DNA of 64,000 bases from Sphingobacteriales bacterium (lineage in GTDB: Bacteria > Bacteroidota > Bacteroidia > Chitinophagales > Chitinophagaceae), in assembly GCA_016235125.1 (NCBI GenBank), contig JACRLZ010000002.1:744001-808000 (forward strand), read 5' to 3'. The first letter of the stretch is position 1, and each line of letters begins with the position of its first letter. The notes beneath the pieces are model-generated. The model was not told where the DNA came from and did no database searches. It was given only the letters and a program-made list of their open reading frames with translations. This document shows, one piece after another, positions 1 to 64,000 of this stretch. The translations under genes were made by a program, and so were the position numbers.

Positions 1-656
1 CAAAAGAAAAAGAATACCTGGAAATTTTCAGGAATTGGGATTTGATGGCATCTCCGGATTCAAAAGGGCAAACCATTTATCAATGCTGGTGGGATAGTCT
101 TGAAGTTGCTATCTGGAAAGATGACCTGGACAGAGTGAAACCCCAGGCGCCATGGCCCGAAGAACAAACAACAATGGAATTATTGAAAAAAGATTCAGCC
201 TTTAAGTTTATTGATGATGTCAATACAACTGAAAAAGAAACTTTATATGATGTGGTAACGGCTGCTTTTAGAAAAGCAGCTGTTGACCTGTCTGAAAAAG
301 AAAAGAACGGAAAACTCGGGTGGGCAAAATCTAAAAACCCTACAGTTTATCATTTATTAAAAGATGCATTGCTGCCATTTGCAAGAAGAGGGTTAAATAT
401 TGGTGGTAATGGTAATATCATTAATGCTGTTACTCACAGCCATGGGCCAAGCTGGAGAATGATAGTGCAGTTGACAGCAACTACAGAAGCTTACGGGGTA
501 TATCCCGGTGGTGAAAGCGGTAATCCCGGCAGCAAGTATTATGATAATTATGTTGACTATTGGACTGAAGGGAAATATTATAAGCTCTGGTTCATGAAGG
601 ATGGCGACAAAGAAGATAAGAATATCAAATGGGCAATGAAATTTTCTGGTAAATAA
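1..656 (+). CDS. Penicillin acylase family protein, C-terminal part (5' end outside window)
   Basis: The reading frame is open from base 3 to the stop at 656, so this is the 3' end of a longer gene cut by the window edge; the ATG at 45 is internal. The last ~120 residues carry the C-terminal signature of peptidase S45 penicillin acylases: HSHGPSWRMIV, followed by GVYPGGESGNPGS and a Y-D-x-Y-V-D-Y-W stretch. These are N-terminal nucleophile hydrolases that cleave amide bonds (beta-lactam side chains, acyl-homoserine lactones, other N-acyl compounds) after self-processing, usually in the periplasm. The nucleophile serine and signal peptide lie upstream and are not seen, so the substrate cannot be judged. 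The next gene starts 10 bp later and is probably co-transcribed. Confidence 0.85.
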   Translation, partial: KEKEYLEIFRNWDLMASPDSKGQTIYQCWWDSLEVAIWKDDLDRVKPQAPWPEEQTTMELLKKDSAFKFIDDVNTTEKETLYDVVTAAFRKAAVDLSEKEKNGKLGWAKSKNPTVYHLLKDALLPFARRGLNIGGNGNIINAVTHSHGPSWRMIVQLTATTEAYGVYPGGESGNPGSKYYDNYVDYWTEGKYYKLWFMKDGDKEDKNIKWAMKFSGK

Positions 657-665
657 AATACAGGT

Positions 666-1013
666 ATGAAATTCTTGATTGCAACAATTCTTACGGCAGC
701 ATTGGCCTTTATAAGCGGATTGTTTTTACCCTGGTGGGGAATTGCGGTTACATCATTACTGGTTGCTGTTATCATCCATCAAAAAGCAGGAAAAGCGTTT
801 CTCTCTGGCTTGCTGGGTATTTTTATTTTATGGGCCGGGCTTGCCTGGTGGATTGATATGAAGAATAACGGTATCCTGTCAAAAAAAATTGCTTCAGTAC
901 TTCCGCTTGGCGGGAATGCCATACTCCTCATTTTGGTAACAGGAATTGTTGGCGGACTGTTAGCTGCCTTTGCTTCCATGAGCGGCAGTTTTCTTCGTTC
1001 ATCTGCCAGGTGA
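666..1013 (+). CDS. Small multi-pass membrane protein
   Basis: 115 residues, very hydrophobic, with about four predicted membrane segments (roughly residues 3-20, 22-40, 46-63 and 83-105). A short polar stretch, DMKNNGILSKK, separates the third and fourth. No catalytic motif is visible and I do not recognise the family. It begins 10 bp after the penicillin acylase stop on the same strand, which suggests one transcript. The ATG at 666 is the first in frame and gives a sensible hydrophobic N terminus. Function unknown; an integral inner-membrane protein is the only supported statement. Confidence 0.7.
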   Translation: MKFLIATILTAALAFISGLFLPWWGIAVTSLLVAVIIHQKAGKAFLSGLLGIFILWAGLAWWIDMKNNGILSKKIASVLPLGGNAILLILVTGIVGGLLAAFASMSGSFLRSSAR

Positions 1014-1065
1014 TGCGGTTTTCACTTTTATTGATAATATCTTCTTACAGGAGATAATTAGCAAT

Positions 1066-1073
1066 TATCTTTG
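1066..1073 (+). promoter_or_regulatory. Putative -7 box of the trhO promoter
   Basis: TATCTTTG matches the Bacteroidota -7 consensus TANNTTTG exactly and lies 65 bp before the trhO start. No good TTTG -33 element is seen at the usual spacing, so this rests on the -7 match alone. Confidence 0.45.
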
Positions 1074-1109
1074 CGATGCTTTAGGATTTTGCCTGACCGG
1101 CAATCAGGT

Positions 1110-1123
1110 CCCGGCATGCCGGG
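1110..1123. repeat. 14-bp perfect GC palindrome in the trhO leader
   Basis: CCCGGCATGCCGGG is a perfect palindrome in AT-rich surroundings, 15 bp before the trhO start. A second imperfect inverted pair, CCTGA/TCAGG (1092-1096 and 1104-1108), sits just upstream. Similar short GC-rich palindromes occur at 5819-5833 and 39629-39648, suggesting a dispersed intergenic element. Confidence 0.5.
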
Positions 1124-1138
1124 ATAAAATTCAAACAT

Positions 1139-2167
1139 ATGGCAGCACTACACAACCGCATCTCCCGAAGGGAGCTGAAGCAACGCATTCAGTCGGAAGG
1201 TACACCGAGAACTACCATTTCATTTTATTGTTATTTCAAAATTGCTGAACCAACTGTTTTCAGAAATGCGCTATACAGGCAACTGAAAGAACTGGATATA
1301 TTAGGCAGAATATACCTTGCTTCAGAAGGCATCAATGCACAGATAAGTGTGCCTTCTGTCAACTTAGATGCTTTCAGAACCTGTCTTGATTTTTATGAGC
1401 CATTGAAAAATATCCGGTTGAACATTGCCGTAGAGGATGATGGTAAAAGTTTTTATGTGCTGGATATAAAGGTTCGGAATAAGATTGTAGCCGATGGCAT
1501 TACCGATCCCTTATTTGATATGGTCAATAAAGGAAAATATGTTGATGCTGCAAGATTCAATCAACTGACCGATGACCCGCAAACCGTGGTGATAGACATG
1601 CGGAATCATTACGAGTATGAAGTGGGGCATTTTGAAAATGCTATTGAAATACCCAGCGATACTTTTCGCCAGCAATTACCGATGGCAGCGGATATGATGA
1701 AGGAAAACAAAGACAGGAATATTATTATGTACTGCACAGGAGGTATCAGGTGCGAGAAAGCCTCTGCCTGGATGCTGCACCAGGGATTTAAAAATGTTTT
1801 TCATCTTGAAGGGGGAATCATCAATTATGTAAAACAGGTAAAAGAGAAAGACCTTCTCAATAAATTTCACGGTAAGAACTTTGTATTTGATCAAAGATTG
1901 GGAGAAAGGGTTTCGAATGAAATTATTTCCAAATGTCATCAATGCGGCAAACCGGCAGATACACATGTAAACTGTGTAAACGATAGCTGCCATCTTTTAT
2001 TTATCCAGTGTGATGAGTGCAAAGAAAAGATGGAAGGAACCTGTGGCGATGCATGCCGGGATTTTATTCACCTGCCGGCTGAAGAACAGAAAAAAAGAAG
2101 AAGTAGGGTTGATAAGGGAAGGAATGTTTTTAATAAAGCAAGATCCAGGTCTTTGAAGCAGATATGA
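1139..2167 (+). CDS. trhO: tRNA uridine(34) hydroxylase TrhO (rhodanese-fold, YceA family)
   Basis: 342 residues, the usual length of the TrhO/YceA family, which uses oxygen to hydroxylate U34 at the wobble position as the first step to 5-(carboxy)methoxyuridine in certain tRNAs. The N-terminal third is the UPF0176 acylphosphatase-like domain. The middle is a rhodanese domain with its loop [13 protein letters not shown]; the active-site cysteine is Cys199. The C-terminal part has several Cys pairs (CHQC, CDEC, nearby single Cys), a probable metal site typical of the long family form. The ATG at 1139 follows a -7 box. Its TGA stop directly abuts the stop of the convergent lactonase gene with no spacer. 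Assignment is by clear family motifs. Confidence 0.93.
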
Positions 2168-3298
2168 TCAGTCTGTTTTTATCCATTTGATACAGACCGG
2201 CTTTCCAACAGGAATTCTTTTACCGGTTTCAGTAAGCAAGCCTGTTATTAAATCTCTTTTAAAAATTACTATTTCGTTACTGTCCTGGTTTGCAACCAAC
2301 AGAAATTTTCCACTCGGGTCAAAATTAAAATTGCGGGGTTTTTCTCCTCCGCAGGAAACATGATCAACAACACTTAATTTTCCGGTTTTGGGGTCGATTG
2401 AATAGATACCAATCGTATTAGATGTACCTCTGTTACTTACATACAAAAATTTTCCATCGGGGGACACATTTATATCGGCGCTGCCGCCGACAACGCCTTT
2501 GTGATCTGATGGGAGAGATGAGATGATTTGAATTGATTTGTGTTTTGCTTTGTATTTTTTGTTGCTGAACACCTCGATTGTACTGGTTAATTCATTAATC
2601 ACATATAAATACAAATACTTTTTGTTGGAAGTATCAAAAGCCATATGTCTCGGGCCACCACCAGGCTGAGTTTTGAAAGAATTATATTTTTCAAGCCATA
2701 TTTTGGGATGAAATGGAAAAACAAAAATTTGATCAGCGCCAAGGTCGGTAACATACATGGTTGTTCCTTCAGAAAAGATACCATGAAGATGGGATGATTT
2801 TTGCCTGGCAGTATCGGGTCCGGAGCCTTTGCACTGCATTAATAATCTTCCTGTATCAACTCTGCCAGTTGAAACCTTGTAACCAGCAAGATTGCCAGTA
2901 CTGTAGTTAGCAACAAATAACGCTTCACCTTTTTTATCTATCCAGATATAACATGGATGATTCCCTCCCGAGGATTGCTGGCTTAGAAAAGAAAGAATGC
3001 CCTTTTTTTTATCAAAAGAAAAAGAACTGACTCTGCCGCCTTTACTGGTGCTATCAGCGGTTTCATTTACAGCAAACACATATTTACCATCTACTGAAAC
3101 AGTAAGAAAAGATGGATTGGAAGTTTTTACATGACTTATCTCTTTTATACCGGCATCATTACTATTAAATTTATAGACATAAATACCTTCGCTTTTGGGT
3201 GAATCATAAGTGCCCACAATAAGATAATTTTCCTGGCCTGCGACTATCAGACTTTGAAGGAAAAGTATACCCGTCAGCAAATTTCTTTTAGCATTCAT
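2168..3298 (-). CDS. Secreted lactonase-family seven-bladed beta-propeller
   Basis: 376 residues with an N-terminal signal peptide ending near VAGQ. The rest matches the lactonase family (PF10282, related to 6-phosphogluconolactonase YbhE and carboxymuconate cyclase). Repeats of the type DGKYVFAVNE, SPDGKFLYVSNRG and DPSGKFLLVANQDS mark successive propeller blades. Family members open sugar lactones. Because this one is exported, a periplasmic sugar lactone is a more likely substrate than cytosolic 6-phosphogluconolactone; this is inference. The gene is convergent with trhO with zero bases between stops. Three bases or fewer upstream of its ATG lies a 9-bp perfect hairpin with T-tracts on both strands. 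Confidence 0.85.
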   Translation of the reverse strand: MNAKRNLLTGILFLQSLIVAGQENYLIVGTYDSPKSEGIYVYKFNSNDAGIKEISHVKTSNPSFLTVSVDGKYVFAVNETADSTSKGGRVSSFSFDKKKGILSFLSQQSSGGNHPCYIWIDKKGEALFVANYSTGNLAGYKVSTGRVDTGRLLMQCKGSGPDTARQKSSHLHGIFSEGTTMYVTDLGADQIFVFPFHPKIWLEKYNSFKTQPGGGPRHMAFDTSNKKYLYLYVINELTSTIEVFSNKKYKAKHKSIQIISSLPSDHKGVVGGSADINVSPDGKFLYVSNRGTSNTIGIYSIDPKTGKLSVVDHVSCGGEKPRNFNFDPSGKFLLVANQDSNEIVIFKRDLITGLLTETGKRIPVGKPVCIKWIKTD

Positions 3299-3319
3299 AA
3301 AAAGCGAAGATCGCTTTTT
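3299..3319. terminator. Symmetric hairpin with T-tracts on both strands, next to the lactonase start codon
   Basis: The arms AAAAAGCGA (3299-3307) and TCGCTTTTT (3311-3319) form a perfect 9-bp stem with a 3-nt loop. Read on the plus strand it ends in a run of six T and could stop transcription running out of trhO through the antisense of the lactonase gene. Read on the minus strand it sits directly against the lactonase ATG (3298), where it could hinder translation or attenuate transcription. Confidence 0.5.
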
Positions 3320-3402
3320 TCAATTCTTTTTAACAAACTCTGATCAACCAATTCTGGTTCTGGCATAATCTTATTTACGTTTCAGAGTAAAAACTTTATG
3401 CC

Positions 3403-3813
3403 ATGAAAAAGATATTTACACTCTCAGCTTTAGTATTGGTTTCATCATTACTTCTCACAAGTTGTATTAAAACCGATTATCCTTATTATGATGAGTCATA
3501 TTGGCTTTCAAAAGAAAGGGGAGAAGTGGTTTATAGCGGTACCTATTGCAATTACTATGTAATAGAAACCTATTATGGGTTCACTATTGTAAGGGCATGG
3601 GGCGGTTACAAACCTTATGAAAGAAGTATTGTTTACGGCGATTTTAGTTTTACAGGAACCAAAGAAATGTATAATCGCAGTACAGGAACTGTTTTTACCG
3701 GAACAATAACTGACACAAGGCTAAGTTACCTGGAAGCACAGGATGCTTTGAATTACTATTGCCCTTTAGGCGGAAAGAATCAAACCAGGGAGTTTGTAAA
3801 AACCGGCCAGTAG
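3403..3813 (+). CDS. Small lipoprotein of unknown function
   Basis: 136 residues. The N terminus has a basic start, a hydrophobic core and a lipobox around LLTSC (Cys21), so it is predicted to be a lipoprotein. The mature part is rich in Tyr (many YY and YxY) and has no motif that I recognise. The stop lies 4 bp from the stop of the convergent NmrA-type gene at 3818. TACGTTTC about 20 bp upstream is a near match to the Bacteroidota -7 box. Function unknown. Confidence 0.7.
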   Translation: MKKIFTLSALVLVSSLLLTSCIKTDYPYYDESYWLSKERGEVVYSGTYCNYYVIETYYGFTIVRAWGGYKPYERSIVYGDFSFTGTKEMYNRSTGTVFTGTITDTRLSYLEAQDALNYYCPLGGKNQTREFVKTGQ

Positions 3814-3817
3814 CATA

Positions 3818-4678
3818 TCAAAGGCTTTTGGTAAAATCAGCAAATGTGATGGTTGGCTTGCCTAATTCATGCCATGTTATTTCACTTTCAAATTTCTCAG
3901 GGTATTTATTCAATGCTTCGCAGATATGCCAAACGTAGTTCATTTTTGGACTGAAGCTGCCAAAAAATTTTACCAGCCCGAAAGGTGCCCTCATAATGCT
4001 TAGTTTATTTTTTGAATAATTCTCAATGAAGATCCTGGTGGCTTCTTCAAATGTATAAGCATAAAGCCCCTGAACCGGATACTCTTTGTTTTCGCTGCCT
4101 GCTGTTTCAAATGATCGGGCCACCTGTTTTCCATAATCTTCAGCAGCTATGAACCACATGGGCATCAGAGATTTTCCCATCATGCCTACTCTTTTTCCCA
4201 TTATCATCTGGTAGGGATAGGTTTCCATAAAAGTGGAAGGGTAGAAGATTGTGTAATCAATACCTGAGTTTTTTATTTTCTTTATCGCTTCTTCTTTTAT
4301 ACGGAAAGCCCACCAGTCAAAGCCATTCATTCCCTGGTAGAAATGAACAAGTGATGATAAGTAAACGAGTCTTTTTATCCCTGTTTCTTTTGCAACGGCA
4401 ATAATGTTATCAATCCCTTCTCTTTCGGTTTGCGGGTCTTTGTTTTTTGATGATTGGTTGATGGAAAGATTCAAATAAACTGCATCATGGCCGGGAAAAG
4501 CTTTTCGCAAACTCTCTTTATCAAACACATCACCCTGAACGATTTTGATTCCGGGAAAAAACTTCTCCATTTTGTTTGCATCTCTTGCCAGCAAGGTTAC
4601 ATCAAAGCCTGCTGCTATCAGTTGTGTGGCTACAGGCTTACCCAACATACCTGTTGCACCAATGAATAATATCCGCAT
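3818..4678 (-). CDS. NmrA-like / atypical SDR NAD(P)-binding protein
   Basis: 286 residues beginning with a Rossmann nucleotide-binding motif, IGATGMLGKPV, followed by an acidic/basic discriminator (LLARD), a common pattern in NmrA/HSCARG-type atypical short-chain dehydrogenases. VYLSSLVHF and the DYTIFYPSTFME region follow the usual fold of this family. Members act as NAD(P)H-dependent reductases or as redox-sensing regulators, and the sequence does not say which. The classical YxxxK dyad is not obvious, which favours an atypical SDR. No signal peptide, so cytoplasmic. It lies 82 bp downstream of purC on the same strand. Confidence 0.75.
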   Translation of the reverse strand: MRILFIGATGMLGKPVATQLIAAGFDVTLLARDANKMEKFFPGIKIVQGDVFDKESLRKAFPGHDAVYLNLSINQSSKNKDPQTEREGIDNIIAVAKETGIKRLVYLSSLVHFYQGMNGFDWWAFRIKEEAIKKIKNSGIDYTIFYPSTFMETYPYQMIMGKRVGMMGKSLMPMWFIAAEDYGKQVARSFETAGSENKEYPVQGLYAYTFEEATRIFIENYSKNKLSIMRAPFGLVKFFGSFSPKMNYVWHICEALNKYPEKFESEITWHELGKPTITFADFTKSL

Positions 4679-4760
4679 TATATTCTTTTTACAAAGGAAT
4701 ATGGAATGATAAATGCAAAAAAATATTTCCGGTGAATGGCAGAAAAGAGAAGGCGAAGAG

Positions 4761-5687
4761 CTAAATAATCTTTTTTAGAGAATCAATTATCCTTTCATAG
4801 GTTTCTTCATCAGTAAGTTTTTCCGGAATAAAAGATTTGCCGATCACTTTTTCATACAGTTCTATATATCTTTTTGAAATGGTATCCACCCATTCATCGC
4901 TCATTTGAGGAACAATCTGTCCTTCCTTACCCATGAAGTTGTTTGCAATAAGCCATTCTCTTACAAATTCTTTGCTCAATTGTTTTTGTCTTTCACCTTT
5001 TTGCTGTCTTTTTTCAAACCCGTCAGCATAAAAATATCTTGAAGAATCAGGGGTATGTATTTCATCCATCAATACGATCTCTCCGTTGAGTTTTCCGAAT
5101 TCATACTTGGTGTCAACCAAAATCAATCCCTGCTTTGCGGCAATTTCTCTTCCTCTTTCAAAGAGTTTTAGAGCATAATCACTTAATGTTTTCCATTCTT
5201 CCTCTGTTGCCAGCCCGTTTGTAATTATTTCTTCCGGCGAAATATCTTCATCGTGCCCTTCTGCAGCCTTGGTGCTGGGGGTAATGATTGGTGCAGGAAA
5301 ATAATCGTTTTCTTTCATCCCTTCTGGCATGGCAGCCCCGCAAAGAATTCTTTTTCCGGATGAGTAGGTTCGCCAGGCATGGCCTGTGAGGTTTGCCCGG
5401 ACAACCATCTCAATTTTGAAAGGCTCACATTTTTTTCCTATTGAAACATTGGGCGCCGGAACGTCCACCAGCCAGTTTGGGCAAATATCATTTGTAGCCC
5501 CCAGCATATATGCAGCGATCTGATTTAAGACCTGGCCTTTAAAGGGGATCGGGCGGGGCAAAATCACATCAAAGGCCGAAATCCGGTCGCTGGCAACCAT
5601 TACCAGCCACTTGTTTTGTATGCTGTAAACATCCCTGACTTTTCCTTTGTAAAAAGAGGTTTGATAAGGAAACGAAAAATGCGCCAT
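4761..5687 (-). CDS. purC: Phosphoribosylaminoimidazole-succinocarboxamide synthase (SAICAR synthase)
   Basis: 308 residues, the longer form of PurC. It joins L-aspartate to CAIR using ATP in the de novo purine pathway, in the cytoplasm. Visible family motifs are YKGKVRDVY at the N terminus (phosphate-binding loop), the SDRISAFDV segment, the RANLTGHAW region, and LVDTKYEFG followed by [12 protein letters not shown], the two SAICAR synthetase signatures. The ATG at 5687 is the natural start. It is transcribed away from the TonB receptor at 5858; the 170-bp spacer holds two GC-rich hairpins, one of them GGCCGG-AAAA-CCGGCC at 5705-5720. Confidence 0.96.
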
Positions 5688-5818
5688 ATTCCGAAAGTAA
5701 GAAGGGCCGGAAAACCGGCCAATCCGGCGGGTTTTAAGATTTCAACAATTTATTCTTTTGGCTTAAAAATTAAATTTTTAGATAAAGTTTACAATGCTTA
5801 TTTTTCCGTCAAATTCCG

Positions 5819-5833
5819 CCCCGCTATGCGGGG
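5819..5833. repeat. GC-rich hairpin in the leader of the TonB receptor gene
   Basis: CCCCGC-TAT-GCGGGG is a perfect 6-bp stem, 25 bp before the ATG at 5858. It may be a regulatory RNA hairpin or a copy of the same palindrome class seen at 1110-1123 and 39629-39648. Confidence 0.4.
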
Positions 5834-5857
5834 AGCAAAACTAAAAACTTGTTACTT

Positions 5858-8818
5858 ATGAGAAAAAGCTATCGCTTTTTGACAGCCTGGCTGATTGCCG
5901 CATCTTTTTCATTGACTGCCAATGCACAGAAAGTTACTATCAATGGTAAGGTAAGCAACAGTACTTCAAAAGAATCTGTTTCTGCCGTTTCAGTATTGGT
6001 TAAAGGAACTAATCAGGGAACATATACCAACCCTGACGGTGAATTCAGCATTACAGTTAAAAGTCTTCCTGTAACTCTTGTTTTCAGTTCTATAGGTTAT
6101 TTCGCACAGGAGGTAACGGTTTCCGATGCAACAAACCCCCTTGAAGTGGATTTCAAAGTAAATCCCGATCTGGGACAGGAGGTGGTTGTTTCTGCCAACC
6201 GTGTACCTCAAAGAATATTGGAAGCTCCGGTTACTGTAGAAAGAATGAGCAGTTCTGTTATTCGCAATGTCCCTGCGCCTTCTGTTTATGAAGCAATAGG
6301 AAACCTGAAAGGCGTTGATGTTCATACAGCCAGCCTCACATTCCGCACCGTTACTACCCGTGGTTTTGTCAGCAGCGGTAATACCCGATTGAACCAATTG
6401 GTAGAAGGTATGGATAACCAGGCGCCCGGACTTAATTTTTCCGTAAGCACTATTGTGGGTCTTGCCGATCTTGATATTGATAACATAGAATTGCTTTCCG
6501 GCGCTTCATCAGCTCTCTATGGTTCCGGTGGTATGAATGGTACAGTTCTTATAAGCAGTAAGAATCCGTTTAAATACAAAGGCCTTAGCTATAACATCAA
6601 ACAGGGTATCATGCATGTGGATGGAAAACAACGTACCGCTGCTCCTTATTATAACTGGGCATTCAGGTATGCTAACACAATCAAAAATAAATTTGCCTAT
6701 AAGTTTACTGCTGAAATTATTAAAGGAAATGACTGGCAGGCTGATGATTACAGAAACAAAACTCAATTCGGTATATTGAGCAAAGTAGCAGGTGGCAACA
6801 GGCTGAATGATCCAAACTTTAATGGTATTAATGTCTATGGCGATGAAACAAGCACCGACATGTCGGGCTTTGCACTTCTTGTAATGAGATCTACCAGTTC
6901 AGCCATCACCGGTAATCCTTCCATTTTAGGAACAGTTGCTGATGCATATTTTGCCTCACAGGGTAATCCGGTTTATCCTACCAATGCACAATATGCAAGT
7001 GCAATTTCTTTTATCATCACTACATTAGGCGTACCACCTGCACAACAGGCGGCTGTAGCTGCAGCATTGCAAAACCAGTTTCTTCCTTTTTACAATGGGT
7101 TTAAAAACAAATATTTTAACGGCGCCAGCATTTCAAGAGGCGGTTATGAAGAGAAACTGCTTGTAGATTACAATACTTTAAATGTAAAATTAAACGGAGG
7201 TCTTCACTGGAAGATCACTGAAAAAATAGAAGCTTCCTGGAATACCTATTTTGGTACCGGTACCACGGTTTATACAGGCGCCAACCGATATTCCCTGCGT
7301 AATTTCAAGATGGCACAGCATAAGCTTGAGTTTAATGCCAAAAACTGGTATTTGCGTGGATATACAACACAGGAAAATGCCGGCGATTCTTATATAGCTG
7401 ATGCGGTAGGAGCATTCTTAAATGAAGCGTATAATCCCAGCGGCTCATGGTTCCCTACTTATATCGGCACTTTCTCTGAAGGCCGTCGTCAGAATGCATT
7501 AGCAGGGCAATTCCCCAGCGATTTTCAATTGCACAATGCTGCAAGAGCTGCTGTAGAAACCAACCGGTTGGTTCCCGGTACATCTGCATTTGATGCCGCT
7601 GCTAAAAAAATTAAAACAACCCCCGTTAATAAACCCGGTGGAGCTATGTTCCTCGACAGGTCTGATCTGTATGCTGTAGAGGCACAACTTAATTTCTCAG
7701 ATGCTATGCGTTTTTCTGATAAGGTAGAAATGCTGGTGGGTGCAAGCTGGAAAGAATGGGTGTTGAACTCAAAGGGAACGATCTTTGCCGATACTACAGG
7801 AAAAGTGACCGTGACAGAAAAGGGAGCTTATATTCAGCTTAAGAAAAAACTACTGAATGATGTTCTTACATTGACAGCTTCGGGTAGATATGATAAGCAA
7901 TCAAATTTCGAGGGTAAGTTCACCCCAAGAGCAACCGCAACAATTAAAGTGGCTAAAGAAAATTTCCTACGCCTCTCTTATCAGAATGCGTATCGTTTCC
8001 CCTCTAATCAGAATCAGTATATAAGCCTTCGCCTGGGTGGTGGCAACAGTTACCTCATCGGATGCCTGCCTGAGTTTCAGGATTATTATAAATTAAGCAC
8101 AACCAAACCGGGATACACAGCAGCCAGTGTGCTTGATTATCGCAGGGGAACAATCGCTGATTCAAACAGACTTGTAAGAGCTGTATTTAAGGAAGTAAAA
8201 CCCGAAACCGTAAACTCGTTTGAATTAGGATATAAAGGAATTCTCAGTAAGAAAATGCTTATAGACGCTTATGCTTATTACAGCAAATACCAGGACTTTA
8301 TAATTAATGAAGCGGTGGCACAAGCTCTTAATCAGTATAAATTTGAGGTATATTCTCCTTTTACAAGCAATAGTCTTTCATACGTTCAGAATTCATCTAC
8401 TCCGGTTAAGGCGCTTGGATGGGGAATCGGAATAGAATATAATATAATTAAGAAGTATTGGTTGTACGGCAATTTATTCTCTGATGAACTCAGGGATGTG
8501 CCTGCGGGGGCTGTTACTTATTTTAATGCACCCAAGTACCGCTACAATATCGGTTTGAGGAATGAGAATGTTTGCCATAATATTGGTTTCAACGTGGTGG
8601 TAAAATGGCAGGATAACAACTACTATGAAGGAACCTTTGCAACCGGCACACTGCCTTACTTTACATGGGTGGATGCCCAGATCACTTACCGTCCGCCTAA
8701 TACAAAGAGTGTATTCCGTGCAGGTGGTACAAACCTGGGCAACAACTATTACCGTACCGGTTATGGCAGCCCTGCTGTCGGCGGATTGTATTATGTTAGT
8801 TATGGATTCAACCTGTAA
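5858..8818 (+). CDS. TonB-dependent receptor with carboxypeptidase-like N-terminal domain (no SusD partner)
   Basis: 986 residues from the ATG at 5858; an in-frame TTG nine bases earlier is less likely. A signal peptide ending at ANAQ is followed by a CarboxypepD_reg-like beta-sandwich (about residues 25-105: VTINGKV...SIGYFAQEVTV), a TonB plug domain (about 115-235, with VVVSANRVPQRILEAPVTVE) and a long 22-strand-type barrel ending in an aromatic-rich strand (YYVSYGFNL). It imports a ligand across the outer membrane using TonB energy. It lacks an STN domain and no susD follows, so it is a stand-alone receptor; siderophore, cofactor and peptide are all possible. A strong terminator ends the unit. 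Confidence 0.92.
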   Translation: MRKSYRFLTAWLIAASFSLTANAQKVTINGKVSNSTSKESVSAVSVLVKGTNQGTYTNPDGEFSITVKSLPVTLVFSSIGYFAQEVTVSDATNPLEVDFKVNPDLGQEVVVSANRVPQRILEAPVTVERMSSSVIRNVPAPSVYEAIGNLKGVDVHTASLTFRTVTTRGFVSSGNTRLNQLVEGMDNQAPGLNFSVSTIVGLADLDIDNIELLSGASSALYGSGGMNGTVLISSKNPFKYKGLSYNIKQGIMHVDGKQRTAAPYYNWAFRYANTIKNKFAYKFTAEIIKGNDWQADDYRNKTQFGILSKVAGGNRLNDPNFNGINVYGDETSTDMSGFALLVMRSTSSAITGNPSILGTVADAYFASQGNPVYPTNAQYASAISFIITTLGVPPAQQAAVAAALQNQFLPFYNGFKNKYFNGASISRGGYEEKLLVDYNTLNVKLNGGLHWKITEKIEASWNTYFGTGTTVYTGANRYSLRNFKMAQHKLEFNAKNWYLRGYTTQENAGDSYIADAVGAFLNEAYNPSGSWFPTYIGTFSEGRRQNALAGQFPSDFQLHNAARAAVETNRLVPGTSAFDAAAKKIKTTPVNKPGGAMFLDRSDLYAVEAQLNFSDAMRFSDKVEMLVGASWKEWVLNSKGTIFADTTGKVTVTEKGAYIQLKKKLLNDVLTLTASGRYDKQSNFEGKFTPRATATIKVAKENFLRLSYQNAYRFPSNQNQYISLRLGGGNSYLIGCLPEFQDYYKLSTTKPGYTAASVLDYRRGTIADSNRLVRAVFKEVKPETVNSFELGYKGILSKKMLIDAYAYYSKYQDFIINEAVAQALNQYKFEVYSPFTSNSLSYVQNSSTPVKALGWGIGIEYNIIKKYWLYGNLFSDELRDVPAGAVTYFNAPKYRYNIGLRNENVCHNIGFNVVVKWQDNNYYEGTFATGTLPYFTWVDAQITYRPPNTKSVFRAGGTNLGNNYYRTGYGSPAVGGLYYVSYGFNL

Positions 8819-8847
8819 TCCGGAAATTGGGTTATACTAAGTATAGA

Positions 8848-8880
8848 AATCCCCCCGAGTTATCGGGGGGATTTTGTTTT
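8848..8880 (+). terminator. Intrinsic terminator after the TonB receptor
   Basis: AAATCCCCCCGA / TCGGGGGGATTT form a 12-bp perfect stem (8848-8859 and 8862-8873, loop of 2 to 4 nt), followed by TTTGTTTT. It lies 30 bp after the receptor stop. Confidence 0.9.
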
Positions 8881-8913
8881 CAGGTCCGTCAGAGATAATA
8901 GTATTGAAGTGCC

Positions 8914-9558
8914 TTACATGCTTATTGGGTTACATTTTACTTTAGTAATATCGGCATCTAGGTCTATACGATAATAAAGCTGATTATCACCATTACCGAA
9001 TTTTCTATTACCTGTCTTGTCATTCATGAGCTTTACCAGAATCATTTTTTTATCCTTTGAAACTGTCCAAGTAAGAACATGAAACCCTGAAGGGGTTATC
9101 TGCCTTATATTTTCGCCATTTTTTGAGGATAAATATAAGTAAACAGGATCGTCAGAGTCAAGGGCTTTGTCACCATTGAAATTATGTGTCCTGGCCAGGT
9201 AAATAATATGATCAGGTAAAATATTGGTCGGAATATATTGGCTTGTTTTTGTATCATAATAGGAGCGACCGGACGCAAAAGATGTAATAATAGCCAGCTG
9301 ATTAAATAATTTTTTCGCCTGGTTTGTTTTGGCATTGTAAAAGAAAATATTCGCATAGTTGCCCCATAAAAGATATCCCGTGCCTTTGCCATAATCGGCC
9401 TTGTTGTCATCATCAATCAATTCGGGGATAAGAAAATATTCTGAACTGTCAACCTGGAATGGATCGGAGTAGTTGATCTCTGATTTTTTGGGTTCATCCT
9501 GTGCAATGGCCATGTTTGAAATAATTGCCACTAAGAGCAATGATAGTATTTTGTTCAT
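8914..9558 (-). CDS. Secreted protein of unknown function
   Basis: 214 residues with a clear signal peptide (MNKILSLLLVAIISNMAIAQ, cleaved after AIAQ). The mature part is mostly beta-type with many Asp, Tyr and Lys residues and phrases such as GYLLWGNYANIFFYN and HIIYLARTHNF. I recognise no family or catalytic motif. It is convergent with the TonB receptor, whose terminator separates them. Upstream, at 9585-9621, lies the terminator of the decayed lpdA copy, so this gene's own promoter must fall in the 27 bp between them or transcription must start inside or beyond the hairpin. Function unknown; periplasmic or outer-surface location is inferred. Confidence 0.7.
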   Translation of the reverse strand: MNKILSLLLVAIISNMAIAQDEPKKSEINYSDPFQVDSSEYFLIPELIDDDNKADYGKGTGYLLWGNYANIFFYNAKTNQAKKLFNQLAIITSFASGRSYYDTKTSQYIPTNILPDHIIYLARTHNFNGDKALDSDDPVYLYLSSKNGENIRQITPSGFHVLTWTVSKDKKMILVKLMNDKTGNRKFGNGDNQLYYRIDLDADITKVKCNPISM

Positions 9559-9584
9559 AGCAGATGATTTTAATGAAAATAAAA

Positions 9585-9621
9585 ATTAAAAGGATTGCCT
9601 GCGACTGGCAATCCTTTTAAT
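9585..9621 (-). terminator. Intrinsic terminator belonging to the decayed lpdA copy
   Basis: A perfect 15-bp inverted repeat (ATTAAAAGGATTGCC at 9585-9599, complement at 9607-9621, 7-nt loop). On the minus strand it is followed by a T-rich tail (TTTTTATTTT), so it ends minus-strand transcription. It lies 24 bp after the stop of the lpdA remnant, the place expected for that gene's own terminator. Intact lpdA at 37293 has none in its downstream 87 bp. Confidence 0.8.
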
Positions 9622-9644
9622 ATTGTTAATCTTAACCAGCAGTT

Positions 9645-9817
9645 CTATGGATGAATCGCCTCCCCATACACCACTTCAATCACATCTTTCACTCCATCCA
9701 CTAATAGTGGGGTGAGGTGGATGGCATTCAACAGCTCATGATAGGTAGTTTTATTTTTCAGGCAGTTTCAGTTTCTACGATCAACTCCTTTACATGGTAA
9801 CCTATTATTTGTGCAGG
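9645..9817 (-). pseudogene. Decayed copy of the 3' end of lpdA (dihydrolipoamide dehydrogenase)
   Basis: Read on the minus strand this gives the last ~56 codons of dihydrolipoamide dehydrogenase: AQIIGYHVKELIVETETA, then a TGA, then TTYHELLNAIH, an HPHPTIS segment recovered only by allowing one missing base, and VKDVIEVVYGEAIHP-stop. It aligns with the 3' end of intact lpdA (37293 onward): 44 of 50 bases agree at 9641-9690 versus 37289-37338, and 25 of 30 at 9721-9750 versus 37369-37398. One in-frame stop and at least three single-base indels show it is dead. Homology fades near 9817. The rest of the 446-bp gap between genes (9559-10004) holds the terminator at 9585-9621 and AT-rich sequence before the sigma gene, with no other gene seen. 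Confidence 0.9.
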
Positions 9818-10004
9818 ATTCCCTTATTACTCCGCTGTTAAAAATAAATATCGAATAATCTGTAAGTTGATTTTGAAAATTATTAGAGAAATCTTGGTTG
9901 TCAAAGACTTGATTAGAAACAAAAAAGAGTTGGCTGGAAGATATTTTTATACATGATTACTTTTATTACAAATTGATTTTCTTAGATTGGGTCGCTTTTC
10001 TGCC

Positions 10005-10595
10005 ATGGGCGAGGATGAACAAATAAAACGATTGCTTAAGCTTATATCCCTGAATGATGATCAGTCAGCGTATAAGCAATTGTTTGTGCTCCTGTATCAC
10101 AGGTTGAAACAGTTCGCTTATTCAATTCTGAAATCAAATGAAGAGGCTGAGGAATTGGTTTCGGATGTTTTCGTCAGGATCTGGGATAAAAGAGCACAGC
10201 TCATTTCTGTTGAGTCTCCCCGTCTTTATTTATATACCATTACAAAGAATCTTGCTTTTACCAGAATAAGCCGCCAAAGAAAGCAAATAAATATTACTTC
10301 CGAAGAATGGTTTGTTCAGCTCGATAGTATCTATTTCGATCCCGAACAACTCGTCATCACAGAAGAAATTCTTCGCCAGATACGGAAAGCAGTTAATGAT
10401 TTACCCCCACGATGCAAGCTTATTTTTAAACTCATCAAGGAAGATGGGTTGAAATACAAGGAAGTGGCAGAATTGCTTCAACTTTCCATCAAAACCGTTG
10501 AGGCTCAGATGGCTATTGCTCTCAGACGCATAGGAAAATGTATGCATTTTGAGATCAAAAGCACCCCTTTTCAGGTCAGTTCAAAAAAAAGTTAA
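10005..10595 (+). CDS. ECF RNA polymerase sigma factor (FecI-like, Bacteroidota PUL type)
   Basis: 196 residues from the ATG at 10005; an in-frame TTG at 9987 is the alternative. Region 2 contains AYSILKSNEEAEELVSDVF and the -10-binding RLYLYTITKNLAF segment. Region 4 contains DLPPRCKLIFKLIKEDGLKYKEVAELLQLSIKTVEAQM, a helix-turn-helix for -35 recognition. Together with the FecR gene 64 bp downstream and an STN-type receptor after it, this is a cell-surface signalling trio: substrate binding at the receptor frees the sigma factor through FecR. It most likely drives the PUL genes from 11898 onward. TACTTTTA at 9958-9965 is a possible -7 box for the trio itself. Confidence 0.93.
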   Translation: MGEDEQIKRLLKLISLNDDQSAYKQLFVLLYHRLKQFAYSILKSNEEAEELVSDVFVRIWDKRAQLISVESPRLYLYTITKNLAFTRISRQRKQINITSEEWFVQLDSIYFDPEQLVITEEILRQIRKAVNDLPPRCKLIFKLIKEDGLKYKEVAELLQLSIKTVEAQMAIALRRIGKCMHFEIKSTPFQVSSKKS

Positions 10596-10659
10596 AACTC
10601 TCTTAGGGGTAAATTCTCTTTTTTGTTGTCTTACTGGTTTACTCTAATCAAACCACTGA

Positions 10660-11760
10660 ATGAACCAGGAGAATTTTTGGATTTTACTATCAAAGAAACT
10701 AGCCAACGAAGCAAGCATATCTGAGCTGAAAGAGCTTGAGGAACTTATTCATGAAAACCCAGACTGGCAATATGCTATTCAAAACATTGAAGACTTGTGG
10801 AGGCACAAAGCCCCAAATGACGATATGCAGACGCTTGATGCCTACATGCTTCATCTGCAGCGCATGAAGGATTTACACATATCTTTTGGCGAAGCAGCCG
10901 ATGAAGTTTCTGTAATTGGGCATGGCAGGAGAAAAGTAAGATGGTATTGGGCTGCGGCTGCGGTAACTGTATTAGCGGGTTTGTTTTTATTCCTCAGGCC
11001 GGGCAGCAAAAGCGATGTTTCAGAAAAACCGCTGGCAAGAGAAGTAAATGAGATCACCACCCGTCCCGGATCTAAATCAAAGGTAGAGTTACCCGATGGC
11101 TCGATAGTATGGCTGAATGCAGGCAGTAAACTTACCTATAATAAAGATTATGGACAGACACTTAGAGAGGTTACATTGTCAGGCGAGGGATATTTTGATG
11201 TTATGAAAATGAAAGAGAAGCCGTTTATTATTCATACTTCAAGTATCAATATCAAAGTTCTTGGAACTGTTTTCAATGTAAAGGCTTACCCCGAGGACAA
11301 ACATACCGAGACAAGCCTGATCAGGGGGAGTATTGAAGTGACCATTAAGAAACGCCCTAATGACAAGATCATCCTTTCACCCAATGAAAAATTAGTTGTT
11401 GAAAATAGCGGGATAGTTGAAAGCGAAAAAAATATACCTAAAGAAAACACCGGCTCATTACCCATCAGCACACTGATGTCGGTAAATAAGCTGAAATATA
11501 ATGCTGCTGACAGTACAGTAGCAGAAACTGAATGGATAAAGAATAAGCTGGTATTCAGAGATGAATCATTTGGCGATCTGGCTATGCGGATGGAAAGGTG
11601 GTATGATGTTGAGATTGAAATAACAGATACTGAACTGAAAGAAGAGCATCTGAACGGAACCTTTGATGAAGAAACTATTATTCAGGCAATGGATGCCCTT
11701 AAGGAGTTTGTTTCTTTTCATTATGAACAAAAAGGGAAAAAAATAATTATTAACCGCTAA
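10660..11760 (+). CDS. FecR-family anti-sigma factor with DUF4974 domain
   Basis: 366 residues. The N-terminal cytoplasmic part (about 1-90) would hold the sigma factor. One membrane segment lies near residues 92-110 (YWAAAAVTVLAGLFLFL). The periplasmic FecR domain follows, with the signatures PGSKSKVELPDGSIVWLNA, SGEGYFDV and IKVLGTVFNV. The C-terminal DUF4974 module (about 290-366: LVFRDESFGDLAMRMERWYDV...GTFDEETI) is structurally like an STN domain and touches the receptor's signalling domain. It starts 64 bp after the sigma gene. It passes the signal from the receptor at 11898 across the inner membrane. The assignment is secure; the inducing ligand is unknown. Confidence 0.93.
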   Translation: MNQENFWILLSKKLANEASISELKELEELIHENPDWQYAIQNIEDLWRHKAPNDDMQTLDAYMLHLQRMKDLHISFGEAADEVSVIGHGRRKVRWYWAAAAVTVLAGLFLFLRPGSKSDVSEKPLAREVNEITTRPGSKSKVELPDGSIVWLNAGSKLTYNKDYGQTLREVTLSGEGYFDVMKMKEKPFIIHTSSINIKVLGTVFNVKAYPEDKHTETSLIRGSIEVTIKKRPNDKIILSPNEKLVVENSGIVESEKNIPKENTGSLPISTLMSVNKLKYNAADSTVAETEWIKNKLVFRDESFGDLAMRMERWYDVEIEITDTELKEEHLNGTFDEETIIQAMDALKEFVSFHYEQKGKKIIINR

Positions 11761-11806
11761 CTGCTTGTTATATGACTACAGAAAACACATCTTGATCAAA
11801 AAAAAA

Positions 11807-11870
11807 GCAGGAAACCGGTGCAACGGAATCCTGCTGAATACGGGCTGTAAACCGGGATTCACGGAATCCC
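11807..11870 (+). promoter_or_regulatory. Two hairpins in the leader of the SusC-type receptor gene
   Basis: GCAGGA (11807-11812) pairs with TCCTGC (11829-11834), and GGGATT (11854-11859) pairs with AATCCC (11865-11870) around a 5-nt loop. The 137-bp gap between FecR and the receptor holds both, with no T-tract, so they look like leader structures or mRNA processing/stability elements rather than terminators. Confidence 0.35.
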
Positions 11871-11897
11871 TTATTGTAAACAATCCAAATGTAAGTT

Positions 11898-14800
11898 ATG
11901 AAAAAAAGAGAAACAGTTGCTGTTTCGCAAAATGGTCTGTTTTATTTAAAGATTGCAAGGATTATGAAACTAACGGTTGCTTTTTTGTTGATTGCCTGTT
12001 TAAAGGTTTCGGCAGAAGGTTGGGGCCAGGAAAAGATTACCTTGAAAATGAATGCGGCAGAAATTAAAAAAGTACTTTTTGCCATTGAGAAAAAAACAGA
12101 ATACAGATTCCTTTTTGCCGAAGCATCGGTAAAAGACAAACCCAAAGTCAATGTAGATGTCCATGAAGCCACCCTTCCGGAAGTACTGGACAGGATACTG
12201 GCCAATACAGGCATCGCTTATAAACTGCTGGGCACAAACCTCGTTGTTCTTAAAGAAGGGGTGTCGGGAGAAATCATAGCCCAGGAAATTAAAATAACAG
12301 GAAGAGTGACCTCTGCTTCAGGCGAGCCACTGGCCGGCGCTTCTGTCTTTGTTAAAGGAAGCAGAACCGGGACAGTAACAGATGCAAACGGAAATTTTTC
12401 CATTACCGTACCAGACGATGCAGTTTTGGTGATCAGTTCTGTAGGGTATGAATCAGCAGAGGTTTCTGTAAAAGGCAAAACAGAGGTCAATGTATCACTC
12501 CGCCTTTCTGAAAGGGTACAGGATGCCGTGGTGGTGATCGGTTATGGTACTGCGAGCAAAAGAGACCTTACCGGGTCAATTGTAAAGCTGTCGGGTAAAG
12601 ATGTGGCTGACAAGCCCAATGTGAACCCTGTGGCTTCCCTGCAGGGAAAAGTAGCCGGAGTAAGTATTGTGAATTCCGGTACACCCGGGCAGGAACCGGA
12701 TATTCGTATCAGAGGCACAAATAGTCTTTCACCAGGTGGTGCAAGGCCGCTTTACCTTGTTGATGGAATATTTAATGACAATATCAATTTTCTTAATCCA
12801 AACGATATTGAATCAATTGAAATATTAAAAGACCCCTCATCGCTGGCCATTTTTGGTGTTCGTGGTGCAAATGGAGTAATTGCTGTTACTACAAAAAAGG
12901 CAAAGTCCGGACAGATAAGCATCAATTTCAATTCTACATTCAGCTCAAAAAAACTGGTTGATAAAATTGAAATGGTAAATGCATCGGAGTTCAAAACCCT
13001 TTTTGAGGAAGAAGAGGATAATCTTGGTATAACCGGGCCCAGCCGTTTTGACTTTACTCCCTGGACTGGTAATACAGACTGGATCGATGAAATGACAAGA
13101 AGCGGAATGGCTTTCACCAACAATCTTAGTTTGTCTGCCGCCACGGATAAAAATAAATTTTACTTTGGCGTTGGCCAAACCTATGAAGAGGGCATTATAC
13201 GGCATGAACAACTGAAGCGTATTACTCTTAACCTGAATGACGAAGTGAAACTAAGTAAGGGGATAAAATTCGGATTTACCCTGAATGCAGTGAGACAAAG
13301 AAACCCCTACGGTTCTGCAAAAGGGCTTTTATTCAATGCCCGCCGTATTTGGCCTGTAACCCCTGTTTATGACAATGCCCATGCTGCATACTATAACCTA
13401 GCTTTTCAGGCCGGCCAGATGGTGAACCCGGTTTGGGAATTGAATGATAACTGGGACAAAGAACTGGTTTATGAAAACAGGATGGTTGGAAGTATATATG
13501 CTGATATTTCTTTCCTGAAATATTTAAATTTAAGATCTACGTTTTACGCTGATATGTCAAATGTGGATGGCAGAACGTACAGGCCAATCGACAGTCTTTA
13601 TGATCCTATAAGCAACACTGTATTCGTTCATCCTTCTTACAATCGTACAGCAGTGAGTCAATCGAATCAGCGTTGGAATAAGTTTCAGCAGGATCACATC
13701 CTCACTTTCAGGAAAAATTTCAATGATCACGGAGTTACAGCAATTGCAGGTTTTACTACCTATTATAATGATTACCGGGGATTATCTGGGTCGGTGAAGC
13801 AATCACTTACCGGAGACCCCATACCCAACGACAAACGGTTTTGGTATATTGACAATGGTTTTGGCGATAAAGCCACCCGTGAATCTTCTTCGGGTCAATT
13901 TGAAAGAACAACAGTTTCGACCCTGGTTCGTCTTCTTTATAATTATAAGGGAAAGTACCTGTTAAACGGATCATTCCGCCGCGACTGGTCTTCAGCCTTC
14001 CGTCCCGATTATGGCAACCAGGGGCAGAATTTTTATTCTGTTGGCGCCGCATGGGAAATCAGCAAAGAGGATTTTTTCAAAAATCAGAAAATATTTGACT
14101 ACCTGAAACTGAAAGGAAGCCTGGGTGTTTTGGGAGGACAGAATACTTATGGATTTGACTATCCTGCATACCCTGCTTTAAAAACAAGCGGAAGCGCTGT
14201 ATTTGGCAGCCTGATTGTGCCTGTATTCGCCGAAACATATTTAGCAGACAGGAACCTTCATTGGGAAACTGTGCATGGAAAAGAGATAGGGATAGAATTT
14301 GATGCCCTGAAAAGAAAACTGCATGGCGAGATTGTTTATTATCACAAAACCACCAAGGATATTATGGCCCTGGTATCTTCCGGCGCCGGTCAGTCAACCC
14401 TGACGAATATTGGTAATATGCGAAACAAGGGCTTTGAATTTTCAGCAGGCTATACTCATAACCTCACACAAGACCTGGTAATGACCGTATCAGGAAACCT
14501 GACCACTTATGACAATTTGTTTCTCGAATCTCCTTTTACTTCAAACCCTGACGAACAATATCCAAGCAGAACGGTAGCTGGATTTCCAATCGGTTATTTT
14601 TATGGATATGTAGTGGAGGGTATTTATCAAACTTATGCAGATAAACTGGCTTCTCCGGTTATGAACCTCGGAAGCTCCTATGGCCCGGGTGATTTAAAGT
14701 ATAAAGACCTGAACGGAGATGGAGTGGTGAATACAGATGACAGAATGATGATAGGCAACCCAACGCCTGATTTCACTTATGGAGGAAGCATAGCATTGAA

Positions 14801-15251
14801 GTATAAAGGCTTTGATCTTGGTGTGGACATGCAGGGAGTTTATGGTAATGAAATTTACCGTTACTGGGGAAGCTCAGAATTACCGTATACCAAATTCAAC
14901 TATCCGAAATTCAAACTGAACCGCTGGCATGGTGAGGGAACTTCCAACTGGGATCCGATATTGGGTGACAATCACACCACCAACAGACTTCCTTCAACCT
15001 ATGGTATTGAGGACGGCAGCTATTTCAGGATCAGAAACCTTCAATTGGGATACAATTTCAATCCTGCTATGCTCAGCAAACTGCATATTAAAAGCCTGAG
15101 GGTTTTTATCAATATTCAGAATCTGAAAACATGGAAGCATAACTCAGGTTATTCTCCTGAATTTGGCGGTTCGCCCACTTCTTTTGGTGTGGACGTAGGC
15201 CATGATCCTATTCCCAGAATTTTCTCAGGAGGTATTAATGTTAATTTCTAA
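11898..15251 (+). CDS. SusC/RagA-type TonB-dependent receptor with STN signalling domain
   Basis: 1117 residues. The long n-region before the hydrophobic stretch (MKLTVAFLLIACLKVSAEG) is usual for FecIR-linked receptors, so the ATG at 11898 is kept. Domains in order: STN (secretin/TonB short N-terminal, about 48-100, with ITLKMNAAEIKKVLFAIEKK), which signals to FecR; a CarboxypepD_reg-like domain (about 134-205); the TonB plug with VVVIGYGTASKRDLTGSI and the RIRGTNSL and LVDGIFN motifs; then the barrel to the C terminus (GGINVNF). It imports glycan fragments as the pair of the SusD protein that follows 22 bp later, and its presence in a FecIR trio makes it both transporter and sensor of this locus. 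Confidence 0.96.
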   Translation: MKKRETVAVSQNGLFYLKIARIMKLTVAFLLIACLKVSAEGWGQEKITLKMNAAEIKKVLFAIEKKTEYRFLFAEASVKDKPKVNVDVHEATLPEVLDRILANTGIAYKLLGTNLVVLKEGVSGEIIAQEIKITGRVTSASGEPLAGASVFVKGSRTGTVTDANGNFSITVPDDAVLVISSVGYESAEVSVKGKTEVNVSLRLSERVQDAVVVIGYGTASKRDLTGSIVKLSGKDVADKPNVNPVASLQGKVAGVSIVNSGTPGQEPDIRIRGTNSLSPGGARPLYLVDGIFNDNINFLNPNDIESIEILKDPSSLAIFGVRGANGVIAVTTKKAKSGQISINFNSTFSSKKLVDKIEMVNASEFKTLFEEEEDNLGITGPSRFDFTPWTGNTDWIDEMTRSGMAFTNNLSLSAATDKNKFYFGVGQTYEEGIIRHEQLKRITLNLNDEVKLSKGIKFGFTLNAVRQRNPYGSAKGLLFNARRIWPVTPVYDNAHAAYYNLAFQAGQMVNPVWELNDNWDKELVYENRMVGSIYADISFLKYLNLRSTFYADMSNVDGRTYRPIDSLYDPISNTVFVHPSYNRTAVSQSNQRWNKFQQDHILTFRKNFNDHGVTAIAGFTTYYNDYRGLSGSVKQSLTGDPIPNDKRFWYIDNGFGDKATRESSSGQFERTTVSTLVRLLYNYKGKYLLNGSFRRDWSSAFRPDYGNQGQNFYSVGAAWEISKEDFFKNQKIFDYLKLKGSLGVLGGQNTYGFDYPAYPALKTSGSAVFGSLIVPVFAETYLADRNLHWETVHGKEIGIEFDALKRKLHGEIVYYHKTTKDIMALVSSGAGQSTLTNIGNMRNKGFEFSAGYTHNLTQDLVMTVSGNLTTYDNLFLESPFTSNPDEQYPSRTVAGFPIGYFYGYVVEGIYQTYADKLASPVMNLGSSYGPGDLKYKDLNGDGVVNTDDRMMIGNPTPDFTYGGSIALKYKGFDLGVDMQGVYGNEIYRYWGSSELPYTKFNYPKFKLNRWHGEGTSNWDPILGDNHTTNRLPSTYGIEDGSYFRIRNLQLGYNFNPAMLSKLHIKSLRVFINIQNLKTWKHNSGYSPEFGGSPTSFGVDVGHDPIPRIFSGGINVNF

Positions 15252-15273
15252 GCTTATAAAAAACAAAAGCAAT

Positions 15274-16776
15274 ATGAAAAAAAATATTCAAACTCTGCTT
15301 CTGATTATGATCCTTCCTTCATTGATGGTCATATTTGGAGGATGTAAGAAGTTTCTTGACAGAGCTCCTTTGCAGGCATCGCTTGAAGATTTGAATCAGG
15401 GCGGGCTGGAAGGCCAGGTGTTCGGACTGTATGGGAATTTCCTGGATCGTAATGGTTCTTATCATGGGTTCAGCAGCATACCCTGGTTTGCACTAAATTC
15501 ATTCCGTGGCGATGATGCCATGAAAGGCAGCAGCGCTGCAGATGGCGCTGACTGGGAAACGGTATATGATAATTTCCAGTACCAAAAAGCACACTGGTCA
15601 GCTTCGATCTACTGGGATCAGAAGTATAATATGATCAATAAAGCCAATACTGTTCTGCAGACTGCAGATTCTCTCGGCTTGTCAGATCCGGCTTCACTGG
15701 TCAATATTGGCGAAGCAAAATTTTTCAGGGCATTAACCTATTTTGACCTTGTGAGAGTTTTTGGAGAAGTGCCCAAAATCGATTTCAGGATATATAATCC
15801 AAATGATTCCAAAAAACCAAAAGCCACAGTACCACAGATATGGGCATTGATTGATGCCGACCTGACTGCAGCAATAGCAAACCTGCCTCCTGATTGGAAC
15901 AATGCGTCAGGAAACAGCAAGTTTCCGGGAAGGCTGACCCGGTATGCGGCAATGACCCTGGCTGCCAAGACAAAAATATACCGGGGAGATTGGGCGGGTT
16001 GTTTGGGTCTTTGTCAGCAGGTTATCAGTTCAGGTAAATATCAGTTATTGAGTGACTATAGTTCTTTGTTTAAAGTGGAAGGAGAAAACTCCAAGGAATC
16101 ACTTTTTGAGATACAGGCATATGTGGGACCAAACGGAGTACCTGATGCAGGACATGAATACGGTGTAGAACAAGGTGTGAGGGGTTCTGGCGCATGGGAT
16201 CTTGGTTGGGGATGGAATGTGCCTGAGCCAGGTCAGGAAGCTTCTTACGAAGCCGGAGATAAAAGAAGAGGGGCTACTATTTTGTATTCTGGCCAGGATG
16301 ATGGTTATGGTAAAACTGTTCCTGCATTTCCAACCGTGCCAAGACTTTATTGGAATAAAAAAGTATATCCCGAACCTTCAATGCAAGCTTCGACCGGAAG
16401 GCGGCAAAACAACTGGCTGAACCACGGGGTAATCCGTTATGCAGATGTTTTGTTGCTGGCAGCTGAGGCCGCCAACGAATTAGGTGGTGCAGGAAATCAG
16501 GCTGATGCAGTAACATGGATAAATACGATACGCAGCAGAGCCGGCCTTTCCAATGTTGCATTTACTACCCAGGCAGCTATGAGGGATATTATTAAAAGAG
16601 AAAGAAGATCAGAACTGGCAATGGAAGGAGAAAGATTCTTTGACCTGGTAAGATGGGGAGATGCTATTGCAGTTTTGGGTGGCCGTGGATACACCCCCTG
16701 TCATCAATATTATCCGCTTCCTCAATCAGCCATAGATTTTGCAGGAGGCGTACTGATTCAAAATCCCTGTTGGTAA
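15274..16776 (+). CDS. SusD/RagB family outer-membrane glycan-binding lipoprotein
   Basis: 500 residues from the ATG at 15274 (an earlier in-frame ATG at 15202 overlaps the susC end and lacks a signal sequence). A lipobox at IFGGCKKFLDRAP puts Cys near residue 23. The alpha-helical TPR-like SusD fold is shown by EAKFFRALTYFDLVRVFGEVP, AAKTKIYRGDWAGCLGLCQQVI and, near the C terminus, IKRERRSELAMEGERFFDLVRWG, the family's strongest signature. SusD proteins cap the SusC barrel and pull glycan into it. Gap to susC is 22 bp and to the LamG protein 23 bp, so one transcript is likely. Confidence 0.96.
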   Translation: MKKNIQTLLLIMILPSLMVIFGGCKKFLDRAPLQASLEDLNQGGLEGQVFGLYGNFLDRNGSYHGFSSIPWFALNSFRGDDAMKGSSAADGADWETVYDNFQYQKAHWSASIYWDQKYNMINKANTVLQTADSLGLSDPASLVNIGEAKFFRALTYFDLVRVFGEVPKIDFRIYNPNDSKKPKATVPQIWALIDADLTAAIANLPPDWNNASGNSKFPGRLTRYAAMTLAAKTKIYRGDWAGCLGLCQQVISSGKYQLLSDYSSLFKVEGENSKESLFEIQAYVGPNGVPDAGHEYGVEQGVRGSGAWDLGWGWNVPEPGQEASYEAGDKRRGATILYSGQDDGYGKTVPAFPTVPRLYWNKKVYPEPSMQASTGRRQNNWLNHGVIRYADVLLLAAEAANELGGAGNQADAVTWINTIRSRAGLSNVAFTTQAAMRDIIKRERRSELAMEGERFFDLVRWGDAIAVLGGRGYTPCHQYYPLPQSAIDFAGGVLIQNPCW

Positions 16777-16799
16777 TTAAAAATTTAAAAATTATCGAT

Positions 16800-17660
16800 A
16801 TGAAAAAAAATATAAGATACATTTCACTGATAGTTTTTGCTGCTCTTAGTTTCATTTCCTGCCAGAAAATGAACAGGCCCGATTTGGGTAATTATCCAAA
16901 AGACGCCAACCCACCGGGTGGGCCATTAAAATTCTATGCAGCATATGATGGTACTTCCTCAGATGCGCTTAGAAATGCAGTGGACAGTATCCGGGCTAAT
17001 TTTGCAGCAAGTAATCCATTGTCATCAATAACAGGAATCACCGGAAAAGCAGTTCAGGGCACCCTGGATAAAGCTATTAAATATTCATCGGCTAATGACT
17101 GGGCAAATTCAACAAGCATATCCATTGCCTTCTGGCTCAAAAACACACCGTGGAGTGGTGGCCCCGGATTTTTATTCAATCTTACCGATAAGGATCATTG
17201 GGCCAACGGTAAAACCTGGATGCTGATTGAAGACCAGGGGCAGAGCAGTACCACGCAGGCAACAGTAAAATTTGTATTGCAGGATCAGTGGTTTGAATTT
17301 GTCGGGGCAAAAAAACTGGACAGACCTCTTCTGGATGGTAACTGGCATCATTGGGCGATAGTTTATGATGAAACTACCTCAAAACTCACATACTATTTTG
17401 ACGGGCAGGCTTTAACCGGGTTGCATCCTTCTCTTACAGATGTAAAGAATGGAGCAAATCCAAGAGGGCCTTTAAATTTAAAATCAGGCGATGGAACAGC
17501 CGGGCAATTGGTGGTTGGAGGCTGGAATAAGCAAGTTGGGTTACCGGGTCCCGGTGATGGCTGGATACAGGGCTTTAACGGGGGATTAGACCAATTCAGA
17601 TTGTATGGCAAAGCCTTATCAGCTTCTGAAGTGCTGGCCCTGTTTAATGCTAAACTTTAG
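16800..17660 (+). CDS. LamG-domain lipoprotein, probable surface glycan-binding protein (SusE/F position)
   Basis: 286 residues from the ATG at 16800. The lipobox SFISCQKM marks a lipoprotein. About residues 95-285 form a concanavalin-A-like LamG (laminin G) beta-sandwich, with the typical NWHHWAIVYDET strand and the closing GGLDQFRLYGKALSASEVLALF. It stands directly after susD, where PULs encode surface glycan-binding proteins (SusE/SusF-type) that need not share sequence. It therefore probably holds the polysaccharide at the cell surface. No catalytic residues are evident; a degenerate ConA-like hydrolase cannot be excluded. Confidence 0.8.
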   Translation: MKKNIRYISLIVFAALSFISCQKMNRPDLGNYPKDANPPGGPLKFYAAYDGTSSDALRNAVDSIRANFAASNPLSSITGITGKAVQGTLDKAIKYSSANDWANSTSISIAFWLKNTPWSGGPGFLFNLTDKDHWANGKTWMLIEDQGQSSTTQATVKFVLQDQWFEFVGAKKLDRPLLDGNWHHWAIVYDETTSKLTYYFDGQALTGLHPSLTDVKNGANPRGPLNLKSGDGTAGQLVVGGWNKQVGLPGPGDGWIQGFNGGLDQFRLYGKALSASEVLALFNAKL

Positions 17661-17700
17661 ATTTTTTCATATAAGCAATCGTTCACAAATCAAGCAATCA

Positions 17701-17722
17701 AGGGCTGAAATCTTTCAGCCCT
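17701..17722 (+). promoter_or_regulatory. Hairpin between the LamG and FG-GAP genes
   Basis: AGGGCTGAAA (17701-17710) and TTTCAGCCCT (17713-17722) are perfectly complementary. There is no T-tract, so it is more likely a partial terminator, processing site or mRNA-stabilising stem that lowers expression of the downstream genes relative to susCD. Confidence 0.45.
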
Positions 17723-17753
17723 TCATTACTTTAAAATAAGGCGACAATCAGGC

Positions 17754-20700
17754 ATGAGGATTTATACCAGGTTATTGTTCACTGTTTTTATTTCGACAGT
17801 AATCATTACAACTGGCTGCAATAAGCCCCAAAGACTTTTTAGCAAAATTTCTTCATCACATTCCGGGGTTTCATTTTCCAATCAGTTGCTGAAAAGACCT
17901 TTGTTTAATATTTTATACTATTTGTATTATTATAATGGGGGCGGCGTTGCGGTTGGTGATATCAATAACGATGGCTTAACGGACATTTATTTTTCCGCCA
18001 ACAGTAAAGGAAATAACAAACTCTACCTGAATAAGGGAAATTTCCAATTTGAAGATATAACAGCAAAAGCGGGAGTTGGCGGAATCGCTGATTGGTGCAG
18101 CGGTATTACGATGGCTGATGTGAACAGCGACGGGCTGCTGGATATTTATGTTTCTGCTGTAAGCGGCTCATGGGGTTTGCAGGGAGGTAATGAATTGTAC
18201 ATTAATAATGGGAATAATACATTTACCGAAAGCGCCGCTCAATACGGACTGAATTGCAAAGGGCTTTCCACCCAGGCTGTTTTTTTCGATTATGACCATG
18301 ATGGTGATCTTGATTGCTATGTTCTCAGGCATTCTAAAAGACCACATGCCAATATTGTAGATACCAGCCTTCGCAAAGTCATTGACTCGTCTGCCGGCGA
18401 TAAACTGTTCAGAAACGAATTGAACGCAGGAGAAAAAAAATTTACCGATGTGTCAACCCAGGCGGGAATTTATCAAAGCAATCTGGGATATGGATTGGGA
18501 CTGGCGGTAGCCGATTTCAATAACGATGGGTGGGAAGATATTTATGTGGGCAATGATTTTCATGAAAATGATTATTACTACATCAATAACGGGAATGGTA
18601 CGTTTGCCGAAAGCGGCGCAAAACACTTTCGTCATTACAGCCGGTTCAGTATGGGCAACGATGCGGCTGATTACAATAATGACGGGCAAACTGATGTGAT
18701 CACCGTGGATATGCTGCCACCCGATGAAAAAACATTGAAAACATATGGAAGCGATGAAAATCCCGATATCTATAAAGTAAAACTTGAGATACAGGGTTAC
18801 CAGCACCAGTATTCAAAGAACTGCCTGCAACGGAATAATGGCAGCGGCAGTACATTCAGCGAAATGTCGTTGATGAAAGGCGTAGCTGCTACCGACTGGA
18901 GCTGGGCGCCTTTGTTTGCCGATTTTGATAATGATGGTTTCAAGGATCTTTTTATTTCCAGTGGCATTGTCAAAAGACCTGTTGACCTCGACTATGTCAG
19001 ATTTGCTTCCGATATGGAAATGAAACAGGGATTGAGCCGTACTGACAGGTTTGACGATACCACTATCAATGCAATGCCTGATGGAAGCTCCCATCCTTTT
19101 TTATTCAAAGGAAACGGTAATGAACCATTCAAGGATGTAAGCAAAGAATGGGGAACCGCCGGGTTAAAAGGATATTTCAATGGCGCTGCTTACGCCGATC
19201 TTGATAATGATGGAGACCCTGATCTTGTGATTAATGCTTTGAATTCAGAAGCAATTATTTTAAAAAATAATACTGAAAAAAAGAATTCAATTACCATTTC
19301 ATTCAAAGCAGATAACCTGAATAGATTTGGTATTGGTACCAAAGTCTATCTCTTCAGCAAAGAAAAAATGCAATACCAGCAACTGATGCTTACGAGGGGC
19401 TTTGAATCTTCGGTAGATACCCGTTTGCACTTTGGCTTAGACACATTGAACTCAGCTGACAGTATTTTGATTGTGTGGCCCGATCAGCGATACCAGGTTC
19501 TGAAAAATATACCCGCAAATAAACCTCTGACCGTGTATTCAAAGGATGCATCGGGAGTTTTTGAATACAATGCATTTTTCCCTGCAAAACCGGATGCGTT
19601 TATTCCTGCCGGAGAAAAATTTTCCTGGAAGCATAGAGAAAATGAATTCTTTGACTATAATGTGCAATACCTGATACCGCATGCTTTGTCAACCCGGGGG
19701 CCCAAAATTGCTGTGGCTGATGTAAACGGCGACGGGTTGGATGATATGTATATATGCGGCGCCAGATTTCAACCCGGGGCATTAATGATACAACAACTTA
19801 ATGGCTCATTTATTATAAGTGATACTTCTGTATTTAATGCGGATGGTATAGCTGAGGATGTGGATGCAGTTTTCTTTGATGCCAATGGAGATAAAAAGCC
19901 TGACCTGCTGGTGACGGGCGGAGGCAATGAGGTTTTGAAAAACAGTAAGGAAGGGGAAGACAGATTATATATTAATGATGGAAAGGGGCATTTTACTAAG
20001 GCTATACTTCCGTTTCCCAATCAATATGAAAACAAATCATGCATTGCCAGTGCCGACGTTGATAAGGATGGCGATCAGGATTTCTTTGTGGGAGGTCTTG
20101 CAAGTCCCACCGCATATGGGCAGCCGGTGCATTCTTATATGTACCTGAATCAGGGCAATGGAAAATTTGATTTGGCAACTGCCAAAACGATCTTTCTGCA
20201 GTCGTTGGGAATGGTAACAACCGTAGTTTTTGCTGATGTGAATAATGATACCTGGCCTGATCTGGTAGTGACGGGTGAATGGATGGGCGTCAAAATTTTT
20301 ATAAATAAAAACGGGAAATTTACAGCTTCAGAAATTCCTTCTTCCACAGGTTTGTGGCAAACCATATATGCAGCAGATGTGAATGACGACGGATTCACCG
20401 ATCTGCTCGCAGGCAACTGGGGCCACAATACAAAGCTTTACGCAGGTAAAAACGGGCCCTGCAAACTTTATGTAAAAGATTTTGACAATAACAGCTCTGT
20501 TGAGCAGGTAATGTGTTACACCTTAGGTGGAAAAGAATACACATTTCTTGCCAAGGATGAACTGGAACGTTCGTTACCGGTATTAAAGAAAGCCTATTTG
20601 AAATACAGCGAAGTAGCAGGCAAAACCGTTCAGTATATGTTCTATGATTTATTTAAGGATTACGCAGAACTGAAAGCGGAAACCCTGAGTTCGTCCTGTT

Positions 20701-21044
20701 TCATTAATGATGGCAAAGGCAATTTTACAAGGATCGATTTACCTGATGAGTTGCAATTGGCTCCGGTAATGGCGTTTGCCAAAAATTCATCGGATTCTCC
20801 CGGTTCTTTTATTGCCGCAGGAAATTTTTATGGTACGATTCCGTATGAGGGACGTTATGACGCATTGCTTCCTGTTATATTTTCTTATCAAAACAAAACG
20901 AAATCATTTACAGTGGATAATAAGATAGCTGATTTTGACGGAGAAGCAAGGGATATAAAATGGCTGAATACTGCCGGGGGAGGAAAAATGATGGTGATTG
21001 CAAGAAACAATAACCCAATGCTTTTTTTGAAACCCGTAAACTGA
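17754..21044 (+). CDS. FG-GAP/VCBS-repeat lipoprotein with ASPIC/UnbV domain (CRTAC1-like)
   Basis: 1096 residues. The lipobox ITTGCNKP marks a lipoprotein. At least eleven calcium-loop motifs of the form DxNxDGxxDxY are seen (for example DINNDGLTDIYF, DFNNDGWEDIYV, DVDKDGDQDFFV), two sets of FG-GAP blades forming beta-propellers. Between the sets, near residues 510-605, is an ASPIC/UnbV module (FGIGTKVYLFS...RGFESSVDTRLHFGLD). Such proteins are common in Bacteroidota PULs, but no enzymatic activity is established for them that I know of; binding of glycan or protein with calcium is inferred. It lies 26 bp before the haloperoxidase-like gene, and I recall the two families often being neighbours. 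Confidence 0.88.
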   Translation: MRIYTRLLFTVFISTVIITTGCNKPQRLFSKISSSHSGVSFSNQLLKRPLFNILYYLYYYNGGGVAVGDINNDGLTDIYFSANSKGNNKLYLNKGNFQFEDITAKAGVGGIADWCSGITMADVNSDGLLDIYVSAVSGSWGLQGGNELYINNGNNTFTESAAQYGLNCKGLSTQAVFFDYDHDGDLDCYVLRHSKRPHANIVDTSLRKVIDSSAGDKLFRNELNAGEKKFTDVSTQAGIYQSNLGYGLGLAVADFNNDGWEDIYVGNDFHENDYYYINNGNGTFAESGAKHFRHYSRFSMGNDAADYNNDGQTDVITVDMLPPDEKTLKTYGSDENPDIYKVKLEIQGYQHQYSKNCLQRNNGSGSTFSEMSLMKGVAATDWSWAPLFADFDNDGFKDLFISSGIVKRPVDLDYVRFASDMEMKQGLSRTDRFDDTTINAMPDGSSHPFLFKGNGNEPFKDVSKEWGTAGLKGYFNGAAYADLDNDGDPDLVINALNSEAIILKNNTEKKNSITISFKADNLNRFGIGTKVYLFSKEKMQYQQLMLTRGFESSVDTRLHFGLDTLNSADSILIVWPDQRYQVLKNIPANKPLTVYSKDASGVFEYNAFFPAKPDAFIPAGEKFSWKHRENEFFDYNVQYLIPHALSTRGPKIAVADVNGDGLDDMYICGARFQPGALMIQQLNGSFIISDTSVFNADGIAEDVDAVFFDANGDKKPDLLVTGGGNEVLKNSKEGEDRLYINDGKGHFTKAILPFPNQYENKSCIASADVDKDGDQDFFVGGLASPTAYGQPVHSYMYLNQGNGKFDLATAKTIFLQSLGMVTTVVFADVNNDTWPDLVVTGEWMGVKIFINKNGKFTASEIPSSTGLWQTIYAADVNDDGFTDLLAGNWGHNTKLYAGKNGPCKLYVKDFDNNSSVEQVMCYTLGGKEYTFLAKDELERSLPVLKKAYLKYSEVAGKTVQYMFYDLFKDYAELKAETLSSSCFINDGKGNFTRIDLPDELQLAPVMAFAKNSSDSPGSFIAAGNFYGTIPYEGRYDALLPVIFSYQNKTKSFTVDNKIADFDGEARDIKWLNTAGGGKMMVIARNNNPMLFLKPVN

Positions 21045-21070
21045 TAATTTAATTATATAAACGATTTTTT

Positions 21071-22393
21071 ATGAAACGGTGTGTCGCAGTTTTGGCAGTC
21101 ATTTTTGCAATTACCGGCTGCAACGAAAAAAAAGAATATAAAAATTTATTTAATGATCCATTCCTGTATTCAAAAACAGTAAAAGCTTATAACTATGTTG
21201 TAATGGGAAATAACCTGGCGCCAATTGTGGCAAGCCGTTGTTATACCTATGCCGCTATCGCTGCTTATGAAGCGATGGCAATCGGCGATTCCCGGTTTCA
21301 ATCTCTTTCGGGGCAAATAAATCATTTGCCCGGCATTACTTTTCCGGATACTGCAAATGTAAATTTTCAGTATGCGGCATTACTTGCTTTTTGTAAAGCT
21401 GGCGAGGCTACCACTTTCCCTGCGGGAAGTTTGAAAGAGCAGATTTCATTACTCGACTCAATCGCAAAAGAATCGGGGATGAGCAGTACCATGAAAGAAG
21501 CTTCAAAAAAACTGGCCGATTCTGTTGCAGCACAAATAATACGGTGGAGTAAGGGGGATAACTATGCACAAACAAGAACAGCGCCCAAATATGAAATTAA
21601 AACAGATGTTGAAGGAAGGTGGGTGCCCACGCCGCCGGCTTATGCCCAGGCTTTGGAACCACACTGGAAAGAAATAAGGCCGATGGTAATGGATAGCGGA
21701 AGCCATTTTGTCACGCCTCGTCCACCAGCGTTTGATATGAAGAACAAAGAAAGCAAATATTACAAAGAAGTGATGACAGTGAAAAATGCAGGCGATAGTC
21801 TGAGTGATGAGCAAAAACATATTGCCGAATTCTGGGATGATCTTGGAAACAGGGCTATTGTGGAAGGGCATGTGATGTTTACCGCCAAAAAGTTTTCACC
21901 CCCCGGTCACTGGATGAATATTGTCGGGATCGCCTGCAAAAACGCAAATGCTGACTTTTCCACAACAATTTATGCTTATGCTAAAACTGCCATTGCCGGT
22001 TTTGACGCATTTATTCAGTGCTGGGATGAGAAATACAGAAGCAATACGGTAAGACCGGAAACAGTTATTAATAAATATATTGATCCCGGCTGGAGACCGT
22101 ATCTGCAGACACCTCCTTTCCCGGAATATACCTGTGGTCATAGCACAGTGTCTTCTGCTGCTGCAGAAGCATTGACAGATGTATTTGGTGATAATTTTGC
22201 TTATACCGATACTTCTGAACTCGAGTTTGGAATAAAGAATCGTTCATTCACTTCATTTCGCCAGGCGGCGGAAGAAAATAACTGGGCAAGGTTTTATGGC
22301 GGCATTCATTTCCATAATTCCTGTATTGTAAGTACTGAATATGGCAGAAAGGTGGGTGAATTGGTAAATCAACGACTTAAAATGAAGCGTTAA
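21071..22393 (+). CDS. Vanadium-dependent haloperoxidase / PAP2-superfamily lipoprotein
   Basis: 440 residues with lipobox FAITGCNEKK. The three vanadate/phosphate-binding motifs of the PAP2 superfamily are visible: Lys321-x6-Arg328-Pro, Cys355-Gly-His357 (usually Ser-Gly-His), and Arg407-x5-His413. Length and the all-helical pattern match the bacterial vanadium haloperoxidase-like group (PF01569-related). These enzymes oxidise halides with peroxide or, in other members, hydrolyse phosphates. Two deviations are seen: Cys in place of Ser355, and HFHNS where HxxxD is common. Location on the cell surface or periplasm is implied by the lipobox. Role within a glucan PUL is unknown; oxidative attack and phosphatase activity are both open. 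Confidence 0.85.
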   Translation: MKRCVAVLAVIFAITGCNEKKEYKNLFNDPFLYSKTVKAYNYVVMGNNLAPIVASRCYTYAAIAAYEAMAIGDSRFQSLSGQINHLPGITFPDTANVNFQYAALLAFCKAGEATTFPAGSLKEQISLLDSIAKESGMSSTMKEASKKLADSVAAQIIRWSKGDNYAQTRTAPKYEIKTDVEGRWVPTPPAYAQALEPHWKEIRPMVMDSGSHFVTPRPPAFDMKNKESKYYKEVMTVKNAGDSLSDEQKHIAEFWDDLGNRAIVEGHVMFTAKKFSPPGHWMNIVGIACKNANADFSTTIYAYAKTAIAGFDAFIQCWDEKYRSNTVRPETVINKYIDPGWRPYLQTPPFPEYTCGHSTVSSAAAEALTDVFGDNFAYTDTSELEFGIKNRSFTSFRQAAEENNWARFYGGIHFHNSCIVSTEYGRKVGELVNQRLKMKR

Positions 22394-22406
22394 AAGAAAT
22401 GATATT

Positions 22407-22577
22407 GTGAAAAATGTGCAACTATACTTGTCAACGCCTTTTGGGGTTCAACGAAATAGAACACAAAGCTATGCTGATAAATTGCAAACCAAAGCAACGG
22501 GTAATAAAGCGCAGGGTGATGCAGCCTTCGCTGATTATTTTATTAATGCCGGGGTCACGGTCAGATTCTTAAAATAG
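22407..22577 (+). pseudogene. Probable remnant of an outer-membrane beta-barrel gene (C-terminal end)
   Basis: A 56-codon frame opens near the GTG at 22407 and ends TAG at 22577. It contains VQLYLSTPFGVQRNR, GDAAFADYFINAG and ends VTVRFLK. The RNR...GDAAFADY...VRF pattern looks to me like the last strands of Bacteroidota outer-membrane transporter barrels. There is no signal peptide and no start with a ribosome site, so it is best read as the surviving 3' end of a deleted gene between the haloperoxidase-like gene and the first GH30. A second frame (22414-22571) is also open but looks random. Confidence 0.45.
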
Positions 22578-22584
22578 TGAAAAG

Positions 22585-24015
22585 ATGAATACAAGGTTGT
22601 TGCTGATATCATCATGTTTATTCTTTGTATGTGGCGATTGCTCACAAAAGGAAGGTGAAACACCCGTTCCACCTTCACCAACCTTGTTAAATGAGGTGGA
22701 TGTGTGGATGACAAAGCCTGATCAGTCTGTACTATTACAAAAGCAAACGGATATATTATCATTCAGCAGTACAACAAACAGTTATCCGACCATTTCTGTT
22801 GACTCCGCTATAATGTACCAGACAGTTGATGGATTCGGATATACTTTGACAGGAGGCAGCGCCTGGCTTATTAACCGGATGGGTAATACAGAAAAGGCCG
22901 GTTTATTAAACGAGTTATTTGGGAATAGCGGTAATTCAATCGGGGTGAATTATCTCAGGATAAGCATTGGTGCATCGGATCTTAATCCTTCGGTGTTCAG
23001 TTATGATGATATGCCAGCGGGTCAAACAGATCCAACACTGGCCAGTTTCAGTCTTTCGCAGGATACTGTGGATCTGATTCCTGTATTGAGACAAATTCTC
23101 GCCATAAACCCCAATATAAAGATTATGGGTTCTCCCTGGAGTCCACCTGCATGGATGAAGGATAATGGAAACACCATCGGTGGAAATTTATTACCTCAGT
23201 ATTACCCGGCATATGCAAATTATTTTGTGAAATATATTCAGCACATGCAGGCCAGGGGCATAACCGTACATGCCGTTACCGTTCAAAATGAACCCGAGCA
23301 TGGCGGTAACAATCCAAGTATGCTGATGTCATCCGCACAACAGGCAGAATTTATAAAAAATAATCTGGGCCCGGCTTTCCAGGTAGCTGGAATTACCACA
23401 AAGATTGTAATATGGGATCATAACTGTAATAACCCCAATTATCCCATAAACATTTTAAATGATGTTGCTGCAAAACCGTTTGTAGATGGCTCGGCTTTTC
23501 ATTTATATGCAGGCGACATCAGCGCTTTATCAATGGTGCATACTCTGCACCCGGATAAAAATATTTATTTTACTGAGCAGTGGACAGGGGCCAATAGCAG
23601 TTTTGATGGCGATCTGAAATGGCACATCAAAAATGTGATCATTGGTTCAATGCGCAACTGGAGCCGCATTGCACTGGAATGGAATCTTGCTAATGATCCG
23701 GCGTATAGCATCCATACTCCCGGCGGCTGCACTGAATGTAAAGGCGCTGTTACCATTAATGGTTCGGCTATAACGAGGAATGTGAGCTATTATGTTATAG
23801 CACATGTTTCCCGATTTGTACCACCCGGTTCTGTAAGAATAGACAGTAATCTGTTGCCCGATCTTCCGGGTGTTGCGTTCAAAACCCCATCCGGGAAAAA
23901 GGTATTACTTGTATTGAATGAAAGCGCAGTGACGCAGAATTTTAATATTGGATTCAAAAATAAAATCCTGGTAACATCACTGCCACCCGGGGCAACGGGA
24001 ACTTATGTATGGTAA
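22585..24015 (+). CDS. GH30 family glycoside hydrolase 1, lipoprotein (probable beta-1,6-glucanase type)
   Basis: 476 residues. The N terminus has a hydrophobic stretch and a Cys-containing lipobox (FVCGDCSQKE), so it is probably anchored at the outer membrane. The (beta/alpha)8 domain has GH30 hallmarks: VDGFGYTLTGGSAW at the first strand, SPWSPPAWMKDN, the acid/base Glu236 in TVQNEPEH and the nucleophile Glu331 in YFTEQW. The C-terminal beta-sandwich side domain follows to the end. GH30 includes endo-beta-1,6-glucanases, glucosylceramidases and xylanases; in a glucan PUL the beta-1,6-glucanase role is the most likely. Only 17 bp separate it from the paralogue that follows. Confidence 0.9.
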   Translation: MNTRLLLISSCLFFVCGDCSQKEGETPVPPSPTLLNEVDVWMTKPDQSVLLQKQTDILSFSSTTNSYPTISVDSAIMYQTVDGFGYTLTGGSAWLINRMGNTEKAGLLNELFGNSGNSIGVNYLRISIGASDLNPSVFSYDDMPAGQTDPTLASFSLSQDTVDLIPVLRQILAINPNIKIMGSPWSPPAWMKDNGNTIGGNLLPQYYPAYANYFVKYIQHMQARGITVHAVTVQNEPEHGGNNPSMLMSSAQQAEFIKNNLGPAFQVAGITTKIVIWDHNCNNPNYPINILNDVAAKPFVDGSAFHLYAGDISALSMVHTLHPDKNIYFTEQWTGANSSFDGDLKWHIKNVIIGSMRNWSRIALEWNLANDPAYSIHTPGGCTECKGAVTINGSAITRNVSYYVIAHVSRFVPPGSVRIDSNLLPDLPGVAFKTPSGKKVLLVLNESAVTQNFNIGFKNKILVTSLPPGATGTYVW

Positions 24016-24032
24016 AATATAAAAAGGAAAAG

Positions 24033-25475
24033 ATGAAACTGATTTCAATTACTGCTCTGCTTATCTTTATTGCGGGTACCGTTTTTGCTCAGAATAAACC
24101 ACATTTTACTACTGGTAAGAAAGTTATTATATACACAACTGCCGACAGCACAGATTACAGGTTGTCTGCAACGGATACTTTACAGTTCAGGAATTTGGGT
24201 CAGCCGCTGGAAACACAAATTTGCGTTTTTGTAGACCCTGGTAAAACATTTCAAACTTATTTTGGAACCGGAGCTGCCATCACAGATGCTGCTGCAGAAA
24301 CTTTTTACAAATTGCCAGGCCAAACACAACAGGAACTGTTAAGAGCTTATTTTGATAAAAAGACAGGAATTGGTTATACGATTGCCCGGACAAATATTAA
24401 TAGCTGTGATTTCAGCAGTGATATGTACACTTATGTGCGGGAAGGGGATAAGGAATTAAAAACTTTCAGCATTGAGCATGATAGAAAATATAAAATACCC
24501 TTTATAAAAGAAGCGATGACAGCTGCAGGTGGCAAACTGAATTTATTTGCCAGCCCATGGAGCCCGCCGGGATGGATGAAGGATAATAATGAAATGCTCC
24601 ATGGCGGTAAACTGAAACCTGAATTCTACAGTAGCTGGGCGAAATATTATACAAAGTTCATAAAAGCTTACCAGACAGCCGGTGTACCCGTGTGGGGCAT
24701 ATCCATTCAAAACGAACCAATGGCAACACAGCGCTGGGAAAGTTGTATCTACACGGCTGAAGAAGAAAGAGATTTTTTAAAAAATCATTTGGGCCCCATT
24801 ATGGAAAAAGAAGGGTTGGGTGATAAAAAAATTATTGGGTGGGATCATAACAGGGATTTATTATATCAAAGGGCAAGCACCTTGTTAAATGATAGGGGTG
24901 CAGCTAAATATTTATGGGGAATAGGATTTCACTGGTATGAGCCCTGGAGCGGAGGTGAACCCATGTATGATAATGTAAAACGGGTGTATGAAGCATACCC
25001 TGCCACAAACCTTTTTTTCACAGAAGGTTGCAAGGAGGCTTTCAATATTCAAAAGATTAATAACTGGCAAATTGGCGAAAAATATGCTGCTAATATGATC
25101 TATGATTTTAATAACGGTATGGTGGGCTTTACCGACTGGAATATTTTATTGGATGAAACAGGTGGCCCCAATCATGTGCAGAATTTTTGTTTTGCACCTG
25201 TGCATGGGGATACAAAAACCGGGAAGTTGATTTATACAAATGCATATTATTATATCGGCCATTTTTCAAAATTCATTCAGCCCGGAGCAAAGCGCATTGC
25301 CGCTGCTGCAAGCCGAAGCCAGTTGTTGACCACGGCATTTCTAAATCCTGACGGCAAAATAGTGGTGATTGTAATGAACCAATCCGGAAAGCCGGCAGAC
25401 TATTTTTTATGGATAAGCGGGAAAGCGGCTGCAGTAAAGGCTCTTCCTCATTCTATAGCAAGTCTGATTTTATAA
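24033..25475 (+). CDS. GH30 family glycoside hydrolase 2, secreted (probable beta-1,6-glucanase type)
   Basis: 480 residues from the ATG at 24033, which has AAGGAAAAG just before it and opens a classical signal peptide ending AGTVFAQ; an in-frame ATG at 24009 overlaps the upstream gene. The catalytic barrel has FGTGAAITDAAAE, SPWSPPGWMKDN, acid/base Glu228 in SIQNEPMATQRWESC and nucleophile Glu331 in FFTEGCKEA. The QRWESC extension after the acid/base differs from its neighbour and resembles the beta-1,6-glucanase branch. It has no lipobox, so it is likely periplasmic, in contrast to the lipoprotein copy. The two enzymes are clear but distant paralogues. Confidence 0.92.
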   Translation: MKLISITALLIFIAGTVFAQNKPHFTTGKKVIIYTTADSTDYRLSATDTLQFRNLGQPLETQICVFVDPGKTFQTYFGTGAAITDAAAETFYKLPGQTQQELLRAYFDKKTGIGYTIARTNINSCDFSSDMYTYVREGDKELKTFSIEHDRKYKIPFIKEAMTAAGGKLNLFASPWSPPGWMKDNNEMLHGGKLKPEFYSSWAKYYTKFIKAYQTAGVPVWGISIQNEPMATQRWESCIYTAEEERDFLKNHLGPIMEKEGLGDKKIIGWDHNRDLLYQRASTLLNDRGAAKYLWGIGFHWYEPWSGGEPMYDNVKRVYEAYPATNLFFTEGCKEAFNIQKINNWQIGEKYAANMIYDFNNGMVGFTDWNILLDETGGPNHVQNFCFAPVHGDTKTGKLIYTNAYYYIGHFSKFIQPGAKRIAAAASRSQLLTTAFLNPDGKIVVIVMNQSGKPADYFLWISGKAAAVKALPHSIASLIL

Positions 25476-25487
25476 TATTAAAAATTT

Positions 25488-27170
25488 ATGATTACCCGTT
25501 CTGTAACATTTCTGCAAATTATTACGATCCTGCTTCTGAGCGGCTGGGTTGCTATAACGGGTTGCGGCAAAAACAAACAACCCGATCCACCCCCTCCTCC
25601 GCCACCGGTCAATTTTTCCATAACCAGCTGGGATGTGGATGGCATACCCAGTTTTGAAGACAACAAAGGTGTCAGCATCACCCCTCTTATCCGGCTCCAT
25701 TTTCCAACTGCTATCGACAGGGCATCTGTTGCTTCTTCTATAGCATTTCAAACGGCAGACATTAATATTTCATACAGCAATAGCGACAGCATCCTTGTCA
25801 TTCAAGCCAATGCCCCGCTGGCTTATCTTTCAAGATATACCCTGTCGGTTGCGAATTCGCTGAAATCAAAACAGGGAGGAAAACTTAGTACACCTGTAAG
25901 CATAAAATTATTAACGCAATACGACCCGTCGGATAAATTTCCCATGCTTTCAGATAATGAATTGCTTGATAAAGTTCAGCAGCAAACATTCAAATACTTT
26001 TGGGATTATGGTCATCCTGTTTCAGGGATGGCAAGGGAGCGGGACAGCAGTCCCGAAACCGTAACAACAGGCGGAACAGGTTTTGGCATTATGGCAATGA
26101 TAGCCGCCATAAACAGGGGGTTTATCACAAGGGTTGAAGGAAGAGACAGGATTTTAAGGATTGTCGACTTTCTAACCAACAACTGCACCCGTTATCACGG
26201 GGTTTTTTCTCACTGGATTTATGGCTCAACGGGACAAACACAGCCATTCAGCACAAATGATAACGGAGCCGATCTGGTAGAAACATCTTTTTTACTGGAA
26301 GGCCTGATTACTGCAAGACAGTACTTCAACGGAGCCGATGCAGTTGAAACTGAACTCAGAAATAAAATAAACTCAATTTGGGATGCAGTGGAATGGAACT
26401 GGTTTCGTCAAAGCGGTCAGAATGTACTGTACTGGCACTGGAGTCCCGACAAAGGATGGATAATGAATCATCAGATCAAAGGATGGAACGAGGCACTCAT
26501 CGTTTATGTGTTGGCTTCTTCATCCAGAACGGACTCCATACCTAAAATTGTTTATGACAATGGGTGGGCAAGTAATGGCGGCATGGTGAACAATGCTACC
26601 TATTATGGTTATCAGCTTCCCTTAGGGTCGCCAAACGGCGGTCCCTTGTTTTTTGAGCATTATTCATTTTTAGGGATCAACCCCAATGGCCTCAGTGATG
26701 CCTATGCCAATTATCAGACACAAACAAAAAATCATGCACTGATTAATTATGAGTATTGCAAAGCCAATCCCCAGAGATGGTATGGGTACAGCAGCCAGTG
26801 TTGGGGCCTTACAGCAAGCGATGGCCCGGCGCCCGGCTATTACCAGGCCCATAGTCCGAATAATGACAGGGGAGTAATCACTCCCACCGCTGCCTTATCA
26901 TCTTTTCCATACACACCGGCAGAAAGTATGAATGCACTGAAATTTTTTTATTATAAGCTGGGAAATAAGTTATGGGGTAATTACGGGTTTTATGATGCAT
27001 TTAAAATGGATGATCCCTGGTTTGCATCGTCAACACTGGCCATTGACCAGGGGCCGGTGGTGGTAATGATAGAAAATTACAGAAGCGGATTGTTATGGAG
27101 TTTGTTTACCAGCGCACCGGAAATTAAAAATGGAATGAGAAGATTAGGTTTTACTGCGCCATATTTATGA
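25488..27170 (+). CDS. GH144-type glycoside hydrolase 1, lipoprotein with Big_5 domain (beta-1,2-glucanase family)
   Basis: 560 residues. A lipobox (ITGCGKNK) and a run of seven prolines precede an Ig-like Big_5 domain (about 45-135: VSITPLIRLHFPTAIDRASV). The rest is the glycoamylase-type (alpha/alpha)6 domain (PF10091): QQTFKYFWDYGHPVSGMARER, GGTGFGIMAM, YWHWSPDKGW, the conserved GWNE (Glu335), and the closing ENYRSGLLW. This domain defines GH144, whose characterised members are endo-beta-1,2-glucanases. From memory the Glu of the G(W/Y)NE motif is essential in the Chitinophaga enzyme. Anchored at the surface by its lipid, it may make the first cuts. Its stop overlaps the next start by 4 bp (ATGA). 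Confidence 0.9.
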   Translation: MITRSVTFLQIITILLLSGWVAITGCGKNKQPDPPPPPPPVNFSITSWDVDGIPSFEDNKGVSITPLIRLHFPTAIDRASVASSIAFQTADINISYSNSDSILVIQANAPLAYLSRYTLSVANSLKSKQGGKLSTPVSIKLLTQYDPSDKFPMLSDNELLDKVQQQTFKYFWDYGHPVSGMARERDSSPETVTTGGTGFGIMAMIAAINRGFITRVEGRDRILRIVDFLTNNCTRYHGVFSHWIYGSTGQTQPFSTNDNGADLVETSFLLEGLITARQYFNGADAVETELRNKINSIWDAVEWNWFRQSGQNVLYWHWSPDKGWIMNHQIKGWNEALIVYVLASSSRTDSIPKIVYDNGWASNGGMVNNATYYGYQLPLGSPNGGPLFFEHYSFLGINPNGLSDAYANYQTQTKNHALINYEYCKANPQRWYGYSSQCWGLTASDGPAPGYYQAHSPNNDRGVITPTAALSSFPYTPAESMNALKFFYYKLGNKLWGNYGFYDAFKMDDPWFASSTLAIDQGPVVVMIENYRSGLLWSLFTSAPEIKNGMRRLGFTAPYL

Positions 27171-28564
27171 CAGGTATGATTAAAATTTTTTTTGCCACTG
27201 TTATATTGCTTTCCTGTAACCCAGGTAAGCATTACGGGAGTAGTGCAGCCGATATGTCTGCAGTTGATTCTGTAATTTTTACCGAAGTGCAGCGTCAAAC
27301 CTTTCAATATTTCCGGCATGGGGCCGAACCGGTAAGCGGCATGGCAAGAGAAAGGTTTCATGCGGACGGCAATTATCATACGTTTCAGAACAAGAATATC
27401 ATCACCAGCGGGGGCAGTGGATTCGGCGTAATGGCCTGGTTGGTTGCCATTGAACGAAATTTTGTAACAAAAGAAGAAGGCAGATCAGGATTAGAAAAGA
27501 TTGTAAATTTTTTAGAAACAGCCGACCGCTTTCATGGCGCATGGCCACACTGGTGGCAGGGAGAAACCGGCAGGGTCAGCCCCTTCAGTCCGGATGATGA
27601 CGGCGGCGACCTGGTGGAAACATCTTTTTTAATACAAGGTTTACTTTGTGTAAGACAATATTTTAATACGGGCAATGAAAAAGAGAGAACATTAGCGGCA
27701 AGAATTGACAAGCTTTGGAAAGAAGTGGAATTTGATTGGTACCGGAATAAGCAAAATGTTTTGTACTGGCACTGGAGCCCGGTTCATCAATGGAAAATGA
27801 ACTTTCCTGTTCGTGGATACAACGAATGTTTGATTATGTATGTGCTGGCGGCTTCATCTCCCACCCACGGAGTACCTGCCGAAGTATATCATGAAGGCTG
27901 GGCAGAAAATGCCCGGCCGGATGACCCGGTCGGACGGGGAAAAATAAACGATGTAAACAAACCCGATGGTATTGCTGCTGATTATCCGTACAAGTTACAA
28001 ATGAAACACCAGGGCGATGCCTGGAATGGCGGACCTTTGTTTTGGGCGCACTATTCTTACCTCGGTCTTGACCCCCGGGGGTTAAAAGATAAATATGCCG
28101 ATTATTGGAAAGAATGTAAAAACCAGGCACTGATAAACTATCAATGGTGTGTTGATAACCCCAAAAAATTCAAAGGATACGGGCCTGCTAACTGGGGCCT
28201 TACCTCCAGCTATTCGGTAAAAGGATATGATGGGCATGCACCCACTATGGAAAGAGATATTGGAGTTATCTCTCCAACGGCTGCTTTATCATCTTTTCCG
28301 TATACACCGCAGCAATCAATGGCGGCTATGAAGTACTGGTACAATAATAAAAAAGACAAACTCTGGGGACCCTATGGTTTTTATGATGCGTTCAGCGAAG
28401 AACATAACTGGTATCTGCCCCATTACCTGGCCATTGACCAGGGACCAATAGTAGTAATGATGGAAAATTACAGAAGCGGGTTACTCTGGAAATTATTCAT
28501 GAGTTGTCCGGAAATAAAAGAAGGATTAATAAAACTGGGTTTCAGCAGCCCGCATTTAAAATAG
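27167..28564 (+). CDS. GH144-type glycoside hydrolase 2, lipoprotein (beta-1,2-glucanase family)
   Basis: 465 residues; the start could be 27167 (4-bp ATGA overlap) or 27176. The lipobox is VILLSCNPG. It lacks the Big_5 domain of its neighbour and consists only of the catalytic (alpha/alpha)6 domain: QRQTFQYFRHGAEPVSGMARER, GGSGFGVMAW, YWHWSPVHQW, GYNE (Glu220), TAALSSFPYTPQQS and ENYRSGLLW. Shared motifs with the upstream gene run the full length, so this is an old tandem duplication within the locus. Beta-1,2-glucanase activity is inferred from GH144; the second copy may be exo-acting or prefer shorter chains. The next gene starts 4 bp after the stop. Confidence 0.9.
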   Translation: MTGMIKIFFATVILLSCNPGKHYGSSAADMSAVDSVIFTEVQRQTFQYFRHGAEPVSGMARERFHADGNYHTFQNKNIITSGGSGFGVMAWLVAIERNFVTKEEGRSGLEKIVNFLETADRFHGAWPHWWQGETGRVSPFSPDDDGGDLVETSFLIQGLLCVRQYFNTGNEKERTLAARIDKLWKEVEFDWYRNKQNVLYWHWSPVHQWKMNFPVRGYNECLIMYVLAASSPTHGVPAEVYHEGWAENARPDDPVGRGKINDVNKPDGIAADYPYKLQMKHQGDAWNGGPLFWAHYSYLGLDPRGLKDKYADYWKECKNQALINYQWCVDNPKKFKGYGPANWGLTSSYSVKGYDGHAPTMERDIGVISPTAALSSFPYTPQQSMAAMKYWYNNKKDKLWGPYGFYDAFSEEHNWYLPHYLAIDQGPIVVMMENYRSGLLWKLFMSCPEIKEGLIKLGFSSPHLK

Positions 28565-28568
28565 CAGG

Positions 28569-29411
28569 ATGAAGCGAATCAGTTTCACAATATACCTTGT
28601 TTTCCTGGTATTGCTTTCCACAGCGCAAACGGAAATAAAAGTAATGTCATGGAATATCCGGCTGGATGTTAAAAGCGATGGAGAGAACGGGTGGGAAAAG
28701 CGAAAAGACAAAGTAGTCGGGCTAATGAATTATTATGAGGCCGATTTTATCGGCGCACAGGAAGTGCTGAATCATCAGTTGGTTTACCTGAAGGACGGCT
28801 TGCAGGGCTATGATTATATCGGAGCAGGACGGGATGACGGAAAGCAGGCAGGAGAATATTCCTGTATCTTTTATAAGAAAGAAAAATATAAGTTAATCCG
28901 GCAGTCCACTTTCTGGTTATCGCCTACACCCGATACACCCTCCAAGGGATGGGATGCAGCCTATAACAGGGTTTGCAGTTTTGGCTTATTCCGTCATAAA
29001 AAAACAAAGCAGATGCTTTGGGTGTTCAATACGCATCTGGATCACATTGGCAAGATAGCCCGGCTAGAATCAGTGAAACTCATTATTAAAAAAATAATGG
29101 AACTGAATACAGCGCATTACCCGGTGATTGTTTCCGGCGATTTTAATTCCAGGCCCGAAGATGAGCCATCGCAATACATGATGATGAATATGCAGAACTG
29201 CCGTACTATCAGCAGCCTGGTATATGGGGCTGCGGATACCTGGAATGCTTTTAAATTTAATGAAAAACCCGATGGCTGTATTGATTACATCTTTGTTTCA
29301 GTCGATCAGCGGATACAAGTTTCAAAATTTGCAACCCTTACAGATTCTTACGATATGAAGTATCCGTCCGACCATTTTCCTATACTTGCCACAATTAATA
29401 TTGGTAAATGA
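28569..29411 (+). CDS. Secreted endonuclease/exonuclease/phosphatase (EEP) superfamily enzyme
   Basis: 280 residues with a signal peptide ending LLSTAQ. EEP-fold metal-site motifs are all present: VMSWNIRLDV, FIGAQEV (metal Glu), FNTHLDHIG, VSGDFNSRPEDEPS and the terminal YPSDHFPI (catalytic His). The family cleaves phosphodiester or phosphomonoester bonds in nucleic acids, lipids, inositol phosphates and similar compounds. Export and position inside a tightly packed glucan PUL argue against DNA repair and for removal of a phosphate-linked group from the glycan; this is inference. It overlaps the next gene by 4 bp and sits 4 bp after the previous stop, so it belongs to the same operon. Confidence 0.88.
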   Translation: MKRISFTIYLVFLVLLSTAQTEIKVMSWNIRLDVKSDGENGWEKRKDKVVGLMNYYEADFIGAQEVLNHQLVYLKDGLQGYDYIGAGRDDGKQAGEYSCIFYKKEKYKLIRQSTFWLSPTPDTPSKGWDAAYNRVCSFGLFRHKKTKQMLWVFNTHLDHIGKIARLESVKLIIKKIMELNTAHYPVIVSGDFNSRPEDEPSQYMMMNMQNCRTISSLVYGAADTWNAFKFNEKPDGCIDYIFVSVDQRIQVSKFATLTDSYDMKYPSDHFPILATINIGK

Positions 29412-31633
29412 AAAAAATTGCACTGATCATATTTTACCAGCTATTCATCTCAATAGGCACGGCATTCACCCAGTCATTCACCCTGCCATCACACTGGAAA
29501 CTTATTCTGGAAGACGATCCTTCTTTTAAGCAGGCAAATGTTGATGAATCAAAATGGCTTTCGGTTACGGTGCCCAATGGGTGGACAAGATTGGGCATCA
29601 ATAAAGAAAAGATTATTGGCTGGTACAGGGTGCATATTATTATTCCGGATGAATTGCTGAACAAAGACCTTGTTCTCCTGGCAGGAACAATAGATGATGC
29701 TGATGAAACTTATTTCAATGGCGAATGGGTTGGCAACTCAGGAAAATTTCCGCCGGGCGACCAGACAGCATGGGACGCCGAAAGAAAATATACTATCAGA
29801 AAAGATTTAATTAAGAAGAATAATACCATTGCTATACGGGTTTACAACGGCATCGGCGATGGCGGCATTTATTCCGGCAGGGTGATGCTGATGTCAAAAA
29901 AAGACTATGACCGCCAAGTGGCCGAACAAATAAAAAGCAAAAAATCATATTACCAGCTTACTACATCAAACGGGCTGATAGCTGCAGTTTATAATGAGCA
30001 GACACAAACTGTAGAGAACCTTTACCCGCATATTTTTTCTTACTACGATTCAGGGATGATTATAAAACCGGTACTCAGCAATTTGAAACTGCTGACAAAA
30101 GAAAAACCTCTTGGTACAAAGTATTTACAAAATACACATATTATTGAAGTGAAATATCCCTCTTATTCGCTTTATTATTTTTCTTCCTTGGTAAATGGGG
30201 ATAAGATATTTTATATAGCGGCCCGGGGGGATAAAGCAGCTATTGATAAACTGGATTTTGATTTTGAAAATGGTTACGGTAAAATACAAACAACTTCTTT
30301 CGGAAAAAAATATAACAGCGGTTACGAAAAATATTTCCTTTTTGGGTTTACCGATAGTTTGCATTTTGATTCAGATGTTGTTTTTAAAGCCACATCAATT
30401 TTTAATAGTCGTACGACTTCATTGCTGGACGCTGAGCTGCAGTACATGAAAAAGGTTTTTACTTCCTGCAAATTTCCAACAGGAATCTCTGAAGAGGAAA
30501 GAAATGTAATGGAACAATCCATTGCAATTTTAAAAATGGGCCAGGTAGACGAAAAAGAAATTTTTCCTTTATCGCATGGGCAGATATTGGCATCACTCCG
30601 GCCAGGTGTGTGGGCAATAGCATGGGTCCGGGATGCTGCTTTTTCCATTGCAGCCATGAGTAAGCTTGGTATGAAGGAGGAAGCAAAAAAAGGCCTGGAG
30701 TTTATGCTCAATGCATCGCCAGCCAATCAATTCATTCATTATACATTTACTGATGGGAGAGATTATGGCATTGGCGTGCCTTATATCATTTCGGTTACCA
30801 GGTATTTCGGCAAAGGCCGGGAAGAAAGCGATTTTGGCGAAACCAACGGGCCCAATATTGAAATAGATGACTTTGGGTTATTTCTTTTTGCTTTTTATGA
30901 GTATATAAAAAATACAAACGATGAATTGTTCTATACAAAATGGAATAAAGAAATCCTTGTAATTGCCGATGCCATTGTTCATTGCATTGATACAAATAAT
31001 CTAATAAAAAGAGAAAGCGGCCCCTGGGAACACCATTTGCCCGGCAGGCAGTTTACCTGGACAAGCGGCGTAAATGCAAGGGCTTTGCAGATGATTGCGG
31101 AACTGCAAAAAAAATACAATCTTCCTTTTGCCGGGTATGAAGATGCGGCCAATCGCCTATTAAAAGGAATAAATGAAAACCTTGTCTATCAAAACAAATT
31201 AATTAAAGGCAACGCCAACGACTTTTCCGAAACCGACCATTATTTTTACGATGCAGCCACATTTGAGTTATTTGCGAATGGATTGCTAAAGGATAAAAAT
31301 TTATTCAGCAGTCATATGAAATATTATAATAAGCAATTGCGTGCCGGGAATGATCCTTCGAAGGGATATATCCGTTTCAACAGCAACGACAGTTATGAAA
31401 ACCAGGAATGGCCCTTCGCCGGATTGCGGGTGGCGGTGGCGCAATTAAAAGCAGGGAACAGGGCTGAAGCAAAAAAATTAATTGAGAGGATTACGGCGTA
31501 TGCCAACCGTAATTATAACCTGGTACCGGAAATTCTGAGTGTTGAGGAATCAATGTACAGGGGTGCTACACCAATGGTAGGGTATGGTGCAGGAGCTTAT
31601 ATCCTGGCTGTTTGGGAATATTACAAAAAGTAA
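29408..31633 (+). CDS. Secreted (alpha/alpha)6-barrel glycosidase with N-terminal jelly-roll domain
   Basis: 741 residues with a signal peptide ending AFTQ. Residues ~20-165 form a galactose-binding-like jelly roll as in GH2 enzymes and sialate esterases (GWYRVHIIIPDELL, DADETYFNGEWVGNSG). After a beta-rich linker, residues ~355-741 look like a six-hairpin (alpha/alpha)6 catalytic domain of GH15 character: WAIAWVRDAAFSIAAM, IEIDDFGLFLFAFYEY, RESGPWEHH and FTWTSGVNARAL. Acidic residues in the IDD and ESGPWE motifs are candidate catalytic groups. I cannot place it in a named GH family with certainty. In this operon it probably acts in the periplasm on oligosaccharides released by the other enzymes. 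Confidence 0.7.
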   Translation: MKKIALIIFYQLFISIGTAFTQSFTLPSHWKLILEDDPSFKQANVDESKWLSVTVPNGWTRLGINKEKIIGWYRVHIIIPDELLNKDLVLLAGTIDDADETYFNGEWVGNSGKFPPGDQTAWDAERKYTIRKDLIKKNNTIAIRVYNGIGDGGIYSGRVMLMSKKDYDRQVAEQIKSKKSYYQLTTSNGLIAAVYNEQTQTVENLYPHIFSYYDSGMIIKPVLSNLKLLTKEKPLGTKYLQNTHIIEVKYPSYSLYYFSSLVNGDKIFYIAARGDKAAIDKLDFDFENGYGKIQTTSFGKKYNSGYEKYFLFGFTDSLHFDSDVVFKATSIFNSRTTSLLDAELQYMKKVFTSCKFPTGISEEERNVMEQSIAILKMGQVDEKEIFPLSHGQILASLRPGVWAIAWVRDAAFSIAAMSKLGMKEEAKKGLEFMLNASPANQFIHYTFTDGRDYGIGVPYIISVTRYFGKGREESDFGETNGPNIEIDDFGLFLFAFYEYIKNTNDELFYTKWNKEILVIADAIVHCIDTNNLIKRESGPWEHHLPGRQFTWTSGVNARALQMIAELQKKYNLPFAGYEDAANRLLKGINENLVYQNKLIKGNANDFSETDHYFYDAATFELFANGLLKDKNLFSSHMKYYNKQLRAGNDPSKGYIRFNSNDSYENQEWPFAGLRVAVAQLKAGNRAEAKKLIERITAYANRNYNLVPEILSVEESMYRGATPMVGYGAGAYILAVWEYYKK

Positions 31634-31639
31634 AAAAAT

Positions 31640-33415
31640 ATGCAAAGGGCTATTCTTTTTTTAGTATCGGTGTTTTTCTTCATATCTGTTAAAGCACAGC
31701 AAAAAACCTATTGCAACCCCATCAACATTGATTATGGCTACACGCCTATCCCCAATTTCAGCCAATGGGGCAAACACAGGACAACTGCTGATCCTGTCAT
31801 TGTAAATTACAAAAGCGATTTTTATTTATTCAGCACCAATCAATGGGGTTATTGGTGGAGCCATGATATGCTGAACTGGAATTTTATTTCAAAAAAATTT
31901 CTTCGCCCCTGGAATACGAATACATACGATGAACTCTGCGCTCCTGCTGTGGGGATTGTTGGCGATACCATGCTGGTATTTGGTTCAACCTATACAAGAA
32001 AATTTACAATATGGATGAGCACCGATCCAAAAGCAAATGAATGGAAGCCTTTAATTGACAGTTTCGATATTGGCGGATGGGACCCTGCTTTTTTTACTGA
32101 TGATGACGGCAGGTTTTATATGTACAATGGCAGCAGCAATGTTTTTCCGGTTTATGGAGTTGAATTAGACAGAAAAACATTTCAGCCAATCGGAACGAGA
32201 ATGCCCATGTATTACCTGCAAAGCTGGAGGTATGGCTGGCAAAGATTTGGAGAGCACATGGACAATACTTTTCTTGATCCTTTTATGGAAGGCGCCTGGA
32301 TGACAAAACATAATGGCAAATATTATTTTCAATACGGTGCACCGGGAACCGAGTTCAGTGGTTATGCAGATGGAGTGGTGGTGGGTAGTAAACCTTTGTT
32401 TGATGGGATTGAGACCTTTCCGCAATCTGATCCATTGAGTATGAAATTAGGAGGTTTTGCAAGAGGCGCTGGTCATGGAAGCACTTTCCAGGATAATTAT
32501 AAAAACTATTGGCATGTAAGTACCATCATGCTGTCTGTAAAAAACAATTTTGAACGACGTAATGGTATCTGGCCAGCAGGTTTTGATAAGGATGATGTGA
32601 TGTGGTGCAATACGGCGTTTGGAGACTACCCGCATTTCCTGCCCGAACAACTAAAATCATCTGAGTTGAAATACGGAGATGGATTTTCGGGATGGATGCT
32701 TTTGAACTATAAAAAACCAATCACTGTGTCATCTGCACTAGGGAGCTACTATGCCAATAATGCCAATGATGAAAGCATGAAAACATACTGGAGCGCTGCA
32801 ACCGGCAATAAAGGAGAATGGATACAAACGGATTTGGGAAATGTTTCTACGGTGAATGCAATACAGATTAATTATGCGGACCAGGATGTGGCCGATGACC
32901 ATTTAGGCAAAATAAATGGCGGTGATCAGTTTCACCAGTACAAATTATATTATTCATTGGATGGAAAGAAATGGACGCTGTTGATGGATAAGTCCCAAAG
33001 CAAGTCAGACATTCCGCATGAATACGTGGAATTGGAAAAGCCAGTACTGGCAAGATTCATTAAACTGGAAAATATTCATATGCCAACCGGCAAATTTGCT
33101 ATTAGTGGATTAAGGGTATTTGGAAACGGTAACCGCACAAAACCGGAAGCTGTAAAAACATTTATGGTATTGCGGACTGAAAAAGACAAACGCAGTGCAT
33201 GGATTCGCTGGAGCCCGGTTGATAATGCTTATGCTTACAATATTTATTACGGTACTTCGCCAGACAAATTATACAACTGTTTCATGATAATGGACAACAC
33301 GATCAATGAATATTGGTTCAAAGCAATGGATAGTCAGAAAGCCTATTATTTTACGATTGAAGCCATCAATGAGAATGGGGTTTCAGAAAAGTATAAAACG
33401 ATAAAGGTTGAATAA
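31640..33415 (+). CDS. GH43-like five-bladed propeller with C-terminal F5/8-type and Fn3 domains
   Basis: 591 residues, signal peptide ending SVKAQ. The N-terminal ~340 residues show the GH43 triad pattern: TADPVIV (base Asp), GGWDPAFFTDDDGRFYMYNGS (pKa Asp) and FMEGAWMTK (acid Glu). Residues ~350-490 form a discoidin-like carbohydrate-binding module (GEWIQTDLGNVSTVNAIQINYAD...ARFIKLENIHMPTGKFAISGLRVFG). The last ~90 residues are a fibronectin-III-like domain (SAWIRWSPVDNAYAYNIYYGT...YYFTIEAINENGVS). GH43 enzymes usually remove arabinose, xylose or galactose, so this member suggests side chains or a second substrate beyond pure glucan. Its stop overlaps the TTG start of the next gene. Confidence 0.85.
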   Translation: MQRAILFLVSVFFFISVKAQQKTYCNPINIDYGYTPIPNFSQWGKHRTTADPVIVNYKSDFYLFSTNQWGYWWSHDMLNWNFISKKFLRPWNTNTYDELCAPAVGIVGDTMLVFGSTYTRKFTIWMSTDPKANEWKPLIDSFDIGGWDPAFFTDDDGRFYMYNGSSNVFPVYGVELDRKTFQPIGTRMPMYYLQSWRYGWQRFGEHMDNTFLDPFMEGAWMTKHNGKYYFQYGAPGTEFSGYADGVVVGSKPLFDGIETFPQSDPLSMKLGGFARGAGHGSTFQDNYKNYWHVSTIMLSVKNNFERRNGIWPAGFDKDDVMWCNTAFGDYPHFLPEQLKSSELKYGDGFSGWMLLNYKKPITVSSALGSYYANNANDESMKTYWSAATGNKGEWIQTDLGNVSTVNAIQINYADQDVADDHLGKINGGDQFHQYKLYYSLDGKKWTLLMDKSQSKSDIPHEYVELEKPVLARFIKLENIHMPTGKFAISGLRVFGNGNRTKPEAVKTFMVLRTEKDKRSAWIRWSPVDNAYAYNIYYGTSPDKLYNCFMIMDNTINEYWFKAMDSQKAYYFTIEAINENGVSEKYKTIKVE

Positions 33416-34076
33416 ATTTTTAGGCAGAACAATTTTTTCATTTCTGATTGCAGTTTCCTGTTCAACTGCAACGGCACAACCCTTTGCTGATGAAATTGCC
33501 GCCTTTAAAAAACAGGACAGTATTAGTTTTCCGGGAACAGGGAAAATACTTTTTGTGGGCAGTTCTTCTTTCAGGATGTGGAAAGATGTTGCAGACTACT
33601 TTCCAGGCTATCCGATCATCAACTGTGGGTTTGGCGGTTCTACGCTACCGGATGTTGTCCGATATGCAAATGATATTATTTTCCCTTACCAGCCAAAACA
33701 AATAGTGATCTATTGCGGAGAAAATGATATAGCGACTGACAGCACTGTTACTGACAAAACAGTTTTTAAGCGATTCAAAACTCTCTATCATATGATCAGG
33801 AAAGCTTTCCGTGTTGTTCCGGTTGTTTATATTTCCATTAAACCCAGTCCCAGCCGCTGGTCAATGAGAAGCAGGATGACAGAGGCAAACCGGTTAATAA
33901 AAAATTTTCTTGACAATAAGAAGAGGCATGCACAGTTTGTAGATGTGTGGAGTGCCATGCTTGGCGCTGAAAGCTTGCCAAGGGAAGATATTTTTATTGA
34001 GGACAGACTTCATATGAATGCAAAAGGATACCGGATATGGAAAAATATAATTGAGCCCTATTTACTAAAAAAATAA
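33408..34076 (+). CDS. SGNH/GDSL-family hydrolase, exported
   Basis: 222 residues. The only start giving a signal peptide is TTG at 33408 (MNKFLGRTIFSFLIAVSCSTATAQ-type, SPase cleavage after TAQ or a lipobox at VSC); it lies within the end of the GH43-like gene and the next ATG would remove the catalytic Ser. SGNH blocks are visible: block I VGSSSFRMW (nucleophile Ser), block II FGGST (Gly), block III CGENDIA (Asn) and block V DRLHMNAKGY (Asp/His). These enzymes hydrolyse acetyl, succinyl or similar O-esters. In a PUL the most likely job is removing ester groups that shield the polymer. Followed by the GH3 gene after 10 bp. Confidence 0.88.
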   Translation: MNKFLGRTIFSFLIAVSCSTATAQPFADEIAAFKKQDSISFPGTGKILFVGSSSFRMWKDVADYFPGYPIINCGFGGSTLPDVVRYANDIIFPYQPKQIVIYCGENDIATDSTVTDKTVFKRFKTLYHMIRKAFRVVPVVYISIKPSPSRWSMRSRMTEANRLIKNFLDNKKRHAQFVDVWSAMLGAESLPREDIFIEDRLHMNAKGYRIWKNIIEPYLLKK

Positions 34077-34086
34077 AAATCAGCTG

Positions 34087-36393
34087 ATGAAGAAGATTAT
34101 TTTTATTCTTGCCGCTTACCTGTTCATTGTTATTCCCGGTAACAGCCAGGCCGACCCAAAAGTTTCAAAGGTTCTTAATGAAACCAAAATGAAATCATTT
34201 ATTGATGCGCTGATGAAAAAGATGACACTGGAAGAAAAGCTGGGTCAGTTGAATTTGCCATCAGCAGGTGATTTTACTACCGGACAGGCCCAAAGCTCAG
34301 ACATTGCACAAAAAATACGGCAGGGAAAAGTGGGCGGTCTGTTCAATATTAAATCGGTGGCTAAGATAAAAGATGTGCAGCGGGTGGCTGTGGAAGAAAG
34401 CCGCCTGCATATTCCGTTGATTTTTGGAATGGATGTGATACATGGTTACGAAACCACATTCCCGATACCATTAGGCTTATCCTGTACATGGGATATGCAA
34501 TTGGTAGAAAGAAGTGCCAGGATTGCGGCAACAGAAGCAAGTTCAGATGGCATCAACTGGACATTTTCACCAATGGTGGATATATGCCGTGATCCCCGCT
34601 GGGGGCGCATTGCTGAAGGAAGCGGAGAGGATGCCTATCTCGGCGCTGAGGTGGCAAAGGCAATGGTGAAGGGCTACCAGGGAAATGATCTGTCAAAAAA
34701 TAATACTATTATGTCCTGCGTAAAACATTACGCTTTGTATGGTGCACCAGATGCCGGACGGGATTATAATACGGTTGATATGAGTCACCAGCGGATGTAT
34801 AACGATTATTTTCCTCCTTATAAAGCAGCAGTGGATGCCGGTGTGGGAAGTGTGATGGCATCTTTTAATGAAGTGGATGGAGTGCCTGCTACTGCCAATA
34901 AATGGTTACTTACAGATGTATTACGCAAACAGTGGGGATTTAAAGGTTTTGTTGTTACAGATTACACAGGCATCAATGAAATGATTGATCATGGTATCGG
35001 CGATTTGCAAACCGCTTCTTCAAGAGCACTGGATGCGGGCATTGATATGGATATGGTTGGTGAGGGTTTACTGACCACCACAGCAAAATCTTTGAAGGAG
35101 GGTAAAATTAGGCTTACACAAATTGATGCTGCCTGCAGAAGAATACTGGAGGCCAAATATAAACTTGGTTTGTTTGAAGACCCCTATCGCTATTGTGATG
35201 AGAACAGAGCTAAAACAGAAGTATTCAACCAGCAAAATCGTAACGAGGCCAAGAGTATTGCAGCGCAGAGTTTTGTTTTGTTAAAAAATCAGAATAATGT
35301 ATTGCCTTTGAAAAAAACAGGTACAGTAGCACTAATTGGACCTTTGGCTGATAACAAAGAAAATATGCCGGGTACCTGGAGTGTAGCCACCCGGTTTGAA
35401 AATGCTACTTCCATCCTGACAGGGATGAATTCATTGGTTGGGGATAAAGTAAAAATTGTATATGCACGGGGAAGTAATCTTGTGTATGATGAACAGCTCG
35501 ATCAAAGGGCAGGTATGTTTGGCAAAAATACAGGCAGGCAAAACAGAAGTGCTGAGGAAATGATTAATGAAGCATTAGAAGTGAGCAAAAATGCTGATGT
35601 GATTGTGGCTGCATTGGGAGAAAGTGCAGAAATGAGTGGTGAAAGCAGCAGCCGTTCGGATTTGAACTTGCCGGATGCACAGAAAGACCTGCTGAAAGCT
35701 CTTTTAAAAACAGGAAAACCTGTAGTATTAGTATTGATTACCGGAAGGCCATTAACGATACCGTGGGAGAATGAAAATGTTCCTGCCATATTAAATGTAT
35801 GGTTTGGCGGCACCGAGGCGGGTTATGCCATCGCCGATGTATTGTTTGGAGATGTAAATCCATCAGGAAAATTAACTACTACCTGGCCGCAGAATGCAGG
35901 ACAGGTTCCCATTTTTTACAAGCATAAAAATACAGGCAGACCATTACCCGAAGGGAAATGGTTTGAAAAGTTCAGAAGCAATTATCTTGATGTAAGTAAT
36001 GACCCTGTTTATCCGTTTGGATTCGGACTTAGTTATACTGCATTTCAATATAGTGATATAAAGCTCAGCAGTGGTTCATTGAAAGGTAGCCAGACACTTA
36101 CCGCATCAGTCACAATCAGCAATACAGGTAAGTATGATGGCAAGGAAGTAGTTCAATTGTACATACGGGATGTAGTGGGCAGTGTAACAAGACCGGTAAA
36201 AGAACTTAAAGGGTTTCGGAAAATCGATTTAAAGGCAGGGGAAACAAAAACTGTTACTTTTAGCATTACACCGGAAGACCTGAAGTTTTACAACTATGAT
36301 CTGAAATATGACTGGGAACCCGGTGAATTTGAAATTATAATCGGGGCTAACTCCAGGGATGTAAAAAAAGTAAAAGTGAACTGGATAAAATAA
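34087..36393 (+). CDS. GH3 beta-glucosidase (BglX-like)
   Basis: 768 residues, signal peptide ending PGNSQA. Domains: GH3 N-terminal barrel (about 40-365) with KMTLEEKLGQLNLP, FGMDVIHG, DPRWGRIAEGSGED, VKHYALYGAPDAGRDYN and the nucleophile Asp292 in VVTDYTGINEM; GH3 C-terminal alpha/beta domain (about 400-630, with ALGESAEMSGESSSRSDL); and a fibronectin-III-like domain (about 690-760). It trims glucose from non-reducing ends of beta-gluco-oligosaccharides. GH3 enzymes paired with GH144 are known to split beta-1,2-gluco-oligosaccharides in Bacteroides, consistent with this neighbourhood. Periplasmic location is expected. Gap to GH16 is 8 bp. Confidence 0.95.
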   Translation: MKKIIFILAAYLFIVIPGNSQADPKVSKVLNETKMKSFIDALMKKMTLEEKLGQLNLPSAGDFTTGQAQSSDIAQKIRQGKVGGLFNIKSVAKIKDVQRVAVEESRLHIPLIFGMDVIHGYETTFPIPLGLSCTWDMQLVERSARIAATEASSDGINWTFSPMVDICRDPRWGRIAEGSGEDAYLGAEVAKAMVKGYQGNDLSKNNTIMSCVKHYALYGAPDAGRDYNTVDMSHQRMYNDYFPPYKAAVDAGVGSVMASFNEVDGVPATANKWLLTDVLRKQWGFKGFVVTDYTGINEMIDHGIGDLQTASSRALDAGIDMDMVGEGLLTTTAKSLKEGKIRLTQIDAACRRILEAKYKLGLFEDPYRYCDENRAKTEVFNQQNRNEAKSIAAQSFVLLKNQNNVLPLKKTGTVALIGPLADNKENMPGTWSVATRFENATSILTGMNSLVGDKVKIVYARGSNLVYDEQLDQRAGMFGKNTGRQNRSAEEMINEALEVSKNADVIVAALGESAEMSGESSSRSDLNLPDAQKDLLKALLKTGKPVVLVLITGRPLTIPWENENVPAILNVWFGGTEAGYAIADVLFGDVNPSGKLTTTWPQNAGQVPIFYKHKNTGRPLPEGKWFEKFRSNYLDVSNDPVYPFGFGLSYTAFQYSDIKLSSGSLKGSQTLTASVTISNTGKYDGKEVVQLYIRDVVGSVTRPVKELKGFRKIDLKAGETKTVTFSITPEDLKFYNYDLKYDWEPGEFEIIIGANSRDVKKVKVNWIK

Positions 36394-36401
36394 ATTGTAA
36401 G

Positions 36402-37205
36402 ATGTTTTGCTTATTTCAAATAAGATATTTTTTTCTTCTTGTCTTTTCCCTGTTGCAGTTTTCATGCACACCCTCGGGTCAAAAGGATAGCCGGAAACTT
36501 GTATGGAACGATGAATTTAATTACACTGGTTTGCCTGACAGCAGTAAATGGGATTATGATGTTGGGGGCCATGGCTGGGGCAATAATGAACTGCAATATT
36601 ATACCAATGCCGATACTGGCAATGCAGTAGTACGGAATGGCAAACTGATTATTACAGCAAGAAAACAACAGTCGGGAACAAACCCATATACATCAGCAAG
36701 ACTGATCACTAAAAATAAAGGCGACTGGTTGTACGGAAGAATAGAAGTGAAGGCAAAGCTGCCTGCCGGGCGGGGTATATGGCCTGCCATCTGGATGCTG
36801 CCGACCGATTGGGCCTATGGTGGCTGGCCTGAAAGCGGCGAGATTGATATTATGGAAAATGTCGGTTTCATGCCCGATTCTGTTTTCAGCAGTGTGCACA
36901 CCAAATCATTCAATCATGTCATTCATACCCAAAAGACAAAGGGTTTATTTGTAAATGATGTGTATAACAGTTTTCATGTTTATGCTGCTGAATGGTTCGA
37001 AGACAAAATTGACTTTTATATGGACGATAAACTCTTCTTTAGTTTTTCCAACACTCATAACGGTTTTGCTGAATGGCCTTTCGATAAGCGGTTTCATCTG
37101 CTGCTGAACATTGCCGTAGGCGGAAACTGGGGCGGTGCTCAGGGAATTGATAGTAGTATTATTGCTTCATCCATGGAGGTGGATTATGTAAGGGTATATA
37201 AATGA
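36402..37205 (+). CDS. GH16 endo-beta-1,3-glucanase (laminarinase type), lipoprotein
   Basis: 267 residues. An aromatic-rich signal with lipobox LQFSCTPS marks a lipoprotein. The single GH16 beta-jelly-roll contains LVWNDEFNYTGLPDSSKWDYD, WGNNELQYYT, GRIEVKAKLPAGRGIWPAIWML and the catalytic ESGEIDIMENVG (Glu147, Asp149, Glu152), where the E-I-D-I-M-E form with a bulge Met is typical of laminarinases and lichenases. It closes with FHLLLNIAVGGNWGG and the final VDYVRVYK strand. It cuts internal beta-1,3 (or mixed beta-1,3/1,4) glucan links at the surface. It is the last gene of the operon; no clear terminator follows before the convergent lpdA. Confidence 0.95.
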   Translation: MFCLFQIRYFFLLVFSLLQFSCTPSGQKDSRKLVWNDEFNYTGLPDSSKWDYDVGGHGWGNNELQYYTNADTGNAVVRNGKLIITARKQQSGTNPYTSARLITKNKGDWLYGRIEVKAKLPAGRGIWPAIWMLPTDWAYGGWPESGEIDIMENVGFMPDSVFSSVHTKSFNHVIHTQKTKGLFVNDVYNSFHVYAAEWFEDKIDFYMDDKLFFSFSNTHNGFAEWPFDKRFHLLLNIAVGGNWGGAQGIDSSIIASSMEVDYVRVYK

Positions 37206-37292
37206 TAATGTATAGGTTGGCGCCAATGCCGGTGAAATGAAGATCACAGAATACCGTTGAGGCTTTCTGAGCAATTTTTATAAATCGAAGTT

Positions 37293-38696
37293 CTAAATAT
37301 GAATCGCCTCCCCATACGCCACTTCAATGGCATCTTTCACACTTTCGCTGATGGTAGGGTGGGGGTGAATGGCATTCAACACTTCCTGGTATGTAGTTTC
37401 CAGTTTTCTTGCGGTAACTGTTTCGGCGATCATCTCCGTTACATTGTATCCTATCATGTGTGTGCCGAGCCATTCGCCGTATTTGGCATCAAATATCACT
37501 TTGATAAAACCTTCAGTGTGTCCCGCAGCCGAAGCTTTGCCGCTGGCGCTTAGCGGGAACTTTCCGACCCTCACTTCAAAACCTGCTTCCTTTGCAGCCT
37601 TTTCTGTGTAACCAACGGAAGCGATCTCCGGCACACAATAGGTGCAACCGGGTATATTATTATAATCTATGGGTTCGGGCTGATGATGATATTTGTTTTC
37701 ATTGTAACCAATAGCTTCCACACAAACAATCCCTTCCTTACTGGCCACATGTGCCAATGCCTGTCCGGGTGAGCAATCACCGATGGCATAAATACCGGGG
37801 ATATTTGTCTGGCCGTATTTGTCAACCATTATCTTTCCTTTATCAGTTTTCACACCCACTGCTTCAAGGCCTATGCCTTCAATATTGGCCGAAACACCCA
37901 CAGCGCTTAATAATACATCGGCTTCCAACATTACTTCGCCGCTGGCTGTTTTCACTTTGGCCTTTACTCCGTCACCGGAAGTATCAACAGCCGTTACCTC
38001 GCTGCTTGTCATAATGCTGATGCCTTGTTTCTTGTATTGCTTTTCAAGTTCTTTTGATATTTCTTCGTCTTCCACAGGAACTGCCCTGGGCAGGAATTCC
38101 ACTATGGTGACTTTTGTTCCCAAACTGTTGTAGAAATAAGCGAACTCCACACCGATGGCGCCGCTGCCTGCTACTATCATTGATTTGGGCAATTGTGGCA
38201 GTACCATGGCTTCACGGTAACCGATTATTTTTTTACCGTCAATCTTCATGGCTGGCAGTTCACGGCTGCGGCCGCCGGTAGCTATGACGATATGTTTTGC
38301 CTCAACGGTCTGTACCTTGCCATCTTTATCAGTTATTTCCAGTTTCCCTTTTGATACCAGTTTGCCAAAACCCATGATGACATCAATCTTGTTTTTACGC
38401 ATCAGGAACTGCACGCCTTTGCTCATTTTATCGGCCACAGCCCTGCTTCTTTTTATCACTGCTTCAAAATTGGGAGTACCGCTGGCTTCAATACCGAAAT
38501 CTTTTGAATGTTTGACATACTCATACACCTGTGCACTTTTCAGAAGGGCTTTGGTGGGAATACAGCCCCAGTTGAGACAGATACCACCCAGGCTTTCCTT
38601 TTCTATGATTGCTGTTTTAAAACCAAGCTGAGAAGCACGGATAGCTGCCACATAACCACCGGGACCGCTACCAAGAACCACTACATCGTATGCCAT
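37293..38696 (-). CDS. lpdA: Dihydrolipoamide dehydrogenase (E3)
   Basis: 467 residues, full length. It reoxidises lipoamide in the 2-oxoacid dehydrogenase complexes, transferring electrons to NAD+. Seen: FAD-binding GSGPGGYVAA at the N terminus, the redox disulfide in GGICLNWGCIPTK (Cys40/Cys45), NAD-binding GSGAIGVEFAYF, the second FAD motif GIYAIGDC, and the C-terminal interface with the active-site HPHPTISE (His-x-x-x-x-Glu). Monocistronic by position. Its 3' end meets the PUL tail, and an 87-bp gap without a terminator separates them. A decayed duplicate of its last ~56 codons lies at 9645-9817, on the other side of the PUL in the same orientation. Confidence 0.97.
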   Translation of the reverse strand: MAYDVVVLGSGPGGYVAAIRASQLGFKTAIIEKESLGGICLNWGCIPTKALLKSAQVYEYVKHSKDFGIEASGTPNFEAVIKRSRAVADKMSKGVQFLMRKNKIDVIMGFGKLVSKGKLEITDKDGKVQTVEAKHIVIATGGRSRELPAMKIDGKKIIGYREAMVLPQLPKSMIVAGSGAIGVEFAYFYNSLGTKVTIVEFLPRAVPVEDEEISKELEKQYKKQGISIMTSSEVTAVDTSGDGVKAKVKTASGEVMLEADVLLSAVGVSANIEGIGLEAVGVKTDKGKIMVDKYGQTNIPGIYAIGDCSPGQALAHVASKEGIVCVEAIGYNENKYHHQPEPIDYNNIPGCTYCVPEIASVGYTEKAAKEAGFEVRVGKFPLSASGKASAAGHTEGFIKVIFDAKYGEWLGTHMIGYNVTEMIAETVTARKLETTYQEVLNAIHPHPTISESVKDAIEVAYGEAIHI

Positions 38697-38706
38697 TGTA
38701 ATTTTG

Positions 38707-38731
38707 GATTTTAGATTTCAGATTTCAGATT
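38707..38731. repeat. Short tandem ATTTCAG-type repeat upstream of lpdA
   Basis: Three imperfect 8-9-bp units (GATTTTAG, ATTTCAG, ATTTCAG) stand directly before the lpdA start codon on the minus strand. Repeats of this kind occur in intergenic DNA of many Bacteroidota; no function is evident. Confidence 0.4.
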
Positions 38732-38894
38732 GGAGCAGCGAAGCTACTGGAAAGTAAGCAATTGGTCAAAGCAGGGTGGGTTTTCGATTTTTTGCTGAAA
38801 GCCAGAGGATAAGCCTTTCCACAGTTGTGGGAAAAACCCAGGGCGGGGGGCAAATTTTTATACCAGCCATACATAAATATTCGTCTTTTACCCC

Positions 38895-38902
38895 TAACTT
38901 TG
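38895..38902 (+). promoter_or_regulatory. Putative -7 box of the rpmB promoter
   Basis: TAACTTTG matches TANNTTTG and lies 23 bp before the rpmB ATG, giving a short leader of roughly 15-20 nt. A -33 TTTG is not clear at the usual spacing. Confidence 0.5.
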
Positions 38903-38925
38903 CCGTCCAAAATTTCGTATCAATT

Positions 38926-39162
38926 ATGGCCAGAGTTTGTCAGGTTACAGGTAAAACACCGGTGGGAGGACATAAGGTTTCTCACTCCAACATCAAGACC
39001 AAGCGTCGTTTTCTGCCCAATTTGCAGAAAAAGAAATTTTACCTGGCTGAAGAAGATAAATGGATAACCCTGAAGCTGACTACCGATGCTATCAGGACCA
39101 TCAATAAAAGAGGTTTATACACTGTTGTAAAAGAATTGAGGGCAAAAGGTCAACATATCTAA
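38926..39162 (+). CDS. rpmB: 50S ribosomal protein L28 (bL28)
   Basis: 78 residues from the ATG at 38926; longer in-frame starts upstream are not needed. The sequence MARVCQVTGKTPVGGHKVSHS and the RRFLPNLQKKKFYL core are textbook bL28 of the Bacteroidota type, which keeps a Cys-containing N terminus. It is the first gene of the L28-L33-DUF4295 group, with L33 following 12 bp later. It belongs to the large subunit near the E site/L1 region. Confidence 0.97.
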   Translation: MARVCQVTGKTPVGGHKVSHSNIKTKRRFLPNLQKKKFYLAEEDKWITLKLTTDAIRTINKRGLYTVVKELRAKGQHI

Positions 39163-39174
39163 AACTGAATAGAA

Positions 39175-39357
39175 ATGGCAAAGAAAGGAAACAGGGTACA
39201 GGTAATACTGGAATGTACTGAACATAAGAACAGCGGCAAACCAGGAACCAGCCGTTACATTACTGTAAAAAACAAGAAAAACAATCCGGAAAGAATGGAG
39301 TTAAAAAAATACAACCCCATTTTAAAGAAGATGACTGTTCATAAAGAGATCAAGTAA
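39175..39357 (+). CDS. rpmG: 50S ribosomal protein L33 (bL33)
   Basis: 60 residues. [19 protein letters not shown] followed by [15 protein letters not shown] is the bL33 signature. Only one Cys remains of the two CxxC pairs found in zinc-binding versions, so this is the zinc-free form. It is co-transcribed with rpmB 12 bp upstream; an inverted-repeat spacer separates it from the DUF4295 gene. Confidence 0.97.
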
Positions 39358-39372
39358 ATTTTGAAAAGTGCG

Positions 39373-39425
39373 ATTGGGAAATTGGGAAATTGCCCGTCAG
39401 CGCTAAATTTCGAAATTTCCCAATT
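39373..39425. repeat. Inverted and direct repeat between rpmG and the DUF4295 gene
   Basis: ATTGGGAAATTGGGAAATT (39373-39391) is a doubled 8-bp unit. Its second part (39380-39391) is exactly complementary to AATTTCCCAATT (39414-39425), with a 22-nt spacer. It could fold inside the operon mRNA or be a copy of a dispersed intergenic repeat. Confidence 0.5.
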
Positions 39426-39439
39426 CCAAAATATAAGTC

Positions 39440-39613
39440 ATGGCAAAAGCAGCAAAAACGGCGATCAAAACAAAGGATGCAAGAGCAGCAGCCGAAGCAA
39501 AGAACTGGACAAAAGTGATAAAAGCGGTACGCAGCCCTAAAACCGGAGCCTACACTTTTAAAGAGCAGATCGTTCATAAAGATAAGATCAAAGAATTTTT
39601 GGCTCAGAAGTAA
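39440..39613 (+). CDS. DUF4295 family protein (probable Bacteroidota-specific ribosomal protein)
   Basis: 57 residues, very basic: an Ala/Lys-rich N terminus followed by TKVIKAVRSPKTGAYTFKEQ and a KDKIKEFLAQK end. This is the DUF4295 family, nearly always found after rpmB-rpmG in Bacteroidota. From memory, a DUF4295 protein was seen in the large subunit of the Flavobacterium johnsoniae ribosome and named bL38; I cannot verify that here. The ATG at 39440 follows ATATAAGTC without a Shine-Dalgarno sequence, normal for the phylum. A terminator 52 bp downstream closes the operon. Confidence 0.92.
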   Translation: MAKAAKTAIKTKDARAAAEAKNWTKVIKAVRSPKTGAYTFKEQIVHKDKIKEFLAQK

Positions 39614-39628
39614 ACCCATCCCCTGATG

Positions 39629-39648
39629 CCTGCCTGCCGGTAGGCAGG
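39629..39648. repeat. GC-rich palindrome after the ribosomal protein operon
   Basis: CCTGCCT (39629-39635) and AGGCAGG (39642-39648) flank GCCGGT. It is of the same GC-rich, CCGG-centred class as the palindromes at 1110-1123 and 5819-5833. Confidence 0.5.
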
Positions 39649-39664
39649 GGGAGTAAGAATATTG

Positions 39665-39689
39665 AGCTGCTCCTATGAGCAGCTTTTTT
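39665..39689 (+). terminator. Intrinsic terminator of the rpmB-rpmG-DUF4295 operon
   Basis: AGCTGCTC (39665-39672) and GAGCAGCT (39677-39684) form an 8-bp stem with a CTAT loop, followed directly by a T-run. Confidence 0.9.
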
Positions 39690-39703
39690 ATTAAATCGCT
39701 GAA

Positions 39704-39761
39704 TAGTGAATAGTCAATTGTCAATGAGAAAGAGCCTTGGGGGAATGGCCCCCATTCACTA
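39704..39761. repeat. Inverted repeat and hairpin in the ftsY leader
   Basis: TAGTGAAT (39704-39711) is complementary to ATTCACTA (39754-39761). Between them TGGGGG/CCCCCA (39738-39743, 39749-39754) forms a smaller stem. After it the sequence repeats a CACTCAC-like unit up to the ftsY start at 39785. Confidence 0.4.
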
Positions 39762-39784
39762 CTCACCATTCACCACTCACTATT

Positions 39785-40759
39785 ATGGGATTCTTCAATA
39801 AACTTTTTGGAAAGAAAGAAAAGCAAAGTCTGGATGAGGGTTTGAAAAAAACCAAGGAAGGATTTTTAGCTAAGATAACCCGTGCATTTTCGGGAAAGAG
39901 CAAGGTGGATGATGAAGTGCTGGATAAGCTTGAAGAAGCGTTAGTGGGCGCCGATGTGGGAATTGAAACAACGATGAAGATCATTGAACGGATTGAAAAA
40001 AGGGCAACAAAGGAAAAATATACCAATACAACTGAGTTGAATAAAATGCTGCAGCAGGAAATAGAGCAGATGTTGATTGATGCGCCGCATTCAAACAGTT
40101 ATGCCTTTGACTCTGATCTGCCGGCAAAGCCATATATCATTTTGGTTGTGGGCGTTAATGGCGTTGGCAAAACAACAACGATTGGTAAACTTGCTTATAA
40201 TTTTAAAGCTGCCGGTAAAAATGTTTTGCTTGGTGCTGCTGATACCTTCAGGGCCGCAGCTGTAGATCAGTTGACAATATGGAGTGAAAGAGCAGGGGTT
40301 CCGATTGTGAAGCAGAATATGGGCAGCGATCCGGCTGCTGTTGCTTTTGACACAGTGCAAAGCGCCATGGCGCAGAAAAGCGATGTGGTGCTGATTGATA
40401 CGGCGGGCCGCTTACACAACAAAGCACACCTGATGGAAGAACTGAGTAAGATTAAAAGGGTAATACAAAAAACAATACCTGATGCACCGCATGAAGTGTT
40501 GCTGGTGCTGGATGGAAGTACAGGGCAAAATGCATTGGAGCAGGCTAAGCATTTTACTGCGACTACGGATGTTACAGCTTTGGCAATTACTAAGCTGGAT
40601 GGAACAGCAAAAGGTGGAGTGGTGCTGGCTATCGCCAACCAATTTAAAATACCGGTGAAGTTTATTGGTGTGGGAGAAAAGATGGAAGACCTGCTGGTGT
40701 TCGACAAACATGAATTTGTGGACAGTTTGTTTAGCCTTGAAAATAAAACTGAGGCGTGA
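39785..40759 (+). CDS. ftsY: Signal recognition particle receptor FtsY
   Basis: 324 residues from the ATG at 39785; the upstream in-frame codons from 39737 are leader sequence. The NG domain is complete: helical N domain (about 15-95), G1 loop GVNGVGKTTTIGKLA, DTFRAAAVDQL, the DTAGRLHNK G3 box, the TKLDGTAKGG G4 region and the closing GVGEKMEDL. The acidic A domain of enterobacterial FtsY is absent, as in many phyla. It docks the SRP-ribosome complex at the membrane for co-translational export. It overlaps rimO by 4 bp. Confidence 0.97.
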   Translation: MGFFNKLFGKKEKQSLDEGLKKTKEGFLAKITRAFSGKSKVDDEVLDKLEEALVGADVGIETTMKIIERIEKRATKEKYTNTTELNKMLQQEIEQMLIDAPHSNSYAFDSDLPAKPYIILVVGVNGVGKTTTIGKLAYNFKAAGKNVLLGAADTFRAAAVDQLTIWSERAGVPIVKQNMGSDPAAVAFDTVQSAMAQKSDVVLIDTAGRLHNKAHLMEELSKIKRVIQKTIPDAPHEVLLVLDGSTGQNALEQAKHFTATTDVTALAITKLDGTAKGGVVLAIANQFKIPVKFIGVGEKMEDLLVFDKHEFVDSLFSLENKTEA

Positions 40760-42063
40760 AAACAAAGAAACTTCATAGAGACAAAGTAAATATTATCACA
40801 CTCGGCTGCAGCAAGAATATGGTGGACAGCGAGGTGCTGAGCGGACAACTGCAGGCCAACGATATTGATGTGGTGCATGAGAACAAAAAGCATGACCATA
40901 ATATTGTTGTGGTAAATACCTGTGGCTTTATCGAAAAGGCAAAAGAAGAAAGCATCAACACTATATTGAACCAGGTGGAATTAAAAAAGAGAGGAAAGCT
41001 GGATAAAGTGTATGTGACAGGTTGCCTTAGTGAACGGTATAAAACAAACCTTGAAAAAGAAATACCAGAAGTAGATGCTTATTTCGGTACGATGGAGTTG
41101 CCATTGATATTAAAGCAATTTGAAGCTGATTATAAATCAGAATTGATTGGGGAGAGGATGCTTGCTACTCCGCAGCATTATGCCTACATGAAAATATCTG
41201 AAGGCTGCAACCGTACCTGTGCTTTCTGCGCCATTCCACTCATGAGAGGTCAGCATGTAAGCAAACCGATGGAAGAATTAGTAAAGGAAGCTGAGGGGTT
41301 AGTGAAAAAAGGGGTAAAAGAAATCATGCTCATTGCCCAGGAACTTACTTACTATGGTCTTGATATCTATAAAAAGAGAATGCTGGCTGATTTAATGAAG
41401 CAACTGAGTGATGTGAAAGGACTCGAATGGATCCGTCTGCATTATGCTTATCCATCGAAATTCCCATTGGAAGTATTGGATGTGATGAGAGAAAGGGATA
41501 ATATCTGCAACTATCTTGATATCCCGGTTCAGCATGCTTCCAATAAAATGCTTGCGGCCATGAAGCGTCTGATCACAAAAGAAGAAACGGAGGAACTTAT
41601 CACTGCTATAAGAGAAAAAGTACCCGGAATTTGTTTGCGTACAACATTAATAACAGGCTTCCCGGGAGAAACAGAGGATGATGTGGAAGAACTGAAAGCA
41701 TTTTTGACAAAACAACGATTTGACCGTGTCGGCATATTCACTTATTCGCATGAAGAGGGGACAAGTGGGTATGAACTGGCTGATGATGTACCTGCTGAAG
41801 AAAAAGAAAGAAGGGCACAGGCGATCATGGAAGTGCAGCAGGAAATATCTTTTGAACTGAACCAGGAAAAAGTAAATAAAGTTTATAAAGTAATTATAGA
41901 TAAAAAGGAAGCGGGTAAATATCTTGGACGAACTGAGTTTGATTCGGTGGAAGTAGATAACGAAGTAGTTATTCATTCTTTAAATAAACTTCCGATCGGT
42001 GATTTTGTAAACGTAAAAATCACAAAGGCATATGATTATGATCTGGAAGGAGTAATAAATTAA
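40756..42063 (+). CDS. rimO: Ribosomal protein S12 methylthiotransferase RimO
   Basis: 435 residues from a GTG start that overlaps the ftsY stop (GTGA). It adds a methylthio group to the conserved Asp of ribosomal protein S12, using two iron-sulfur clusters. Visible: the N-terminal MTTase domain with GCSKNMVDSE and the cluster-binding Cys residues (also VVNTCGF and VTGCLSERY), the radical SAM motif SEGCNRTCAFC, and the C-terminal TRAM domain (about 375-435). The terminator that follows immediately after its stop ends the ftsY-rimO unit. Confidence 0.96.
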   Translation: MKTKKLHRDKVNIITLGCSKNMVDSEVLSGQLQANDIDVVHENKKHDHNIVVVNTCGFIEKAKEESINTILNQVELKKRGKLDKVYVTGCLSERYKTNLEKEIPEVDAYFGTMELPLILKQFEADYKSELIGERMLATPQHYAYMKISEGCNRTCAFCAIPLMRGQHVSKPMEELVKEAEGLVKKGVKEIMLIAQELTYYGLDIYKKRMLADLMKQLSDVKGLEWIRLHYAYPSKFPLEVLDVMRERDNICNYLDIPVQHASNKMLAAMKRLITKEETEELITAIREKVPGICLRTTLITGFPGETEDDVEELKAFLTKQRFDRVGIFTYSHEEGTSGYELADDVPAEEKERRAQAIMEVQQEISFELNQEKVNKVYKVIIDKKEAGKYLGRTEFDSVEVDNEVVIHSLNKLPIGDFVNVKITKAYDYDLEGVIN

Positions 42064-42085
42064 AAAGAGGGCCGGAGCCCTCTTT
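42064..42085. terminator. Bidirectional terminator between rimO and the convergent membrane-protein gene
   Basis: AAAGAGGGC (42064-42072) and GCCCTCTTT (42077-42085) form a perfect 9-bp stem with a CGGA loop. A-rich and T-rich flanks allow it to work in both directions; it starts right at the rimO stop and ends 4 bp from the stop of the convergent gene. Confidence 0.85.
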
Positions 42086-42088
42086 GAT

Positions 42089-42574
42089 TTAGTCATCATC
42101 ATTTTTTTTATCTCCATTTTCTGCTGCTGAGTTTCCTCCATTTGTTATTTCAGAATGACGAATTTGCCCACCCAGGTGAGCAGTTTGAGCCATTACAGCG
42201 AAGGAAGCAAAAGATAAAACAACACAGAGTATTAACCCGGTTTTCAGCAGTTTTGCTTTTTGTCTTACAACTAATGCTGCCAGCGCCACCACTCCTGTGG
42301 CGATCATAACGAAAAGACCTATCTCGGCCATTTCTTCGTGTTCATGAATCATATTTTCCGAAACACCCGGCAGGTTTTCTATCATTTCCTCAGTGCCTTC
42401 GCCGGTGAGATAAACAGGTATAGTTAACAACGCTGCTGCGATCATAAAATAAAGAGATAATATTTTGATGGAATCATTTTTCCGTATAAAACCATAGAGC
42501 AAAATCAAACCGCCAACAATTGAAAAAAACAGTGGCGCATGATTCAGCGCTAAATGAATTTGAGCTGCATTCAT
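42089..42574 (-). CDS. Four-helix inner-membrane protein, DUF2231-like
   Basis: 161 residues with four membrane segments (about 12-27, 36-55, 85-103, 110-130). It has NHAPLF in the first helix and HEHEEMAEIG before the third, a His pattern seen in DUF2231-type membrane proteins that may bind haem; that is inference. Tail is polar and Asp-rich (NGDKKNDDD). It is the second gene of a minus-strand pair, 53 bp after the small exported protein at 42628. Function unknown. Confidence 0.65.
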   Translation of the reverse strand: MNAAQIHLALNHAPLFFSIVGGLILLYGFIRKNDSIKILSLYFMIAAALLTIPVYLTGEGTEEMIENLPGVSENMIHEHEEMAEIGLFVMIATGVVALAALVVRQKAKLLKTGLILCVVLSFASFAVMAQTAHLGGQIRHSEITNGGNSAAENGDKKNDDD

Positions 42575-42627
42575 ATTAATACGTTTTAAAAATTAAAAAA
42601 GATAGCCGGATAAGCCGACCGGTTTGA

Positions 42628-43017
42628 TTACGAATGAATGGCAGATATCTCAGGCGGCTGAAAAATGGGAAAGGATTTGTTATCGGGAATCTTTTCTGCA
42701 TAATGAGGAATGAAAACATTGCTAACTCCGAAATCTGTTTTTGGTATGATCTGCCTGGAGACCGGAATAGCCGTATCAATATGAACTATTCCATCCTGCG
42801 ACTTGAAAGGGAGTTGAGTATCATCATTGTCGTCATTATCATCAGGATGATTATCTGAGTAATGTATTTTCAGATACTCAAAAAAAGAAAGGCAGGGATC
42901 ATCTGAACGATGCTGAAAATAATGTTCAATTAAAACCGGAAGCCGCATTAGTTCGTGCAGTTCGGTAGAAATGCTGATAAACAAAATACAAAATATCGCA
43001 GGGATCGTTTTTTTCAT
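42628..43017 (-). CDS. Small exported protein with acidic His/Asp segment
   Basis: 129 residues. The N terminus is a probable signal segment (MKKTIPAIFCILFISISTEL). It continues ELHELMRLPVLIEHYFQHR, SLSFFEYLKIHYSD and then an Asp-dense stretch DNHPDDNDDNDD. I recall proteins of this design in Bacteroidota next to metal-resistance or outer-membrane genes, but have no family name. The acid/His clusters could bind a metal ion. Upstream of and probably co-transcribed with the DUF2231-like gene. Confidence 0.6.
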   Translation of the reverse strand: MKKTIPAIFCILFISISTELHELMRLPVLIEHYFQHRSDDPCLSFFEYLKIHYSDNHPDDNDDNDDTQLPFKSQDGIVHIDTAIPVSRQIIPKTDFGVSNVFIPHYAEKIPDNKSFPIFQPPEISAIHS

Positions 43018-43116
43018 TGATCGGGGGAGGCAATCTAAGTAAGATTATTTAGCGGCGACTTGATATTTGTCAGGTATCTTGTTAAGAGTGGTGTAATTTT
43101 ATTTACTTTAGATGAA

Positions 43117-43458
43117 ATGGTAACTTCCGAAGCTGTCAGACAATTTGCTCTCTCATTCCCCGAAACGGATGAGCATCCTCATTTTGAAAGAACCGCTTTT
43201 CGTGTAAAAAAGAAAATTTTTGCCTCACTTTCTGAAAAAGACATGAATGTAAGTCTGAAGCTCACTTTGAAAGATCAGTCTGTATTTTGCTCATTCGACA
43301 AAACAGTTATCTATCCGGTACCGGGAGGCTGGGGCAGGATGGGATTCACTTTTGTGAATCTGAGGAAGGTGAGGAAGTCAATGTTTAAAGATGCTTTGAC
43401 GGTGGCATATTGTACGGTAGCCCCACCCAAACTGGCTGAGAAATTTCTGCCTAAATAA
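43117..43458 (+). CDS. MmcQ/YjbR family protein
   Basis: 113 residues from the ATG at 43117 (in-frame upstream codons back to 43060 lack family similarity). The CyaY-like double-wing fold is indicated by ALSFPETDEHPHFERTAFRV, KKIFASLSEKDMNVSLKLT and GGWGRMGFTFVNLRKV. These small cytoplasmic proteins bind DNA in one studied case, but their role is not well defined. Followed by the DUF3667 gene after 19 bp, on the same strand. Confidence 0.85.
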   Translation: MVTSEAVRQFALSFPETDEHPHFERTAFRVKKKIFASLSEKDMNVSLKLTLKDQSVFCSFDKTVIYPVPGGWGRMGFTFVNLRKVRKSMFKDALTVAYCTVAPPKLAEKFLPK

Positions 43459-43477
43459 ATTTTTATACCTTAAGGGC

Positions 43478-44299
43478 ATGCAAGATCCCTCCTGCAAAAA
43501 CTGTGGAGATATTTTAACACTAAGCCAGCGGTTTTGCCCGCACTGCGGACAAAAAACAGGCATTCCACGCATAACAACCAGAAGTCTGGTGAAAGAATTC
43601 TTCCAAACAATTTTTCATGCTGAAAAAGGAATAATCAACCTGCTGAGAGGATTAGCGCTGCATCCGGGTACTGTTATTTCTGAATATGTGGGAGGAAAAA
43701 GAAAAAAATATTTCAACCCATTTACTTTTTTTGGCCTATGTGTCGCTTTTATGGTGTTAATTAATAGTTGGGTGAAACCTGAATCCCAGACACCAGGCAT
43801 AAGGACAGAGGTCATCAACAGATTGCCCGATGAAAGAATGAAGAATACTTATATCAGTACAGTAAAGAAAGATTCACAAATACAGGGATTCCTCAGCCGG
43901 AATATGAATTTCAGTACTCTGATCACAGCCCCATTTTTTGCATTATTTCTGTGGCTCTTTTTCCGGCAACGGGGAAAAAACTATGCTGAGATAACGGTAG
44001 CCTATATTTTACTTACAGCTTTTGCCACCGTTTTATACTCTATCATTATCATGCCCTGGCATTTTCTATTTAAAGGCAATCTGACTGCGAATGTGATTCT
44101 TTTTGCGGGGCTTATTCTTGAATCAATATACTATGCGTGGGGGTTGAAGACATTTTTCGGGTATAATACATTTGCCGGATACCGGAATATTTTGTTGGTT
44201 TTATGGCTTGCCGGTATTACCGGTTTCATTCTGCTACTGGGAGTATACTATGTTTATGTTTATGGCGGGGGGAGGTCGGTTGTAATACAATATTTATAG
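43478..44299 (+). CDS. DUF3667 membrane protein with N-terminal zinc ribbon
   Basis: 273 residues. An N-terminal zinc ribbon with two CxxC pairs (CKNCGDILTLSQRFCPHCG) is followed by the DUF3667 core: TRSLVKEFFQTIFHAEKGIINLLRGL, HPGTVISEYVGGKRKKYFNPFTFF, then four to five membrane helices to the end. The family is common in Bacteroidota and has no established function. Begins 19 bp after the MmcQ-type gene, so the two are probably co-transcribed; a 60-bp gap separates it from ppk1. Confidence 0.88.
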   Translation: MQDPSCKNCGDILTLSQRFCPHCGQKTGIPRITTRSLVKEFFQTIFHAEKGIINLLRGLALHPGTVISEYVGGKRKKYFNPFTFFGLCVAFMVLINSWVKPESQTPGIRTEVINRLPDERMKNTYISTVKKDSQIQGFLSRNMNFSTLITAPFFALFLWLFFRQRGKNYAEITVAYILLTAFATVLYSIIIMPWHFLFKGNLTANVILFAGLILESIYYAWGLKTFFGYNTFAGYRNILLVLWLAGITGFILLLGVYYVYVYGGGRSVVIQYL

Positions 44300-44359
44300 C
44301 TTAAATTTCAACAGAGTTTGCGGTAAAAAATCCATTATCTTAGTCCATAAACCTTTCGT

Positions 44360-46435
44360 ATGGGCGATGATAAATATATTTTTCTGAACAGGGATCTGAG
44401 CTGGCTTAGTTTTAATCACCGGGTACTGATGGAAGCGGCTGATGAAACAGTTCCGCTATACAGCCGTATTTCTTTTCTTTCCATCTTTTCTTCCAACCTG
44501 GATGAATTTTTCCGGGTTCGTATGCCTTCTATTTTTGCATTCACCAGCATTGAAGCCAAAAAAACTTCGCTTCGGGATGAATACCCGAAAGATCTGGTGC
44601 AACAGGTTCAGTCAATGGTATTTGAACAGCAGGAAGAATTTGGCCGCATATTTACCAAACAGATATTACCGGCGCTGAAACAAAATAATATTTGCCTTTA
44701 TTATGGAGAGTCAATCCATGCTGAACATTCTGAAAACATACGGGAATATTTTCTGGCAAAAGTTCTTTCTTTTTTGCAGCCTTTGATCTTGCAAAAAGAA
44801 AATCAGCAAAATGTATTTCTTGAGAATAATGCACTTTATTTTATTGTTGATCTCGAATTATCAGATCAGAACGACAAACATGTTTATGCATTGCTGAATA
44901 TTCCGTCAGCGAATCTTCCCCGGTTTTATGAATTATCAAAACTGGGAGCTGATCATTATCTCGTTTTTATGGATGATATAATTAGAGAAAATCTGGAAGA
45001 AGTTTTTCCCGGATATAGAATCCTTGGCGCCTATAGTGTAAAGCTGACCCGTGATGCAGAAATGAGTGTGGAAGATGAATTCAGCGGTGACATTGCGGAG
45101 AAAATTGAAAAACAACTGGAAAAGAGGGATACGGGACATGCCACCCGCCTGCTGTTTGATAAAACGATGCCTGAGGAGTTAAGGGACTTTGTTCAAAAGT
45201 ATTTTGAACTGAAGAAAGAAGAAATGGCAGAGGGCGGCCGATATCATAACCTAAAGGATCTGGGAAGTCTGCCCAACCCTAAAAAAGGAAAATTAACTTA
45301 TGAACCATGGCCGGCAATAAGCCATCCAGGTTTTGATAACCATCGATCCATTTTTCAATCGATTGCTGAACAGGAAAAAATGCTTCACCTGCCTTATCAT
45401 TCTTACAATTATATTCTTCGTTTTTTTAATGAAGCGGCCATTGATCCCAAAGTGCAGGAAATATTTGTTACACTTTACCGGGTTGCTGCCGATTCGCATA
45501 TTGTAAATGCATTGATAAGTGCCGCAAGAAATGGCAAAAAAGTGACTGTATTTGTGGAATTGAAGGCAAGGTTTGATGAGGCCAATAATTTGCGATGGTC
45601 GAAGAAAATGAAAGCGGCAGGTGTAAAAATAATCAACAGCATCCCCCGGTTAAAAGTGCATGCAAAAGTAGCTATGGTCAAAAGAAATGAAAACGATGGG
45701 AACAAGTTATATTCCTTCCTGGCTACAGGAAATTTTAATGAATCTACAGGAAGATTTTATACGGATCATGTAATGTTTACACCCAATCCAGAATTCGGAA
45801 ATGAACTGGATATGCTGTTTGAATACCTGCAATCAAGGAAACAGCCTTCAGAATATGGAAAGATGCCTTTTAAGCATTTACTGGTATCACAGTTTAATAT
45901 GATCAAACGTTTTGGCCAGTTGATACAAAGAGAAATTGATAATGCGAAAGAGGGTAAGCCAGCATCCATTATTATCAAAGTAAATAACCTGCAGGAAAGA
46001 AACATGATTGAAAAGTTATACAAAGCAAGCAGGGCGGGGGTAAAGATAAAAGTGCTGGCGAGGAGTATTTGTGCATTAGCACCCGGAGTTCCGGGGCAAA
46101 GTGAAAACATAAGTGTACATCGTATCGTGGACAGGTACCTGGAGCATGCAAGAGTATTCGTATTTCATAACAATGGCTCGCCGGAATATTTTATGGGCAG
46201 CGCTGACTGGATGAATAGGAATCTGCATAGCAGAATTGAAGTAGTATTTCCCGTATACGATAAAAATTTATGCGATGAAATCAATCATATTCTGCGATTA
46301 CAATTAAGCGATAGCAGCAAAGCTGTATTATTAACTTTTGATCTGCAAAACAAGAGAATAGAGAATGCTCCCGGTATGCCTTCTTTAGCTGCTCAGGAGG
46401 CTATCTATTATTATGTAAAAAACCTTAAGACATAA
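44360..46435 (+). CDS. ppk1: Polyphosphate kinase 1
   Basis: 691 residues, the full length of PPK1, which reversibly makes polyphosphate from ATP. The N-terminal domain opens with FLNRDLSWLSFNHRVLMEA and SSNLDEFFRVRMP. The middle and C-terminal phospholipase-D-like domains have YHSYNYILRFFNEAA, the autophosphorylated histidine His434 in RLKVHAKVAM, FLATGNFNE, and the second conserved region GSADWMNRNLHSRIE. Peripheral to the inner membrane in studied species. TATCTTAG at 44336-44343 is a weak -7 candidate. It is ended by a strong hairpin shared with the convergent protease gene. Confidence 0.97.
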   Translation: MGDDKYIFLNRDLSWLSFNHRVLMEAADETVPLYSRISFLSIFSSNLDEFFRVRMPSIFAFTSIEAKKTSLRDEYPKDLVQQVQSMVFEQQEEFGRIFTKQILPALKQNNICLYYGESIHAEHSENIREYFLAKVLSFLQPLILQKENQQNVFLENNALYFIVDLELSDQNDKHVYALLNIPSANLPRFYELSKLGADHYLVFMDDIIRENLEEVFPGYRILGAYSVKLTRDAEMSVEDEFSGDIAEKIEKQLEKRDTGHATRLLFDKTMPEELRDFVQKYFELKKEEMAEGGRYHNLKDLGSLPNPKKGKLTYEPWPAISHPGFDNHRSIFQSIAEQEKMLHLPYHSYNYILRFFNEAAIDPKVQEIFVTLYRVAADSHIVNALISAARNGKKVTVFVELKARFDEANNLRWSKKMKAAGVKIINSIPRLKVHAKVAMVKRNENDGNKLYSFLATGNFNESTGRFYTDHVMFTPNPEFGNELDMLFEYLQSRKQPSEYGKMPFKHLLVSQFNMIKRFGQLIQREIDNAKEGKPASIIIKVNNLQERNMIEKLYKASRAGVKIKVLARSICALAPGVPGQSENISVHRIVDRYLEHARVFVFHNNGSPEYFMGSADWMNRNLHSRIEVVFPVYDKNLCDEINHILRLQLSDSSKAVLLTFDLQNKRIENAPGMPSLAAQEAIYYYVKNLKT

Positions 46436-46437
46436 AA

Positions 46438-46466
46438 AAGGCTAAATACTTCTGGTATTTAGCCTT
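46438..46466. terminator. Terminator between ppk1 and the subtilisin-like protease gene
   Basis: AAGGCTAAATAC (46438-46449) and GTATTTAGCCTT (46455-46466) form a perfect 12-bp stem with a 5-nt loop. The poly-T tail is on the minus strand (from AAAAAA at 46434-46439), so it chiefly ends the protease transcript, and likely also ppk1. Confidence 0.9.
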
Positions 46467-46485
46467 CTGGTTTATTCGGAAGTTT

Positions 46486-49400
46486 TTATTGAGTTAATAC
46501 CTGGCCATTGGCAAGCTTTCTTCCGGATGCATCATATAATACAACCTGGTAGATACCATGCCCAAATCTTCTCAGGTCAACATCCATATTCTGATAAGGA
46601 CTGTTGATGGTATAAACTTTAGTGTACACCCTTGCTCCTTTAGAGTCGAAGATTGTCAGCGTATTCTTTACGTTAGTGCCGGGTGTATAATAAGCAACAT
46701 TGAACTGGCCTGCATTCGGGCTTGGGAAAATGAATAATTTGGTTGTTGCAGAATCCCTGATGGCCATTATCTGAGATGTGTTGCTGCAGGGCAATCCGGT
46801 TGTATTGGTAACGGTCACTGTGTAGTTACCGATACCACTCAGATTAATGCCTGTAATTGTCGATGAAATGGCGCCGGCAATCAGCACTCCATTCTTATAC
46901 CATGCATAATTATAAGTGCCCGGAGGAGTAACATTGGCTGTAAGTGTTGTTGTCAATCCGGGGAATAAACTGCTATAAGGTGAAGCAGAGATCGTAACCA
47001 CCGGATTTGGACTTACTGCCACTACTGTTGATGACGAGCTATTGGAGCAGCCACTTGAATTTGTTACAGTTACCGAGTAAGACCCGGAATTCGTAACAGT
47101 GATTGATTGAGTCGTTGCACCGTTGCTCCACAACCATGAGCTACCGGCAGAAGCTGTCAGCACCACATTGCTTCCCTGGCAGAAAGCAAGTGGCCCGCCT
47201 GCTGAAATATTTGCAGCAGGTATGGGATTTACTGTTACTGCTGTATTCGGTGAAATGCTTACACAACCGCCTGCTTGTGTAACCTGCACTGAATAGTTGG
47301 TAGAACCAATGGGTCCATTAACTGTGATGGATTGTGTAGTGGCTCCATTACTCCATAAATAAGCATTGCCCGCATTGGCTGTTAACGTAACACTACCACC
47401 CTGGCAGAAGGTAACAGGGCCGCTTGCAGAAACGACAGCAGGCGGATTGGGATTAACAGTTACAGTCGTTGCTGCAGAGGTGGTGCTGCATCCAAATGAA
47501 TTGGTAACGGTAACTGTGTAGTTTCCTGATGTGGTTACCGTGATGGATTGAGTAGTAGCGCCATTGCTCCACGACCATGAACTGCCTGCAGAAGCTGTAA
47601 GTACAACACTTAATCCCTGGCAGAATGTAGTAGGTCCGCCTGCTGAAATGCTGGCTGTTGGTGCAGGATTAACTACAACAGTTGTGGCAGGTGATGTGCT
47701 TACACAACTTCCTGTTGTAACTGTTACGGAATAAGTCCCAGCTGTACTTACGGTGATAGATTGGGAAGTTGCGCCGTTACTCCATGAATAGGAAGTTCCT
47801 GCATTAGCGGTTAGGGTTACACTGCTTCCCTGACAGAAAGTAGTCGGTCCACCCGCTGATATTGAAGCCACAGGAACCTGAGTAATTGTTAAGGTAACAG
47901 CTGTTCTGTTTGTGCTTTCGCAAAGTGTGATATTATCTCTGCTGGCAGCATAATAGGTAATAGTACCTGCAGTATTTAAGATTGGGTTTACCACAACATT
48001 TCCGCCCGTAGGTGCATCATACCAAACAACAGTGAATCCGGGAGGTACAGTTGCTGTTGCAGTTAAAGTTGGAATAGGATTACCGGGACAAACCGTGGCT
48101 GACTGATTACCTCCACTTAAAGGTGCTGGAATATTTGCACCTCCTACATTAATTGCTAATGTAGCCGGAGCAGTCTGGCAAGTTCCGTTTGAAGCAAATA
48201 CCGATACGTTACCGCTTGAACTTCCTGCAAGATAATTGATGGTGATATTTGTTGTTCCCTGGCCGCTTGCTATAGTTGCACCCGGTGGGGCAGTCCATGT
48301 ATAGCTTGTTGCTCCTGAAACAGGGCTGATTGAATATGGAACTCCGTTAGGTGTGCCACAAATGTTAGTTTGACCTGTAATAGCACCTACGGCGCCCAAT
48401 CCACCACCACCTGCCGATGAAGTAACATTTATTGCTATGGCCCTTTCACTTACTGAACCTACCGAATTGTTTTTTGCAACAATCGTAAACCAATAACTGG
48501 TGGAGGCCGCTAATCCTGTTGCTGTATATGTAGTGCCCGTAATATTCGATCCCTGAATAACAAATGCACCCGTAGCTAAATCAAGTCTGTAAATATCATA
48601 GTGGGTGGCGTTGGTAACAGCTGTCCAGGTAAGATTAACTTCGCCGGCACTGCAGCTTGTACCTCCGGCATTGGCAAAACCTGTGACGGTTCCCAGAATT
48701 TTAAAGGGAGCGTCACTCATGTCAGTAACTGCTCCGCTGCTAACTCTCACTTTAGCCGTTGAAGTATTGGCTGCAGGTACTGTCCAGGTTAATCTTGTTG
48801 TGGCAGGCGGTGCAGAGCTAATTAAAGTCCATGTAGCTCCATTATCCAAAGAATATTCTATGTTTTGAGTTCCTGTAATACCGGCATTATCCCATGTAAT
48901 AACTTCCTGTGAACCGGGGTTGAAGGATTCAGGGCCATTGGGGTATGTTACTTCAATATAAGGCTGGTCAATGATCCATGTTAATGCAAAAGTCTGTGGA
49001 CCACTGGGGATGGAAGTTCCATTAACTGTTAATGTATAGGAACCTGCCGGAGGATTATCGATAGTGACCTGCTCAATATTGCTGATATTATCTACTGCTT
49101 GTGTTGCATTAAAAGAAGGATTGTTTTTATCAAGAATCCAGGGTAATGTGGTTGTAGCGCCATTTACAACGGTCAGATCAAGATCGTTAACCAATGCCGG
49201 GTTTGCATTGGCAGCAGCTGCGGGATCATTCCAGGTCAGCATTACCCTTAACCGGGCTGCACCTGCAGGTACTGTGATATTGGTGTTGCTAACACCGCTC
49301 GTAGTTAATGCGGGACCCAGGAGGTAACGATTTTCCTCCAGAATTTTTACAGCAGCCAAAGCATTGATACGGCCAAAACCAAAACGGTAATCGGGCCCGG

Positions 49401-50874
49401 GATTACCTAAATCCTGTGCTGAATTACAAGCTGCATTTTTTATTAGTGTTGATGGTGGAATATTATTGCTGTTTAACTGCTTATATCGTTGTACCAATAA
49501 AGACAAAGAACCTGCAATACCGGGAGTGGACATTGATGTTCCTGATAATGTTGCGTAAGTATTTAGTGGTGTTGAAGTGGAAAAGACACTTGTACCCATG
49601 GCAACCAATTCAGGTTTTATTCTTCCATCCTGAACCGGGCCACAACTGCTTGAACTTGCTAATCCTTCCAACGATGAAATGTTACCTACGACAACATTAT
49701 TCTTTGCAGATTTCCCAGTCCCGGTAATAGTCATATATTGACCTGAACAGGTAGTTCCGGCATTACCCGATGAATGAGCATGCAGATGGTAGGCGAAATT
49801 ATTGAGATTAATATCTGTATTCCGGCTTCTTAATGTGTATTGAATCTGTATTCCGTTAATGTTGCAGGAAACGGAACCACCATCATTATAGGAATGGCTG
49901 CTTGCAATTAAGTTATTGGCAGGAATACCAACCGCCATTTCAGCCTGAACATCTCCATTATAGTTCCACGAAAATAAATTTGCGTTTGGAGCCATTCCTC
50001 TGGCAAATGGATTTAACAGACCACGGCCTAATATAGTGCCGGCAACATGGGTTGAGTGTTGCTGGGGTGAACTGGATTCAACCTGTGTAAGCCGGCTGGC
50101 AGGAAGAAAATCCATATGAGGGCTTATTTCACCTGCATCCCAAACTCCTATGTTGATTCCATCACCTTTCAGATTTCTTGTTCCATCCCCAATTACATTC
50201 ACACGATGCAATGACCTTCCGGGTAAATTGTCATTTTGTTTTGGCCCCTCAACAAACTCTACCCACTGCACAAAAGGTAATGCAACAAGGATATTTAGGT
50301 TAGACTGATGAACTCTTATAGTAAATGTGCGGAACATTGCAGGCATTTCTTCAATAACGATTGCTTCTACAGCTTGCAATGACGCTGCGATTGCCTGTGT
50401 TGTTAGTTTCTCATAAGTTAATACAGTAACATCAACAAAGTCGGTGGCGGGTATGGCATAGGGAGGAATTATTTTATTCAACACTTCGGGTGTTGCTTTT
50501 TGCTCAGGCGTAAACTGAAATATGCTTCTGATGGAAAAAGTTTTTAAGACATCAGTATTGATGTTTTTTGCAATAGCGGCTGTATAAGCGTTATTCGGGA
50601 TATAATCAATAAGCACAATGCCTGATGATTTCAATAGTCCCTTTGTCTGATCATCCGGTAAAGTATTAAACTGAATGGTAACATAATGCTTTTCGCCAAA
50701 CAAACTGTTCTGAAGAACAGGCGCATTTTTCGTAATCGCTTCAATATTTTTTTCGGGTAAAAATTCTCCTGCATGAAGCAGGATACGGTAATCCTGTATT
50801 TTTTGAGCGGATAAAGAAACTGTAACAAACAGAGAACAAATCAGGACTGTTATAATAGTAAAGAAGCGCTTCAT
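46486..50874 (-). CDS. Secreted subtilisin-like (S8) protease with Ig-like repeats and T9SS sorting domain
   Basis: 1462 residues from the ATG at 50874, which opens a signal peptide ending VSLSAQ. After a ~200-residue pro-region comes the S8 domain with the triad Asp246 (NIGVWDAGE), His276 (QHSTHVAG) and Ser447 (SGTSMSTPG). Then follow a P-domain-like beta-sandwich (about 535-645), a second sandwich, an Fn3 domain (about 740-820) and PKD/Ig-like repeats. The last ~80 residues are a type A T9SS sorting domain (FIFPSPNAGQFNV...LANGQVLTQ), so it leaves the cell through the type IX system and is probably released or attached to surface LPS. Likely role is degradation of external protein. Confidence 0.94.
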   Translation of the reverse strand: MKRFFTIITVLICSLFVTVSLSAQKIQDYRILLHAGEFLPEKNIEAITKNAPVLQNSLFGEKHYVTIQFNTLPDDQTKGLLKSSGIVLIDYIPNNAYTAAIAKNINTDVLKTFSIRSIFQFTPEQKATPEVLNKIIPPYAIPATDFVDVTVLTYEKLTTQAIAASLQAVEAIVIEEMPAMFRTFTIRVHQSNLNILVALPFVQWVEFVEGPKQNDNLPGRSLHRVNVIGDGTRNLKGDGINIGVWDAGEISPHMDFLPASRLTQVESSSPQQHSTHVAGTILGRGLLNPFARGMAPNANLFSWNYNGDVQAEMAVGIPANNLIASSHSYNDGGSVSCNINGIQIQYTLRSRNTDINLNNFAYHLHAHSSGNAGTTCSGQYMTITGTGKSAKNNVVVGNISSLEGLASSSSCGPVQDGRIKPELVAMGTSVFSTSTPLNTYATLSGTSMSTPGIAGSLSLLVQRYKQLNSNNIPPSTLIKNAACNSAQDLGNPGPDYRFGFGRINALAAVKILEENRYLLGPALTTSGVSNTNITVPAGAARLRVMLTWNDPAAAANANPALVNDLDLTVVNGATTTLPWILDKNNPSFNATQAVDNISNIEQVTIDNPPAGSYTLTVNGTSIPSGPQTFALTWIIDQPYIEVTYPNGPESFNPGSQEVITWDNAGITGTQNIEYSLDNGATWTLISSAPPATTRLTWTVPAANTSTAKVRVSSGAVTDMSDAPFKILGTVTGFANAGGTSCSAGEVNLTWTAVTNATHYDIYRLDLATGAFVIQGSNITGTTYTATGLAASTSYWFTIVAKNNSVGSVSERAIAINVTSSAGGGGLGAVGAITGQTNICGTPNGVPYSISPVSGATSYTWTAPPGATIASGQGTTNITINYLAGSSSGNVSVFASNGTCQTAPATLAINVGGANIPAPLSGGNQSATVCPGNPIPTLTATATVPPGFTVVWYDAPTGGNVVVNPILNTAGTITYYAASRDNITLCESTNRTAVTLTITQVPVASISAGGPTTFCQGSSVTLTANAGTSYSWSNGATSQSITVSTAGTYSVTVTTGSCVSTSPATTVVVNPAPTASISAGGPTTFCQGLSVVLTASAGSSWSWSNGATTQSITVTTSGNYTVTVTNSFGCSTTSAATTVTVNPNPPAVVSASGPVTFCQGGSVTLTANAGNAYLWSNGATTQSITVNGPIGSTNYSVQVTQAGGCVSISPNTAVTVNPIPAANISAGGPLAFCQGSNVVLTASAGSSWLWSNGATTQSITVTNSGSYSVTVTNSSGCSNSSSSTVVAVSPNPVVTISASPYSSLFPGLTTTLTANVTPPGTYNYAWYKNGVLIAGAISSTITGINLSGIGNYTVTVTNTTGLPCSNTSQIMAIRDSATTKLFIFPSPNAGQFNVAYYTPGTNVKNTLTIFDSKGARVYTKVYTINSPYQNMDVDLRRFGHGIYQVVLYDASGRKLANGQVLTQ
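46997..47867 (-). repeat. Four tandem Ig-like repeat units inside the protease gene
   Basis: Four ~72-residue units, each ISAGGP-x-x-FCQG, T/SAG-x-S/A-x-x-WSNGATTQSITV, YSVTVT-x-x-x-x-C and ending in VNP-x-P. They are close enough at the DNA level to recombine. A fifth, diverged unit (VTISASPYSSLFPGL) lies downstream. Confidence 0.85.
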
Positions 50875-51003
50875 AATGTTAGTTTTAATTGAATAAATCT
50901 GCCAGAAAAACAGAATGGAAAAATACATTAATTTTTAAATAAAAGCAGAAAGGATTTTTCACTTTTGGTATGGTGACCGAATAGTATTGATTATCAGATA
51001 GCC

Positions 51004-51011
51004 TATCTTTA
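51004..51011 (+). promoter_or_regulatory. Putative -7 box of the DHDPS-family gene
   Basis: TATCTTTA differs by one base from TANNTTTG and lies 20 bp before the ATG at 51031. No -33 box is clear. Confidence 0.35.
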
Positions 51012-51030
51012 GATCCTAAAAATCAGGGAT

Positions 51031-51930
51031 ATGTCTTTTGAATGGAAAGGGATTTTTCCGGCTTTACTTACAGCTTTTACTGATGATGACCGGTTGGATA
51101 TGGATATGTTTGAAAAAAATCTTGCCGCTCAGGTGAACGCCGGGATTCACGGTATCATAATTGGCGGTTCATTAGGTGAAGCAAGCACTATTACAGAAAA
51201 AGAAAAAGAAGAGATGACGGAATTTTCTGTAGAATACCTAAATGGTAAAATTCCGGTGATTGTCAATATAGCAGAAAGCACAACAAAGGATGCAATAAAG
51301 CAGGCTGCCAATGCAAGACAATGGGGAGCTGATGGATTAATGCTTCTGCCGCCTATGAGATATAAAAGTGATGATAAAGAAACGATCACTTACTTTAAAG
51401 ATGTGGCCAATTCAACTGACCTGCCCATCATGATCTATAATAACCCGGTGGATTATAAAATTGATACAAGGCCGGAAATGTTTGCAGAATTGGTGAAGCA
51501 TGAAAATATACAGGCATTGAAGGAAAGTTCAAGAGATGTGACAAATCTTACGAGGATGAAAAATCTTTATGGCGACAGGATTAAAGTTCTTTGCGGAGTT
51601 GATACACTGGCAATGGAAGAACTCTGTCTCGGCGCTGATGGATGGGTGGCAGGATTGGTGGATGCTTTTCCAAATGAAACAGTCGCTATTTATAAATTAG
51701 TAAAGGCCGGAATGATTAAAGAAGCGACAAAAATCTATCGCTGGTTCATGCCATTACTTGAATTGGATATTCATCCGAGGCTGGTGCAATACATAAAGCT
51801 TGCAGCGGCACAAACTGGCATTGGCAGCGAATATGTAAGGGCGCCGAGATTAAGACTGGAGGGAGAGGAGAGGAAAAGGGTATTAAAAATCATTAATGAT
51901 AGGATTGCGAACAGACCCCATATTCAATAA
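51031..51930 (+). CDS. Dihydrodipicolinate synthase (DapA)-family lyase
   Basis: 299 residues, full (beta/alpha)8 barrel of the class I aldolase DHDPS superfamily: FPALLTAFTDD, IHGIIIGGSLGEASTIT (substrate carboxylate loop), Tyr136 in MIYNNPVDY and the Schiff-base Lys164 in QALKESS. The S-L-G-E-A variant of the usual T-G-E motif points away from true lysine-pathway DapA. Because it is followed 17 bp later by an alpha-ketoglutaric-semialdehyde-type dehydrogenase, a catabolic role is likely: deaminase of pyrroline-4-hydroxy-2-carboxylate (hydroxyproline route) or a keto-deoxy-sugar-acid dehydratase. Both supply the semialdehyde to the next enzyme. Cytoplasmic. Confidence 0.88.
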   Translation: MSFEWKGIFPALLTAFTDDDRLDMDMFEKNLAAQVNAGIHGIIIGGSLGEASTITEKEKEEMTEFSVEYLNGKIPVIVNIAESTTKDAIKQAANARQWGADGLMLLPPMRYKSDDKETITYFKDVANSTDLPIMIYNNPVDYKIDTRPEMFAELVKHENIQALKESSRDVTNLTRMKNLYGDRIKVLCGVDTLAMEELCLGADGWVAGLVDAFPNETVAIYKLVKAGMIKEATKIYRWFMPLLELDIHPRLVQYIKLAAAQTGIGSEYVRAPRLRLEGEERKRVLKIINDRIANRPHIQ

Positions 51931-51947
51931 TTAATTTTCAATATTCA

Positions 51948-53429
51948 ATGTTCAAAGATGCTACAACTGACGAAGTGAATAATGTGGTGCAACAAGCATG
52001 GAAAGCATATCATGTGTACAGAAAATTTTCATTGAAGCAGCGGGCACAATTTATGCGGAGAGTCGCAATGGAGTTGGAAGCCTGCGGCGAAGCCCTGATC
52101 CAAACAGCTATGGGGGAAACTAATCTCCCTGAAGCAAGGCTGAGAAATGAAAGGGCCAGAACTATTTTTCAACTGAATAGTTATGCCGATGCCTGTGAAA
52201 GAGGCGAATGGCTGGATATAAGAATTGATACGGCGATACCCGATAAAAATCCACCCAAACCGGATATAAGAAAAATGCTGGTTCCCTTAGGGCCTGTTGT
52301 TGTTTTCGGGGCCTCTAATTTTCCTATTGCCTATTCAACTGCCGGTGGTGATACAGCCTGTGCATTTGCTGCCGGCTGCCCCGTGATTGTAAAAGCACAT
52401 CCGGCACATCCAAATACATCGCAGATTGTTGCTGATGCTATTTTCAAAGCAGTTGATAAATGCATTATGCCTGAGGGAATTTTTGCTCATGTTCATGGTG
52501 TGAATTTTGAAATTGGCAAGGCGTTGGTAATGCATCCATATGTAAAAGCAGTTGGATTTACAGGTTCTTATATTGGCGGAAAGCAATTATTCGATTGGGC
52601 TAACCAAAGAAAGGAACCCATTCCTGTTTTTGCAGAAATGGGGAGTGTCAATCCTGTTTTTCTTTTACCTGAGAAATTGCGATCAGCTGCTGCTGATATT
52701 GCAAAAATGTATGCCGGTTCAATTACACTTGGTGTTGGACAATTTTGTACAAAACCGGGTCTGATAATTGGAGTGGAAAGCGGTTCATTACAAACTTTTA
52801 TTCATGATCTGGGTAAGGCGGTTCAGCAAATTACACCTGCTGCAATGCTTCATCCGGGAATTGTAAAATCCTATAAGGAGAAAAAGGGAAATGCATTGTT
52901 GCAGGAAGAAGTTCATTTGGTTGCTGAATCGGAAACAACAGTTAAAGAGAATGAAGGATTGCCGACCATCGCCACTGCAAGCGGTAGTGCATTCCTGGAT
53001 AATCCTGTACTTCACCAGGAAGTATTTGGCCCATATTCATTAGTGATTCGCTGTAAAGACATGAATGAAATAATTGAAGTGGCAAAATACCTGGAAGGGC
53101 AATTGACTTGTACTTTGATGGCGACAGAAAATGACATCCGTCAAAATGAAATGTTAGTAGAGGCTGTGAAAAATATTTGCGGACGAATTATTTTGAACGG
53201 AGTACCGACAGGAGTGGAAGTTTGTTTAAGTATGCAGCACGGCGGGCCATTTCCGGCTACTACTGATTCAAGATTCACCTCTGTTGGGGCCGATGGAATA
53301 AAAAGATTTGCCAGACCAATTGCTTTTCAAAACTGGCCCAATGAATTATTACCGGATGAGCTGAAGAATGAGAATCCTTTAGGGATATGGAGAACTATAA
53401 ATAACGAATTAACAAAATCTGCTGTTTAA
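51948..53429 (+). CDS. Aldehyde dehydrogenase (alpha-ketoglutaric semialdehyde dehydrogenase type)
   Basis: 493 residues. ALDH superfamily: GPVVVFGASNFPIAYST, the VKAHPAHP nucleotide-binding region, FTGSYIGGKQLFDWA, catalytic Glu230 in AEMGSVNPVF and nucleophile Cys267 in GVGQFCTKPG. The AEMGSVNP and GQFCTKPG forms are typical of NADP-dependent 2,5-dioxopentanoate (alpha-ketoglutaric semialdehyde) dehydrogenases, which feed the TCA cycle as 2-oxoglutarate. It forms an operon with the DHDPS-family gene and is followed 9 bp later by the Asp-box protein. Substrate is inferred from the pair; other semialdehydes are possible. Confidence 0.88.
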   Translation: MFKDATTDEVNNVVQQAWKAYHVYRKFSLKQRAQFMRRVAMELEACGEALIQTAMGETNLPEARLRNERARTIFQLNSYADACERGEWLDIRIDTAIPDKNPPKPDIRKMLVPLGPVVVFGASNFPIAYSTAGGDTACAFAAGCPVIVKAHPAHPNTSQIVADAIFKAVDKCIMPEGIFAHVHGVNFEIGKALVMHPYVKAVGFTGSYIGGKQLFDWANQRKEPIPVFAEMGSVNPVFLLPEKLRSAAADIAKMYAGSITLGVGQFCTKPGLIIGVESGSLQTFIHDLGKAVQQITPAAMLHPGIVKSYKEKKGNALLQEEVHLVAESETTVKENEGLPTIATASGSAFLDNPVLHQEVFGPYSLVIRCKDMNEIIEVAKYLEGQLTCTLMATENDIRQNEMLVEAVKNICGRIILNGVPTGVEVCLSMQHGGPFPATTDSRFTSVGADGIKRFARPIAFQNWPNELLPDELKNENPLGIWRTINNELTKSAV

Positions 53430-53438
53430 ATAACGCTT

Positions 53439-55745
53439 ATGAGAAAGCTTGCCTTCTTATTATTTCCTGTTTCCTTATTTGCTCAAGAACCAGGCCCTGC
53501 AACCGGCGTACAAAAACTGGCGGCATTTAACAGGCAAAAACAATTGCTGGCACAATCGCCATACAAAAAGTTACAATGGAGATTACTTGGGCCCGATAAC
53601 CGCAGCGGAAGGAGTACGGATGTGGAAGGTGTTACAGGTAATCCGGATATTATGTATGCAGCATTTGCTACCGGAGGTTTATGGAAAACAGAAGATGCAG
53701 GTAAAACATGGTTTCCCATCTTTGATAAGGAAGCTACACAATCCATTGGCGACATTGCATTGGCGCCTTCTGACCCGAACATTTTTTATGTGGGAACAGG
53801 CGAAGCAAATATCTTCCGTGCATCTTTGCCGGGAATTGGCATGTATAAGTCAACCGATGCCGGAAAAACTTTCAGGCACATTGGTTTGGAAAATACAGGA
53901 ACAATTGCAAGAATTATTGTACATCCTTCCAATCCAAACATTGTTTATGTTGCTGCCGGCGGAAATGAATGGACATATAATAAGGAACGGGGCGTTTATC
54001 AGTCAATGGATGGAGGAAGGACATGGAGGAAGATCTTGTATAAAGATGAAAAGACAGGCTGCATTGATTTGGTAATTGATCCATCTGATCCTGATATTTT
54101 ATATGCAAGCATGTGGAACCGTATTCGTAGAAGGTGGAGCGACCCGGTGCCCGAAGATGGCGATAATATTTATAAAACAACCGACGGGGGAAAGACATGG
54201 AGGATTATCAGTAATGGCTTACCTGATACAAAAAATACGGGTCGTGTCGGTATTGCAGTTGCAAAGTCCAATCCAAATGTTTTGTATGCATTTGTGGACG
54301 ATCACAACAAAAAGAGAGAACCGAAGCCGGATGAATTTGACAGTTATGAAAGAAGAGTGCAGAAAGTGGTGATAGGCGCCGCTATCTATCGCAGCGATGA
54401 TAAAGGGGAATCATGGAAAAAGCAAAGTGAGATACATGATTTCTTCCGTTTGTCCGGGACCTACGGTTGGGTGTTTGGCCAGATAAGAGTTGACCCCAGA
54501 GATGAGAATGAAGTATATGTGTTTGGAACATCAAGAGCCAGATCCGTAGATGGGGGCAAAACATGGAAGCAATGGAATGGTGAAAAGGGAAGTGATTGGA
54601 TACATGGTGACAACCATGCTCTTTGGTTTGATGAAGAAAATCCCGACAGGATGATATTGGGCAATGATGGTGGTTGCAGTTCCACTTTGGATGGCGGAAA
54701 GAAATGGAAAAATTATTTTGATAAAATCCCCACCACGCAGTTTTACACTGTAACATACGACATGCAATCTCCTTTTAATGTCTTTGGCGCTGTGCAGGAT
54801 GAAGGAACAATGAGCGGAAACATTACAAACACTTTTGGCAAATCGTCAGATACTACTCTCCGGCCCTGGATGATGGCTCCCGGTGGCGAGGGCACACAGA
54901 TACAGGTAGATCCTCAAAACTCAAATATTGTTTTCTCCAGCACCTACTACGGTAGGCTGATGAAAAGTGAAATGAGTAAACCTGACAGTTTGCAAAGCAA
55001 ACGCATCAGCATATTTGATGTAGGACGTATTGATTCTCTGCGTGGAGAATGGCTGGCGGGTACCCTGATGTCACGATTCAATAACAAAGTTATCTACCAT
55101 GGTCTGCAACATTTGTATAAATCTGAAGATGGCGGTGAAACATGGAAGTTGATAAGTCCTGATCTTTCTTATAACAGCGAAGCTGCAAAAGGAAATTATC
55201 CTTATCTCATCTATCACCAGGCTATTACTTCCATTGCCGAAGGTGATGAGCCCGGTTTTTTAGTTGTGGGTACTGATGATGGCCGTGTATGGTTCACCAT
55301 AAACGATGGCAGAGACTGGAAAGAGATAACCAATAATCTTCCAAAGAATAAGCATGTGGCTAAAATATTTATGTCAACAACTAAAAATCCTTCGAACCTT
55401 TACCTGGCATTAAACGATAGAAGGCGGGATAACAACGCTCCATATTTATATACACTAAGCAGTGATGGAAAATTTATCTGGCAACTCATTTCCTCCAATC
55501 TTCCTGCAGCGCCTGTCAATGTAATCATTGAAGACCCCGATAGGGATGGAGTGCTGTATTGCGGTACAGACATGGGAGTGTATATGAGTAAAAACGGGGG
55601 TAAATCATGGATTGCAATTAATGGTAATATGCCTGCATCACTACCGGTGGATGATATGTTTATCCATCCGAGGGATAAAAAATTAGTAATTGGCACTTAT
55701 GGCAGGGGAGTGTGGATGCTGGATAACTTACAGGATCTGAAATAG
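53439..55745 (+). CDS. Secreted Asp-box (BNR/VPS10-like) beta-propeller protein
   Basis: 768 residues, signal peptide ending SLFAQ. At least nine Asp-box motifs of the form S/T-x-D-x-G-x-T/S-W occur over the whole length (for example TEDAGKTW, SMDGGRTW, TTDGGKTW, SVDGGKTW, SEDGGETW, SKNGGKSW). They mark a large two-propeller protein like sortilin/VPS10 or GH74-type folds. The acids of GH74 or sialidase active sites are not evident, so despite common annotation as glycosyl hydrolase it may be a binding protein. Starts 9 bp after the aldehyde dehydrogenase, so it may share its transcript. No T9SS tail is seen. Confidence 0.82.
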   Translation: MRKLAFLLFPVSLFAQEPGPATGVQKLAAFNRQKQLLAQSPYKKLQWRLLGPDNRSGRSTDVEGVTGNPDIMYAAFATGGLWKTEDAGKTWFPIFDKEATQSIGDIALAPSDPNIFYVGTGEANIFRASLPGIGMYKSTDAGKTFRHIGLENTGTIARIIVHPSNPNIVYVAAGGNEWTYNKERGVYQSMDGGRTWRKILYKDEKTGCIDLVIDPSDPDILYASMWNRIRRRWSDPVPEDGDNIYKTTDGGKTWRIISNGLPDTKNTGRVGIAVAKSNPNVLYAFVDDHNKKREPKPDEFDSYERRVQKVVIGAAIYRSDDKGESWKKQSEIHDFFRLSGTYGWVFGQIRVDPRDENEVYVFGTSRARSVDGGKTWKQWNGEKGSDWIHGDNHALWFDEENPDRMILGNDGGCSSTLDGGKKWKNYFDKIPTTQFYTVTYDMQSPFNVFGAVQDEGTMSGNITNTFGKSSDTTLRPWMMAPGGEGTQIQVDPQNSNIVFSSTYYGRLMKSEMSKPDSLQSKRISIFDVGRIDSLRGEWLAGTLMSRFNNKVIYHGLQHLYKSEDGGETWKLISPDLSYNSEAAKGNYPYLIYHQAITSIAEGDEPGFLVVGTDDGRVWFTINDGRDWKEITNNLPKNKHVAKIFMSTTKNPSNLYLALNDRRRDNNAPYLYTLSSDGKFIWQLISSNLPAAPVNVIIEDPDRDGVLYCGTDMGVYMSKNGGKSWIAINGNMPASLPVDDMFIHPRDKKLVIGTYGRGVWMLDNLQDLK

Positions 55746-55959
55746 CCGGTTGAAATTCAGCGGTCCATATTATCTTTTACATAGATTACAATTTTTGGTG
55801 ACTAACTTTCTTTCAGCATAGTTACAGATACCCTTCGAATAATTACGACATCAGCCAGGGTAAACCTACGATTCGTAAACTTTATAATTCTGAAAAGCTG
55901 GCATTTCTCCCGTAAATTTTAAAGCTTTGTAACGTTCGATTGAACCTAAAATCCACCTT

Positions 55960-56469
55960 ATGAAAAAGCTATTTATTGCAGCCATTTTATTTTTATCTCC
56001 TCTTTTTATTTTTTCACAAGACATCGTTGGCCTTTGGCAGGGAACCATGTATAATGATTCTACCAAAACGTCTTTGCCATATGAAATTTTTATCAAAAAA
56101 GAAAAAGGAAAGTTCACCGGCTATTCCTACACATGGTTTGATGTAAACGGTGAAGAGTACTACGGTGTAAAAAAAGTAAAAGTATCTGTCGCCAAAGACG
56201 GTAAGATAGTTATCAAAGACGCTTCGCTGATGGAAAATAATTATCCTGTCTCTCCCGATAAAAATGTAATGCAGCTTAATGTACTTGACCTGGTAAGCGA
56301 TGGAACTGAAAATATAATGGATGGTCTTTTTGTTACGAACCTTACCAAAAAATACGGTGAAATGACAGGCCATATCAACGTGAAGCGGATAAGCACATTG
56401 ACTGAAAGCAGCCTGATGCAATATCTTCAGAAAAAAGAACCCGGAATTGAAGTGGCGGCAGTAAAGTAA
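55960..56469 (+). CDS. Secreted protein of unknown function
   Basis: 169 residues, signal peptide ending FIFSQ. The mature part starts DIVGLWQGTMYND and alternates short beta-type strands, reminiscent of lipocalin-like or DUF-type calycin proteins that open with G-x-W. No catalytic motif is visible. The preceding 214 bp hold no gene; TAACTTTC near 55801 is a near match to the -7 box. Stands alone before the L,D-transpeptidase. Function unknown. Confidence 0.65.
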   Translation: MKKLFIAAILFLSPLFIFSQDIVGLWQGTMYNDSTKTSLPYEIFIKKEKGKFTGYSYTWFDVNGEEYYGVKKVKVSVAKDGKIVIKDASLMENNYPVSPDKNVMQLNVLDLVSDGTENIMDGLFVTNLTKKYGEMTGHINVKRISTLTESSLMQYLQKKEPGIEVAAVK

Positions 56470-56565
56470 GTGGCTACTACAACTTATTTATCTCATTTTA
56501 TTCCCTGATTACTGTCATAGGAGCACCATATTGCTTTTGTGAAGTTTGCAAAAGAAGATGTGTGT

Positions 56566-57258
56566 ATGGCTTATTTCAATAAATTTCTGCTGATTACTGT
56601 TATTACAGGACTGGCAGGTACGTTTTCCTCCTTTAAGACAACGGATACCGGGAACCGGTTTTATTCAACCACAGACAGTCTTTCTCCGGTACAGATCCGG
56701 GTATCTCTTTTATTTGATTCATTGAAAAAAGAATTGTCAACAAAACCGAAGTTTACTATAAAGGAGGAAAAGCTGATAAAACAGATAAAAAAGGAGGTTG
56801 ATTCATATCTCAAAGCAGGAACAGATAGTTTATATATGAATTGCAGGGAAAAAAATTGTATTGTTTTTGCAGAGATTGATAAATCGGAACAAATTTTATA
56901 CCTGTATCTTTTTGGAGAATTAACAGATACCTTCAAAGTCTCAACCGGCCTGGGTGATGAATATCAGACTCCTGAACTCTGCCTGCATCCCCAGGGCCCC
57001 ATGTATATTAAATATACTTCTAAAAAATTTCCCGGGGGCAGTTATAAAGGCTTGGGGAATATGCCGTATGCAGTTTTTCTGACAAATGGTTATGCGATAC
57101 ATGGCACTACTCCCGGAAATTTCAGTAAACTGGGGAGTATGGCTTCTCATGGGTGCATACGCCTGCACCCGGATAATGGGAAATATTTTTATGCTCTTGT
57201 AAAGATCGCAGGTTTAAAACAAACCTGGGTGAATGTAAGGGATTCTTTGCCTGACTGA
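56566..57258 (+). CDS. L,D-transpeptidase (YkuD domain)
   Basis: 230 residues from the ATG at 56566, which opens a hydrophobic N-terminal segment (FLLITVITGLAGTF); a GTG at 56539 is the alternative. The YkuD catalytic domain (about 100-225) has the motif AIHGTTPGNFSKLGSMASHGCIRLHP with the catalytic His/Cys of SHGCIRL. It makes 3-3 cross-links in peptidoglycan or attaches proteins to it, in the periplasm. Convergent with the TlpA-like gene, 4 bp between stops. Confidence 0.9.
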   Translation: MAYFNKFLLITVITGLAGTFSSFKTTDTGNRFYSTTDSLSPVQIRVSLLFDSLKKELSTKPKFTIKEEKLIKQIKKEVDSYLKAGTDSLYMNCREKNCIVFAEIDKSEQILYLYLFGELTDTFKVSTGLGDEYQTPELCLHPQGPMYIKYTSKKFPGGSYKGLGNMPYAVFLTNGYAIHGTTPGNFSKLGSMASHGCIRLHPDNGKYFYALVKIAGLKQTWVNVRDSLPD

Positions 57259-57262
57259 CGAT

Positions 57263-57823
57263 TTATTCGGCCAGCAATTGTTCCAGATGCTGATGTACGG
57301 AATTGCTGTTCCACTTTGCTGCGCCGGCTTTACGAATAATAATCTTGCCTGTTTTGGAAATAACAAAAGTAGTGGGTAGTGTTTCTGATTGAAGGATAGC
57401 AGGTGCAGATGATTGCTCAATGTAAACGGGTAATGAATAATTTCTGACCTGAAGAAACTTTATCAGTGTTTCAGGCTTTTCATTGCTTACAAAATAAAAA
57501 TCTACCTTATCGCCATATTCATTATACAAATTTTGAAGCGATGGCATTTCGGCAATACAGGGCGGGCACCAGGTAGCCCAGAAGTTAACAATAGCTACCT
57601 TATTTTTTGAGATCGAAAAATCAACACTTTTGCCATCGGGGCTGCGAAGCTGCCAGGAATAATCACTTAATGATTTTCTTTCAGATTCACTGATCACTTT
57701 TGGTGTTCCGGATATTAACCGTTGAAGAAATACCTGGATGTGCAGCCGGGTTTGAGGTATGAGAAGCAAAACAATGATTAAGACTAAAACAAGATTGCCG
57801 TAATTTTTCTTCAAAAACTGCAT
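57263..57823 (-). CDS. TlpA-like periplasmic thioredoxin, membrane anchored
   Basis: 186 residues. An N-terminal membrane anchor (LVLVLIIVLLLIPQ) precedes a thioredoxin domain (about 55-180) with the redox site FWATWCPPCIAEMPSL and the cis-Pro region TLPTTFVIS. Such proteins act in disulfide reduction for cytochrome c maturation or as oxidative-stress thiol reductases in the periplasm. Monocistronic; upstream a 138-bp spacer separates it from the sigma factor gene, transcribed in the same direction. Confidence 0.88.
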   Translation of the reverse strand: MQFLKKNYGNLVLVLIIVLLLIPQTRLHIQVFLQRLISGTPKVISESERKSLSDYSWQLRSPDGKSVDFSISKNKVAIVNFWATWCPPCIAEMPSLQNLYNEYGDKVDFYFVSNEKPETLIKFLQVRNYSLPVYIEQSSAPAILQSETLPTTFVISKTGKIIIRKAGAAKWNSNSVHQHLEQLLAE

Positions 57824-57961
57824 ACGCTAAGCCGGTAGTTATTACTATAACCCCCAAAACTACTCATTCCCGATAAAATATAAACAGCCTTATGACATAA
57901 TTCCGGTTATGTGCAGATACTCTTTTGCGAAATAATAATGATGAGGTAGTTACTGTACTAT

Positions 57962-58834
57962 TTATAAATAGGTTCTGAGCAGCTGGAAATTACAGCCGGT
58001 TCTTAGCTTTAAAAGTGCTTTGTCTTTTATTTGCCTCACCCTTTCAGGAGTCAGGTCAAATTTTCTTGCAATTTCTTCAAGTGTTAGGGCTCTTTCTGTG
58101 CCGATACCAAAGAAATGGCAAATCGTTTCTTTTTGCCTTTCAGTCAAAATCTGCAGATGCCGGCTTATCTCAGTTTTTAGAGATGCCGTGTAACTCAAAT
58201 CGGTATAGGCCATTTCTGCGTCCGGGTTTTCAATAATGTCCAATAAACTTGCATGATCATCTTCCTCGCCAATTGGCGTATCAAGACTTACATGTTTTTT
58301 TTCTATCCCCATCAACTCATCTATTTCTTCCGCAGAAATATCCATTGCTATTGCAAGTTCTTCAGCGGTAGGCAGCCTGTCCAACTGCTGCTCCAGCATA
58401 GAACTTGTTCTTTTGATTCTGTTCAGGAGCAAGGTTCTGTTTAGCGGTACCCTGATCATTTTTGATTGCTGGGATATGGCCCGGAGTATTTCCTGCCTTA
58501 TCCACCATACAGCGAAGGATATAAATTTAAACCCACGACTTTCATCAAATCTCTTTGCGGCATATATCAGGCCAATATTTCCTTCATTTACAAGGTCGCT
58601 GAGCAACAGACCCTGTCCCTGGTATTGCTTGGCAACCGACACTACAAAACGAAGATTTGCCTTAATCAGTTTGTCAAGGGCTTTTTTATTTCCGAATTTT
58701 ATTTGCTGGCAAAGAAAGACTTCTTCTTCAGGAGCTATTGTTTTTTCTTTTCCTATTTCCTGCAGGTATTTCCCAAGGCTGACCGATTCCCTGCTTGTAA
58801 TTGACCTGGAGATTTTAAGCTGTCGCATACCCAT
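57962..58834 (-). CDS. RpoD-like sigma-70 factor, divergent paralogue
   Basis: 290 residues from 58834; the family-type start MRQLKIS is two codons in, at 58828. Regions are clear: 1.2 (SVSLGKYLQEIGKEKTIAPEEE), 2.1-2.4 (NLRFVVSVAKQYQGQG, DLVNEGNIGLIYAAKRFDESRGFKFISFAVWWIRQEIL), 3 (PTAEELAIAMDI) and 4 (LTLEEIARKFDLTPERVRQI). It is the size of the Bacteroidota primary sigma but differs at places usually fixed there, such as GLIYAAKRF for GLIKAAQRF and IRQEILRAISQQSKMIRVPLNRTLL for [21 protein letters not shown]. I read it as an alternative group 2 sigma. Two palindromes stand upstream as possible operators. Confidence 0.9.
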   Translation of the reverse strand: MGMRQLKISRSITSRESVSLGKYLQEIGKEKTIAPEEEVFLCQQIKFGNKKALDKLIKANLRFVVSVAKQYQGQGLLLSDLVNEGNIGLIYAAKRFDESRGFKFISFAVWWIRQEILRAISQQSKMIRVPLNRTLLLNRIKRTSSMLEQQLDRLPTAEELAIAMDISAEEIDELMGIEKKHVSLDTPIGEEDDHASLLDIIENPDAEMAYTDLSYTASLKTEISRHLQILTERQKETICHFFGIGTERALTLEEIARKFDLTPERVRQIKDKALLKLRTGCNFQLLRTYL

Positions 58835-58853
58835 TGGTAATGATTTTGGTTAA

Positions 58854-58885
58854 ACACCGGTGTGTCACAGGGGTACAGTGTGACA
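58854..58885. promoter_or_regulatory. Two palindromic sites upstream of the sigma factor gene
   Basis: ACACCGGTGT (58854-58863) is a perfect 10-bp palindrome. TGTCACA (58863-58869) and TGTGACA (58879-58885) form a 7-bp inverted repeat around 9 bp. They lie 20-51 bp before the ATG at 58834, where an operator would be expected. The regulator is unknown. Confidence 0.4.
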
Positions 58886-59040
58886 GTAAAGGAAAGCCCT
58901 CAGAAGGGTTAAAAAAATAGAAATAGCAATTAATAATTTGTAATGCGGAAATAAGACCGTGTAGAATTACAGCGGCAAGACACTAAGGGGAAACGAGTGT
59001 TTTCCATTCAGAAAATCGGTAATTTCACACATTAAATGGT

Positions 59041-59724
59041 ATGAAAAAAATATTTGCATCCTCTGTGGTATTACTTGTTAGCCTGGTCATCTATTCACAG
59101 GAATTGGCGCAGGTCACATTTACAAATGCATCCAGCTTATCTTATATCTCGTTTCTTACTAATGGGGATGTACTCATCAGGGTTTCACCTGATGGTAATA
59201 TTCTTGAATGGGGTACTGAACTGCAATCTTTACGAAGCAGTGAATATTATGCCCCACGCCTCCAGCCATATATGGGCCGGGTTGAATATTACGGGCAGGA
59301 GGCAGATTCCGTTTTCAGGGGAAAAGTAAAAAGCATCGGAACCGCTTCTCTTACCTATTACGGTTCTTATGAAACTGCAGAAAAAGCAGGAAAGATCAGA
59401 ACAATCGGAGTCATGGTTTTTGATTATTTCGATCAGTATGCTGATAAAGCAATAAGAGGAAAAATGAAATTTGCGGGAAGGCTGCCGATTGAATATTACA
59501 GTTCATTTGAAGAAGAACTACTGAGAGGAAAGCTGAAATCTGTCAGCAATACAGGAATTACTTATTACTCAGCTTTTGACGATAAATTAATCCGGGGAAA
59601 AATAAAAAGTATCGGTTCCATAAGCTATACCTGGTACACTTCACTGGAAACCGGAAGGGGAGGCGGTTTAAAAACCGGCGCTTATCGTCAGAATATCGGG
59701 GGCATTACTTATATACTTCAGTAA
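59041..59724 (+). CDS. Secreted protein with 23-residue repeats
   Basis: 227 residues, signal peptide ending VIYSQ. The second half consists of about five tandem units of ~23 residues with the pattern RGK-h-K-S-I-G-x-x-x-h-T-Y-Y-x-S-h-E/D, beginning at RGKVKSIG, then GKIRTIG, RGKMKFAG, RGKLKSVS and RGKIKSIG. Each unit looks like two short beta-strands, so a beta-solenoid or open sheet is plausible. I do not recognise the family. It lies 22 bp before another repeat-containing secreted protein, which suggests joint expression. Function unknown. Confidence 0.7.
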   Translation: MKKIFASSVVLLVSLVIYSQELAQVTFTNASSLSYISFLTNGDVLIRVSPDGNILEWGTELQSLRSSEYYAPRLQPYMGRVEYYGQEADSVFRGKVKSIGTASLTYYGSYETAEKAGKIRTIGVMVFDYFDQYADKAIRGKMKFAGRLPIEYYSSFEEELLRGKLKSVSNTGITYYSAFDDKLIRGKIKSIGSISYTWYTSLETGRGGGLKTGAYRQNIGGITYILQ

Positions 59725-59746
59725 TTATTTTAAACTTCATATTGTA

Positions 59747-60790
59747 ATGAATGATACTGGTAAGGCCATAAACTGCTTATCACTCCTGCTGTTTTGTTTT
59801 TTATCTTTTCCTGTTTTTTCACAAACAGTTTCAAATTATGTAAAAGAAGAAAAGATCAGGGGGAGCGTAAAAGCACTGACCGAAATTCATAATGATGGGC
59901 AGAAATTCTTTTACTTGTATAATGAGAAAGGCCTGGAAACGGAGAAATGGTTTTTTAGTCCTTCGGAGGAACTTCGTTTTCGCCTTACCCGAAAGTTTGA
60001 TACTAAGGGACTGTTAACGGAAGAAACACATTTGGATAAGGGAATTAGCCCTGTTTTAAGAATTGAATACGGATATGATAATACCGGTCTTCCGATAGGG
60101 AGGTCACTTTTTGGATCAAATACCAAACTATTGGAAAAATTCATGTATCGGTACAATGCTGCCAGGCAGATTGTTGACTCAGTCCGGTATGATTTGTATG
60201 ACAACCTGGTTGAAAAATTTTCCTGGAAATATGATAGTATAAATCATGTTATTCAGAAAACAGGATTCAAATCCCAGGATAGCAGTTATACTGCTACAAC
60301 CTACGAGTGTGATACGAATTGGAAAATACTGAAAATAATATCCGATGTTTCGCCGGATAAATCTCCCGAAGTGACATATGAGTATAATGAGAAAGGAACC
60401 CTAACAGAAGAAAACAGATTGTACTTCGAAAACGGAAATACTCTTTTCCGGAAGTTAAAGTATGACAGCGCCGGGAATATGATCTTGTCGGCAGAATATA
60501 AACCAGACGGCAGCAGTATTAAAAAATTTACTTATAATTATGACAGCGCCAATCGTAAAATAGCCGAAAGCTGGTTTAACGGCGCTGACAAAATGTTTTT
60601 CAGGTACACACACCATTATAATGAGAACAATGACAAGATTGCGATGACAGGTTTTAGTGACTCCGGGGCAAAAGAAGTTGAGGTTTCGTGGAGCTATGAA
60701 TATGACGCAGCCGGCAACTGGACAAAACGAACTCAATATGTCAACGGATTAGCCGGTGAAATAATAACAAGAAATTTTGAATATTACTGA
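59747..60790 (+). CDS. Secreted YD/RHS-like repeat protein
   Basis: 347 residues with a signal peptide ending PVFSQ. It holds around ten units of ~22-28 residues of the YD-repeat type: Y-x-Y-D/N-x-x-G-x-x-x-E/K (IEYGYDNTGLPIG, YEYNEKGTLTEE, LKYDSAGNMILS, YNYDSANRKIAE, HHYNENNDKIAM, YEYDAAGNWTKR). It is far shorter than RHS/Tc toxins and has no toxin or core domain, so it is a small beta-strand shell of periplasmic or surface type. Function unknown; together with the upstream repeat protein it forms a two-gene unit. Confidence 0.75.
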   Translation: MNDTGKAINCLSLLLFCFLSFPVFSQTVSNYVKEEKIRGSVKALTEIHNDGQKFFYLYNEKGLETEKWFFSPSEELRFRLTRKFDTKGLLTEETHLDKGISPVLRIEYGYDNTGLPIGRSLFGSNTKLLEKFMYRYNAARQIVDSVRYDLYDNLVEKFSWKYDSINHVIQKTGFKSQDSSYTATTYECDTNWKILKIISDVSPDKSPEVTYEYNEKGTLTEENRLYFENGNTLFRKLKYDSAGNMILSAEYKPDGSSIKKFTYNYDSANRKIAESWFNGADKMFFRYTHHYNENNDKIAMTGFSDSGAKEVEVSWSYEYDAAGNWTKRTQYVNGLAGEIITRNFEYY

Positions 60791-60823
60791 GAGTGAGAAA
60801 ACAGTTATTCTCAATGGCGGCAT

Positions 60824-60831
60824 TAATTTTG
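60824..60831 (+). promoter_or_regulatory. Putative -7 box of the SYLF gene
   Basis: TAATTTTG matches TANNTTTG and lies 20 bp before the ATG at 60852. Confidence 0.4.
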
Positions 60832-60851
60832 CAAAACGGAAATAAAATTTT

Positions 60852-61403
60852 ATGAAAACAAATTACAGCAGGGTGTTACGCAAATTTTTGCTTTTTGCGG
60901 CAGCCATTTTTGTATCGGGGAGTTCATTTTCTCAATCTGCTAAAAAAGACAGAAGAATTGTTGAAGACAGCGAAGATGCCAGAGCTGCTTTCATCCAAAC
61001 CGACGGGCTCATGAACAATCTCTTTAGCAGCGCCTATGGTTATGTGATCTTTCCAAATGTTGGGAAGGGCGGCATTGGAATTGGAGGGGCAGCCGGGAAT
61101 GGCGCTGTCTATAAACATGGCATTTTAATTGGCATGGCAAAAATGACCCAGGTTACTATCGGCTTTCAGTGGGGAGGTCAGGCATATAGGGAAGTAATTT
61201 TCTTTGAAACAAAGGATGATCTTGACAGGTTTAAAGAGAACAGGTTGGAATTATCAGCCCAGGCATCTGCTGTGGCAGCTACCGCAGGAGCATCGGCCAA
61301 CGTAAAATACAAGAATGGGGTTATGATATTTACCCAGACAAAGGGAGGATTGATGTACGAAGCATCAATAGGAGGCCAAAAATTTACATTCAGGGATCTT
61401 TAA
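60852..61403 (+). CDS. SYLF (YSC84) lipid-binding domain protein, exported
   Basis: 183 residues, signal peptide ending SSFSQ. The SYLF domain covers most of the rest: SAYGYVIFPNVGKGGIGIGGAAGNGAVYKHG, the VTIGFQWGGQAYREVIFFE segment, and the Gly/Ala-rich end with SANVKYKNGVMIFTQTKGGLMYEASIGGQKF. SYLF proteins bind phosphoinositides in eukaryotes; bacterial ones are exported and of unclear function. Convergent with the DUF6090-like gene, with 11 bp between stops and no terminator. Confidence 0.9.
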   Translation: MKTNYSRVLRKFLLFAAAIFVSGSSFSQSAKKDRRIVEDSEDARAAFIQTDGLMNNLFSSAYGYVIFPNVGKGGIGIGGAAGNGAVYKHGILIGMAKMTQVTIGFQWGGQAYREVIFFETKDDLDRFKENRLELSAQASAVAATAGASANVKYKNGVMIFTQTKGGLMYEASIGGQKFTFRDL

Positions 61404-61414
61404 ATCTTTTCCTG

Positions 61415-62173
61415 TTATTCTTTTAAATGATATTTCTCCCGAAGAAATCCGAGTATGCTTTCGGCTTTAACCTGAAGTTGGAGAAGTAAACTTCTGTAAA
61501 CTCCAATACTGATTTTGGTACTTTCCATAAGACCGAGGAATTTTTTGATTTCAATCGGATTAGTGGTAAGTAATTTTGCGTTGGCCAGAAGTGAGTCATT
61601 AATGAATTCACCGTATTTGTTTACCCTTAGTCGCAGGTATCCGATGTCGAAGAAATTATACATATTTTCCGTACACCTGTTAATGTAGCTAATATACATT
61701 TGTTTCTGTACATCCACCGATTTTACGAAACTGTGATACTCCATGATGCTGTCTGCAACATTTGTATTTCTTACTAATCTCATATTGCCTGAGCTTAATA
61801 GCTGGGTTATGGTACGTTCAGGGAAATTAATAAGTAAAACCAGTTTTATAAACTCGCTGTAATAATAACAGCTCTGTTCGGCGCCGGGTTTATGATCCAT
61901 GAAATCAATAAAAGCCTGCTGAAGTGAATCAATATTCTTATACTGATCGGTGTACAACTCTTCATTTGTATTGATAGTTGCAATATCCATCCGGAGATCT
62001 TCTGTTAGTGAATGGATATATTCTTTTTCCCGTTTGTTTTCAATTTTATGTTCCCGGTTATTTTCTGCAAGCATCCCAAGAAATACTGCCAGAAAAAGCA
62101 TGAAAAACTGGAATACATATTCCATCCATTTCTTCTTCATCGGAATATGGCCGTGATGATGATGTACTTCCAT
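61415..62173 (-). CDS. DUF6090-like membrane-anchored protein with His-rich N terminus
   Basis: 252 residues. A cytoplasmic MEVHHHHGHIPMKKKW start is followed by one membrane helix (about 18-36, FQFFMLFLAVFLGMLAE) and then NNREHKIENKREKEYIHSLTEDL and a long helical domain. The NREHKIENKREKEYI region is the hallmark of a widespread Bacteroidota family (DUF6090-like). No enzyme motif is visible. A role in sensing or scaffold formation at the membrane is possible but unproven. Divergent from the serine hydrolase gene 88 bp upstream. Confidence 0.75.
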   Translation of the reverse strand: MEVHHHHGHIPMKKKWMEYVFQFFMLFLAVFLGMLAENNREHKIENKREKEYIHSLTEDLRMDIATINTNEELYTDQYKNIDSLQQAFIDFMDHKPGAEQSCYYYSEFIKLVLLINFPERTITQLLSSGNMRLVRNTNVADSIMEYHSFVKSVDVQKQMYISYINRCTENMYNFFDIGYLRLRVNKYGEFINDSLLANAKLLTTNPIEIKKFLGLMESTKISIGVYRSLLLQLQVKAESILGFLREKYHLKE

Positions 62174-62261
62174 AAATCGCTGTTTGAGGATAGCGAAAAT
62201 AGCATATTCAGGGACTCGGAAACAGAATTCTTATACCTTTATCCATACATAATTTTCAATA

Positions 62262-63158
62262 ATGAAATGGCTTTCCCTGATCCTGTTTCTAAATAGTATG
62301 GCTACAGGAGCTTATCCACAAACCCCAAAAACATCTGTCGGGATGAGAGAAGAATTGATCAGGAAATTTGATATACCAGATGCACATATTGCACTTGCCT
62401 TCAAAGATCTTCGGACAGGCGAAACTATTCTTATCAATGAAAAAGAAAATTATCATGCTGCGAGCACTATGAAAGTACCGGTACTCATCGAGCTTTACCG
62501 GCAGGCCGGAGAGGGAAAAATTTCTTTGAAAGACTCCATGCTGATTAAAAATTCTTTCAGCAGCATTGCAGATGGAAGTGAATTTAAGCTTGATTCTACA
62601 GATGACAGTGAGTATCAGCTTTACCGGGAAATTGGTCAAAAAAGAACTATAGCATCACTGGCTTACAATATGATTATTCTCAGCAGCAATCTCGCCACCA
62701 ATCTGTTGATTGAACTGGTAAATCCTGAAAATGTAATGAAAACAATGAAGGCCATTGGTGCAATGGATATCAAAGTGCTGAGAGGAGTGGAGGACGGAAA
62801 AGCCTTTCAAAAAGGATTAAATAATACTACTACAGCGGCAGACCTTATGCTGATCTATGAATTGATGGCAAGGAAAAAACTGGTAAGCAAAAAAGCGTCT
62901 ACGGAAATGGTTAAAATATTGCTTGACCAGAAATTCAATGAAATTATTCCTGCCCAATTGCCGGCTGATGTGAAGGTGGCGCATAAAACCGGTTCCATAA
63001 CTGGCCTTCAACATAACTCGGGGGTCATTTATTTGCCCAACGGAGAAAAATATGTTCTTGTTTTATTATCCCGGTTCAAACCTTCAGACGAAAAAAAAGT
63101 CGTAAGCGCCATGGCCGATGCTTCAAGGGCATTATTTGATTATGTAAACGCAAAATGA
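62262..63158 (+). CDS. Class A beta-lactamase-like serine hydrolase, exported
   Basis: 298 residues, signal peptide ending TGAYPQ. Penicillin-binding-fold motifs: Ser68-x-x-Lys71 in AASTMKVP, SSN (in place of SDN) in ILSSNLATN, and KTG in VAHKTGSITG. The Glu166 element of true class A lactamases is not obvious: the omega-loop region reads VLRGVEDGKAFQKG. It could therefore be a beta-lactamase-like peptidase or esterase; resistance cannot be claimed. TACCTTTA at 62234-62241 is a candidate -7 box. Periplasmic. Confidence 0.85.
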   Translation: MKWLSLILFLNSMATGAYPQTPKTSVGMREELIRKFDIPDAHIALAFKDLRTGETILINEKENYHAASTMKVPVLIELYRQAGEGKISLKDSMLIKNSFSSIADGSEFKLDSTDDSEYQLYREIGQKRTIASLAYNMIILSSNLATNLLIELVNPENVMKTMKAIGAMDIKVLRGVEDGKAFQKGLNNTTTAADLMLIYELMARKKLVSKKASTEMVKILLDQKFNEIIPAQLPADVKVAHKTGSITGLQHNSGVIYLPNGEKYVLVLLSRFKPSDEKKVVSAMADASRALFDYVNAK

Positions 63159-63201
63159 TTTTACAGGCCGGCAATTTTTAAAATCTTAAACAGGTATTCA
63201 A

Positions 63202-63765
63202 ATGGTTTTAACGAAGACTTCAAGAATTTTACTTTGGGGGGCCAATCTATGGTTTTTTGGTGAAGGAATGCTCGGCCCTTTGTATGCAGTTTTCTCGGAA
63301 AAGATGGGAGGGGATATTTTAGATATTACATGGGCATGGGCCACCTACCTTATTGTCACCGGGATCTTTATTATTATCGTAGGGAGATTAACAAACGGGA
63401 AGCCGTACAAAGCAAAAGTACTGGTGTTTGGTTATGCGCTGAATGCCATATTTACTTTCTGTTATTTGTTTGTTTCGAATCCCTGGGAGTTATTTATTGT
63501 TCAGTGCGGATTGGGGATTGCTGAAGCCATCGGAACTCCTACATGGGATGCCTTATTTGCAAGAAATCTGAACGCAGAGCATGATACTCATGCATGGGGT
63601 CTTGCAGGCGGACAGACTCAGATAGTTACAGGTGTGGCTTTTTTTGCCGGGGGACTTATTGTAAATTATTTGTCCTTCAATGCCCTTTTTATCACAATGG
63701 GAATAATTCAGGTGGCAGCAACAATAATGCAGTCCAGAATTTTATTTGCCAATAAGCAGTCGTAG
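63202..63765 (+). CDS. Half-size MFS-type membrane protein
   Basis: 187 residues with six predicted membrane helices (about 8-30, 43-60, 70-90, 94-112, 135-152, 155-172). The fold resembles one half of a Major Facilitator transporter: FFGEGMLGPLYAVFSEKMGG near the start, GRLTNGKPYKAKVLVFGYALNAI in the A-loop position and IAEAIGTPTWDALFARN. Full MFS proteins have twelve helices, so it may be a dimer of halves, or a truncated gene; the stop at 63765 is clean and followed by a new promoter, favouring a genuine short protein. Substrate unknown. Confidence 0.75.
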   Translation: MVLTKTSRILLWGANLWFFGEGMLGPLYAVFSEKMGGDILDITWAWATYLIVTGIFIIIVGRLTNGKPYKAKVLVFGYALNAIFTFCYLFVSNPWELFIVQCGLGIAEAIGTPTWDALFARNLNAEHDTHAWGLAGGQTQIVTGVAFFAGGLIVNYLSFNALFITMGIIQVAATIMQSRILFANKQS

Positions 63766-63776
63766 TTTAAAATCTG

Positions 63777-63784
63777 TAAGTTTG
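63777..63784 (+). promoter_or_regulatory. Putative -7 box of the DUF6370 gene
   Basis: TAAGTTTG matches TANNTTTG, 19 bp before the ATG at 63803. Confidence 0.45.
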
Positions 63785-63802
63785 AATTTTAAAATTTGAT
63801 TT

Positions 63803-64000
63803 ATGAAACAGTTTTTCTTTTTAGTGGTTTTTTGTTTTGGAACATTGGTTTCTTTTTCGCAGAAAAATGACAGTTTATCTGAAAGGCCGGATGCTTCTAA
63901 AAAAATATATGTTGTTGAAGCTTCATGCGGGCAGTGTAAGTTTCATATGCCTGGCAAAGGTTGTCATCTTGCGGTTAGAATAAATGGCAATACCTATTTT
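63803..64000 (+). CDS. DUF6370-like exported protein, 5' part (3' end outside window)
   Basis: 66 codons to the window edge. The signal peptide ends VSFSQ. The mature part has YVVEASCGQCKFHMPGKGCHLAVRINGNTYF, the Cys pattern C-x-x-C...G-C of the small Bacteroidota DUF6370 family, with a probable metal or redox site. The full length is usually about 100 residues, so most of it is seen. Function unknown. Confidence 0.8.
   Translation, partial: MKQFFFLVVFCFGTLVSFSQKNDSLSERPDASKKIYVVEASCGQCKFHMPGKGCHLAVRINGNTYF

Follow-up and report, generated by a model that had tools for sequence, protein, structure and literature searches.

Results and Discussion

Genetic Organization of the Locus

What would an FG-GAP/ASPIC protein and a haloperoxidase-like (VHPO-fold) enzyme do side by side in a PUL? 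This question is raised by a stretch of 64,000 nucleotides (C3:744001-808000, hereafter the window) of a 3.58-Mb Chitinophagaceae genome, the closest named relatives of which are Chitinophagaceae and other Bacteroidota MAGs. The initial annotation had described two lipoprotein genes 26 bp apart, placed between a susCD-LamG block and glycosidases, and the two ORFs were found exactly so: both are on the same strand, with 26 bp from stop to start, flanked by susC-susD-LamG on one side and by GH30/GH144 genes on the other, and a lipobox-like motif (...TGC, recognized by eye) at both N-termini marks the products as putative lipoproteins. The features of the region are as follows.

9987..10595, + strand: ECF sigma factor, upstream of susC
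10660..11760, + strand: FecR anti-sigma, upstream of susC
11898..15251, + strand: SusC/RagA TonB-dependent receptor with STN domain
15202..16776, + strand: SusD/RagB lipoprotein (overlaps SusC as called; the real start is probably further downstream)
16653..17660, + strand: Laminin_G_3 protein (overlaps SusD as called; the real start is probably further downstream)
17700..17723, + strand: terminator-like hairpin in the LamG/ASPIC gap
17754..21044, + strand: FG-GAP/ASPIC (CRTAC1-like) lipoprotein, 1096 aa, beta-propeller rich (ORF call, Pfam, fold search)
21071..22393, + strand: VHPO (vanadium-iodoperoxidase-like) lipoprotein, 440 aa, with K321, R328, C355, G356, H357, R407 and H413
22395..22574, + strand: remnant, C-terminal 53–57 aa of a barrel-like protein of about 364 aa (tblastn, E 7e-11 to 3e-13)
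22585..24015, + strand: GH30, nearest to the BT3312-type endo-1,6-beta-glucanase model (under cut-off) and 5ngk
24009..25475, + strand: second GH30
25488..27170, + strand: PF10091 protein, nearest to 4gl3 and 5gzh (endo-beta-1,2-glucanase)
27167..28564, + strand: PF10091 protein, GH144-type endo-beta-1,2-glucanase (5gzh, E 9e-199)

Downstream of the pair, genes for two GH30, two GH144-type, an Exo_endo_phos, a 741-aa, a GH43, a GDSL, a GH3 and a GH16 protein were identified, and the locus thus combines SusC-SusD with glycoside hydrolases, all on one strand, as a PUL does.

Hairpins were also present at the same LamG/ASPIC place in five related loci (L063, L064, L068, L079 and L083). The scan of the region gave 16 terminator-like matches versus 12.7 in shuffled sequences (sd 4.2), and because this excess is only slight, the point depends on the recurring hairpins of the relatives and not on the scan. 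In view of the LamG/ASPIC hairpin, attenuation may lower the expression of ASPIC and VHPO below that of susCD, or the two genes may be transcribed from a promoter of their own.

The FG-GAP/ASPIC Protein

The 1096-aa protein contained FG-GAP_3 (PF13517) in ten stretches (E 1e-77) and UnbV_ASPIC (PF07593, E 1e-19), both over the Pfam cut-off. CRTAC1 (9etn), which likewise combines FG-GAP repeats with an ASPIC domain, was its sole solved sequence relative and also the top Foldseek match (E 6e-26) of its predicted model (pLDDT 87.6). The window protein differs from CRTAC1 in being about twice as long (1096 versus 551–586 residues), in being a lipoprotein with an additional C-terminal FG-GAP part, and in its place as operon partner of SusCD and a VHPO. 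The Foldseek matches after 9etn (spliceosome, DDB1 and others) were mostly generic propellers of low TM-score and were not used. FG-GAP/ASPIC proteins are common in Bacteroidota surface operons. ASPIC genes were frequently placed behind susC-susD, and no assigned role for FG-GAP/ASPIC proteins was found in the open-access literature consulted.

The VHPO-Fold Enzyme and Its Active Site

The 440-aa protein was homologous over its full length (residues 4–438) to the Zobellia VHPO 4cit (phmmer, E 5e-113), and its AlphaFold2 model (pLDDT 85) matched 4usz/4cit first in Foldseek (TM 0.83–0.90, E ~1e-28). This full-length homology and the VHPO fold bear out the haloperoxidase-like label of the initial annotation. 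A PF01569 (PAP2) match was not obtained in Pfam at E 0.001 and the VCPO_2nd match was below threshold, whereas the 517-aa second VHPO-like protein of the other, non-PUL cluster does match PF01569; as nothing exceeded the cut-off for the 440-aa protein, labels from Pfam (PAP2) and NCBIfam were dropped.

The Zobellia galactanivorans vanadium iodoperoxidase (4cit/4usz), itself from Bacteroidota, shares with the window enzyme the vanadate-site residues K321, R328, G356, H357 and R407 and the axial H413, all of which align. The sole vanadate-site residue changed is that at position 355, a Cys in the window enzyme instead of the vanadate-contacting Ser, which is Ser402 in C. inaequalis CPO according to passages of PMC10278073 and PMC9144378. 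The window enzyme also differs from that of Zobellia in sitting in a glucan PUL beside an ASPIC gene.

Residue counts and a tree were obtained from 217 VHPO rows, reduced to 202 by removal of rows shorter than 380 aa and of near-identical rows. Cys355 was present in 73/202 rows, 72 of which, including the window, form one clade (99 SH-like) and one of which lies elsewhere, in a FastTree topology with SH-like support only and with a warning of long branches meeting. By score, Cys355 occupied 72 of the 79 rows in the bit class of the window enzyme, the class limits (640, 487 and 360) having been drawn by us from scores to one profile; among phylum loci outside the order it was found in one of 26 (L240). 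The clade is further marked, relative to the Zobellia enzyme, by N403, N404, A406, F408, H415, S417 and S421, each in at least 93% of its rows and in 0–12% of rows outside, the first five of them being only a few residues away from R407 or H413. Elsewhere S406 is near-invariant (122/123 rows outside the Cys clade and its sister).

A disulphide between C355 and C418 was considered: C418 was present in 68/72 Cys rows, yet Cys also occupied this position in 43/123 rows outside the clade and its sister, and since these outside rows almost all have Ser355 a coupling of the two positions is not supported. No earlier report of this Cys change was found in the open-access literature consulted. Because of the Ser-to-Cys change, ordinary haloperoxidase chemistry is not to be assumed, and a Cys at this position may not be compatible with peroxide-dependent reactions. 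The VHPO-fold enzyme NapH3 (8cxl), with only 15–16% identity to the window enzyme and from another pathway, offers a precedent for departure from halogenation, its PDB title naming an alpha-hydroxyketone rearrangement.

These residues bear on the defensive role that had been raised for the pair, in which a halide peroxidase would use iodide or bromide to consume H2O2 where the cell feeds, and so shield the cell or hold back competitors. Such a role is suggested by the Zobellia relative, titled an iodoperoxidase, and by the higher expression of Zobellia vIPO3 on Ascophyllum than on alginate or maltose, as given in a part of PMC9296495. It is opposed by the replacement of the vanadate-contacting Ser by Cys across the clade, together with the flanking changes. 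The sample names of the relatives suggest lakes, sludge and soil, not the sea, and iodide is scarce in those habitats; this defence is considered rather unlikely here.

Association of ASPIC and VHPO Genes

The initial annotation had named neighbourhood statistics as a check on its reading, and a strong tendency of the two families to be neighbours was found. Both families were searched in 40 family genomes, and 21 of the 42 VHPO matches taken at E <1e-27 had an ASPIC domain within 2.6 kb, versus 0.31 expected if placement is presumed uniform; conversely, 21/100 ASPIC domains had a VHPO nearby. When genomes were tallied at E<=0.001, 20 contained both families, one VHPO only, two ASPIC only and 17 neither (Fisher 4e-8). 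Beyond the order, an immediate ASPIC gene was found at 14/26 VHPO loci, a count that leaves out L264-L277 (14 of 40 loci), which are centred on ASPIC rather than VHPO.

Within the order, 100 loci were inspected, consisting of 41 of the 42 family matches at E <1e-27 (the 42nd being the window) and 59 others taken mostly best first. VHPOs of 360–487 bits and less than 490 aa had an immediate ASPIC gene in 40/41 cases, located upstream on the same strand in 18, downstream on the same strand in eight, on both sides in three, convergent in nine and divergent in two. The proportion was 3/35 at 487–640 bits, 2/15 at 640 bits or more and 1/9 for distant VHPOs. These counts are to be read with the knowledge that the greedy ORF script failed to call at least the VHPOs of L066, L123 and L194, which are absent from them, that the 75 named loci are close relatives by design, and that L138 is on the same contig as L069 and L278 on the same contig as L064. 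Adjacency is kept through changes of orientation, which speaks for a link between the genes beyond a common promoter.

Co-divergence was analysed with 57 adjacent pairs from 44 genomes. ASPIC and VHPO distances were correlated (Mantel r 0.60), a value reached in 0/2000 shuffles, and when partners were shuffled within genomes only the observed correlation was again reached in 0/2000. When paralogue pairs of the same genome were set against the closest pair from outside, the true partner was nearer in 31/32 comparisons, which share genomes and are not independent. Groups with swapped order and with convergent genes recur in both the ASPIC and the VHPO trees. Paired ASPIC and VHPO genes co-diverge as units, and the pairing is real, old and widely conserved in Bacteroidota. 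No published ASPIC-VHPO link was found in the open-access literature consulted.

The branch of the window enzyme itself is mostly unpaired: only 3/60 non-PUL Cys rows had an immediate ASPIC gene, these 60 including L074 (of the PUL-type clade, cut by the contig end) and one row outside the Cys clade. Beyond the PUL-type clade, L106 and L141 are Cys-clade rows adjoining an ASPIC gene.

Arrival of the Enzyme in the PUL

Within the Cys clade, the 14 PUL-type VHPO rows group as a single clade, and each has a co-directional ASPIC gene directly upstream. Since the window branch is otherwise mostly without pairing, adjacency in the PUL may be one event inherited by descent. The same 60 other Cys rows showed, judged by gene sizes only, a different neighbourhood: a 165–215-aa gene just upstream of the VHPO in 47/60, one of ~680 aa preceding it in 39/60, a 300–400-aa gene downstream in 48/60, and another VHPO-like gene no more than three genes away in 26/60. 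At L105 the ~680-aa gene encodes a GH65 protein, the second VHPO-like gene matches PAP2, and the 367-aa product, which has a weak MipA match, resembles an outer-membrane barrel on visual inspection.

Such a barrel-like gene (~364 aa) follows the VHPO of window type outside PULs, and the gap 3' of the window VHPO retains its last 53–57 residues at 51–58% identity (tblastn). The barrel gene is intact in L067; L068 keeps an intact barrel gene and a PAP2 gene, and L079 has a 39-residue remnant. Because the barrel-gene remnant lies behind the VHPO, the window enzyme is taken to have come from another cluster, of which it still carries a trace. The nearest ASPIC outside the PUL clade, L240_6262, is one gene away from a Cys-type VHPO.

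A search with the window ASPIC protein gave matches in 149/244 family genomes. Among the 24 PUL-type ASPIC loci with an examined neighbourhood, three had a VHPO (the window, G209 and G377) and 21 did not; this set comprises 20 loci on the ASPIC tree, only one of which (L278 = G377) has the enzyme, L265 and L273 without it, and G209 and the window with it. VHPO presence required at least six changes on the ASPIC tree, in which L066 had been set by hand to 'with VHPO'. The PULs with a VHPO do not form one ASPIC clade, which calls for several losses or transfers: the enzyme was either gained once, early, and then often lost, or moved between PULs in cassettes. Because most PULs of this type keep ASPIC without the enzyme, ASPIC looks like a core part and the VHPO like an optional one.

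The rarity of the enzyme, the repeated changes in its presence and the barrel remnants in the window and L079 would also suit a passenger, that is, a VHPO from a translocated cassette which landed behind ASPIC and is decaying like its former neighbour, with only ASPIC serving the PUL. We regard this as unlikely, for the full catalytic set is kept in 14/14 rows of the PUL-type clade although the barrel gene is mostly gone, nearly every member of another VHPO group is paired, and the Cys-clade enzymes of L106 and L141 also stand beside ASPIC.

Possible Substrate of the PUL

Osmoregulated periplasmic glucans consist of beta-1,2 chains with beta-1,6 branches and carry phosphoglycerol, phosphoethanolamine or succinate groups, as described in a portion of PMC11842490. 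The GH144 (beta-1,2) and GH30 (beta-1,6) enzymes, together with the Exo_endo_phos and GDSL proteins, therefore fit these glucans as a putative substrate, fungal beta-1,6-glucan being an alternative. A similar arrangement of GH144-type and GH30 genes with SusCD occurs in Chitinophaga beta-glucan loci, the source of the GH144 founding member CpSGL (5gzh/5gzk); no published PUL with ASPIC and a VHPO was found in the open-access literature consulted.

A role of both proteins in handling the polymer of the PUL, as first proposed, is upheld only in part: it agrees with the neighbour tendency, but the enzyme is absent from 21/24 PULs of the type, and in other settings the stretch retrieved around an ASPIC-VHPO pair mostly lacks a GH30/GH144 gene. 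The same facts weigh on removal of phosphate, in which the PAP2-fold enzyme would strip phosphate from decorated beta-glucans and the PUL would feed on the OPG of other bacteria. The glycosidase assignments and the Exo_endo_phos and GDSL genes speak for it, as does the likeness of VHPO and PAP2 phosphatase sites noted in a section of PMC9144378. Nevertheless, the nearest solved structures are the haloperoxidases 4usz/4cit, with acid phosphatases matching the model only at E 2e-3 and weaker (Foldseek), pairs without GH genes are common, and most species lack the enzyme in this PUL. We consider a phosphatase role improbable.

Proposed Function of the Module

ASPIC and VHPO probably form an extracellular module of two lipoproteins that is conserved in Bacteroidota, and a Cys-variant of its enzyme has here been joined to the ASPIC of a glucan PUL; we hold this with somewhat better than even confidence. 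The CRTAC1-like ASPIC protein would be a beta-propeller platform, probably loaded with calcium, that cooperates with the SusCD transporter in retaining cargo on the cell surface. The VHPO-fold enzyme would act on this cargo or on a partner attached to it. For the window lineage, the Cys-variant enzyme would have become attached to the ASPIC protein of a beta-1,2/beta-1,6-glucan PUL.

As far as the sequence allows a judgement, peroxide-dependent oxidation at the vanadate site would be the most likely single chemistry of the Cys clade, at slightly less than an even chance, and it is likelier for the Ser-type relatives. Another reaction would come second, as a distinctly less probable option, and phosphate-ester chemistry, which is thought unlikely, last. 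Our best guess for the role of the enzyme towards the substrate is surface oxidation of cargo held by ASPIC and SusCD; phosphate chemistry, a passenger role and a novel Cys-based reaction are the rivals still in play. On a wider and rather improbable reading, propeller and VHPO-fold enzyme would be the two parts of a surface device general to Bacteroidota, the propeller offering cargo or a cofactor to the enzyme, and the Chitinophagaceae Cys clade would have moved beyond vanadate-haloperoxidase chemistry, its Cys in the former metal pocket serving a novel reaction with beta-glucans of bacteria or fungi, or with the groups that decorate them.

The natural, fixed replacement of Ser by Cys in the pocket of a VHPO provides a direct one-residue test of the role of the serine, and also bears on how PAP2-fold enzymes change their chemistry. 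For the FG-GAP/ASPIC proteins, a partner enzyme that co-diverges with them independently of orientation is the first concrete handle.

Variation around the FG-GAP/ASPIC-VHPO Gene Pair

The gap between the LamG and ASPIC genes and the region upstream of susC each contain a hairpin:
Window 17700-17723, terminator-like hairpin in the LamG-ASPIC gap, with hairpins at the same position in five relatives
Window 9585-9621, hairpin of 15 pairs 5' of the ECF sigma gene, with a T-rich tail on either strand

In many PULs of the window's type the LamG-ASPIC gap holds a gene for a protein of about 410 amino acids, as exemplified by two related loci (L265:9378-10604 and L285:10669-11916); this gene is missing in the window. 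In another related PUL (L072:6881-9967) the ASPIC gene reads as three ORFs and is possibly broken or mis-assembled, and the VHPO of the same PUL is intact.

Further VHPO loci were found:
G000:C6:331.8-334.8 kb (L166), VHPO-ASPIC pair with swapped gene order and a Ser-type enzyme, the second pair in the window's genome
L105:6931-15056 and similar loci, other conserved cluster with a Cys-type VHPO, containing also GH65, a protein of about 187 amino acids without Pfam match, two barrel-like proteins and a PAP2 VHPO-like protein

Candidate Glucan Locus Downstream of the Pair

Window 29408-31633, gene for a 741-aa protein that matches GH15 below threshold and, at its N-terminus, sugar-esterase/GH2
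Window 22585-37205, genes for GH30 (two), GH144-type (two), Exo_endo_phos, GH43, GDSL, GH3 and GH16 proteins

The gene content of the latter makes it a candidate locus for the utilisation of osmoregulated periplasmic glucan (beta-1,2/beta-1,6), and a similar core is found again in many Chitinophagaceae.
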